Source: a virus. Taken from it: DNA of 34,940 nucleotides. The stretch is from positions 1 to 34,940 of the IMG/VR virus record IMGVR_UViG_3300033145_003410. The stretch is one strand, 5' to 3'. This document shows, one piece after another, positions 1-34,940 of this stretch (its first letter is position 1; each line of letters begins with the position of its first letter). The notes under the pieces were generated by a model. The model saw only the letters and a list, made by a program, of their open reading frames with translations, did no database searches and was not told the DNA's origin. A program made the position numbers and the translations under genes.

Positions 1-516
1 GTGAAAAGGTTTGGGCTACTGCTTTTTGCGCTGTTTATCGGTTCGATGGTGGCGTATGGGCTATCCTACAAAAAGGTTCGACCGGAGGGTACGGCCACGC
101 CGAGTTCGGGTACCTACTATCTGGTGTGTGACTCAACGGACACCTTTCAGGTGGACACCATCTACTCCGACACGGTTGATCTGGAAAATTACGGTTATCT
201 CAACTATTATCTTGAGATGACCGGATTCGCTATGGCCGACAGCGCCAATGACTCGGCTGTCGTCATCGTTCAGGGACATGCGTCATACGAGGGTAAGATG
301 GATACGGTGTTGACGTTCGACACCTTCCCGCAGACGCTCGGTACGCTCGATTCGACCGACTATGCGATGGGTGTCCTAAAGATCGACACGCTACCGTATG
401 ATCGGTTCTATTTCGCAACAATCGTAAAGGATTCGTTTGTTCTCGGCGCCGGTAGGGACAGTTCGGAGTTCCGAATGCACTATCAGACCATCCAGACCGA
501 ACCGACCAGCAGATAA
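1..516 (+). CDS. Secreted or membrane-anchored beta-rich protein upstream of terminase, unknown function
   Basis: A 171-residue protein read from a GTG at the window edge, so the true start could lie upstream. Residues 1-20 (MKRFGLLLFALFIGSMVAYG) form a basic-then-hydrophobic stretch like a Sec signal peptide or signal anchor. The rest is rich in Asp, Thr, Ser and Tyr with alternating hydrophobics, as expected of an extracellular beta-sheet protein; I recognise no family. It sits directly before the terminase, 14 bp apart, and shares the MKR-plus-hydrophobic N-terminus of several tail genes downstream, so a virion or tail-accessory role is a guess. The small terminase is often found in this position, but this protein does not look like one. 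Confidence 0.7.
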   Translation: MKRFGLLLFALFIGSMVAYGLSYKKVRPEGTATPSSGTYYLVCDSTDTFQVDTIYSDTVDLENYGYLNYYLEMTGFAMADSANDSAVVIVQGHASYEGKMDTVLTFDTFPQTLGTLDSTDYAMGVLKIDTLPYDRFYFATIVKDSFVLGAGRDSSEFRMHYQTIQTEPTSR

Positions 517-530
517 TAGGGGGCGATCAC

Positions 531-2012
531 TTGTACGCAGGGGGGGGCACTCCTCAAGATGCGAAAGACCTCAAGGCGGAAAAGATTCGTCGCTTGATCG
601 AGGAGGGGTTGCGGTTTTATAAGCCGCACCCCAAGCAACTTGAGTTCCACAAACATCAGGGTGAGAAGCGCGGGTTCTTCGGCGGCAACCAGTCCGGCAA
701 AACCTATGCGGGCGGTGTGGAGATAGCGTGGACGGTTGGTCGGGTACATCCGTACCGCAAGAACGCAACGAAACTTCCCGTTGCCGCCCGCGACTGTTGT
801 GTTGATTTCAACGTCCTGTATTCGACCATCATCCCAACTTATAAGCGCCTTCTTCCCCGTCACGAATGCGTGCTTGGCGGGCGGTTCGAAATTGGTGGCG
901 ATATAGTTGACGTGCCGACCGAGACGTTCGAGGGATACGAACGCAAATGGCCCGGACTTGACGGCGGAAGTTGGGAAAAGGCTTACGACAAAACGCGCCA
1001 CATTCTCTATCTCGCCGACGGATCGCTTATTGAGTTTAAGACCTACGAACAGGGTAACAAGGTAAGTAATTCGTTTGCCGGTCCCCCCCGCCACATAATC
1101 CGCCACGACGAGGAGCCGCCCGAATTTCTGTACGGCGAGAACATCGCCCGACAGATAACACTGGAACCGAACATTTTGTTTACGATGACCCCGCTCAACT
1201 ACTCCGAGTGGGTCTATTCGCAGATATATGAGGCGTCCACACACAACCCGAAGATCGGTGCCTTTATGATGTCGAGCGCAGACAATCCAACCGCAACCAA
1301 GGCTTCTCTGGCCGCGCTTGAGGATGGCATTAAGGATGATGACATTAGGGCCGCCCGACTGTACGGTGAGTTCACGTTCGTAAAGGGCCGCGTGTGGAAA
1401 GAGTACGGCGATCACAACCTGATAGACCCGTTCGATATCCCGCGCGACTGGCACAGGTCGGTGATAATCGACCCGCACATGACTAAGCCGACTGCCGTCA
1501 ACTGGATCGCCGAAGACCCCGTGCACGAACGCCTGTATGTCTACGACGAGGCCGATCTCACGGGCGACATCCGTCATATCTGCGATCAGATTTCCGCTAA
1601 GTGCACCGGGCAGACCATCGACCTCTGGTTGATAGACCCGTCTTCACAGGCTGAAAATAAGATACAGGGGTCCGGCAAGCTGATAGATCAGTTCCGGACA
1701 CACCTCACCAACCGGATCATGCCCGCCAATAATGCCCGTGAAATTGGGTGGGACGCTGTGCGTCAAATGGTTGCCGACAACCCCGGCTTTGGACCCCGAC
1801 TATACGTCTCCAAGAGTTGTCCGGTAACGAATCACCAAATGCGGAATTATTCATGGAAGCCCCCCACAAAGACCAAAGAAGACAGATCAAAGCCAGAGGT
1901 GGTGAAGCGCAACGACGATCACTGTGATTGTGTTCGCTATCGCGCCATTCACCGGATTCGCAGGGGTGCGGAGCAAACACAGCCGTGGAGGGTGGATGTT
2001 TATGGAGCCTAA
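531..2012 (+). CDS. terL: Phage terminase large subunit (ATPase-nuclease)
   Basis: Motor that pumps phage DNA into the prohead and cuts it. The TTG start at 531 is preceded by a GGGGG Shine-Dalgarno run after the previous stop. The N-terminal ATPase domain shows a Walker A motif GGNQSGKT at residues 51-58, a Walker B-like segment IIRHDEEPP around 189-197 with acidic residues 193-195, and a coupling motif near FTMTPL (217-222). The C-terminal RNase H-like nuclease has candidate metal-binding aspartates at D314 (VIIDPH), D369 (LWLIDP) and in the RNDDHCD stretch (462-466). Its 493 residues are normal for a complete TerL. It overlaps the portal start by 11 bp, the usual order. The small subunit is not recognisable nearby. 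Confidence 0.95.
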   Translation: MYAGGGTPQDAKDLKAEKIRRLIEEGLRFYKPHPKQLEFHKHQGEKRGFFGGNQSGKTYAGGVEIAWTVGRVHPYRKNATKLPVAARDCCVDFNVLYSTIIPTYKRLLPRHECVLGGRFEIGGDIVDVPTETFEGYERKWPGLDGGSWEKAYDKTRHILYLADGSLIEFKTYEQGNKVSNSFAGPPRHIIRHDEEPPEFLYGENIARQITLEPNILFTMTPLNYSEWVYSQIYEASTHNPKIGAFMMSSADNPTATKASLAALEDGIKDDDIRAARLYGEFTFVKGRVWKEYGDHNLIDPFDIPRDWHRSVIIDPHMTKPTAVNWIAEDPVHERLYVYDEADLTGDIRHICDQISAKCTGQTIDLWLIDPSSQAENKIQGSGKLIDQFRTHLTNRIMPANNAREIGWDAVRQMVADNPGFGPRLYVSKSCPVTNHQMRNYSWKPPTKTKEDRSKPEVVKRNDDHCDCVRYRAIHRIRRGAEQTQPWRVDVYGA

Positions 2013-3837
2013 AAAGGAAGATTTCTATACCAAGAATGAAAACGTTGCCTTCGAGGATAAGCCAGAGGAGTACTGCAAGCAGATATACGCTGAGGCCCTT
2101 GAGCGCAACGAACAGCTTCAACCGATCAACATGGAAAACCTCGGTTTCTATGAGGGTGTTGACCAGAAGCTATTAGCCCGCGCCGACAACGCAAACGTTA
2201 AGCGGTCCGCCCTGTTTATCCACGAACTGACACCGGCTATTGACACCCGCCTTAGTGGTGCGGTGACAAAACTTGAACAACGCGAGTACCCCCTAATCTG
2301 CCGCCCCGCCAACAAGAACGCCAGTAGGGACGCGAAGAATGACGCCCAGTGGTTAGAGTTGCGTATCGGCGACCAACTGCGCCAGAGCGGTTATTACGAC
2401 AATACGTTCAGGGAGCAGTGTCAGGGCGCGGAGGTACTTCGTACACCGTCAACGGTCAAGGTTGGCTATCGACAGAAAATAGTTAAGAAGCCTTTTGCCG
2501 TCAATACCACCCACAAGGAACAAGTCAAGGCTATGCTATCGCTCCGCGATCCGCGTCCTCGTGTTGAGTCACGTGAGGTTGAAGTCGGGGAACCATACGT
2601 TGAGTGGCTACAGCCGGACGAGTTTCTATATGAACCGGGTGTGAGTGACTTTCAGGAGTCAACCTATTGTATCCACGCCATGTGGCTTGACTATAACGAG
2701 ATTATGGTCCGGGCGGTTGAGTTTGATTATGACATCGACAAGATAAAAGAGTTCCGCGAAGAGCAGGAGGACGAGGCCGATCCCGACGCTGGACATCAGA
2801 CGACGGCCGATCAGATTCAGGAAAACCGCGATACCCCCAACAAGGACAATTCCCGTGACGGTAAATATCTACTGACGGAAAACTATATCGTCACCTACGA
2901 TGAGAACGCCAAAGAGAAAGTTAATCTCGCGGTAATGATCGGCAATAAGTATCTGGTTAAGAACGGGCCGTCGTGGGCGAAGTGGATTAGGTTCCCGTTT
3001 GTGCCGCTTGTCATTAACCCGCTGCCGGGTACTATCGAGGGGTTGTCCTCGGTGGACAAGGGCAAGACAATGCAACGCCTGTTTAACGAGGTCTATAACT
3101 CGTATCTCGATGGTATCACCTACCGCATCTTCCCGCCGTTCAAGAACAAGAGTGGTAATACGCTGGACGCGGCTCCGATTTATGGCCCGGCACAAGTGTG
3201 GAATATGCTTGATCCCACCGCTTTCTCGCCGGTCATCGAGAACCCCGGTCAACTCCCCGACCTGCCGAAGCTGATGGCCGCGATTGCCGCCAAGATTCGT
3301 GACCTGTTGAACGCACAGGACATATCTCAGGGATTTCAGGCGCAGGAATACGAGAAGGCTACCTCCACGAAGTTACGTGCGGCTGGTGCGGCCAGACGAG
3401 CTACCCCGACGCACAAACTCTATGGCATGGCAATCATCAAGGTTGCGGAAATGTTCATTGCGCTGAATCAGCAGTTTGACACCGAGAACGGTTGGCGGTT
3501 CGTACAGGATGTCACCCTCGATGTACCGTCCCTCACTAATGTAAGCGACCCCGACTCTGAAAAGCAGGATGCGCTTCTGTTGTTGTCCACGATGGAGAAC
3601 AGCCCGATGTACGCCACCCCGCTTGGCAGGCAGAAGGTCCGCAATATGTGGGAACACCTTATCAGGCAGTTTATGAAGACTGATGTTGATGCCTTTGTGA
3701 AGTCCGAAGAGGAGTTGACCACAGAGCTACAAGCACAGGGGGACATGGCCTCAGCAATACAGCAAAAAGAAGCAACACAAGAAAATATGGCAATAGTAAA
3801 CAGCGTGGCCACTCCCGGCCCGCAAACAGGAAGGTAA
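2002..3837 (+). CDS. Portal protein
   Basis: Dodecameric ring protein at the capsid vertex through which DNA enters and leaves. The frame is open upstream, but ATG 2002 lies 9 nt after GGAGGG (1987-1992); an in-frame ATG at 1996 is only 3 nt from it, so 2002 is preferred, giving 611 residues. The length, the position immediately after terL and the segment with NPLPGTIEGLSSVDKG followed by a long mixed alpha region resemble the large P22-type portals of podoviruses. The acidic, Gln- and Glu-rich C-terminus looks helical, compatible with a barrel-like extension. The assignment rests on synteny plus general resemblance, as portals diverge strongly. Confidence 0.85.
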   Translation: MEPKKEDFYTKNENVAFEDKPEEYCKQIYAEALERNEQLQPINMENLGFYEGVDQKLLARADNANVKRSALFIHELTPAIDTRLSGAVTKLEQREYPLICRPANKNASRDAKNDAQWLELRIGDQLRQSGYYDNTFREQCQGAEVLRTPSTVKVGYRQKIVKKPFAVNTTHKEQVKAMLSLRDPRPRVESREVEVGEPYVEWLQPDEFLYEPGVSDFQESTYCIHAMWLDYNEIMVRAVEFDYDIDKIKEFREEQEDEADPDAGHQTTADQIQENRDTPNKDNSRDGKYLLTENYIVTYDENAKEKVNLAVMIGNKYLVKNGPSWAKWIRFPFVPLVINPLPGTIEGLSSVDKGKTMQRLFNEVYNSYLDGITYRIFPPFKNKSGNTLDAAPIYGPAQVWNMLDPTAFSPVIENPGQLPDLPKLMAAIAAKIRDLLNAQDISQGFQAQEYEKATSTKLRAAGAARRATPTHKLYGMAIIKVAEMFIALNQQFDTENGWRFVQDVTLDVPSLTNVSDPDSEKQDALLLLSTMENSPMYATPLGRQKVRNMWEHLIRQFMKTDVDAFVKSEEELTTELQAQGDMASAIQQKEATQENMAIVNSVATPGPQTGR

Positions 3838-3840
3838 CAG

Positions 3841-4350
3841 ATGCGGTTTCCGTTTAAGGTAGGGGTGCCCTACTTCACACAGGATCAGCTTAACCACGTT
3901 GCGTTCGTAGTTGAAAACGAACCGTTGTCGGGCGCGATCTACAAGAACGACAAAAAGGAACAGCGCAAGGTATTTCGGGTGGCCTACCCGACCGGCCTAA
4001 TCACCAACGATACCGTCTATGACGAGGATCATCCGGAGATGTACCATACGCCGCTTGCGACTGTGGGCGAGTCACGCGAGGCCAAGATTTGGTTTATCCA
4101 TTTCCCGTCCGGCGAACATGATGTTTGCTACTCCAGAGAGTGGTTTGAGTGGCTGGGGGACGGCAAGTTAGTTAAGAACAAGCCCGACTTTGAGGCTGCG
4201 CCCAACGTCAAGCGCCAGATCGACGCCGCCAAAGCGCGGGTTATGTCCGAGCAGAAGGTGGTTGAAGAGGCCACCGCAACACAGGCCGTCAAGAACGAGG
4301 CGGTCGCCGAGTTTAAGGATAGGAAGAGGAAGGCGACGGCCAAGAAGTGA
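3841..4350 (+). CDS. Unknown protein between portal and scaffold
   Basis: A 169-residue soluble protein starting 3 bp after the portal stop. The first two thirds are mixed alpha/beta with many aromatics (KIWFIHFPSG, REWFEWLGDG). From about residue 118 the sequence is a charged Ala/Lys/Glu-rich helix ending in a basic tail (DRKRKATAKK), likely a coiled coil or nucleic-acid-contacting tail. The last four bases (GTGA) overlap the next start, so the two are translationally coupled. The position suggests a head-morphogenesis role, but I recognise no family. Confidence 0.75.
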   Translation: MRFPFKVGVPYFTQDQLNHVAFVVENEPLSGAIYKNDKKEQRKVFRVAYPTGLITNDTVYDEDHPEMYHTPLATVGESREAKIWFIHFPSGEHDVCYSREWFEWLGDGKLVKNKPDFEAAPNVKRQIDAAKARVMSEQKVVEEATATQAVKNEAVAEFKDRKRKATAKK

Positions 4351-4577
4351 CTGAGAAACAGAAGGAAATACTCAAGGAGTTTCTGAAGGATAAAGAGCCT
4401 ATGGACTCCCTGTGCGCTCTGATCGATGAACGACTTCAGAGCAAAATAAACGACATCGGTTCGAGTGCCGGTACGGCGGTTGATAAGCTGTATCGTCACG
4501 TCGAACGAGAAGGGGCGATGAACGCCCTACGCGAAGTCAAGGCAATGATCTTGGCGATGCGCGACAAACCAGAATAA
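4347..4577 (+). CDS. Small helical head-region protein, unknown function
   Basis: A 76-residue protein starting at GTG 4347, overlapping the previous stop in a GTGA junction. The upstream Shine-Dalgarno is provided by the GGAAGAGGAAGG-type purine stretch inside the preceding gene. The sequence is charged and predicted mainly helical, with no Cys cluster, signal peptide or membrane segment. Its place between portal and scaffold, with tight coupling, makes it a genuine gene of the capsid operon. No family recognised. Confidence 0.7.
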   Translation: MTEKQKEILKEFLKDKEPMDSLCALIDERLQSKINDIGSSAGTAVDKLYRHVEREGAMNALREVKAMILAMRDKPE

Positions 4578-4619
4578 GCCAAACCAAGCAGAAGCCGTTT
4601 GGCGAGAAGGGGGCACTTG

Positions 4620-5576
4620 ATGCCTGATGAATTAGACAATCTCGAAGATCAGCAGAAAACAGAAGAAACTGTTGACGAGAATGCGGCCGACGAGTCGCAA
4701 GAATTAGAATCGGAAGAAACCGTTGACGATGAAAACCAATCCGATAAGGACGTTGAATCTATAGACGGTGACGACGACAAAGGCGATGACGCCGACGCCG
4801 ATTACGAGCAGGAGAGGTATGATACCGAAGAGGATTATCTAAACAAGTTCAATCTGCCCGGACAGCCCAAGACGTTAGATGACGCCATGGAGAGCTATCA
4901 AGCGGCGGTTTCCGAGCTTAATAGATACCAGCGCGAGACCGCCGACGACCGGCGGCCCGCCGAACGGGATCAGCGGTCTCCTCAACAGAATGCGGAGCTT
5001 GGGTCTTCCCTCTTTACCGGGGGTCACGCGACCAGTTACATCGACAGTTTGATTAAACAGGGCACACTCACCGGCGACGACAACGTGAAGGCGGCTAAGT
5101 TCTGGGCCTCGACTCAGGATAAGGCCATCGAGCCGGTATTGAGCGATGTCAAAAGCGTGTTGGGCGCGATGTCCGGTTTGATGAATCAGGTGATCGATGA
5201 CGCACGCAACGGGTCGTGGGCGAGATTCAAACACAAAGACCTCATCACGAAAGAGCAGTTGGAGGGCCAGTTCGGTCCCGACAACATGCTCGATTTCGAG
5301 GCCGCATTCAACAAGCTAATGCTCCAAGACTCCGACCTCTTCGCAAAGTTCACCAATCGTGTGGAGAAGCGCGGTGAGAAGCGGGGCCAACAGAGAAAGC
5401 TCAGGCGATTTTCCGCCAATCCGCGCAGCAAACCCACGCCTCGTACCGACCGAGCGACTTACCGGAATTATCTCGATAAGGGTGGTGGTCTGGATGCGAA
5501 GAAACTGGATGCGCTGCCCGACGCACAGAAGAAGAAGATCGTGGACGCCTATCTGAAGGAGTTTGATCAGAAATAG
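4620..5576 (+). CDS. Scaffolding-like protein
   Basis: A 318-residue protein from ATG 4620, which lies 6 nt after AAGGGGG (4607-4613); a TTG 21 nt upstream is also in frame but would contain that ribosome site. Residues 1-80 are extremely acidic (runs of Asp and Glu), followed by Gln/Glu-rich helices, a central helical region and a basic C-terminus (KRGEKRGQQRKLRR, later KKKIVDAYLKEFDQK). An acidic helical protein with a basic end directly before the major capsid gene matches the layout of phage scaffolds, which line the prohead and leave before DNA entry. The call rests on composition and position, not on a conserved motif. Confidence 0.75.
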   Translation: MPDELDNLEDQQKTEETVDENAADESQELESEETVDDENQSDKDVESIDGDDDKGDDADADYEQERYDTEEDYLNKFNLPGQPKTLDDAMESYQAAVSELNRYQRETADDRRPAERDQRSPQQNAELGSSLFTGGHATSYIDSLIKQGTLTGDDNVKAAKFWASTQDKAIEPVLSDVKSVLGAMSGLMNQVIDDARNGSWARFKHKDLITKEQLEGQFGPDNMLDFEAAFNKLMLQDSDLFAKFTNRVEKRGEKRGQQRKLRRFSANPRSKPTPRTDRATYRNYLDKGGGLDAKKLDALPDAQKKKIVDAYLKEFDQK

Positions 5577-5601
5577 TAGGGTTCCTTGGGAGGGAATTTA
5601 A

Positions 5602-6810
5602 TTGTCTACTGCACTTACTAATATCACCACCACTTCCAATTATGACTCCGCAAAACGGATCAAGTGGGAAACCGAGCTGATGGAGAAGGCGGCCAACCGG
5701 CTGTTGATCGAGAAGTTTGCGACCACTAAGACAATTGGAAAGGGTGAGGCTGGCACGTTACGGTTTAACAAACTGTTGCGTCTGGCTAAGAAGACTACGC
5801 AGGACTCGGAGAGCACGCTTTATACTGCTGCCGATGCCAAGCGTTTGCTGACCAACTACATCGACGTTACGCCGATGAGATTCGGCGACTCGTTTGGTTT
5901 CACTGATGACGTTTCCATCGAGGCCTTCATCACTGATGAAGACAACAAAGGGGAAATCGCCACTCAGTTTGCCAATTCGATGGAATATCAGGCCATGAAG
6001 GTCTTGTGTCAAGGCGGTATGCGCCAGCGTGCCGATAACGATTCCACCTATACCGTCAGCGGTACTTGTGACTCCGGTTCAAGTGCGACTGCGCTGGTGG
6101 ATGATGCGCTGACTCAGGCTGACGATGCTTGGAAGGGTGGCTATGCAACCAGCACCAAGCCCACGGGCCAGTGTTACGATGAGACCTCCCCGGTCTCTGA
6201 CTTTGACGCGGCCTCTGATACGGCGACCGTTGCGTTTACCAACACTCTGGACACCACGTCCAAGTACAGGATGGTTGTCGGTACTGGTCTGACCTCAAGT
6301 GACATTATCACCACGACCAATATCCTGTATGTGAACCTGCTCCACACCATGCTGGGAACCACGAGGTTCAAGGGTGGGACGCTCAATGCGTTTATCCACC
6401 CGCAGCAGGAGCATGACCTCTGGGGTGATTCGGTCTGGGCTGACACGGCCAAGTATGATGATTCCGGTCGGTACACCAACTACAAGCTGGTCCGTTGGCT
6501 TGGTATGAACTGGCACGTCGGGTCCAACGATGTGATGTACCGCGAGGATGTTGACGGCACCGAGAATCAGTCGGGTGCTGTCTATATCGCTCCGATCTTC
6601 GGTGCGAAGGCGTACTCACTGCTTCGCTGGGGTCAGGGTCACGGCGACTTCGGTGTAGAATGGCACTACAAGGACAAGGCCGACTCTGGCGATCTTCGCA
6701 ACATGGCGAAGTTCATCTCATGGAAAGCCAAGTTTGCCGCGAAGGTTATGCGCTCGACCTCTGTCATTAACCTGATGACCGGTGCGACTGACGCTAACCT
6801 TCTGGTTTAA
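5602..6810 (+). CDS. Major capsid protein (N4 gp56-like, HK97 fold likely)
   Basis: A 402-residue protein starting at TTG 5602, 7-8 nt downstream of GGGAGGG. Length, position after the scaffold, and the N-terminal pattern (a helical segment ending in LLIEKFATTKTIGKGEAGTL, then FNKL) resemble the N4-gp56 family of major capsid proteins. The middle (about 150-235) is Thr/Ser/Asp-rich and may be a surface insertion; the C-terminal third has the mixed alpha/beta of the HK97 A-domain. No protease gene is seen, so the head probably matures without one. A hairpin lies directly after the stop. Confidence 0.85.
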   Translation: MSTALTNITTTSNYDSAKRIKWETELMEKAANRLLIEKFATTKTIGKGEAGTLRFNKLLRLAKKTTQDSESTLYTAADAKRLLTNYIDVTPMRFGDSFGFTDDVSIEAFITDEDNKGEIATQFANSMEYQAMKVLCQGGMRQRADNDSTYTVSGTCDSGSSATALVDDALTQADDAWKGGYATSTKPTGQCYDETSPVSDFDAASDTATVAFTNTLDTTSKYRMVVGTGLTSSDIITTTNILYVNLLHTMLGTTRFKGGTLNAFIHPQQEHDLWGDSVWADTAKYDDSGRYTNYKLVRWLGMNWHVGSNDVMYREDVDGTENQSGAVYIAPIFGAKAYSLLRWGQGHGDFGVEWHYKDKADSGDLRNMAKFISWKAKFAAKVMRSTSVINLMTGATDANLLV

Positions 6811-6822
6811 CAGGAGGGATTG

Positions 6823-6845
6823 GGGGCGGCTGTAATGGCCGCCCC
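6823..6845 (+). terminator. Hairpin after the major capsid gene
   Basis: Perfect 8-bp inverted repeat GGGGCGGC / GCCGCCCC with a 7-nt loop, starting 12 nt after the capsid stop. No T-run follows (ATCATAATT), so it is more likely a pause, attenuator or mRNA-stabilising stem than a strong intrinsic terminator. It lies between a GGAGGG (6813-6818) and the next ATG (6855), so folding would bring that ribosome site closer to the start. Confidence 0.6.
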
Positions 6846-6854
6846 ATCATAATT

Positions 6855-7214
6855 ATGCCAACATACGACTACAAATGTAGGGAGCACGGCCCGTTTGAGG
6901 CGTCGATGCCCCTCAACGAATATCGCGCTCAGGTCGAGTGCCCGATTTGTGGCGAGACGTCTAACCGCACGTTTTACCGTCCCCCCGTTTGCCACGGACT
7001 GTCCGATGGCCCCGGTAGCTGCGTGAACCAGATTGTGTTCAACAGGCCCGATCTCGAAAAGGAGTACCGCATAACCTTTCAGAAAATGGAAGAGTCAGGC
7101 CGCTTTCGCGATCCCAGCGTTAAAAAGCAGGCCGAGTTTATGATGGACTGGGCCAAGGCGCAACCAAAAGAGAAAATAGACTACGACAAGGGGGGCCATC
7201 CATTAGATGACTGA
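6855..7214 (+). CDS. FmdB-type zinc-ribbon protein
   Basis: A 119-residue protein. The N-terminus MPTYDYKCREHG followed by ECPICGE is the FmdB-family zinc-ribbon layout, with ligands C8, H11, C29 and C32; the usual second Cys is His here. Bacterial FmdB proteins were named as putative regulators; small zinc ribbons of this type also occur in phage head operons, where the role is unknown. The remainder is a charged helical tail. No Shine-Dalgarno lies immediately upstream; the nearest is 36 nt away, across the hairpin. The 3' end overlaps the next gene by 8 bp. Confidence 0.8.
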   Translation: MPTYDYKCREHGPFEASMPLNEYRAQVECPICGETSNRTFYRPPVCHGLSDGPGSCVNQIVFNRPDLEKEYRITFQKMEESGRFRDPSVKKQAEFMMDWAKAQPKEKIDYDKGGHPLDD

Positions 7215-7866
7215 ACAAGATGTTATAGACGCCCTACTGTTGGTTATCCCAAAAGACAGAGAGAATGCCGAGCGTATAGCGAAGGGGCATCTCAAGAAAG
7301 CCATCTTGAAGGTTGGGCGCATGAAGGGTGTGGACTTCAACCGTGATATTCAGACCTTCACCCTGACGACCGGCAAAAAGGAATACGTCATCGGCAAAGA
7401 CATTCTGAGTGGTGTCGCCGGGATATGGGATATAGACGAACTATACCTGACGGACGAAACGCGCTGGCCGGTAAAAGTTATCGGTATCGGAGATTTTGAT
7501 TCGTATGCGCGAGGGAGCACGTCTACGGGCAAGCCACAGATAGCGACGGTGCATTCTTCGACGGCGACCCTTGAAGTCTGGCCGATACCCGACTCCGCCT
7601 ACAACATGAAGGCGCTCGTCAGAAAACAGATCGAAAACTTTGACGACATACCGACCGGGTATCACGATGTACTGGTGGACTACGGGATCGCCTCGATAGC
7701 GGTTGCCGGTAATCCGGCCGTAGCGGTTGACTTTGCCCGGAGTGGACTTGCCGACGTGCAGGCGGACTCCCGCACCTCATGGGAGGGTAATACCATTCTC
7801 GTTGAGCGACACCTTGGTGGTTCCAGCGGGGCGACCCGCGCTGACTCCGGTAACCTGCGTCCGTAG
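7207..7866 (+). CDS. Head-tail adaptor-like protein
   Basis: A 219-residue protein overlapping the zinc-ribbon gene by 8 bp. An N-terminal helical part (MTEQDVIDALLLVIPKD, then KAILKVGRMKG) is followed by a beta-rich part with a segment ending in LEVWPIPDSAY and then KALVRKQI. That pattern, at this genome position, is common in podovirus adaptor proteins that sit under the portal. There is no signal peptide, unlike the next gene, which looks like a distant relative. The gene ends in TAG followed directly by a G-run that serves as the next ribosome site. Function is inferred from synteny and pattern. Confidence 0.65.
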   Translation: MTEQDVIDALLLVIPKDRENAERIAKGHLKKAILKVGRMKGVDFNRDIQTFTLTTGKKEYVIGKDILSGVAGIWDIDELYLTDETRWPVKVIGIGDFDSYARGSTSTGKPQIATVHSSTATLEVWPIPDSAYNMKALVRKQIENFDDIPTGYHDVLVDYGIASIAVAGNPAVAVDFARSGLADVQADSRTSWEGNTILVERHLGGSSGATRADSGNLRP

Positions 7867-7874
7867 GGGGGGCT

Positions 7875-8546
7875 ATGAAACGACTGATCTTGATAGCTGT
7901 GTTGCTGGTGTTTGCGGCCAGTGTGTCGGCGGCCGACTTTATGGATTCGTTCGCCGAGTATCAAACACAGATACGCCTGAATCTCGGCGTGACAGCAACG
8001 AATACCAGCTATGCCGCCGATACGACACTGAACAGGGTTATCCGGTTGAGTGCTATTCACATCAATAACCTGCTGAAGACCTATAAAACCATCAACGAGT
8101 TTGTGACCGTGTACCACGACGGCAGTTACGATCTGGATAGCGTTATCGGCGTGATCTACGTGGAGTGGTCCAAGAACGATTCGGTGAAGGCGCTTGTCTA
8201 CGCACCCAAGGGTCAGTGGTATCAGCTTGAGGTACAGGAGATCGCCAGCCAGAAAGATTATAAGAAGCGTCCGAGTTACTACGATTTTGTAGATGGGACG
8301 CTTTATTTGTTCCCCGCGCCGGTTATCGCCGGTGATACGATCAGGGTGACGGGTTGGGAGAAGATCGGCAACATCTCTGCGGCGGCCTCGCTGACGGACA
8401 TTAAGCAACGATACCGAACGGCGGTACTCGCCTACGCTACTTACCGGATGGCCCTCTCTCGCACTCATCCATCGACGCAACTTTTCAAGGGCGACTACGA
8501 AGAGGCAGTCATTTCGCTCAAGGGGGCCGTCGATGACAAGAATTAG
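7875..8546 (+). CDS. Second adaptor-like neck protein carrying a Sec signal peptide
   Basis: A 223-residue protein. ATG 7875 follows a seven-G run (7866-7872), which fixes the start. Residues 1-19, MKRLILIAVLLVFAASVSA, are a textbook signal peptide with a predicted cut after Ala19. The mature part has an adaptor-like beta signature (YYDFVDGTLYLFPAPV, then DTIRVTGW) and a C-terminal helical segment, resembling its upstream neighbour in overall plan. A cleavable export signal on a neck protein is odd, because tailed-phage necks are normally assembled in the cytoplasm. Overlaps the next gene by 14 bp. The alternative is a secreted accessory protein not in the virion. Confidence 0.65.
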   Translation: MKRLILIAVLLVFAASVSAADFMDSFAEYQTQIRLNLGVTATNTSYAADTTLNRVIRLSAIHINNLLKTYKTINEFVTVYHDGSYDLDSVIGVIYVEWSKNDSVKALVYAPKGQWYQLEVQEIASQKDYKKRPSYYDFVDGTLYLFPAPVIAGDTIRVTGWEKIGNISAAASLTDIKQRYRTAVLAYATYRMALSRTHPSTQLFKGDYEEAVISLKGAVDDKN

Positions 8547-11052
8547 TTTTGTGTTGTTGCTGATCTTTGCGGCTGTCGGTTATGCGATAGGTGCCGAGGT
8601 GCTGCAGATCAGGAACTTCAAGGGGTTGAATACCATTGCGGGTGATTTTGCAATACAACCGAACGAGGCGCGGCGGGCGCACAATGTCGATCTGGGGCGT
8701 AACCCCGGCTCGCTTACCAAGCGATACGGGTACGATTCGATCTCTACGATAAGCGGGATGGACTCGATTGTCAATAACGGCATTTACCCCGCCTATTACT
8801 CTGACGGCACACAGCAACTCGTGGTCGTGGCGGACTCTGCGGGCGTTAGCTATGGTGGGGTTTATCTGACACAGAAAGGTTCATCTTGTCTGGACGCCGA
8901 CAGTCTGACGAAGATTTGGAACTACTGGGGGACGCACAACCCGCCGTCATTTACCATGTGGGATGATTGCGTCTATATAGTAAACGGATCGCACAAGGGT
9001 ATGGTCTGGAACGGTGACGTGGCACGGTCTTACCCGATTCGTGCGCCGAGTGAGCCGACGATTGTGCCGCTTGACGGGCATGGCAACGGGAACATTAACG
9101 GCGAGGTCCGGTATTTGGTGCTTGCGAAACGCGACACCGTGTGGGATGGGAACCCGTTCGGCGGCCCGTACAATGACACTCTCGCGGAGGGTGTTGTTAG
9201 TCAGCCGGTCAAGGTTGCGAACGGCTCTGTAATGCTAACAAACTTTCTTTGGCCCACCACCGACAGCCTCTACAATAGTTACCCCGACGGTATCCGATAC
9301 CTCATCTATCGCACAACTTCTAATCCGGGTCCGCTTAGAATAACCACGGAGTTTTATCAAACAATGTCGTTTAAGGTTCCCAACGCGGACTCCGCGAATA
9401 GCTATATATATATTGACACCTGCTCCGACTCACTAATTCAAGTACACATGCAGCCATACTCACAAAAGAGCGGTGGTTTGTTGGACCTCGAGATGAAGGG
9501 GCGTGATTCGACGGGCGGTGTGTTCCCCCGCTATGGCGCTCCGGGATTTGTTTCTGCTACAATAACAGCCGATAGCGGTGTTGTCAATCTGTTTACGGGT
9601 GTGCCGGAACAGGTCGATTCGCTCGGTGTGGCCTATGCCGTGACGTTCATAGACACCGCGACGGCCATCGAGTCGGATACGGGCCGGTCGCTGTTCGTGT
9701 TTTCCCCGTTGGCGCATCCCAACGATAGTGTGTTGAAGACGGTGACAATAAATTTGCCGAATCCGGTGGATACCGGCCTCGTTAAAAACATCTATCGGGC
9801 ATTGGTGAGACAACTAACGTATAAGGACTCAACATACGAGTGGGAAGGGGGAACGTCTGTTGGTGATGCCATGTTTGATAGGGAGGAATATGGCCATAAG
9901 TGGATTGATTATCTCGCGGTTGACACCGTGGTTGTTGATTACTATCACTTAGTGGGACAGGTAGCAAGTGGTGATACAGTTTTTACGGACAGCATCTCCT
10001 ATGATTCGCTTAGTACTCGCAGAAAATACTACAAGAATGCGGCCCCGTCGTTGCTTAACCAGATATTTACCCACAATGGCAAGATGTTCGGGCTTCAGGG
10101 GTCACGCTTATTCTTTTCCGATCTATTGTGGGGCGCGGACACAATACAGACGTGGGGTGCGATGGCGTTCCAGTCGTTCAACGAGGATGATGGTGATATA
10201 GGCACGGCAGTATGGCCGGAGCGAACGGCCATCAGGTTTATGAAGAACTTCTCGAACTTCAACCTGTACAGCGATCTAAGCAAGAGGGAAATATCGGGTT
10301 ACTATGGGTGTGTCGCGCCATTGTCTCATACCGCCGGACTCGGTGGGCATTACTTTTTGTCGAGCGCGGGTGTTCTACGTGAAACAGAGGGCGGCGAGTT
10401 GGAGCGAACGTTCAATACTGAACTGGTGTCTGCCCCGCTCCGCAACTTTGACGACCTGTCGATTACGACCAAGAAGAACGCCGTCGCCGCTTACCATAAC
10501 CAGAAGTATATGCTGTCCATCGGCGATACGACCTATGTCTATGACGAGCGGGTTGACGGTTGGGTTACGTGGGACTTGACGTTTGGCGGCACCGCCCTAT
10601 ACGGGACCGAGACTGATGTCAATTTCATACCCGGCGACACACTGTATTTCTTCAAGCCGGGTGACTCTACTCTGTGCCGTTACGGCACCTCGGAGTACGA
10701 CAACTATCAGGCGGGCGTCGATAGCACGAACATCCCCTTTTATTGGTACACTGGTCCGTTGCTGGCCAGCGACCAGCACGTTATGATTGACAAGATCGGG
10801 CTGTGGACCAAGAGTGAAGACGCTATCAATGCATACTACGTGCAGATATTCGATCAGAACGATACTTCGCGGGGGACTGAGCATTTTGCGCCGCTAACCT
10901 CGCGCTACTCCACTCAGTCATTTCCCGTAAATCAGGGTAACTATTTCAGAATCCAAAGCGGCTCGAATATAATCGTTGGCAACATGAATAGTACAATCAT
11001 AGACGGCATGGATATTTATTGGACTACAGTGGGCGCACCGCCCGCGAAGTAG
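8533..11052 (+). CDS. Large tail/nozzle-like protein with a Sec signal peptide
   Basis: An 839-residue protein starting at ATG 8533, 6 nt after AAGGGGG (8520-8525), with no plausible later start for more than 70 codons. Residues 1-21 (MTRISFVLLLIFAAVGYAIGA) form a signal peptide with a likely cut after the AIGA motif. The segment ARRAHNVDLGRNPGSLTKR near residues 46-64 resembles the opening of large beta-propeller-like tail tube or nozzle proteins of podoviruses. The rest is beta-rich, full of Asp, Thr, Tyr and Gly. Its order after two adaptors fits a tail nozzle. The export signal on such a protein is unexpected and is treated separately below. Confidence 0.65.
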   Translation: MTRISFVLLLIFAAVGYAIGAEVLQIRNFKGLNTIAGDFAIQPNEARRAHNVDLGRNPGSLTKRYGYDSISTISGMDSIVNNGIYPAYYSDGTQQLVVVADSAGVSYGGVYLTQKGSSCLDADSLTKIWNYWGTHNPPSFTMWDDCVYIVNGSHKGMVWNGDVARSYPIRAPSEPTIVPLDGHGNGNINGEVRYLVLAKRDTVWDGNPFGGPYNDTLAEGVVSQPVKVANGSVMLTNFLWPTTDSLYNSYPDGIRYLIYRTTSNPGPLRITTEFYQTMSFKVPNADSANSYIYIDTCSDSLIQVHMQPYSQKSGGLLDLEMKGRDSTGGVFPRYGAPGFVSATITADSGVVNLFTGVPEQVDSLGVAYAVTFIDTATAIESDTGRSLFVFSPLAHPNDSVLKTVTINLPNPVDTGLVKNIYRALVRQLTYKDSTYEWEGGTSVGDAMFDREEYGHKWIDYLAVDTVVVDYYHLVGQVASGDTVFTDSISYDSLSTRRKYYKNAAPSLLNQIFTHNGKMFGLQGSRLFFSDLLWGADTIQTWGAMAFQSFNEDDGDIGTAVWPERTAIRFMKNFSNFNLYSDLSKREISGYYGCVAPLSHTAGLGGHYFLSSAGVLRETEGGELERTFNTELVSAPLRNFDDLSITTKKNAVAAYHNQKYMLSIGDTTYVYDERVDGWVTWDLTFGGTALYGTETDVNFIPGDTLYFFKPGDSTLCRYGTSEYDNYQAGVDSTNIPFYWYTGPLLASDQHVMIDKIGLWTKSEDAINAYYVQIFDQNDTSRGTEHFAPLTSRYSTQSFPVNQGNYFRIQSGSNIIVGNMNSTIIDGMDIYWTTVGAPPAK

Positions 11053-11060
11053 GGGGAGAT

Positions 11061-11570
11061 ATGCAGGGAACTAATACTAATTGGTATAACAACGTTGTCA
11101 GTATGCCCCCGCCACAGCAGGATGACGCCCTAACGAAGTTGCTGGGTATGCTCGGCAACAGTGGCGGGATGTTCGGTATGGGCGATACGGCTACTGGCGG
11201 GATGCTGTCGTTCGGGGGTTCGGCCCTTGAGGGTATCGCCAATATGGTCAGCGGGCCGTCAAGGGCGCAAAAGACGGCGAAGAAAACATACAATCTGGCC
11301 GAGAACAGGTTGGGCCAGAACGTGCTCAACCCGGATCAGTACATGGCCGATTACATGCGGTCGCGTGGGCCGGAAAACGCCCGTCGCTCAGAGCGTTTGA
11401 ACGAGCGGTTTGGTCTGGACTCCGGCGTGGCGCAATCGCAGTTGGCTTTCGATATGGAGGCTCCACTGGCGAAGTTCATGCTACAAACCAAGTCGATGAA
11501 CGACCAGATGAAGTCGCGCAACGATAACATGCTATTGTCGCTGATGGCTGGCCTCAGCCCGCAGATGTAG
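11061..11570 (+). CDS. Putative internal virion protein, small
   Basis: A 169-residue protein from ATG 11061, placed 5 nt after a GGGGGAGAT ribosome site that begins at the TAG stop of the previous gene; an in-frame upstream ATG at 11019 lies inside that gene and is rejected. The N-terminal third is rich in Gly, Met and Ser (LLGMLGNSGGMFGMGD), the remainder helical and Arg/Asn/Met-rich. It has no signal peptide. The position after the nozzle-like gene and before a very large protein is where podoviruses carry ejection proteins. No family recognised. Confidence 0.6.
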   Translation: MQGTNTNWYNNVVSMPPPQQDDALTKLLGMLGNSGGMFGMGDTATGGMLSFGGSALEGIANMVSGPSRAQKTAKKTYNLAENRLGQNVLNPDQYMADYMRSRGPENARRSERLNERFGLDSGVAQSQLAFDMEAPLAKFMLQTKSMNDQMKSRNDNMLLSLMAGLSPQM

Positions 11571-11580
11571 GGGGGATGAA

Positions 11581-12480
11581 ATGTCACAGCAAGAACCGAG
11601 CGGCATTCTTGAGGTATTGGCGCGTGCGGCAGGCGCAGGCGTTAGCAATGCGGCGCAGAATTTTCGCGGCGATCAACAGCAGAAGAAGGCGGATGCGCTT
11701 CAGGGTCTAATGGCGATCCAGCAGCAGCAGGAACAAGAGCGTGCGGTCGAGACACACCGACAGGCGATGCTTCTTGGTGGATTGAGGATGGATAAGCTCA
11801 ACCACGACATTAACATCGCGCAGATGAAGGCTACTAATTTGGCACTACCCGATCCGACACCAACAGAGTTGGGTAAGGCCAAGGCTACACAGGAGAATGC
11901 CTACAATGCCGCCCTTGACCCGACCACACAAATGCCAACCATGCCAGACCTAACGGAGTATATGCCTATCGTGAATCAGCTCCAGGAGTTGGGGCTGGAC
12001 TTCAATATGGCAATCGGTGCCGACGGCCAACCGACACTTAATGTCGCGCCACTTCCCACCCCGAAGCCGCCGACCACCGCATCCGTTCGCGCAGAAGAGA
12101 AGCACGAAACATCCAAGCGGCAGAAGGCTGCGCTCCTTAAGGCCAATAAACTCTTTCGGGAAAAGATACAAGCGTCAGAGCGCGGTAACATGGGGCTTGA
12201 GACCATAGACAGCCCCTATGATTTACAGACTGTTATCGCCGAACTGAAGCGCACTGGTGGGCGATACGATGAAGACATCATGTTCGACGACAAGGACACC
12301 ACGCTGATCGATTCATTTCAGGTCATCATGGACGAATACGGTGGGGCTGAAACAGTCGAAGAGAACAGCAAGAAACTGGACGCCGACAGCGAGGCGTGGG
12401 GCGTGAAGGAATACGGCAATAAGTGGAACACAAAGACGGCAGCCGAAAAGCGGCGCATCGTGGAGCATTACCGTAAGTGA
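11581..12480 (+). CDS. Putative internal virion protein, Gln-rich coiled coil
   Basis: A 299-residue, almost wholly helical protein with a GGGGG ribosome site abutting the previous TAG stop. Residues 30-75 are Gln-rich (for example AIQQQQEQERAVE) and 165-200 are Lys/Ala/Glu-rich, suggesting coiled coils. The central part is Pro/Thr-rich (PTPKPPTTAS), a probable flexible linker. No Cys, no signal peptide. It ends in a GTGA overlap with the large protein that follows, so their synthesis is coupled; a joint role in an ejected complex is inferred from position. Confidence 0.6.
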   Translation: MSQQEPSGILEVLARAAGAGVSNAAQNFRGDQQQKKADALQGLMAIQQQQEQERAVETHRQAMLLGGLRMDKLNHDINIAQMKATNLALPDPTPTELGKAKATQENAYNAALDPTTQMPTMPDLTEYMPIVNQLQELGLDFNMAIGADGQPTLNVAPLPTPKPPTTASVRAEEKHETSKRQKAALLKANKLFREKIQASERGNMGLETIDSPYDLQTVIAELKRTGGRYDEDIMFDDKDTTLIDSFQVIMDEYGGAETVEENSKKLDADSEAWGVKEYGNKWNTKTAAEKRRIVEHYRK

Positions 12481-15098
12481 GGGACATCGACAAAGATTTA
12501 GCGGCCATACCAAGACGTGACATTGATGCCGATCTTGCCGCGTTACCTAAACGGGATATTGACGCCGACTTGGCCGCATTAGATGATCCCAGCATGCCCC
12601 AGTGGGACCTGTACGGCATGTCTGCCAGTTCGGATGATCGGTTTCCGGCTGCGAGTACGAACGTCCGCGTGTCGCCATATGGGTACGAGAAGCATTCTAT
12701 CCCCGATAAGGTAGTGGGTGGCATTTATCCCGGCCTAACCAGTGGGCTTGTTGCTCCGTGGCATGACGATTTGGCGGGTGACCCGTGGTATAAGGCTGGT
12801 GAAATGATCGGTCTTACCCTGCCGTTCGGACTGGCGACAAAGGCGCTGAAGGCTGTGCCGTGGTTAGCAAAACTCCCGCGTCTCGTATCGCCTGTCGTTC
12901 GTGGTGGGCTGACCGGAACCGTACTTGGCACCGCCGAGGAAACGGGCGAGGTTATCCGAGGTGGAGAGTTCGATGTCGGTAACGTCGCCGAGGAAGCGGC
13001 GCTCTTCGCAGCTTTTGACGGGGTGTTGTCTGCTGCCGGTAAGGGGATCAGTAAACTTGTCGCCAATCGGAGTGGTAAGAAATTCGCCAGAGAGATGCGG
13101 CAAGCTATTAAGGATGGTCGCATTGAGCCAGTCAACAACCAAGAAATTGTGCGGATGGCTACGATGGTTGAGGATGGTAGCGCTGGTAAGCTAATTAAGG
13201 ATGGACCCCTTCGCGCTGGTATCGCCAAGATTGAGTCAATGGGTCCCTCAGGCAAAAAGATCACGGCCTACGATAGATCGGCTGGACGCGCCGATGTTGT
13301 CGGTGGACAACAGGCGTTAATGCAGTCACCCGACGTGACGTGGGGTGAGGTCGGTACGATGATGGGGGCGGCGGAGAAAAAGCCAATTACTTCCGTGCTC
13401 GGCACATTAGATAAACAGGTTGAAACCGGACTCAGGTTACATGAGCGATATGGGACCAAGGAACTAATTTACCACCCGTGGCGTGCCGCCGATAACGCAT
13501 CGGCCACAGAGATGCGGAGCATACTGGATGAATTTAGGGGTCTCATAAAAGACAACTTCAAGCTCGGCACCCGCGGGCGGGCATCTAAGCGGGTAATGAT
13601 CTATGCCACCTCACGTCAGCGCGGCGGTATGGATGTGCTGGCGCAGTCTGGCGTAAAAGAGATTCCGACACTGACAAAATCAGAGATGACCACTTACAAT
13701 CACATGCGTCAGCATCTTGAGCGTGCCTACAACGACATAAACCGCATGAGAATATCGGCTGGTCAGCAGCCGTTCCCAAAGCAAGAAAACTACTTCACGT
13801 TTATGCGAACACTTGAGGGCGAGACTGAACGCGGGTTCGACGCAACAAGTATGTCGCTCAATCGGTTCGCCAAACCAAGCAAGACTCCGTTCCGCTTTGA
13901 ACGTGGCCGCGTATTAGATGATTACGGACCCGTGGAGATGGATGCTTTTGGGGTATTTGAGCGGTACATGCGGTCGGCCACCAAGCATAAGCACGTCACC
14001 CCGGTTATAGCCAAGTCCCGGAAGCTATTAGACGAAACATTCTATAACGGTTTTTCGCTGAGGGATTATAATCCAAGCGCGTGGAACGATCTTAACGGTT
14101 GGGTGAATTTTGTCGCTGGCGTTAGACCGTGGATGGCACCGCGACAGATCGAACGGGCGGCGGGCGTCCTAAACGAAAACATGGCCTTCTCCGTCTTGGG
14201 CTACAATATACGCACCGCCGTTCAACAGCCATCGGCCATGAAAAATACCGCCTCTGAGATTGGCGTGCGTTGGGCGCTGGAGGGTATAAACGGGTTTATG
14301 GATAAGAAGATGCGGAACTTCGCGTTCAAGCACAGCAACCACCTATCTGGCCGTGATTTTGACATATCCGTACAAGATGCCTTCAGGGTAGCCAATAGTA
14401 CCAAAAGGGCGCTTGGCAAGGCGGGCCTGAAGCCCCTTCAGTGGCTTGATCTCCAAACGGCTACAGCATCTTGGATTGGGGCGTATAAGCGCGGTAGGTC
14501 TGTGTTGAAAATGTCAACCAAAGACGCCATCAACTTTGCCGATGACGTGGTGGTACGTACACAGGCGTCAGCCGCACCGGGCGATTTGGCCCCGATTCAG
14601 CGCACGCCCCTCGGTAAAACCCTTTCCATGTTTCAGACGTTCGTGATTAACGAGTGGGGATACATGACAAGAGACTTGCTTAACAAGAAAGGCGCGGCCA
14701 CCACCGACATTTCTTCGTTTCGCAAGATACTTACATTCATGGGGGGAACGATGGCGCTCAATGCAATGACGGAAAGTATCGGCATTAACTCCCCGTCACC
14801 CGCGCCAGAGTGGGAGTATTATAGGCGACTCCAGAAGACCGGATCGCACGTCGAAGCACTCAAGGGTGCTGGCCTTGAGACCCTTACGGCAGTACCAACT
14901 ATTGGTGGTGGCGCACGATATGGCGGGAGTGTGCTTGGCGCTGGGGCACAACTATTCTCTGATGTCGGCAAGGTCTTGGGTGGCAATACGTCCACGGAGA
15001 AGGCGGTTGAAACGGCGGGCAAGGTGGTTGGTGTGCCCGGCACGGTTCAGGCCAAGAAGTTTCTACGACTACTCAGGGAAAATAATAGAAAGAAATAG
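12477..15098 (+). CDS. Large putative ejection (internal virion) protein with N-terminal 12-residue repeats
   Basis: An 873-residue protein starting at GTG 12477 in a GTGA overlap. The N-terminus carries three near-identical 12-residue units of the form RDIDADLAALPK (residues 2-36). After a linker, residues roughly 95-210 are Ala/Gly-rich and hydrophobic (LTLPFGLATKALKAV, VRGGLTGTVLGTAEE), able to contact membrane; the remainder is long and helical. There is no signal peptide. Large size, membrane-active segments and position before the fibres fit the biggest ejection proteins of podoviruses (T7 gp16-like role, not sequence). I see no transglycosylase active site. Confidence 0.6.
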   Translation: MRDIDKDLAAIPRRDIDADLAALPKRDIDADLAALDDPSMPQWDLYGMSASSDDRFPAASTNVRVSPYGYEKHSIPDKVVGGIYPGLTSGLVAPWHDDLAGDPWYKAGEMIGLTLPFGLATKALKAVPWLAKLPRLVSPVVRGGLTGTVLGTAEETGEVIRGGEFDVGNVAEEAALFAAFDGVLSAAGKGISKLVANRSGKKFAREMRQAIKDGRIEPVNNQEIVRMATMVEDGSAGKLIKDGPLRAGIAKIESMGPSGKKITAYDRSAGRADVVGGQQALMQSPDVTWGEVGTMMGAAEKKPITSVLGTLDKQVETGLRLHERYGTKELIYHPWRAADNASATEMRSILDEFRGLIKDNFKLGTRGRASKRVMIYATSRQRGGMDVLAQSGVKEIPTLTKSEMTTYNHMRQHLERAYNDINRMRISAGQQPFPKQENYFTFMRTLEGETERGFDATSMSLNRFAKPSKTPFRFERGRVLDDYGPVEMDAFGVFERYMRSATKHKHVTPVIAKSRKLLDETFYNGFSLRDYNPSAWNDLNGWVNFVAGVRPWMAPRQIERAAGVLNENMAFSVLGYNIRTAVQQPSAMKNTASEIGVRWALEGINGFMDKKMRNFAFKHSNHLSGRDFDISVQDAFRVANSTKRALGKAGLKPLQWLDLQTATASWIGAYKRGRSVLKMSTKDAINFADDVVVRTQASAAPGDLAPIQRTPLGKTLSMFQTFVINEWGYMTRDLLNKKGAATTDISSFRKILTFMGGTMALNAMTESIGINSPSPAPEWEYYRRLQKTGSHVEALKGAGLETLTAVPTIGGGARYGGSVLGAGAQLFSDVGKVLGGNTSTEKAVETAGKVVGVPGTVQAKKFLRLLRENNRKK

Positions 15099-15108
15099 GG
15101 GATGACGG

Positions 15109-15297
15109 ATGTGTGTTGACGATAAGACTTGGGGACTTTTAATGGACACCGTTGAACGCATCGAAAAGAAGGTTGACAAGATCAATGGTCGCGTTTACGC
15201 CCTTGAAAAATGGAAGTGGGGCGTCATGGGCCGGGTTGCCGGGGGTGCGGCTGTCGTCTCTCTCATAGTCGGGGTAATTATCGCACTTATCAAATAG
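15109..15297 (+). CDS. XhlA-like coiled-coil plus single membrane helix protein
   Basis: A 62-residue protein. ATG 15109 lies 7 nt after the GGGG that overlaps the preceding TAG stop. Residues 12-36 form an amphipathic helix (MDTVERIEKKVDKINGRVYALEKW) and residues 41-61 a single membrane helix (RVAGGAAVVSLIVGVIIALI). This short coiled coil plus C-terminal anchor is the plan of XhlA-type holin partners and of some tail-accessory proteins. Because another membrane protein sits beside the endolysin, this one may be a holin partner, antiholin or DNA-entry helper. Family assignment is from architecture only. Confidence 0.6.
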   Translation: MCVDDKTWGLLMDTVERIEKKVDKINGRVYALEKWKWGVMGRVAGGAAVVSLIVGVIIALIK

Positions 15298-15298
15298 A

Positions 15299-15321
15299 CC
15301 ATTCGCAACGAAACAACCACA
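15299..15321 (+). repeat. Conserved leader repeat, copy 1
   Basis: CCAT, two variable bases, then GCAACGAAACAACCACA (15305-15321). The same arrangement occurs at 22238-22260 with 21 of 23 identical bases. This copy ends 10 nt before the start codon of the first fibre gene, and AGGGG begins at its last base, giving that gene its ribosome site. It is not translated here (it follows the TAG of the preceding gene), so it acts, if at all, as DNA or RNA. Confidence 0.75.
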
Positions 15322-15331
15322 GGGGCTACAA

Positions 15332-16486
15332 ATGAATCGCAATATATCGGGGCGCAACCTGCTGCTCCTGATCTTCGCTGGCATCCTGCTGGCGTCGCTC
15401 ACTATAGACGTTGGCGACATACGGGGGCAGGGACAGATTCCATTCTTCCACCGCACCAAGAAAGTCGATACATCCAGTTATTGCTGGCTGACGGACGGCG
15501 GCGATACGATTGTTAAGGTGCTTAAGATCGGCAACCAAGCCTACCTTATGACTGCCGACGGTGATACGCTGAATATCGGCGACACCAACGTCGTTACCAT
15601 CGACAGCCTACTGATAGCTCAGTGGATATGCCTCAATAACGATACCATTACATCTTGGCCTACCGCTCTATTCGACGGCGAAAATTTAACCCTCAATCAG
15701 GACGAATCGGCGGACTCAGCTATTATTGTGGCGGACGGACCGTCTGGGAACATGGCCGCGATGATATTTAAGCAAGGTTCGTTGCGGTTTGATTCCGATG
15801 TCCAAGTTGACGGGAAACTGTTTGTCAATGACGGTACTCTACAGGTTGATTCTGGTCTCATCATAAACTCTATAAACCTCGACACCAGCAAGATATACTT
15901 CTATCACGTGACCGGCGAAACCGCTGACGGTCGGTATCTGTACTGCATTGAATCTGAGTCCCGTTTTGTCTTTGACACCAGCCTCCATATTCTCGGTAAT
16001 CTCTCCGCAACCGGCAGTGTCAATCTACCGAACGGATCAATTGACGATTCCTGTCTGGCTGAAACATATCTGACCAGCACGGGGACCGCCGCCGACGTTG
16101 ACACGGCTGGTACGGCAATAGCGGCAGCCCTTGTGGACAGGGCTAATGTCCACGACACCCTGACAAAATCATTTGTCGTGGCCTCGATAGAGGACACTCA
16201 CGACTTCCCCTTCTGGATGACAATCGACGCGATCACGATCATAGCGGCTAATGGTGTTTGTATCGCCGGGACGAACGTGGTCGGGTGTCTCATGGAATAC
16301 GACAATGACGGCGCTAATCCCGTAGTCTGTAACTCGTCCGATTGGACGTTTACGACGGGAGAAGAAAGGACCACCTCTGTGAGTAACCCGTCGATAGATG
16401 CCGGTGATTACTTGGGTTGGAAAACAACGTCTGTTTCCGGGACGGTTACTTCCTTCACTTTAACCATAGAATATACGGTGAACTAA
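15332..16486 (+). CDS. Secreted-type tail fibre protein
   Basis: A 384-residue protein with an AGGGG ribosome site 6 nt before ATG 15332. Residues 1-25 (basic NRNISGR, then LLLLIFAGILLASLT) are a signal peptide or anchor. The body is beta-rich with repeated Asp-Gly and Asp-Thr turns (MTADGDTLNIGDTNV) and a segment LHILGNLSATGSVNLPNGSI that resembles the repetitive shaft pieces of phage fibres and autotransporter-like trimers. The C-terminal 120 residues form a separate beta domain (SSDWTFTTGEE onward). First of four consecutive, overlapping secreted-looking fibre genes; a receptor-binding role is inferred. Confidence 0.6.
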   Translation: MNRNISGRNLLLLIFAGILLASLTIDVGDIRGQGQIPFFHRTKKVDTSSYCWLTDGGDTIVKVLKIGNQAYLMTADGDTLNIGDTNVVTIDSLLIAQWICLNNDTITSWPTALFDGENLTLNQDESADSAIIVADGPSGNMAAMIFKQGSLRFDSDVQVDGKLFVNDGTLQVDSGLIINSINLDTSKIYFYHVTGETADGRYLYCIESESRFVFDTSLHILGNLSATGSVNLPNGSIDDSCLAETYLTSTGTAADVDTAGTAIAAALVDRANVHDTLTKSFVVASIEDTHDFPFWMTIDAITIIAANGVCIAGTNVVGCLMEYDNDGANPVVCNSSDWTFTTGEERTTSVSNPSIDAGDYLGWKTTSVSGTVTSFTLTIEYTVN

Positions 16487-17049
16487 TGAAATGGCTCTGG
16501 TTACTTTGGTTGCTCCTGCTTCCCTGTCTGGTCTCGGCGCAAACTGAATTTGGCAAGACGACCACCGGGGGGTCGGCCCGATCCATCCTCGACTACGGCC
16601 AAGCGTTGGTTGGTACTGGCTACACCTATACCGCCCAAGAGGGCGATCAGATTACAGCAGTGTACGCTCACTGTAAGCGGACCGGGGGCGCCAAGTATTT
16701 TGATATAATGGTCTATTCGATGCCAAGTGGAACGATTGACGGCGGCTCCCGACTTGCGGCGGCGGAAACTGTTCTTGCGGATACGGCTTATGGCTGGTAC
16801 GGGGCTACCGGCTTATCTCTATCGTTGACGGCTGGTGTTGAATACGCGATTGCCATCGGCCAGATAACCGGCACAATCACAGTGCGCTATGATACCGAGG
16901 ATGCGGGCGAACTGAGTTACGATAACGACCAAGAGGATTTACCCGCGACATGGGGCGAAACAGGCACGAGTTCGGCGGCGATCTGTGTTAAAGCCGTCGT
17001 AACAAATACAGGCGGTGGCTCGACAGGTCAGGTGATAATCATCCAATGA
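16486..17049 (+). CDS. Secreted beta-sandwich fibre-region protein
   Basis: A 187-residue protein. ATG 16486 overlaps the preceding stop as TAATG; an earlier in-frame ATG at 16417 lies inside the fibre gene and would bury the signal peptide. Residues 1-18 (MKWLWLLWLLLLPCLVSA) are a clear signal peptide with a V-S-A cleavage site before Gln19. The mature part is Gly/Thr-rich beta (DYGQALVGTGYTYTAQEGD) like a jelly-roll or carbohydrate-binding sandwich, ending in a short Gly-rich tail. No Shine-Dalgarno is visible, so translation is probably coupled. Function unknown beyond a fibre-cluster location. Confidence 0.6.
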   Translation: MKWLWLLWLLLLPCLVSAQTEFGKTTTGGSARSILDYGQALVGTGYTYTAQEGDQITAVYAHCKRTGGAKYFDIMVYSMPSGTIDGGSRLAAAETVLADTAYGWYGATGLSLSLTAGVEYAIAIGQITGTITVRYDTEDAGELSYDNDQEDLPATWGETGTSSAAICVKAVVTNTGGGSTGQVIIIQ

Positions 17050-18896
17050 GATACTTGCTGCTGACATTCCTGCTACTGTTACCACTCACGGCGATGGCAG
17101 GGCAATACGAAGTAACCTCTCTGCCGGATACCATCTTTCAGGACGACCACTCGGTTGACGGTATCGATACGATCACACTGGCCGGGACAAAGGTAACATC
17201 TACCACAACCGGGCTGGTCTTTCAATCCCTGTACGATGACGAGGTTTGCAACTGGATACTGGCCGGTAACGATGACACGCTTGAGTTCGGGACGGCCAGT
17301 GGCGACAAGATGTTTGGCCTGAAATTCATCGGGACCGGCACATACTACCCCTACAACATTAAGATTCAAGACCTGTTTGTCTATCACAATCCGGGGACAC
17401 CGGGCGATGCCGACAGTACCCGAACGATATATGTTCGTGGCGACAGTCTCTCGTTTGTCGATGTTGACGCGATTGTCAAGGGCACAGGGGGGATTCTTTT
17501 CGAGGCGAAGGGCGCATATATATTCAACAATTACATCGAGGGCGGTACATGGTCAAGCGAGGTAACGGAGTTTGGCAGTCGTTGTGAGTTCGACGCTACG
17601 GTAGTTGAGGCGAGTTCCCTGTATCACGGTTCCCTGCCGGAAGCGGGCGACTATCACATTGAGATCAACAACCTGAACATCGACGGTGGCCCGCATGTCG
17701 GGATAATGGTATATGGTTTCGACGCGACAAATTGGGCAACAGTCAAAATTCACGCCTGTACGGTAATGACCGACATGAGAAACGATCTCTACACAGAGTA
17801 TTCCGGTCTTTGTAAGTCGGCCGCTAATGCTTACGGTATTATGCTGGCGCGGATCACGGGCAAGACAGAGGTGTACGACAACTATGTTTATAGTGGAACC
17901 AGTCATGGCGGCAACAGGGGAATATACGTCTCCAGTATTCGGACTGCCGCTTCTGACACGGTTAAGATTCACGACAATGTAGTGGACGTACACGACGGCC
18001 CGACCGTTGAAATGGGGGACGATAGCCCTTCACACGGATTTAGGGCGCGGTACGCCCTCGGCAATCTGGAAGTCTACGACAATACTTTCATTTGTTCGGT
18101 TGACAGCGCGAGTGCGACAGACGATTACGGACTAAGTGCTCACCCGGTACGACTGTCCCTGACGGACGATACCGCCCAAGTAACGATTCGCAACAATACG
18201 ATTATCGCCAGAACGCTACATGAGGGTGGGACTACGGGTAACGGGATCACATTCGACGCGATTGACTATCCATACTTAGTTACGACCAAATACAACAATA
18301 TCACCAGCTTTGGGAATATCTACAAGTTCGGTGAGGTGAACGGTCAGGACGAGGGGCATACGGGTATCACCATGATCGGTGACACGGTTGCGTTTGGTGA
18401 TACAACCATTAATGAGAATACGTTCTATATCGGCCATCTGTCGAACAACTGGCTTTGCTCCTATAATAAGGCGCGTGATCTGGTTTACCAAAACGGAACC
18501 AGTGATACAAATATAGTCTTTTCGGCCGGGGGGACATCAGACATAACGATTCAACGAACGCTAAGTATTTATGCGATTGGTAACGACGGCCTTCCAGTCC
18601 CAAGCGCGGCGTGTACGACATGGAACGATTACGGACAGCAGGTATTGGCTGGATCGAGCGACATGAACGGGCTGGTGTCTGGTGTGGTTGGTTATTGGTA
18701 CGAGTCACGGGCCGACGCCGATTCAACGGGGTTCAACGATTTCATAATTCATGTCTGGAAAGACGACGATGTGGCTACCGATAGCAGCTTTACGGTTGGG
18801 TCGTCTGTGGCTGGCGGATTGGACTCGCTGGTTCTGACGGGGACTGGCGGCGGTAAATTATATCAGACGGTGAAGTATTTAGGAGGCAAGCGATGA
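17046..18896 (+). CDS. Tailspike-like parallel beta-helix protein with signal peptide
   Basis: A 616-residue protein starting in an ATGA overlap at 17046. Residues 1-18 (MRYLLLTFLLLLPLTAMA) are a signal peptide with an A-M-A cleavage site. From about 100 to 470 the sequence shows right-handed beta-helix character: repeated short strands separated by Asn/Asp/Gly turns (VKIHDNVVDVHDG, LEVYDNTFICS, VTIRNNTIIA). The last 120 residues form a separate domain starting near ITIQRTLSIYAIGNDG that resembles carboxypeptidase-regulatory-like beta sandwiches. Beta-helix spikes typically bind or degrade surface polysaccharide; no catalytic residues could be assigned. Confidence 0.7.
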   Translation: MRYLLLTFLLLLPLTAMAGQYEVTSLPDTIFQDDHSVDGIDTITLAGTKVTSTTTGLVFQSLYDDEVCNWILAGNDDTLEFGTASGDKMFGLKFIGTGTYYPYNIKIQDLFVYHNPGTPGDADSTRTIYVRGDSLSFVDVDAIVKGTGGILFEAKGAYIFNNYIEGGTWSSEVTEFGSRCEFDATVVEASSLYHGSLPEAGDYHIEINNLNIDGGPHVGIMVYGFDATNWATVKIHACTVMTDMRNDLYTEYSGLCKSAANAYGIMLARITGKTEVYDNYVYSGTSHGGNRGIYVSSIRTAASDTVKIHDNVVDVHDGPTVEMGDDSPSHGFRARYALGNLEVYDNTFICSVDSASATDDYGLSAHPVRLSLTDDTAQVTIRNNTIIARTLHEGGTTGNGITFDAIDYPYLVTTKYNNITSFGNIYKFGEVNGQDEGHTGITMIGDTVAFGDTTINENTFYIGHLSNNWLCSYNKARDLVYQNGTSDTNIVFSAGGTSDITIQRTLSIYAIGNDGLPVPSAACTTWNDYGQQVLAGSSDMNGLVSGVVGYWYESRADADSTGFNDFIIHVWKDDDVATDSSFTVGSSVAGGLDSLVLTGTGGGKLYQTVKYLGGKR

Positions 18897-21772
18897 AAAG
18901 GTTTCTGGCGGCGATAATTATCTTGATGGTTGCGGTTGGTCTTCAAGCGGGGACGTACACCAAGCCTTCATACTACGTAAAGACATCGGACTGGGATTCG
19001 GTACGAGTATTCATTAAGGTAATGAACAACGGGGCCGAGGTTGATCTTTGTGATACCCTGATAACGGATAACGACACACTTGTTTATACCCTTGACGAAG
19101 ATTCGGCCTATCACGGGCACGAGCAATGGTATGCCAGTGGAGCGTTGTTCGGGCAACCTTCGTGGACTTGGGACCGCCAGAGAACGCAAGCGAACGTGGT
19201 CCAGATTTCCGGTGACGGGACGGCGGCTGATAACTCGGAATACTTCTTTGATGGGACGGGGGTTAATAACGACCTTGATATTAAAATTCGCTCACTTGAG
19301 ATAACGTCCGATGTGGGGGATGCTTTCATATCTCGGACCTCGGCATCCAATTCGTTCGGGTTTAATATACAGTCCACACAGTATGTCGGTATGTATGTGT
19401 CGGGGCAGGTTGATGGATTACATCTTGACGCCACGACCGGCAATGCAATTGAGGCGGCGGGTGGCGACATCCTCGCCGATATCATCGGCACCGTCACCCC
19501 GACCGATACGGTTTCGACGGGTGACACCCTTGCAGTCATGCCCTCCGAGTGGGTAGCGGCTGACTCGGCGGGGTTTCAGGGTGAGGCGGCCAGCCTTGAT
19601 TCTACGGCGGTATACGGTGCGGTGACGCAGGTCGCGGTTGATTCCTCTGACCTCTATCAGGGTTCAGCCAGTTTAGATACCACAGACATTAAGACCATGA
19701 TCCACGGCAACTTTTTGCCCTACACGCCGCCCTCACCGGTGAAGCGGTACATCTACGGGTCGGGCGACAACACTGACGGCCTGACGTGGGCGACCGCATG
19801 GACTGGATTCGACTCGATCAAAACACTAACATCCCCGACAAAGATATGGGTCGGACCCGGCACCTATTCCAGCGTAGCTTGTTCGCTCAACACGCACGGC
19901 CTTCATATCGAGTCGGTTTACGGTGCGGCGGCAACCAGACTGCGCGGCACTAACGACACGCTTTACACGAATCGCATGGTGTCGATCAACGCTGGTAGTG
20001 ACAGTATCTTGACGGACTTCAAGATCGACGGCTTTTCGTTCGCCCACAGGGTCGGTTACGGCGCGGACGATCCGGAGTTCAAGTGCGCTATCTGGATATG
20101 CGACTCAGTTGAATCGGTCGAGATTGCCAACTGTTTATTCCCCGCCGACTCCAACTATAAGGCCATCTCATCCGAAAACGATTGGGTGCGGTACTTGGAT
20201 ATTCACGACAACGAGTTTGCCGGTACTCACGTTCACGCGATTGACGTAGCGGGTAAATACGGCCTAATCCACAACAACACCTTTTTTGATATGCGCGACT
20301 CAGCATCGCTCGGTGTTCGTAACCCGATCCAGATTTACACGCTCGGTACGCACAATGCCGTCTTCGAGAACTACATAATGGATGCCCTTCACGGTATCGC
20401 CATCAACGGCGGCGACACTAACCTTGTTGCGAGTAACTATATCGGCTTGGGCAGCATGGTCTCACAATCTAATAGCGTAGATAATGTGTTTGCGGGTAAC
20501 TACGGCGGCTCACTCGGCGCGTATAAGCGACGCGACACCGGCTGTGATGCCTTGTCGCCCTTCGTGGAAGAAGAAGCATACGATTACTGGTCGGCGTTAC
20601 AGGGCGCGATGGGCGGTTACAATATCTTTTACTCGCCCTGTCAGGTGTCGAACAACTGGCCCGACTCGACCGATCCCGCTTTGTGGGGTTCATCTACGGG
20701 CACGGTTCAGTTGACGTCGGCCCGGTATCTTGAGGGCTATTCGCGGAGCATGTATATCGAGGAGGGGTCGATTAACACGCCGGTCGTGGCGGTTGACACC
20801 GGCACCTACATTATGTCGGCCTACGTCTGGCTAACAAGCAGCACTGCCGACTCCGCTTATTTCCAAGCGTACAAGGCCGACGCTACGGCCCAGACATGGA
20901 CGGACGGCGAGACGGTTGAGTATATTGTCGGCCATACCGGATGGCGCAAGATTTCGCACACGATCAGGCTGACGACTGACACGCTGTACTACTTCACTGT
21001 CGGAGCGAACACTGGCGACAGCGCGTATTTCGCTAATGTCGCGGTTCAGCCGTTCGCGGCTACGGGGAATCAGTTAGCACTAACAAAGGGCGAGGTTGCC
21101 GATACGTTGGGAACCGCACACGGGGCCGGTACGTGGACTACTGGCGGCGATGGCGGTGGGTCTAATACTATTACGGTCTATGCGGTTGATACGTCTGGTA
21201 CGGACGAAGCTAAGGCCGATACAAAGCTCACGGTTGTCAATGATGCTGGCTCGCACGTGAGTGCACAATGGACCAATTCGTCTGGCTATATCGCTTTCAA
21301 GCTCGACGACGGTTCTTATACGGTTAAGGGCCGCAAGACCGGATACGTCTTCAGCGACTACGACCTGACGGTTTCCGGCGCGAGTACGGATACGGTGCTC
21401 GGTTACGATATTGAGGTCGGCACGCCGGGCGACGCCGACTTGTCGCGGGTGTATGGGTACTTGCGCGATGTGAGCGATAACCCGCTCATCGGTGCGGTGG
21501 TTACGGCCAGTAGGGTGAAGGGTACTAACGCTGTTGATTCGAGCGGCACGGGCGTGATTATCTCGGCCAACGTAGCTTCGGCGGCAACGGACACCCTTGG
21601 ATACTTCTTCATCGACCTGTACCGAACGGGTAGCTACGCCGACACAACGCGGGGATTCTACAATATAAGCGGCCAACACGACAAGAAGAAGGTGTTTGAT
21701 GTTAAGCAACTTTACATACCGGATTCCGGCAACGTGAATCTGGTGGATACACTGGCGAATAGGGGTAACTGA
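18893..21772 (+). CDS. Giant beta-helix spike with carbohydrate-binding-like and regulatory-like beta domains
   Basis: A 959-residue protein, ATG 18893 preceded by AGGAGG (18881-18886) and overlapping the upstream stop (ATGA). Residues 1-19 (MKRFLAAIIILMVAVGLQA) are a signal peptide. Residues about 280-540 look like a beta-helix (SVEIANCLFPADSN, LDIHDNEFAGTHVHAI, GLIHNNTFFDMRDS). About 600-720 resembles a carbohydrate-binding sandwich (TGTYIMSAYVWL, TGWRKISHTIRLT). About 760-840 and 850-950 are two beta domains of carboxypeptidase-regulatory type (DDGSYTVKGRKTGY; LIGAVVTASR). A secreted adhesin-like multi-domain protein is equally compatible. It is followed directly by the endolysin in a TGATG overlap. 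Confidence 0.7.
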   Translation: MKRFLAAIIILMVAVGLQAGTYTKPSYYVKTSDWDSVRVFIKVMNNGAEVDLCDTLITDNDTLVYTLDEDSAYHGHEQWYASGALFGQPSWTWDRQRTQANVVQISGDGTAADNSEYFFDGTGVNNDLDIKIRSLEITSDVGDAFISRTSASNSFGFNIQSTQYVGMYVSGQVDGLHLDATTGNAIEAAGGDILADIIGTVTPTDTVSTGDTLAVMPSEWVAADSAGFQGEAASLDSTAVYGAVTQVAVDSSDLYQGSASLDTTDIKTMIHGNFLPYTPPSPVKRYIYGSGDNTDGLTWATAWTGFDSIKTLTSPTKIWVGPGTYSSVACSLNTHGLHIESVYGAAATRLRGTNDTLYTNRMVSINAGSDSILTDFKIDGFSFAHRVGYGADDPEFKCAIWICDSVESVEIANCLFPADSNYKAISSENDWVRYLDIHDNEFAGTHVHAIDVAGKYGLIHNNTFFDMRDSASLGVRNPIQIYTLGTHNAVFENYIMDALHGIAINGGDTNLVASNYIGLGSMVSQSNSVDNVFAGNYGGSLGAYKRRDTGCDALSPFVEEEAYDYWSALQGAMGGYNIFYSPCQVSNNWPDSTDPALWGSSTGTVQLTSARYLEGYSRSMYIEEGSINTPVVAVDTGTYIMSAYVWLTSSTADSAYFQAYKADATAQTWTDGETVEYIVGHTGWRKISHTIRLTTDTLYYFTVGANTGDSAYFANVAVQPFAATGNQLALTKGEVADTLGTAHGAGTWTTGGDGGGSNTITVYAVDTSGTDEAKADTKLTVVNDAGSHVSAQWTNSSGYIAFKLDDGSYTVKGRKTGYVFSDYDLTVSGASTDTVLGYDIEVGTPGDADLSRVYGYLRDVSDNPLIGAVVTASRVKGTNAVDSSGTGVIISANVASAATDTLGYFFIDLYRTGSYADTTRGFYNISGQHDKKKVFDVKQLYIPDSGNVNLVDTLANRGN

Positions 21773-22134
21773 TGCAGTTTAAGACAACGCAGATAGCCAG
21801 CGATTTCCGTAACACCAACGAACTGACGCTCAAGCAACAGCAGATACGCGAGTACGCCGACCTGATCGACAAGATTAGTGTGTTGACGGGGCACGGTGAG
21901 ATAACGATCACGGATATGCTGCGCTCCGGCGATAGATGGATTCACAGCCTACACCACAGAAACTACGGGCAAGCGGTTGATATTAGGGTCCGCGATAAAA
22001 CGATGTGGTGGTTTGCGGCTATGGCTAAGATTGGCGATTTCATCAACGATCTCAATCCAAAGTTTCGGATGAATCCACATTGGGAGTTATTGAAGACGGA
22101 GAACCGTCACATACATATCGAAATTCGCAACTGA
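21772..22134 (+). CDS. Endolysin, M15-type zinc peptidase
   Basis: A 120-residue single-domain enzyme that should cut peptide cross-links or stems of peptidoglycan during lysis. The zinc site is visible as H61/H62 followed by G66-x-A68-x-D70 (HHRNYGQAVDIR), a variant of the SxHxxGxAxD motif with two extra residues, and the C-terminal H113-I-H115 (NRHIHIEI). No signal peptide or membrane segment is present, so release should depend on a holin. It starts as TGATG overlapping the spike gene and ends just before a strong terminator. D-Ala-D-Ala carboxypeptidase versus L-Ala-D-Glu endopeptidase specificity cannot be told apart. Confidence 0.8.
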   Translation: MQFKTTQIASDFRNTNELTLKQQQIREYADLIDKISVLTGHGEITITDMLRSGDRWIHSLHHRNYGQAVDIRVRDKTMWWFAAMAKIGDFINDLNPKFRMNPHWELLKTENRHIHIEIRN

Positions 22135-22157
22135 GGGGGATTGTTCGGGGGGAAGGT

Positions 22158-22185
22158 AGGGCGGCTTCGGCTGCCCTATTTTTTT
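22158..22185 (+). terminator. Rho-independent terminator after the endolysin
   Basis: AGGGCGGC-TTCG-GCTGCCCT: an 8-bp stem (one G-U pair) closed by a UUCG tetraloop, followed by A and seven T (22179-22185). A canonical strong intrinsic terminator that separates the tail/endolysin transcript from the lysis-accessory genes. Confidence 0.93.
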
Positions 22186-22224
22186 CTGAACCGCTCAAAG
22201 TGTCAGGATAGTTTCGGGATTAGC

Positions 22225-22233
22225 TGTTATATT
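22225..22233 (+). promoter_or_regulatory. Candidate extended -10 promoter
   Basis: TGTTATATT matches the extended -10 form TGnTATAAT with one mismatch. No convincing -35 lies upstream. The predicted start of transcription, about 7 nt downstream, falls near 22240, at the beginning of the repeat at 22238-22260. A promoter is needed here because a strong terminator precedes the next genes. Confidence 0.45.
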
Positions 22234-22237
22234 TATG

Positions 22238-22260
22238 CCATGAGCAACGAAACAACCACA
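22238..22260 (+). repeat. Conserved leader repeat, copy 2
   Basis: CCATGA followed by GCAACGAAACAACCACA (22244-22260), an exact 17-bp match to 15305-15321 with CCAT at the same spacing. It ends 11 nt before the ATG of the holin-like gene. In this copy an ATG at 22240 opens an 11-codon reading frame (M-S-N-E-T-T-T-S-E-R-L) whose TGA overlaps the next ATG at 22272. Confidence 0.75.
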
Positions 22261-22271
22261 AGCGAACGCCT

Positions 22272-22613
22272 ATGAACATATTCAAGCCAATAGATGCACT
22301 CATTAAATGGAGGATGAAAGTCATTATGAAGGATTTTATTCAACCGATCCTTGACCTTGTTATGTCCATCGTGGACAGGTACGGGGTCAAATCACTGGTC
22401 GCTATGGGCGGTGTCGCTGCCCTGTGGGACTTAACGAAAACCGGCACGGTGCCCGGTGAGTGGGGCGCAATAGCCATTGCCGCTATCGTGGTTGGCTACT
22501 TCGTGGTCCGCCGACTGGAGGGCATTGAGGTGGCGCATTTTGTGCACGAAGAGGAAGAGCCGGTCAAGATGAAACTGGACAAAGCTAAACCCTACGACGG
22601 AGTGCCGCTATGA
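22272..22613 (+). CDS. Holin-like membrane protein
   Basis: A 113-residue protein with an amphipathic N-terminal stretch (FIQPILDLVMSIVDRYG, about 22-38) and a membrane helix at about 64-80 (WGAIAIAAIVVGYFVVR), plus a weaker hydrophobic segment at 40-53. The C-terminus is charged. Small size, hydrophobic helices and position right after the endolysin support a holin that permeabilises the inner membrane. ATG 22272 lacks a Shine-Dalgarno; in-frame ATGs at 22314 and 22326 follow GGAGG (22309-22313) by 0 and 12 nt, so 22326 is an alternative start. ATGA overlap with the next gene. Confidence 0.6.
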   Translation: MNIFKPIDALIKWRMKVIMKDFIQPILDLVMSIVDRYGVKSLVAMGGVAALWDLTKTGTVPGEWGAIAIAAIVVGYFVVRRLEGIEVAHFVHEEEEPVKMKLDKAKPYDGVPL

Positions 22614-22801
22614 GTGGCCAAGAGCGGGCGCAAGAACTCTCGCGGGCCGAGTTTAACGAGGTGATAATTGATCTGCTGGGGCGGGTGCGGGAGACCTACG
22701 GACTCGATGGCGAGTGTGACTGCTGCGACGGTACATGCGACTGCGGTTGTCTATGTCACGATATCACCAGAATCATCAACAAACTGGAGAAAGAAGAATG
22801 A
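22610..22801 (+). CDS. Cys-rich microprotein, unknown function
   Basis: A 63-residue protein starting in an ATGA overlap with the holin-like gene and ending in another with the beta-barrel gene. Residues 36-50 contain seven cysteines and a histidine in a metallothionein-like cluster (CDCCDGTCDCGCLCH), flanked by two acidic amphipathic helices. There is no signal peptide, so metal binding in the reducing cytoplasm is more likely than disulphides. The context is the lysis cassette. No family recognised; a metal-sequestering or metal-sensing role is speculation. Confidence 0.7.
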   Translation: MSGQERAQELSRAEFNEVIIDLLGRVRETYGLDGECDCCDGTCDCGCLCHDITRIINKLEKEE

Positions 22802-23271
22802 AACGACTGATTTTACTACTCGCAGTGTTACTGTTGATCCCGGTCAACGTGACGTTCGCGCAGGATACTGAGGCCACGACCAACTTAGCCTTTGGCGGTG
22901 TCCGCTACGATGACGGCGTTCACCTGTCGGTCGGTTACGGCAAGCAACTGGCCGGACAACTATGGACGCTTCAGTACACCAACCTCGGATTCGACTACGG
23001 TAGCTGGAACTCTGAGTTTGCCTATTTCTTTAGACCGAATGACAAGCTCTACGTTGGCCCACTGGCCGGTGCTGACGCCGACTGGATCAACGCGGCAGAG
23101 GATGAGCCGATTATCACCTACGTTGTCGGTGCCGCCGGAGCGGTGCTGGCGTATGACTTCAACGACGTGGTGGGCTGTTGGGGCTACTTCAAGTACAAGT
23201 TCAGCCTTGAGAATGACAACCAGTACATCGACGGTTACGCCACGGGCATAGGATTGCATCTTTGGTTCTGA
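22798..23271 (+). CDS. Outer-membrane beta-barrel-like protein
   Basis: A 157-residue protein from ATG 22798 (ATGA overlap; an in-frame ATG at 22735 lies inside the previous gene). Residues 1-22 (MKRLILLLAVLLLIPVNV, then TFAQ) are a signal peptide with a TFA cut. The mature chain shows alternating strands (HLSVGYGKQLAG, WTLQYTNLGFDYG, WNSEFAYFFRP, YATGIGLHLWF) and ends in Phe after alternating hydrophobics, the classic recognition signal for the BAM insertion machinery. Phage-encoded barrels of this kind (Lom-like) alter the lysogen or infected cell surface. A superinfection-blocking or lysis-assisting role is possible but not shown. Confidence 0.7.
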   Translation: MKRLILLLAVLLLIPVNVTFAQDTEATTNLAFGGVRYDDGVHLSVGYGKQLAGQLWTLQYTNLGFDYGSWNSEFAYFFRPNDKLYVGPLAGADADWINAAEDEPIITYVVGAAGAVLAYDFNDVVGCWGYFKYKFSLENDNQYIDGYATGIGLHLWF

Positions 23272-23283
23272 CATCATGTAATG

Positions 23284-23311
23284 GGGCCGTCCTCTTAGCC
23301 GGGGGCGGCCC
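23284..23311 (+). other. GC-rich hairpin after the beta-barrel gene
   Basis: GGGCCG (23284-23289) pairs with CGGCCC (23306-23311), with further possible C/G pairing inside the 16-nt loop. No T-run follows. It may be a weak terminator or processing stem in the 90-bp gap before the next gene, which otherwise shows nothing but a GGAG ribosome site near 23353. Confidence 0.4.
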
Positions 23312-23361
23312 GAACTTGAGGTGAAAGCGGAAAACTGCTGGTGGGATAGACTGGAGATTGA

Positions 23362-23781
23362 ATGACAGATAAGCATGACGAATTAGAGGAGTATGATTAC
23401 GGCAACCGCACCGACGATGAGTACCGGGACGAAATTGTTGAAACCGCCATTGATGTACTGGAAAAGGCCGCCGCCGCCCTCAAGGAAAATAACCAGTATA
23501 ACTCAGCAGAGATTCCCTACCCCGACTACTACCCCAACGGGATTAAGGACGCTGCACGCTGCCTCTTGGAGCCGTTCATCCGCACCCATGTCTGTATGGA
23601 GATGTCTCAGGCGCGAGACTGTGCTGGTTACGCCGCCTTGATGGTGGCGTGGGTTATGGCCGGTATGCCGGAGAGTCGATTTGCCCCGATAATGAAACGC
23701 TTCTACGATAAATTCTACAAGATGTTAAAGGAATCGGATATGGAAACGGGAGGCAACCTCGGAAACCCGGAGTGGAACTAA
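23362..23781 (+). CDS. Unknown acidic helical protein
   Basis: A 139-residue protein with GGAG 7 nt before ATG 23362. The N-terminus is very acidic (DELEEYDYGNRTDDEYRDE), followed by helical segments with a short hydrophobic, Ala/Met-rich stretch (YAALMVAWVMAG, about 97-108) that is too short and mixed to be a sure membrane helix. Two cysteines near residue 78-87. It ends as TAATG with the next gene, so it belongs to the same transcript as the two enzyme-like genes downstream. No family recognised. Confidence 0.65.
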   Translation: MTDKHDELEEYDYGNRTDDEYRDEIVETAIDVLEKAAAALKENNQYNSAEIPYPDYYPNGIKDAARCLLEPFIRTHVCMEMSQARDCAGYAALMVAWVMAGMPESRFAPIMKRFYDKFYKMLKESDMETGGNLGNPEWN

Positions 23782-24188
23782 TGAAGCGGGTCTATGTAGC
23801 TGGCGCATACAGCGCCGATAATGTGTTGGCCGTTCTCGATAATATGAGACGCGGGATTAGGCTTGGGACGGAGTGCTTGCTTGTGGACTTCGCGCTGTTT
23901 GTGCCGTGGCTCGACCACCATCTCTTGTTGATACTTAGGGAGGGCGAGTCATTGTCCGTCGAAGACTTCTATAGATACACACTTAAGTGGCTTGAGGTAG
24001 CCGACGCCGTGCTTGTGGTTCCGGGATACGAAAACTCGAAGTGCACACTGGCGGAAATCGCACGGGCCGAGGAATTAGACATCCCCGTATTTTACCACTT
24101 TGACGGCCTTGAAAGTTGGGCTAACGGCGATGACCAAATCGACGACGACCCCAGCCCGGAGCCGGAGCCAATACGGGAAACGGAATAA
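23781..24188 (+). CDS. DUF4406 / nucleoside 2-deoxyribosyltransferase-like protein
   Basis: A 135-residue protein from ATG 23781 (GGAG 8 nt upstream; a GTG 9 nt earlier is also in frame). The pattern VYVAGAYSADN at the start, FVPWLDHH, a Trp-Leu-Glu-Val-Ala-Asp-Ala helix and VVPGYENSKCT, then a helix with AEIARAEELDIPVFY, is that of the Rossmann-like DUF4406 group related to nucleoside 2-deoxyribosyltransferases. Family members act in nucleotide salvage or base exchange. The last 20 residues are an acidic Asp/Pro/Glu tail. The next gene starts inside its stop (TAATG). Confidence 0.75.
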   Translation: MKRVYVAGAYSADNVLAVLDNMRRGIRLGTECLLVDFALFVPWLDHHLLLILREGESLSVEDFYRYTLKWLEVADAVLVVPGYENSKCTLAEIARAEELDIPVFYHFDGLESWANGDDQIDDDPSPEPEPIRETE

Positions 24189-24967
24189 TGCCGTCTGAGC
24201 TTGGCACCGTTGTTCAGTGGCCTGACCGTCACGATCCGTTTATTGACCGCGTAGCGGAGGAAGTCATCTATCAATTCACAAAGAAGTGGAAACCGGATTA
24301 CGACCTCCACATCGGGGATAATCTCGACCTCGGCGGGATCAGCCGCTTCAACGTCACCAACTACAAGACTCAGTATGAGGAAGTCGTTATTGACGGTATT
24401 TGTTCTCTTGGTGCCCACTACAATAAGTTATTCAAGATCAACCCTAACGGCAAGAAGGTCTGGATATTAGGCAACCACGATTTACGGCTGGACACCTTCG
24501 TGGATCAGCATCCGTCGTGGCGGGGAATCTGTGATGATATTATCGGATTGTTGAAATTCTATGGCAACTGCCCACGCGCGGACGAGATTGAGGTGGTGCG
24601 GTTGGATGATTTCGAGGACGACTTCCATATCGGCAAGATGCATTTCATCCACGGGTATTCGTCCTGTAAGCACGTCACGGCCAAAATGGTTGAGGACTAT
24701 GACGAATCGGTGACGTTCGGCCACGCCCATACAATGCAGATGTTCACGAAGGTTAAGCGCAAGTCACCACGGGCAGGGTATTGTATCGGACACATCTTAA
24801 ACCGTGAGGGTCGCAAGTACCTCAAGGGGTCGGCGACTCGGTGGATGACGGGGTTTGCATTCATGGAATACAACAAGGAAACGGGCGAGTTCACGCAACA
24901 TTTATTGCCGATAGTGAACGGCAAAGTGCGGTTCGCCGGAAAGGTTTACGATGGCAACAAGGCGTAA
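24188..24967 (+). CDS. Calcineurin-like metallophosphoesterase
   Basis: A 259-residue enzyme with the metal-binding motifs in order: D13-x-H15, GDNLD (43-47, with Asn in the usual variable position), GNHD (95-98), HG (155-156) and GHAH (178-181). Such proteins hydrolyse phosphomono- or diesters and in phages are linked to nucleic-acid end processing or nucleotide turnover; the substrate cannot be told. It overlaps the preceding gene by one base and the next by 17 bp. The full motif set suggests an active enzyme. Confidence 0.85.
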   Translation: MPSELGTVVQWPDRHDPFIDRVAEEVIYQFTKKWKPDYDLHIGDNLDLGGISRFNVTNYKTQYEEVVIDGICSLGAHYNKLFKINPNGKKVWILGNHDLRLDTFVDQHPSWRGICDDIIGLLKFYGNCPRADEIEVVRLDDFEDDFHIGKMHFIHGYSSCKHVTAKMVEDYDESVTFGHAHTMQMFTKVKRKSPRAGYCIGHILNREGRKYLKGSATRWMTGFAFMEYNKETGEFTQHLLPIVNGKVRFAGKVYDGNKA

Positions 24968-25136
24968 GCCGAGAAAGAAGCCGGACCCGCCTATCGTGTT
25001 CAAGGTTGACCCGAAGGGCGCGAAGGTCATACAAGGGATGGCCGTGGTCTATAAGCTGGAACGTGGCCGCTACCTGATAGACTTCAGGGTGAACGGCAAG
25101 ATAATAGAAGCGGAGATAGACGATGAGGGCGAGTGA
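24951..25136 (+). CDS. Small basic protein, unknown function
   Basis: A 61-residue protein starting inside the end of the phosphoesterase gene, with GGAAAGG 8 nt upstream of ATG 24951. The N-terminus is strongly basic (MATRRKPRKKPD), the middle beta-like (GMAVVYKLERGRYLIDF), and the C-terminus acidic. A nucleic-acid-binding role is possible from the basic tail. Overlaps the next gene by 14 bp. Confidence 0.65.
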   Translation: MATRRKPRKKPDPPIVFKVDPKGAKVIQGMAVVYKLERGRYLIDFRVNGKIIEAEIDDEGE

Positions 25137-25497
25137 AGGGCCCCTGAATCTGAAGCAAATGTACGGCGACAAGTACCGAGTCGAACTCGACGGAGCCGCA
25201 CAAAGCGCATGGCATCTCTGGGTGCTGTGTAAATTCGGCCATATCTACCCGTATTCCGGCAAGCTACTGGCCTATTTCTGTGAGAGTGGCGGTATTAGGG
25301 CCAAGTTGAAGCGAGATCACCCCGAAATAGAGTGCCCGCAATGGGGTGATGACGGCGTGGCGGTATTTCTGTTCACGCCGGATCAGTTTGGTATAATCGC
25401 CGAATATGCCAAACCAAAGAAGAGGCGGAAACTATCGGCAGAACACAAAGCGAAACTGCTTGAGGCGAGCCGTGACCACCAGTTTTCAGCTCGATAG
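25123..25497 (+). CDS. Unknown protein, last gene of the rightward arm
   Basis: A 124-residue protein with an AGATAGACG purine stretch upstream of ATG 25123. The N-terminal part (LNLKQMYGDKYRVELD, then WHLWVLCKFGHIYPYSG) looks like a compact alpha/beta domain; the C-terminus is a basic helix (KPKKRRKLSAEHKAKLLEAS). No recognised catalytic motif. It is the last rightward gene before the 429-bp non-coding convergence region. The basic tail may bind nucleic acid; function unknown. Confidence 0.65.
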   Translation: MRASEGPLNLKQMYGDKYRVELDGAAQSAWHLWVLCKFGHIYPYSGKLLAYFCESGGIRAKLKRDHPEIECPQWGDDGVAVFLFTPDQFGIIAEYAKPKKRRKLSAEHKAKLLEASRDHQFSAR

Positions 25498-25606
25498 TAC
25501 GGTTGTTAAGTCCCCGTGTGTGCGACTGAGCGCATTTCTCTCGAAATATGATACGTAGGACGGGTAAACCTTGATCGTCGCTTAGAATCGCTCTAATTGA
25601 ATTGAG

Positions 25607-25629
25607 ATTCCTGTTTGCTACGCAGGGAT
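25607..25629. other. Hairpin in the convergence region
   Basis: ATTCCTG pairs with CAGGGAT (7 bp, one G-U) around a 9-nt loop. No T-run follows directly (ACTGATTC). Possible processing stem at the 3' end of rightward transcripts. Confidence 0.4.
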
Positions 25630-25660
25630 ACTGATTCAAAATATAATCCCATTAAAGGTC

Positions 25661-25713
25661 CCACCCCGGTGACAAGCGGCCACGGGTCACTTCCGAGAGG
25701 ATAGCCGGGGTGG
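25661..25713 (+). ncRNA. Candidate structured RNA, three-way junction
   Basis: A perfect 9-bp closing stem, CCACCCCGG (25661-25669) with CCGGGGTGG (25705-25713), encloses two hairpins: GTGAC/GTCAC (25669-25673 with 25686-25690, one base shared with the outer stem) and TCC/GGA closing a GAGA tetraloop of GNRA type (25692-25701). It is followed by TCATTATTT. It could be an elaborate terminator for rightward genes or an independent RNA. The core does not match hammerhead ribozymes or tRNA. Confidence 0.4.
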
Positions 25714-25817
25714 TCATTATTTCAGAATCAGCACACCCCCCGATTCAATTAACATGCATATTGTGAATCCGTTCAACGATAATTCCCTTATACGGGTAGT
25801 TTCGTATATCAAATAAA

Positions 25818-25845
25818 AGCCCCGGCCAATGGATTAACCGGGGCT
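25818..25845 (-). terminator. Terminator, strongest for leftward transcription
   Basis: AGCCCCGG (25818-25825) and CCGGGGCT (25838-25845) form a perfect 8-bp stem with a 12-nt loop. Read leftward, the stem is followed by TTTTATTTGAT, a good U-tract; read rightward it is followed by ATTCTTT, weaker. It therefore ends the minus-arm operon and may also stop rightward transcripts. Confidence 0.85.
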
Positions 25846-25904
25846 ATTCTTTGCGTAGGTTAGAAAGATAAACTCAATCGAGATTAGCTATATGGGGCCT
25901 TTCT

Positions 25905-25916
25905 GTCGCATGCGAC
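25905..25916. other. 12-bp perfect palindrome
   Basis: GTCGCATGCGAC, 10 bp beyond the stop codon of the first leftward gene. As RNA it would make a short stem; as DNA it could bind a dimeric protein. No T-run adjoins it leftward. Confidence 0.4.
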
Positions 25917-25926
25917 TCTTTAAGGG

Positions 25927-26805
25927 TTATTCTTTGTCTTCTTTTTCTCGCCGGGCCAGACACTTCTGGGCGGCGGCGACAAACTCCGGGTCTTTTAGGT
26001 GTGTCTCAAAGAACCAGAGCATCAGTTCGGGTTCGCCGAGTTTGAGTCCGTAAGGCCCCTTGCCGTATCCGGCAAAAGCCTCCACGACCGCGACCTCATT
26101 TTCGCCGAGGGTCTTGTTCTTTTCAAGCATCGCCTTCAGGATCGGGTTCAGCTTTTCGGGTGTTTCGTCTGGGTACGTTGCCATCTTCTCTGTCCTTTCG
26201 TTATCGTTGGGTTTGATCGGTTTCAAATAGAATGCGCCGGGCATGCCGGCAAATTCGTGGACGGCGCACCGTTGCCCATGACTTATTATCGACTCGCCAC
26301 GGCTCACCATTTCCCGAAAGTGTGCGACGCCCGATTCCCTTAAGGTGGGGACCTTCTTAAACACGGGCTTCTTCGCCAGTATGGAGGCGAGTTCATCGTC
26401 CGGTGGGTTATTGTTGGTTGGTAGATTTGCTGGATCAACACCGAAGCCGTCCGTGACGGTCCCCGTTTTGGGGTCATACCTCGCCCAATAAACGCCGCCG
26501 TCACAAGAAAACGGCCATACCTCAAACATGGGCTTCTTCTCGTCCGGTGGGTTACGGTAGTACGACTGGGTAAATCGACTAAAGCGTAAGTCGCCCTCGA
26601 ACTCGATGTTGTCCCAGCCGGAGCCGTAAGGTTCGAGGCTGTACCACGAGGTCTCTACGTACAACGGCAGGCGAGCACGTTCACCCTTGTCTGTGCTGGT
26701 GTCTATGACGGCAGAGCCCCCGGTTACGTTGATTATTTTATAGCTGCGTTGCTTAAAGTAGACCCACAGCCCGATTGTCTTCTTGGGGTCTTTAGGTGCT
26801 CTCAT
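25927..26805 (-). CDS. Unknown protein with a possible internal in-frame start
   Basis: A 292-residue protein, start ATG at 26805 preceded by GAGGTG. The N-terminal 65 residues are beta-rich (TIGLWVYFKQRSYKIINV), the middle is aromatic- and Pro-rich (FTQSYYRNPPDE, WPFSCDGGVYWARYD), and the C-terminal 85 residues are helical (KLNPILKAMLEKNKTLG, ELMLWFFETHLKDPEF). At the joint, GAAAGGACAGAAG precedes an in-frame ATG at 26184, a good ribosome site that could produce an 85-residue C-terminal protein. It may be a fusion of two genes or a gene with nested products. No family recognised. It is the last gene of the leftward operon. Confidence 0.65.
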   Translation of the reverse strand: MRAPKDPKKTIGLWVYFKQRSYKIINVTGGSAVIDTSTDKGERARLPLYVETSWYSLEPYGSGWDNIEFEGDLRFSRFTQSYYRNPPDEKKPMFEVWPFSCDGGVYWARYDPKTGTVTDGFGVDPANLPTNNNPPDDELASILAKKPVFKKVPTLRESGVAHFREMVSRGESIISHGQRCAVHEFAGMPGAFYLKPIKPNDNERTEKMATYPDETPEKLNPILKAMLEKNKTLGENEVAVVEAFAGYGKGPYGLKLGEPELMLWFFETHLKDPEFVAAAQKCLARREKEDKE

Positions 26806-26813
26806 ACATCACC

Positions 26814-27233
26814 TCAAAACGGCACGTCGTCGAGGTCATTGTTGCCCACCGGCGGTGCTGACGGTGGCTGTGTGCTCGGCGCAGTCCCGTTACCAGGCGA
26901 GTCCGATTTGTTGCCGACAAACTGGAAACTCTGGACCACAATCTCACTGATGTAGCCCTTAGTCCCATCCTTTTTCTCGTAGGATCGGTTAGCTATCCGG
27001 CCCTCGATGTAAACCTGCTGGCCCTTGACCAGATGTTCGGCCATGACCTCGGCTTGTTTGCCCCACGCGACAATGTTGTGCCATGTGGTCGCCTCGTTCT
27101 TGTTGCCGTCTTGCCCCGTCCATCGCTCGGTTGTGGCGATACTGAAGTTACAGACAGCCTTACCTGCGGGCGTGTACTTCAGTACGGGGTCTTTGCCAAG
27201 ATTTCCCATGATGATGGCTTTGTTTACGCTCAT
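26814..27233 (-). CDS. ssb: Single-stranded DNA-binding protein
   Basis: A 139-residue OB-fold SSB. It starts at ATG 27233 after GGAGAAAAC; an in-frame ATG 45 nt earlier lies inside the preceding gene. The opening NKAIIMGNLGKDPVLKYTP, the middle TTWHNIVAWGKQAEVMAEH and GQQVYIEGRIANRSYEKKDG are hallmark SSB segments. A Pro/Ser/Gly-rich linker leads to the acidic tip DLDDVPF, matching the bacterial C-terminal peptide that recruits repair and replication proteins. The conserved tip suggests it can engage host SSB partners. It coats ssDNA during phage replication and recombination. Confidence 0.96.
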   Translation of the reverse strand: MSVNKAIIMGNLGKDPVLKYTPAGKAVCNFSIATTERWTGQDGNKNEATTWHNIVAWGKQAEVMAEHLVKGQQVYIEGRIANRSYEKKDGTKGYISEIVVQSFQFVGNKSDSPGNGTAPSTQPPSAPPVGNNDLDDVPF

Positions 27234-27424
27234 GTTTTCTCCTGTTCTTTCGGTTGTCTTGATTGGTAGAATATACATCCGAAGTCGGCACGGACCCGCT
27301 GGTAGCCGCCGTAGTGTGTTGTGCGGATGCTTACGGAGTAGTTTCGGCAGTCACCGTGCGGTAGCCTACGGGGGAAGATGGTGTTCTCGCGCACCCACCA
27401 CTTGCAGGTTCGACACGTATTCAT
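27230..27424 (-). CDS. Four-cysteine microprotein, paralogue of the gene at 28074-28262
   Basis: A 64-residue protein starting MNTCRTCKWW, with cysteines at 4, 7, 26 and 50 (CxxC, then GDC and FGC), a probable small zinc site. The gene at 28074-28262 has the same start (MNTCRTCRWW), spacing and FGC-x-F ending. CxxCxWW microproteins are common in phages but have no assigned function. It is coupled by ATGA overlaps to the ligase upstream and to ssb downstream. Ends in Glu-Lys-Thr because its last codons are the ribosome site of ssb. Confidence 0.75.
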   Translation of the reverse strand: MNTCRTCKWWVRENTIFPRRLPHGDCRNYSVSIRTTHYGGYQRVRADFGCIFYQSRQPKEQEKT

Positions 27425-28077
27425 GTTTTTTCCTTTACCATATCTTCAGGGAAATCCCTGTGTTTGATCTTTGTGATGATCCGGTTGCCCATCCTATTGA
27501 AAAGTTCAACGGCGGGGCGCAGCACAAGGCCCTCCGCCTGACAGTCGCCGACCTTAGACTGGAACCCAACCCGCGCAAAAGATATGCAGTCCCACAGGCT
27601 GCCCCGACATATCTCCGGGACAGTCTCGATGTGTAGCTTCGCCGCTATATCCTCCACATTCGACCGCTCAAGCCACACATCACCAACCCGCACGTCGAAT
27701 AGGATAAAATTAACACCGTCGGGGTCGTACAGTTTGCCGACCTTCTGGATTTTGTTGCCGTACCCCTCGCCGTACAGACAAACATCGTGATCGAAGTGCT
27801 CCGCGAATCGTTCGACGGGGAGATCGACCTCAAGTTGGCGGAGTAGAAATGTTGGGACGCTTGAATCGTCAGACTTGCCCGCGAACCTAACCATTGGTTT
27901 GGGATCAACGGTGTACATTACCCTAATGTTTGTTCCGTCCACCTTTTCTGTGGCTACCCATATATTACTACACAGATAACCGAACTCTGGCATGGAAAAC
28001 TCACCGTAAATAACCGTCTTGAAGTTGTTGGCCCCATCGCGGTTAAATACGGTTTGGATTTTGGGGTACTTCTTCAT
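27421..28077 (-). CDS. Rnl2-like RNA/DNA ligase (nucleotidyltransferase)
   Basis: A 218-residue ligase. The adenylation motif I is EKVDGTN with nucleophile K45 (KxDG at 45-48). Downstream are LYGEGYGNKIQK (101-112) and NFILFDVRV (123-131) for motifs III/IIIa, AEGLVLRP (181-188) for motif IV and ITKIKHRDF (201-209) for motif V. It would seal nicks in RNA or RNA/DNA hybrids, as T4 Rnl2 does. It lacks a large C-terminal domain, like compact phage ligases. It is flanked by two paralogous Cys microproteins with the same start/stop cassettes, suggesting a unit assembled by duplication. Nucleic-acid preference is not determinable here. Confidence 0.85.
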   Translation of the reverse strand: MKKYPKIQTVFNRDGANNFKTVIYGEFSMPEFGYLCSNIWVATEKVDGTNIRVMYTVDPKPMVRFAGKSDDSSVPTFLLRQLEVDLPVERFAEHFDHDVCLYGEGYGNKIQKVGKLYDPDGVNFILFDVRVGDVWLERSNVEDIAAKLHIETVPEICRGSLWDCISFARVGFQSKVGDCQAEGLVLRPAVELFNRMGNRIITKIKHRDFPEDMVKEKT

Positions 28078-28262
28078 GTTTTCTCCTTCTTATCTTTCAA
28101 CGGTTCGTGGAATCGGCAGCCAAAGTTCTTGCGGGTATGGAACAAGTCGCCAGCAGGGAGTACCTTTTCTGCCGCGGGGTCGCTATGGCAATTGCCCCAC
28201 GCACCGCCAGATACTGGCGTATAGCACGGCTCCCACCACCTGCACGTCCGGCACGTATTCAT
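28074..28262 (-). CDS. Four-cysteine microprotein, paralogue of the gene at 27230-27424
   Basis: A 62-residue protein from ATG 28262 (GAGGAGAAAAC upstream; an earlier in-frame start lies inside the neighbour). It shares MNTCRTC(R/K)WW, the GNC/GDC turn and the FGC-x-F end with the gene on the other side of the ligase; extra Cys at 13. Likely a zinc microdomain; function unknown. Ends in Glu-Lys-Thr like its neighbours. Confidence 0.75.
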   Translation of the reverse strand: MNTCRTCRWWEPCYTPVSGGAWGNCHSDPAAEKVLPAGDLFHTRKNFGCRFHEPLKDKKEKT

Positions 28263-28840
28263 GTTTTCTCCTCGTGAATTGGATAGATTTCGTCTAACGC
28301 GGCGGCGATGTCCCAATGTGTCCCACTGCCTATATGCACCTTGGACAGCGGCTTACGCACCTCGCTACATTCATTCAACCGGATTGATTTCTTGTCACTT
28401 AGCGACTCAATGGTTTTCCACTCAGCCCAGTCAAACAACCACAACCGATACAGTCGCTTGCGGTTGATGTACTCCGGTGTAATGTCGGCGGCAGATAGTT
28501 GTTTTTCGGTGTATCCGTTAATCGGCAACACTTGACCGATAGCGACAACCGCCAGCCAGCCCGTTGACGCGGCGCGCGCCAAGCACTCCATTTGCTCGTC
28601 CGTTACTTTGTCAAACGGGAATCCGCCGAGTGACTTATGGAGTTTCCATTCGATAGCGAACGGCTTGTCTTTTAATCCGCCAAAGGTATCAACAAACCGT
28701 TTCTTGCCCGCGAACTTCGAGTTGCCCATCCACGAAACGGGTACGTCGGAATACTTCTCGTACCAGAACGGGATACCAACCGCCTCGCAATAAGTAGTCA
28801 TGTCGCCCATGAACGCCGTGATTAGGTCGCGCTCTTTCAT
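28259..28840 (-). CDS. PD-(D/E)xK nuclease, RecU/Holliday-junction-resolvase-like
   Basis: A 193-residue protein, ATG 28840 preceded by AAGGAAGTG. The candidate active site is D51 (KRFVDTFGG) followed by E64-W-K66 (FAIEWKLHKS), then a RecU-type continuation: phenylalanine-rich FPFDKVTDEQMECL with Gln83 and a hydrophobic strand GWLAVVAIG (94-102). RecU-like phage enzymes resolve four-way junctions during replication or packaging. Being next to ligase and SSB supports DNA recombination. A restriction-like or VRR-NUC nuclease is the alternative. Confidence 0.7.
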   Translation of the reverse strand: MKERDLITAFMGDMTTYCEAVGIPFWYEKYSDVPVSWMGNSKFAGKKRFVDTFGGLKDKPFAIEWKLHKSLGGFPFDKVTDEQMECLARAASTGWLAVVAIGQVLPINGYTEKQLSAADITPEYINRKRLYRLWLFDWAEWKTIESLSDKKSIRLNECSEVRKPLSKVHIGSGTHWDIAAALDEIYPIHEEKT

Positions 28841-28864
28841 TATCGCACTTCCTTACGTCTCGAA

Positions 28865-29221
28865 TTAGTCATCCAGTGACTCCAGCTTGTTGTTGATCTC
28901 GGTCATTAAACCACGGTAAATCTTACTACACGCCGTGAACTGATCCGCGAGATCATCGCCGATCATCTTGGCTAAATCATGCGTGGCGCAGTGAATGCAC
29001 CGTTCACCACCACGGGCCGGATACCTGCCACATACTGAGCACATGGCCATCGTATGTAACCCCGGCTCTGTGTTTCGCCTGATGTCCCTCATCGCCTGCT
29101 CTGCTTGTTCTCGCTTAGTCATTGTCCGGCTCCTCTTGGTCGACAGCGATAAACCGTTACCGGAAGACATGATAGCCACCTTAACCACCGATAAAACGGC
29201 GTTGTTGTCGACATCAGTCAT
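28865..29221 (-). CDS. Zinc-ribbon protein with two candidate starts
   Basis: 118 residues from ATG 29221 (ATGA overlap with the methyltransferase) or 85 residues from ATG 29122, where GAGGAG lies 8 nt upstream. Both starts sit in the same 17-bp sequence. The shorter form begins MTKREQAEQAMRDIRR and contains a CSVCG...CIHC zinc ribbon (C28, C31, C42, C45), then a helical tail. The extra 33 residues of the long form (MTDVDNNAVLSVVKVAIM) look less conserved in character, so the short form may be the original gene. Function unknown; DNA or RNA binding is plausible. Confidence 0.65.
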   Translation of the reverse strand: MTDVDNNAVLSVVKVAIMSSGNGLSLSTKRSRTMTKREQAEQAMRDIRRNTEPGLHTMAMCSVCGRYPARGGERCIHCATHDLAKMIGDDLADQFTACSKIYRGLMTEINNKLESLDD

Positions 29222-29232
29222 TGTCCGGCTCC
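29117..29232 (-). repeat. 17-bp direct repeat containing two start sites
   Basis: AGTCATTGTCCGGCTCC on the + strand at 29117-29133 and again at 29216-29232, 99 bp apart. Read leftward each copy is GGAGCCGGACAATGACT: a ribosome site plus ATG. The interval is a multiple of three, so both ATGs are in one frame. Confidence 0.8.
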
Positions 29233-29901
29233 CACATTGAATAATTCTCCTTGTCTCAATCTATCTTCAGCGATTTTGCAATAAGATTCATTTATTTCAA
29301 TACCGATATACTTCCGGCCAAGTTGTTTGGCGGCGACGCAAGTGGTGCCGGAACCACAGAAGGGATCGAGGATGATGTCGGATTCGAGGCTACCGCGCAT
29401 AACCAGTTTAGACCAAAATCGTATCGGTTTTGAACATGGATGTTGTGGGCAAGACGGACGCTCGGTTACGGTATAGCTGCATGGTTGTATTGTTAGACCC
29501 ACTCGCGGGTCACGCCCATAGAAGAATATGGGCTGGCTATCGGCCCTGCCCCATTTCTGCATTCCACAAGTGGCCGGTTGATACATAACGCCAAATGAAT
29601 CGGGGTTTGGGTATTCGCACAGATTTATGGGGCCTGGCGTTAAGATACCCCTGCCATTGGCCTTAATTAACGACTCAACAAATGCGGGCACACAAACAGA
29701 CCGAACATATTGCGGAGAATCTTCGGTGGTTTCGTATCGTATTTTATGCGAACGGGATTTACCTATAGTACCGCTCGACTGACCCACCCCATATTGCGGG
29801 TCGGTCAGTATGAGGTCCACCGCCCTGTCGGGGATATGTTTCATCACCTCAAGGCAGTCACCGCAGATGATCTTGTTGATGAAATCGCCAGGCCAGTTCA
29901 A
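29218..29901 (-). CDS. DNA methyltransferase, N6-adenine or N4-cytosine, orphan
   Basis: A 227-residue enzyme starting at TTG 29901, 9 nt after AGGAGG. It shows catalytic motif IV as DPQYG (34-38, a variant of DPPY) near the N-terminus and the SAM-binding motif I as DPFCGSGTT (179-187) near the C-terminus, the order of beta-class enzymes; the short middle part would hold target recognition. The following GRKYIGIEIN is motif II. No restriction enzyme gene adjoins it, so it probably protects phage DNA from host restriction or marks it for regulation. The Gln in DPQY is unusual but occurs in some families. Confidence 0.88.
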   Translation of the reverse strand: MNWPGDFINKIICGDCLEVMKHIPDRAVDLILTDPQYGVGQSSGTIGKSRSHKIRYETTEDSPQYVRSVCVPAFVESLIKANGRGILTPGPINLCEYPNPDSFGVMYQPATCGMQKWGRADSQPIFFYGRDPRVGLTIQPCSYTVTERPSCPQHPCSKPIRFWSKLVMRGSLESDIILDPFCGSGTTCVAAKQLGRKYIGIEINESYCKIAEDRLRQGELFNVGAGQ

Positions 29902-29907
29902 TCCCCG

Positions 29908-30117
29908 CTACCTCCTATCCCGGCTTTCATCGGATACTTCCGGCTTCTCGGTGGTTAATGGGTGGTCTGGCGTCCAACAACCGACGATTTCATAGAAGTC
30001 GTAATCGATCCCCTCCTCTTCACACCAAACCTGTGCCTCTTTCTTTGTCTTGAATGTACCGATGACTTGTCGTGATCCATCGTCTTCCTTGTACTTGCAT
30101 TGACCGTTATAAGACAT
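29908..30117 (-). CDS. Short protein, paralogue of the gene at 31079-31276
   Basis: A 69-residue protein from ATG 30117, 9 nt after GGAGG. Residues 24-46 contain KEAQVWCEEEGIDYDFYEI, nearly repeated in the other gene as HDAQVWFEDEGMDYDYYEI. The pattern of a short strand, a helix (KKEAQVWCEEEG) and a second strand suggests a small alpha/beta domain. Its 3' end carries the ribosome site of the methyltransferase. Function unknown. Confidence 0.7.
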   Translation of the reverse strand: MSYNGQCKYKEDDGSRQVIGTFKTKKEAQVWCEEEGIDYDFYEIVGCWTPDHPLTTEKPEVSDESRDRR

Positions 30118-30131
30118 GAACTCATTCCTCC

Positions 30132-30230
30132 TTAATGCCATAGATTATAGCCCAGCCACAAGCCGCCACCGAACGACCATAGGGCCAACACAATACACCA
30201 TCGCATTACGATTTTCTGTCGGTAGTCCAT
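30132..30230 (-). CDS. 32-residue membrane microprotein
   Basis: ATG 30230 is preceded by AGAGGG with an 8-nt spacer and the frame ends at TAA 30132, just before the GGAGG of the next gene. The product has a basic start (MDYRQKIVMR) and one hydrophobic helix (WCIVLALWSFGGGLWLGY). The leader TGAGATTATGG is shared with the neighbouring membrane microprotein gene. Real expression is likely from spacing and ribosome site, but such short frames carry risk. Confidence 0.55.
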   Translation of the reverse strand: MDYRQKIVMRWCIVLALWSFGGGLWLGYNLWH

Positions 30231-30248
30231 AATCTCATCCCTCTAAAA

Positions 30249-30440
30249 TCATTTAGCTATGAGGAACATGATTCCGATGACAATCAGTACCCCGATTAGA
30301 ATACCAGCCGGAATCCAAATTGGCGATAGCACCCACCACCATGACCAATCAATGTAATCCGTCAGCTTCAAGCTGATAAACAGAACGGCCAATAAGCCAA
30401 TGAACCCGATGCCGCTTGACGAAAAACTACTACTTGCCAT
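30249..30440 (-). CDS. Two-helix membrane microprotein
   Basis: A 63-residue protein with GGAG 8 nt before ATG 30440. A Ser-rich start (MASSSFSSSG) leads into two membrane helices, about 11-27 and 37-62 (GILIGVLIVIGIMFLI), separated by a Trp-rich turn (YIDWSWWWVL). It could act as an antiholin, membrane depolariser or superinfection-exclusion peptide; nothing specific is shown. Starts 4 nt after the stop of the upstream gene. Confidence 0.65.
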   Translation of the reverse strand: MASSSFSSSGIGFIGLLAVLFISLKLTDYIDWSWWWVLSPIWIPAGILIGVLIVIGIMFLIAK

Positions 30441-30444
30441 AATC

Positions 30445-30891
30445 TCACTCCTTATCTGCTAACTTCTTTGTGGTTGTGCCTGTTTCGCTACGCTTCTCGG
30501 CGTCAAATTCGGCCTGCCTCTGGTCTGACGCCGCGTCGACAAGAATGTCGAATAGTCGCATCAGCTTGTTGTTGCAGGTAATGGCGCATGGCGGATAGAT
30601 CTTCTTGTCGGCGTAACCCATGACGGTTCCAATCCAGTACCGCTTGCTCATCATCCGTTCGGCGTACTCCGCCAAACGCTCAAGCACCCAGATAACATGC
30701 TCGTATGGCGGGCGCTCAGCCCTCCTCTCCGCATCCATCTCGTCGATGATCGCGGTAATGGCGATATCCATGTACGCAAACTCGTGAAGCTCTTCAGGGG
30801 AGTTCCCCTCAAGGTATAATTCACGACCGTCGGCATATTTCCTGAGCCATTCCCGAATGAACGGTGCCGCCCTCTGTCCGATGGTTTTCAT
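30445..30891 (-). CDS. Unknown helical protein
   Basis: A 148-residue protein from ATG 30891 with GAAAGGA 8 nt upstream; a GTG directly before it is also in frame. It is mostly helical (APFIREWLRKYADGREL, EHVIWVLERLAEYAERMMSK), with one Cys-containing turn (PPCAITCNNK). The C-terminus is charged and low-complexity (SETGTTTKKLADKE). It starts as TGATG overlapping the upstream stop. No family recognised. Confidence 0.65.
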   Translation of the reverse strand: MKTIGQRAAPFIREWLRKYADGRELYLEGNSPEELHEFAYMDIAITAIIDEMDAERRAERPPYEHVIWVLERLAEYAERMMSKRYWIGTVMGYADKKIYPPCAITCNNKLMRLFDILVDAASDQRQAEFDAEKRSETGTTTKKLADKE

Positions 30892-31079
30892 CACTTAATC
30901 CTTTCGTTAAGCATATCTACAATTTGCTGGAGAAACGCAACATCCTCTTGAAGTGTAATCTCAGTAGATTCATTCAAGTCAATATCGCATACTACAGTGG
31001 ATTCCCAGCCTACCCCTTTGATAAATTTTTCAATCGCCGCACGTTCACACCAAAGAAAAAGTCTATATCTTTTTCCCAT
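30891..31079 (-). CDS. Unknown small protein
   Basis: A 62-residue protein from ATG 31079 in a TGATG overlap; GTG 31082 is an alternative. No strong Shine-Dalgarno is seen, so coupling is likely. N-terminal beta-like (KRYRLFLWCERAAIEKF), then an acidic stretch and a C-terminal helix (LQQIVDMLNERIK). It is translated between two proteins joined by the same 20-bp junction. Function unknown. Confidence 0.65.
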   Translation of the reverse strand: MGKRYRLFLWCERAAIEKFIKGVGWESTVVCDIDLNESTEITLQEDVAFLQQIVDMLNERIK

Positions 31080-31276
31080 CACTTACTCGCTTTCCGGCCA
31101 GCGTCTTCGGCTTTTTTGCGATCTTGTCGTGGTAACACAATAATTTCATAATAATCATAATCCATACCCTCATCTTCAAACCAAACCTGAGCATCGTGCC
31201 GCGATTCAAACAAACGAGGTATAACCTCATACACGCCATCTTCTGACGCCTGCCTTGACCTAATTACAAATTTCAT
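31079..31276 (-). CDS. Short protein, paralogue of the gene at 29908-30117
   Basis: A 65-residue protein from ATG 31276 after GAAAGGATTAAGTG. It shares AQVW-x-E-x-EG-x-DYD-x-YEI with the gene at 29908-30117 (HDAQVWFEDEGMDYDYYEI here), followed by a basic tail (RQDRKKAEDAGRKASK). A small alpha/beta protein of unknown role; two diverged copies within 1.2 kb indicate local duplication. Confidence 0.7.
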   Translation of the reverse strand: MKFVIRSRQASEDGVYEVIPRLFESRHDAQVWFEDEGMDYDYYEIIVLPRQDRKKAEDAGRKASK

Positions 31277-32175
31277 CACTTAATCCTTTCCGGCCACTGC
31301 CTGACGCCCAGGTCGGCGGGCCATTCATCCCATGTGCGACCGTCCAAGGTGCGGCCCGCTTTCTTCTTGCCGACGCGCTCCATGTATGTTAGACACCCAT
31401 ACCAATCCATCATACTTTTCCGTTCTTTGTTTGGCTCCTTGAAAACAGAGCAAAGAGTTGGTTTCCCCGCTCTGTTCGCATCACGGATACCAACGCAATC
31501 AAGTTTTGTGGGCAACCACTCCCCCCACTGTTTGAAAAAAAACGGCACCCCGGCCTCAACGCACTGGTCACGCAACCCACGCACCCAGTCGGGATGCATC
31601 GACCTTGCGCCCGGCCCTGACTCACCGCCGCAGATTACGAGGTCGGGTCGGGCAAATGTGCCACACGCCTCAATATCCACCGGCCCCAACATCGGCTCAA
31701 TGGACACGAACCGTCTGGCGGCTGGGATAGATAGCAGGATTGGAATCCGCAAATCCGCCATCTTCTGATTCTCGGCGGTTACTCCGAGCATGACGTTGGA
31801 CGACACAGCACCAAGCCTTGTCCTGACATAAGGCCCCATCAATTCTGGCCGCTTTGTCAGGATTAAAAACTCATGTTGCGGATTATTTTTGATAACATCA
31901 AAGACCCGATCAATGAAACCCGCGGGCACATCCTCGTGGAACAGATCAGACATGCTGCAGACGAATATCCGCTTCGGTTTCTTGCCGAACGAGACGTTGA
32001 GCCGGTCTGGATGAATCGTTACCCTGAACCCGTTCTCGTAGCCCTTCGTACCCATGCGCTGTAGCCGCTTCGCCATCCGTTTGGCATAGCAGTTCTCGCA
32101 GCCAGCACTGACCGGAGTACAACCCGTGACTGGATTCCAGCTATGTTCAGCCCACTCAATCTTGGTCTTGCTCAT
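31276..32175 (-). CDS. Phage Gp37/Gp68 family (DUF5131) protein, radical-SAM-like
   Basis: A 299-residue protein opening with KIEWAEHSWNPVTGC and a Cys triad C19, C26, C29 (GCTPVSAGCENCYA), the family hallmark that suggests an iron-sulphur cluster. Further landmarks are VCSMSDLFHEDVP, FLILTKRPELM, RFVSIEPMLGPVD, VICGGESGPGARSM and FFFKQWGEW. The C-terminus ends with the usual KKKAGRTLDGRTWDEWP but has an extra stretch of about 45 residues (LDCVGIRDANRAG onward) before it. Biochemical role in phages is unknown. GAAAGGA lies upstream of the ATG, which overlaps the previous stop. Confidence 0.88.
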   Translation of the reverse strand: MSKTKIEWAEHSWNPVTGCTPVSAGCENCYAKRMAKRLQRMGTKGYENGFRVTIHPDRLNVSFGKKPKRIFVCSMSDLFHEDVPAGFIDRVFDVIKNNPQHEFLILTKRPELMGPYVRTRLGAVSSNVMLGVTAENQKMADLRIPILLSIPAARRFVSIEPMLGPVDIEACGTFARPDLVICGGESGPGARSMHPDWVRGLRDQCVEAGVPFFFKQWGEWLPTKLDCVGIRDANRAGKPTLCSVFKEPNKERKSMMDWYGCLTYMERVGKKKAGRTLDGRTWDEWPADLGVRQWPERIK

Positions 32176-32474
32176 CGGTCAGTCCTTTCCAATAATTTGA
32201 CGAAATCCGCAAGCCATATCCATTCGCTCACTATCCCCAGGCCGCTACACTCGGAGCACTCGTGATACTCCGGGCTTGTCGGGGCGTCCGGCCCAATCTC
32301 ATCATGGTCTTGCCAATAAACCCGCCATTCAATGTTTCGAGCCTCACCTTCACCGTCACACATGGGGCAATCCTTTTTGATTTGTACCCGGACATCAGCA
32401 TATCGGGGAAGGCACGTTCCACAAAACCGCCCCTTTCGGTGGGGAAATTCCCGTCCACACTTTTCGCAAATCAT
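32172..32474 (-). CDS. Multi-zinc-finger protein with DnaJ-type CxxCxGxG motifs
   Basis: A 100-residue protein, ATG 32474 preceded by GGAGGAG. It carries two paired sites: a first ribbon with C3-x2-C6 and C18-x2-C21, and a second with C36PMCDGEG and C73SECSGLG, the DnaJ zinc-finger repeat. There is no J domain. Such free-standing fingers may bind unfolded protein or nucleic acid; the phage role is unknown. It overlaps both neighbours by 4 bp. Confidence 0.75.
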   Translation of the reverse strand: MICEKCGREFPHRKGRFCGTCLPRYADVRVQIKKDCPMCDGEGEARNIEWRVYWQDHDEIGPDAPTSPEYHECSECSGLGIVSEWIWLADFVKLLERTDR

Positions 32475-32881
32475 TTCTCCTCCTCGTGCTCCGACGGCGT
32501 ACCCTTGCGGCGATACCTGACCTTGAGCGTTACGGGCCGTTTGCGTTTCGGCGGCATAGTTATTGATTCATCACAGTCCGCCAGCGCAGCATAACAGTCC
32601 TCGTCTGAGATTTCGCTCTCCTCTTCGCACTCCGAATCTTTGTCGGCCAATGCCCGCAGACCAGCCGGGGATATGGTATAGGACTTGTACTGAATTGAGC
32701 CGATATTTTTGACAAGCCCATCCAATAATAAGTGGTCTGATGTGGACCGCCGTAGATCAGTAGCAACTCCGCTCCCGTCAACGAAAGTCACCAGTGGCGC
32801 GAACTTACTCCGTATAAGTCGCGCGTGGGGTTTGTCCCGCAGAGCTTTTAATATCTTAATTTGCCGCCCAGTTAGTTTCAT
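32471..32881 (-). CDS. Winged-helix DNA-binding-like protein
   Basis: A 136-residue protein from ATG 32881, 6 nt after GAGGGGG; the frame stays open another 50 codons upstream inside the neighbouring gene, so that part is rejected. Residues 1-85 fit a winged helix: LTGRQIKILKALRD, then DHLLLDGLVKNIG and the wing YKSYTISPAGLRALAD. The C-terminal 50 residues are an acidic Cys-containing stretch followed by a basic one (PPKRKRPVTLKVRYRRKG). A transcription regulator of the early arm is plausible but no operator is identified. Confidence 0.6.
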   Translation of the reverse strand: MKLTGRQIKILKALRDKPHARLIRSKFAPLVTFVDGSGVATDLRRSTSDHLLLDGLVKNIGSIQYKSYTISPAGLRALADKDSECEEESEISDEDCYAALADCDESITMPPKRKRPVTLKVRYRRKGTPSEHEEEK

Positions 32882-33380
32882 TGCTATCCCCCTCGTGCCC
32901 CGAATCTTTATCGGCCATCTTTTTTGCCAACTTATCGGATCGGGGAGATTGCGATACGCCGTCTTCACGATAATCATGAATCGGTTCCTCCCGTGTGTCC
33001 TCGTGCCTGCTGATGACGGTGATAGCCTCAATGTCGTGCCACAAGATCACATCTTGATCTACCGTACCCTCGTCCACGAGTACGCCCCAACAGCCAAAGC
33101 CGCTATGCCAGAGAACCGTCCCCTCGTTACCATCACAGTCAACTTTGTCGCCCTCGTATATTTCCACACCGTTCTCCGGTGCGTCAGGTTTAGAGTCGTC
33201 TAATGTTCCCGTGAACTGCTCGCGGTCGCAGGGATAAGGGTAGGCACCTTCCCATGTATCCCTGAATGTGTTTGTAATCGGCCAATCTTTTGCAAGGACA
33301 TAGCGCCACGTGCCGGTAGCGGCAATGTACTCATACGCCACGACCCTGCCGTCAACGATTACTCTGAACTGTTTCTTCAT
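32856..33380 (-). CDS. YopX-like protein
   Basis: A 174-residue protein. The core EQFTGTLDD (54-62) followed by VEIYEGDKVDCDGNEGTVLW (72-91, a beta-barrel-like segment) and GFGCWGVLVDEG matches the YopX family of phage proteins, in which QxTG and IYEGD are characteristic. An acidic, Ser/Asp-rich C-terminal tail is probably disordered. YopX function is unknown. It overlaps the next gene by 26 bp and the previous by 4 bp. Confidence 0.8.
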   Translation of the reverse strand: MKKQFRVIVDGRVVAYEYIAATGTWRYVLAKDWPITNTFRDTWEGAYPYPCDREQFTGTLDDSKPDAPENGVEIYEGDKVDCDGNEGTVLWHSGFGCWGVLVDEGTVDQDVILWHDIEAITVISRHEDTREEPIHDYREDGVSQSPRSDKLAKKMADKDSGHEGDSNETNWAAN

Positions 33381-33601
33381 TCATCCACCTCCACGTAGAC
33401 CTTGACGAGACGAGCCCAACCGTTACAACGGTCACTATCGTATTGACCGGGATAAGTTTCGTAAGCGTCTATTGCCTCACTACGCAAATTGCGAACAGTT
33501 AAATTGTTAATCTCAAAAGACCGCCTGTCACCACGACCGTAATGATGAAACTCTTCAACCGCCCAACGCTTTCTGACTACCCGCTTAGTCTCAACCTTCA
33601 T
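33377..33601 (-). CDS. Unknown small basic protein
   Basis: A 74-residue protein from ATG 33601, 6 nt after GGAGG; two earlier in-frame ATGs lie too close to or before that site. The N-terminus is basic (MKVETKRVVRKRWAVEEF), and the end is strand-like (GWARLVKVYVEVDE). It might be a small alpha/beta fold binding nucleic acid. It overlaps the preceding gene by 11 bp. No family recognised. Confidence 0.6.
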   Translation of the reverse strand: MKVETKRVVRKRWAVEEFHHYGRGDRRSFEINNLTVRNLRSEAIDAYETYPGQYDSDRCNGWARLVKVYVEVDE

Positions 33602-34115
33602 CGCCATCCTCCGATCTGTACTTCTTGGCCAGACTGACGATGCAGTCGGGAGCGTGGCCATTATCGCTCATCCACGCATCACAGTTTGGACAGGTAGCTT
33701 CAACACCTCCACCGTGTTGATCGTTGAAGCGATAATCCCCCTTCCACTGCGCATCCAGTGTCGCCTCAGCCAGCAACTTACAATGGGCCTTGAGGCGAAC
33801 GTATTGGGATTTGTAAAAATCCGCCACGCCTCTAAGAGCACCAACTTCGACGATTGATCGTTCACGCTCGGCCTTGAGTGTTTTGACTTTGGCTTGTAGG
33901 GCCTCTATGACATCCATGCAGTTGTTGAACGTTATCGATTCGTCAGACTTACACTCGGCCCTAAACCGGTCTCGCTCGGCCAGTAGTTCTTCGAGGGCGG
34001 CGGCGAGATCTAATAGGCATCCGACCCGAATATAGCTTGAGATACAATGACGCTCCCGGTCGAGAACGGCCGCCAACTTCCGCGCCTCTTCTATCAGCTT
34101 CTGGTAATCAGGCAT
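33591..34115 (-). CDS. Coiled-coil protein with C-terminal zinc motif
   Basis: A 174-residue protein from ATG 34115, 6 nt after GGGAGG; upstream in-frame codons lie inside the neighbour. Residues 35-125 are a long helical, heptad-rich segment (LLDLAAALEELLAERDRF, IEALQAKVKTLKAERERS). The C-terminus has C142-x2-C145 with H154 and C158 (CPNCDAWMSDNGHAPDC), a probable zinc site. Many phages carry such coiled-coil/zinc proteins of unknown role. The ribosome site lies in a self-complementary CGGGAG-G-CTCCCG stretch. Confidence 0.65.
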   Translation of the reverse strand: MPDYQKLIEEARKLAAVLDRERHCISSYIRVGCLLDLAAALEELLAERDRFRAECKSDESITFNNCMDVIEALQAKVKTLKAERERSIVEVGALRGVADFYKSQYVRLKAHCKLLAEATLDAQWKGDYRFNDQHGGGVEATCPNCDAWMSDNGHAPDCIVSLAKKYRSEDGDEG

Positions 34116-34404
34116 CGGGAGCCTCCCGCTTGTCCGGGACGGGGAGCCAGACCTCGGTATTAGAGTGATGCGTAGAAACAAGCACCAACCTACCAGTTTT
34201 CACTAAGTATCTGAAGATGTCACAATTAATAGCCCACCAATCACCGCCACGACGATCAAAGTCATACGCCACCCATGCGCTGAAGATATTGTCTTCGTTG
34301 TCAAGGAGATCGTATTCGTCATTCCCCGTTAAGTCCCTGATTATGATTCTGCCGTCGCGTCTCATGTAATCCAGAACCGCGGCTGCTTGAGTTTCAATGC
34401 TCAT
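34108..34404 (-). CDS. Unknown protein
   Basis: A 98-residue protein from ATG 34404, 6 nt after GGAGGA (GTG 34407 is alternative). N-terminal helix (IETQAAAVLDYMRRDGR) then a mixed, Trp/Asp-rich part (AWVAYDFDRRGGDWWAINCD) and a strand-turn segment (LVKTGRLVLVSTHHS) resembling a short winged or helix-turn-helix layout. Evidence is weak; function unknown. Overlaps the next gene by 8 bp. Confidence 0.6.
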   Translation of the reverse strand: MSIETQAAAVLDYMRRDGRIIIRDLTGNDEYDLLDNEDNIFSAWVAYDFDRRGGDWWAINCDIFRYLVKTGRLVLVSTHHSNTEVWLPVPDKREAPDA

Positions 34405-34431
34405 CACTTTTCCTCCGCAACCCTGTGGTAC

Positions 34432-34671
34432 TTATTCATCGGGGGCCTCCTGAAATACTTGGCGCGTCATCTTGCCAAAGACCCGTGCGTCGCCGTGGAC
34501 CCGTGCCTTGCCGTGGACCCGCGCATTGCCGTAGACCCGTGCGCCGGGGCCGAGATATACCGAGTCGTCTACACGCGCTGTTTTATATACCCACCCGCCG
34601 CCGTTACTATGTTTATGCCAATCACTGGCGACGGTGTTGGGGTACATTCGCAATACTTGTTCAATGTCCAT
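34432..34671 (-). CDS. Hexapeptide-repeat (left-handed beta-helix) microprotein
   Basis: A 79-residue protein from ATG 34671, coupled to the upstream stop as TGATG with GGAGG 5 nt before. Residues 32-66 contain five or six hexapeptide turns (ARVDDS, VYLGPG, ARVYGN, ARVHGK, ARVHGD, ARVFGK), the pattern of left-handed beta-helix acyltransferase-like domains. Only a few coils are present, far short of an enzyme, so it likely forms a stalk or oligomer. Its DNA holds four 18-bp tandem units. Confidence 0.75.
   Translation of the reverse strand: MDIEQVLRMYPNTVASDWHKHSNGGGWVYKTARVDDSVYLGPGARVYGNARVHGKARVHGDARVFGKMTRQVFQEAPDE
34480..34551 (-). repeat. Four 18-bp tandem repeats within the hexapeptide gene
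   Basis: On the + strand the units begin GACCCGTGCG, GACCCGTGCC, GACCCGCGCA and GACCCGTGCG at 34480, 34498, 34516 and 34534. Each encodes one hexapeptide coil read leftward. The number of units may vary between relatives. Confidence 0.8.
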
Positions 34672-34940
34672 CACTTCCTCCATTTCTTCGGGATAAAGCG
34701 GTCGAGGTAACGACCGAACAACTCCTCAGCGATCCACATCATCAAGACCAGCAGTGACAACAAGCCAATCGCCATCAGACCCTCCGCGAATATGCCATTA
34801 GCATCAAGTCTCGCAAAAGCTCGTGGTGACGTTGTTGCGGCGGCAACCCCCCAGCCGATGAGATATATAATGCCCGACATACCGGCCAGTGACCCTACCG
34901 TTATCACCACCAGATAAAACAGCTTCAGGATCGTTTTCAC
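34671..34940 (-). CDS. Two-helix membrane protein at window edge
   Basis: An 89-residue protein read from GTG at the very end of the window, so the start may lie outside. Two membrane helices are visible: about 4-32 (LKLFYLVVITVGSLAGMSG) and 54-70 (GLMAIGLLSLLVLMMWI). The ends are basic (PKKWRK). No family recognised; perhaps a membrane accessory of the early arm. The stop overlaps the hexapeptide gene start. Confidence 0.6.
   Translation of the reverse strand: MKTILKLFYLVVITVGSLAGMSGIIYLIGWGVAAATTSPRAFARLDANGIFAEGLMAIGLLSLLVLMMWIAEELFGRYLDRFIPKKWRK

Follow-up and report, generated by a model that had tools for sequence, protein, structure and literature searches.

Conserved Sec-type leaders on the distal neck and fibre proteins of a podovirus lineage, and a possible assembly route through the periplasm

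Tails of tailed phages are thought to join DNA-filled heads in the cytoplasm. The 34,940-base IMG/VR virus record analyzed here (the window) raises the question of whether its neck and fibre genes truly encode Sec-type leaders and, if so, where the encoded parts could meet the heads. All genes of the window were translated, and N-termini were evaluated with an in-house three-region score (n-, h-, and c-region). The score was benchmarked on 46 complete proteins from a 50-kb stretch of Escherichia coli K-12, where it was passed by nine of 11 Sec-exported proteins and by none of the 24 cytoplasmic or nine inner-membrane proteins (0/33 together). Random N-termini sampled within the mature regions of the phage proteins studied here passed at a rate of 0.33%.

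In total, 8 of the 23 virion-side genes of the window passed the score (binomial probability about 1e-14 at the random rate). These genes begin at positions 1, 7875, 8533, 15332, 16486, 17046, 18893, and 22798, and are the same six genes, plus the proteins at 1 and 22798, on which the sequence-only reading had placed leaders. They scored on a par with Sec leaders of E. coli and well beyond chance. In all eight leaders the n-region was basic, the h-region was hydrophobic and 11-16 residues long, and the c-region was of the small-x-small type. Most combined a short h-region with an A-x-A-like site; the cut site was ambiguous in 15332 and 8533. The n-, h-, and c-regions with small residues at -3 and -1 were present in the leaders, those of the G002 adaptor 2 and the G006 nozzle (from two relatives described below) being atypical. 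The mean net charge of the mature N-termini was -0.30 for leadered and -0.43 for leaderless proteins, a comparison that gave no signal of a bias.

All genes described for the window lie on the + strand. The first (1-516), whose start coincides with the contig edge, encodes a leadered beta-rich protein 5' of the terminase with no assigned role (MKRFGLLLFALFIGSMVAYG/LSY, the slash marking the predicted cut; score 8.46). Leadered orthologues occupied the same place in the two near relatives, G001 (37%) and G002 (42%). A leaderless head block followed: the terminase large subunit (531-2012; Pfam Terminase_6N, 4.6e-7); the portal (1999-3837; Pfam SU10_portal, PF23899, 9e-17, above the cut-off; 49% and 45% identity to G001 and G002); an acidic scaffold-like protein (4599-5576; named from its composition and its place between portal and capsid, with orthologues in G001 and G002); and the major capsid protein (5602-6810; PHROG major head protein, 3e-14). 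The window capsid had no match in Pfam, including the SU10-type MCP family (PF17236).

The next leaderless gene, adaptor 1 (7207-7866), would sit on the head side of the neck. A Foldseek search of its AF2 model (pLDDT 52) against PDB placed podovirus adaptors at the top (E 4e-5 and weaker), the first 26 of 350,542 PDB chains being adaptors of podoviruses or further phage neck proteins; the model also matched viral 'head to tail adaptor' entries. The adaptor HMM matched 7207 at 1e-4 to 5e-4, and an HMM built without the window clade matched at 5e-4. By its predicted structure, 7207 is an adaptor fold and the second adaptor-type protein of the window. When adaptor 1 was aligned to adaptor 2 in HHalign, each represented by three sequences, no match was obtained (E 0.22); the adaptor assignment was decided by the Foldseek result and a larger HMM.

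Adaptor 2 (7875-8546), on the tail side, was leadered and matched Pfam SU10_adaptor (PF24175) at 5.4e-13, passing the cut-off. Its leader (7875-7931; MKRLILIAVLLVFAASVSA/ADF) scored 10.2 and had counterparts in G001, G002, and G006. The SU10_adaptor domain began at residue 26, directly after the leader, and was matched by all three clade members (window, G001, and G002). The leadered nozzle (8533-11052; MTRISFVLLLIFAAVGYAIGA/EVL) followed the adaptor and was assigned by synteny and homology. It was homologous to the leaderless nozzle of L024, which matched a PHROG virion structural protein at 2.5e-28, and HHalign related it to Jasmine gp24 at 1.7e-4; it had no Pfam or PDB match, and its AF2 model had a pLDDT of 30. 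The window contained no second adaptor-2 or nozzle gene. Since 7207 lacks a leader and the parts distal to it all carry one, the border between leaderless and leadered proteins would fall between two adaptor rings, at the ring-to-ring joint of the neck, with a predicted adaptor fold on both sides, a placement absent from the sequence-only reading.

Three leaderless internal or ejection-type proteins came next (11019-11570, 11581-12480, and 12477-15098), assigned by position and by orthologues in G001 and, in part, G002; an equivalent leaderless trio was found in G006. A small one-helix membrane protein (15109-15297), holin-like in sequence and with a weak G001 orthologue, had no cleavable leader. 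The leadered fibre genes (15332-21772) had no family matches and were named from position and sequence style: a fibre-like protein with fibre-type repeats (15332-16486; score 8.62), a fibre or accessory protein (16486-17049; MKWLWLLWLLLLPCLVSA/QTE; score 8.84), a beta-helix spike-like protein with leadered relatives in G001 and G002 (17046-18896; MRYLLLTFLLLLPLTAMA/GQY; score 8.96), and a large fibre or spike preceded by an AGGAGG Shine-Dalgarno (SD) site (18893-21772; MKRFLAAIIILMVAVGLQA/GTY; score 9.1). The C-terminal 207 aa of the last were shared with G001 and G002 proteins of 422 and 1187 aa; the bodies of these proteins were unrelated and all were leadered.

A leaderless endolysin (21772-22134) carried an M15-type SxHxxGxAxD..HxH-like motif (Pfam M15 at only 0.099) and had a G002 orthologue. 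It was followed by a holin-like protein (22272-22613; named from its hydrophobic segments, with orthologues in G001 and G002) and by a leadered outer-membrane-barrel-like protein with a C-terminal aromatic residue (22798-23271; score 9.25; ending GIGLHLWF), equivalents of which lay behind the holin in G001, G002, and G006. The clean split proposed at the outset was borne out: terminase, portal, scaffold, capsid, first adaptor, ejection proteins, and endolysin were all leaderless.

Relatives were drawn from terminase, nozzle, capsid, and mixed-terminase queries. When viral contigs were scanned with the adaptor or the capsid as a single protein, no matches were obtained, and two scans of genome contigs found no prophage or host. 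Of ~1,015 genes of 87 relatives, 12 passed a threshold of 8.3 on the leader score; three loci accounted for nine of these. The terminases of G001 and G002 were 52-55% identical to that of the window, and both genomes had the same gene order. Identities to G001 and G002, respectively, were 43% and 36% for adaptor 2 and 42% and 47% for the nozzle. Adaptor 2, the nozzle, the pre-terminase gene, the fibres, and the post-holin barrel-like gene were leadered in all three genomes; ten head-side or internal orthologue groups were leaderless wherever found. In G002, the leader of the adaptor is short and has no K or R when read from its ATG; an upstream TTG start would change that.

Scanning with an alignment of mixed terminases yielded 80 loci, including a 43-kb phage (L095, here G006) that is one of the three loci rich in leadered genes. 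With phmmer, G006 showed no similarity to the window clade except in one leadered fibre domain; its terminase, matched separately at 28%, fell on a long branch of a quick terminase tree. A leaderless head block of terminase, portal, scaffold, capsid (SU10_MCP, the PF17236 family, 1.4e-21), and an adaptor-1-like gene was followed by a leadered adaptor 2 (E 1.1e-8 with an HMM built without the G006 sequence), a leadered adaptor-like gene (0.18, suggestive only), and a leadered nozzle, the hydrophobic segment of which is long and nearer to a signal anchor. Then came a trio of ejection-type genes without leaders, five fibre-type genes with leaders, an endolysin and a holin, both leaderless, and a barrel-like gene with a leader; one more leadered gene lay between portal and scaffold. 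Judged from its gene content, G006 is split between leaderless and leadered genes in the same way and in the same place as the window clade. The split, for which a search in related genomes had been suggested, thus repeats in three relatives (G001, G002, and G006).

The adaptors of L024, L031, L032, SU10, Jasmine, MW202795, and other surveyed relatives were leaderless and started at the mature end of the leadered ones; the L024 nozzle likewise had its Met start at the mature end of the leadered nozzle. The earlier concern that homologues might start downstream of the leaders therefore holds for distant homologues and fails for close ones, in which the leader is kept. The start of distant homologues at the mature end marks the leader as an addition. 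Leadered fibre-type genes accompanied leaderless (or unseen) necks in L024, L066/L087, and MW202554. The last encoded a Pfam Collar fibre (1.7e-23) with an AGGAGG site and then the leader MIVLVLLFLLLSISSADA, and in L087 a gene resembling the leadered spike of L066 had no leader. Among eleven nozzle-related phages (90 genes), two genes were leadered, both in MW202554. As fibre-only leaders recur in L024, L066/L087, and MW202554, fibre export may have come first. No leadered virion gene was found in SU10, crAss001, Jasmine, MW202795, or MW202478. Two Bacteroidota phages were considered as precedents: in crAss001 the sole leadered gene was Rz-like, and in phi38:1 no leader was found among the genes scored, all outside the portal-to-neck block.

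Several explanations of the leaders were weighed. Chance, or mis-called starts with the true starts downstream, could draw on the uncertainty of some starts (gene 1 at the contig edge; the TTG/ATG choice in G002). A ribosome-binding site was seen immediately 5' of the leader ATG in 7875, 8533, and 18893, in agreement with the sequence-only reading. The internal ATG at codon 23 of 7875 had no SD and was not conserved; at codon 23 the nozzle reads GTG in the window and TTG in G002, each with a weak SD, and G001 has no such start nearby. Comparison of internal starts between the window and its relatives revealed no conserved leader-skipping start. The eight of 23 genes against 0.33% of random N-termini, the SDs at the leader ATGs, and the conservation of the leaders in four genomes exclude chance or mis-called starts for the set as a whole, leaving this explanation scarcely credible. 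That the leaders are translated, conserved, and carried by true neck proteins is supported. It is very unlikely that the exported proteins build a particle or envelope structure apart from the head-side genes, with adaptor and nozzle as co-opted secreted proteins: two objects would be compatible with a border that runs between two adaptor folds, but the virion genes lie in a single syntenic operon that has one gene each for adaptor 2 and the nozzle and one set of fibres, and a phage without these proteins would have no tail.

Export could also serve another purpose, such as receptor masking on the infected cell or its neighbours (superinfection exclusion or decoys), while the copies used in virions are leaderless and arise from internal starts or through leaky export. 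The leadered fibres without leadered necks in L024, L066, L087, and MW202554 fit this idea, as do the weak internal starts in two of the three nozzles; it is nevertheless distinctly improbable, leaving unexplained the leaders of adaptor 2 and the nozzle, neither of which is expected to bind receptors, and meeting neither conserved internal starts nor a second gene for either protein. Retention of the leaders as anchors is unlikely as well. The proteins would then be N-in/C-out and form a membrane-bound tail patch at which heads dock, or their N-termini would pierce the next host. The long, anchor-like hydrophobic stretch of the G006 nozzle and the ambiguous cut sites of 8533 and 15332 point this way, but most leaders have a short h-region and A-x-A-like sites, leaderless homologues function without the segment, and twelve greasy helices per adaptor ring are not to be expected. 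An N-in anchor would, moreover, also put the body of the protein outside the cytoplasm.

The best explanation found is one of export, maturation by the host, and joining at holin-driven lysis, which as a whole has about an even chance of being right. Judged from their leaders, adaptor 2, the nozzle, and the fibres are quite probably exported; for the joining of tail parts to heads after export, the case is about evenly balanced. Capsid, portal, ejection proteins, and adaptor 1 (7207) would be made in the cytoplasm, where heads would be filled with DNA and closed by adaptor 1. Adaptor 2 (7875), the nozzle (8533), and the fibres or spikes would be exported by the host via their Sec leaders, processed by signal peptidase I, and kept beyond the inner membrane (in the periplasm), probably as unassembled subunits. 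A hole-forming holin is expected because the endolysin is leaderless. The holin would open large holes that release the endolysin and make heads and periplasm continuous, so exported neck proteins, which had been thought unable to meet capsids, could do so after all. Adaptor 2, the nozzle, and the fibres would then assemble on adaptor 1 of the capped heads. In its full form, a lineage whose DNA-filled heads are capped in the cytoplasm by a single adaptor ring and receive a Sec-exported, periplasm-matured tail at lysis, as the last assembly step, this proposal falls slightly short of an even chance.

A typical podovirus head is narrower than the mean holin hole of 340 nm. Holes made by the lambda holin range from 100 to 1000 nm, with that mean (PMC10865782), and in T7 the adaptor protein gp11 remains monomeric before its encounter with the portal (PMC6702177). 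With gp11 monomeric before the portal is met and holin holes wider than the head, late joining is physically possible. The T7 tail, closed at the nozzle gates, seals the packaged DNA (PMC6702177); adaptor 1 would thus need to hold the DNA alone until lysis, which counts against the proposal. The atypical leaders of the G002 adaptor and the G006 nozzle, and the lack of a signal in the mature-charge comparison, are further points against it.

The gene set resembles the Kuravirus SU10 or T7-type neck (portal, adaptor dodecamer, nozzle hexamer with a beta-propeller, and fibres) in its SU10 portal, adaptor, and (in G006) capsid Pfam families, in its terminase-portal-scaffold-capsid-adaptor-nozzle order, and in its ejection proteins. 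It differs in that the SU10 gp11 adaptor is leaderless, whereas the window adds a second adaptor-fold protein (as predicted) and all of its distal parts are leadered. The closest named terminases (26-28%) were those of Arthrobacter phage Jasmine and MW202795-type podoviruses, which share the SU10-type adaptor and the Jasmine gp24 nozzle similarity, but have virion proteins without leaders. Filamentous (Ff) phages also send virion subunits through host export before assembly. Their coat proteins have Sec leaders, assembly takes place at the inner membrane, and the virions, which lack a tailed head, leave the cell by extrusion and not by lysis; the window, in contrast, encodes what are predicted to be cytosolic tailed-phage heads, with a canonical-looking endolysin and holin set. 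Lom, lipoprotein exclusion factors, secreted/SAR endolysins, and spanins use the same host export route, but are not neck or tail parts; the barrel-like protein at 22798 may belong with such phage-encoded exported non-virion proteins.

In the open-licence literature searched, no tailed phage was found to be described as having leaders on its neck or tail proteins. The leaders are a real and conserved trait of a podovirus lineage, undescribed as far as could be found. By their genes, these phages appear to be short-tailed, with an SU10-type head and neck, and are known from metagenomes only. Leadered neck and fibre genes provide a genomic marker that can be counted in any virome, and the fibre-only cases suggest a stepwise origin. 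If the proposed route is confirmed, it would be an assembly route new in kind. Head and tail would stay separated until lysis, which would change the meaning of 'eclipse' and of lysis timing; periplasmic folding of large adhesins would be allowed, and the second adaptor would be explained.

Directly behind the holin, the window encodes a leadered barrel-like protein (22798-23271) whose C-terminal residue is aromatic. Equivalents occupied this position in the near relatives G001 and G002 and in the distant 43-kb phage G006, giving one in each of the four phages. The protein could be an outer-membrane protein that acts in superinfection exclusion or in outer-membrane disruption at lysis, and it suggests a diderm host.

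Within the window clade (window, G001 and G002), the terminase was preceded by one or two leadered beta-rich proteins (window 1-516; L001:8759-9791; L002:6879-8252). In G002, the terminase large subunit (L002:8870-11203) was interrupted in frame by an intein that bears a LAGLIDADG domain (Intein_splicing, 4.6e-9; LAGLIDADG_3, 5.7e-10). Three minus-strand genes in the early region of the window were assigned by sequence inspection only: an RNA-ligase-like protein (27421-28077), a putative DNA methyltransferase (29218-29901), and a Gp37/Gp68-like (DUF5131) protein (31276-32175). None of the three was common to all relatives compared.

Leaders on fibre and spike proteins were also found outside the window clade. 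The Manatee Spring podovirus MW202554 (L127) encoded a Tail Collar domain fibre (13349-14374) that begins with a Sec-type leader and has a strong Shine-Dalgarno sequence upstream; in contrast, its adaptor and nozzle were leaderless. The nozzle homologue of HMO-2011 (NC_021864, 33543-35051) is annotated as ‘amidase’; this label is probably erroneous and was probably propagated from the name of a family. The spike genes L066:11189-12193 (leadered) and L087:9631-10554 (leaderless) were alike and came from related phages, and they offer a direct pair in which to study leader gain or loss.
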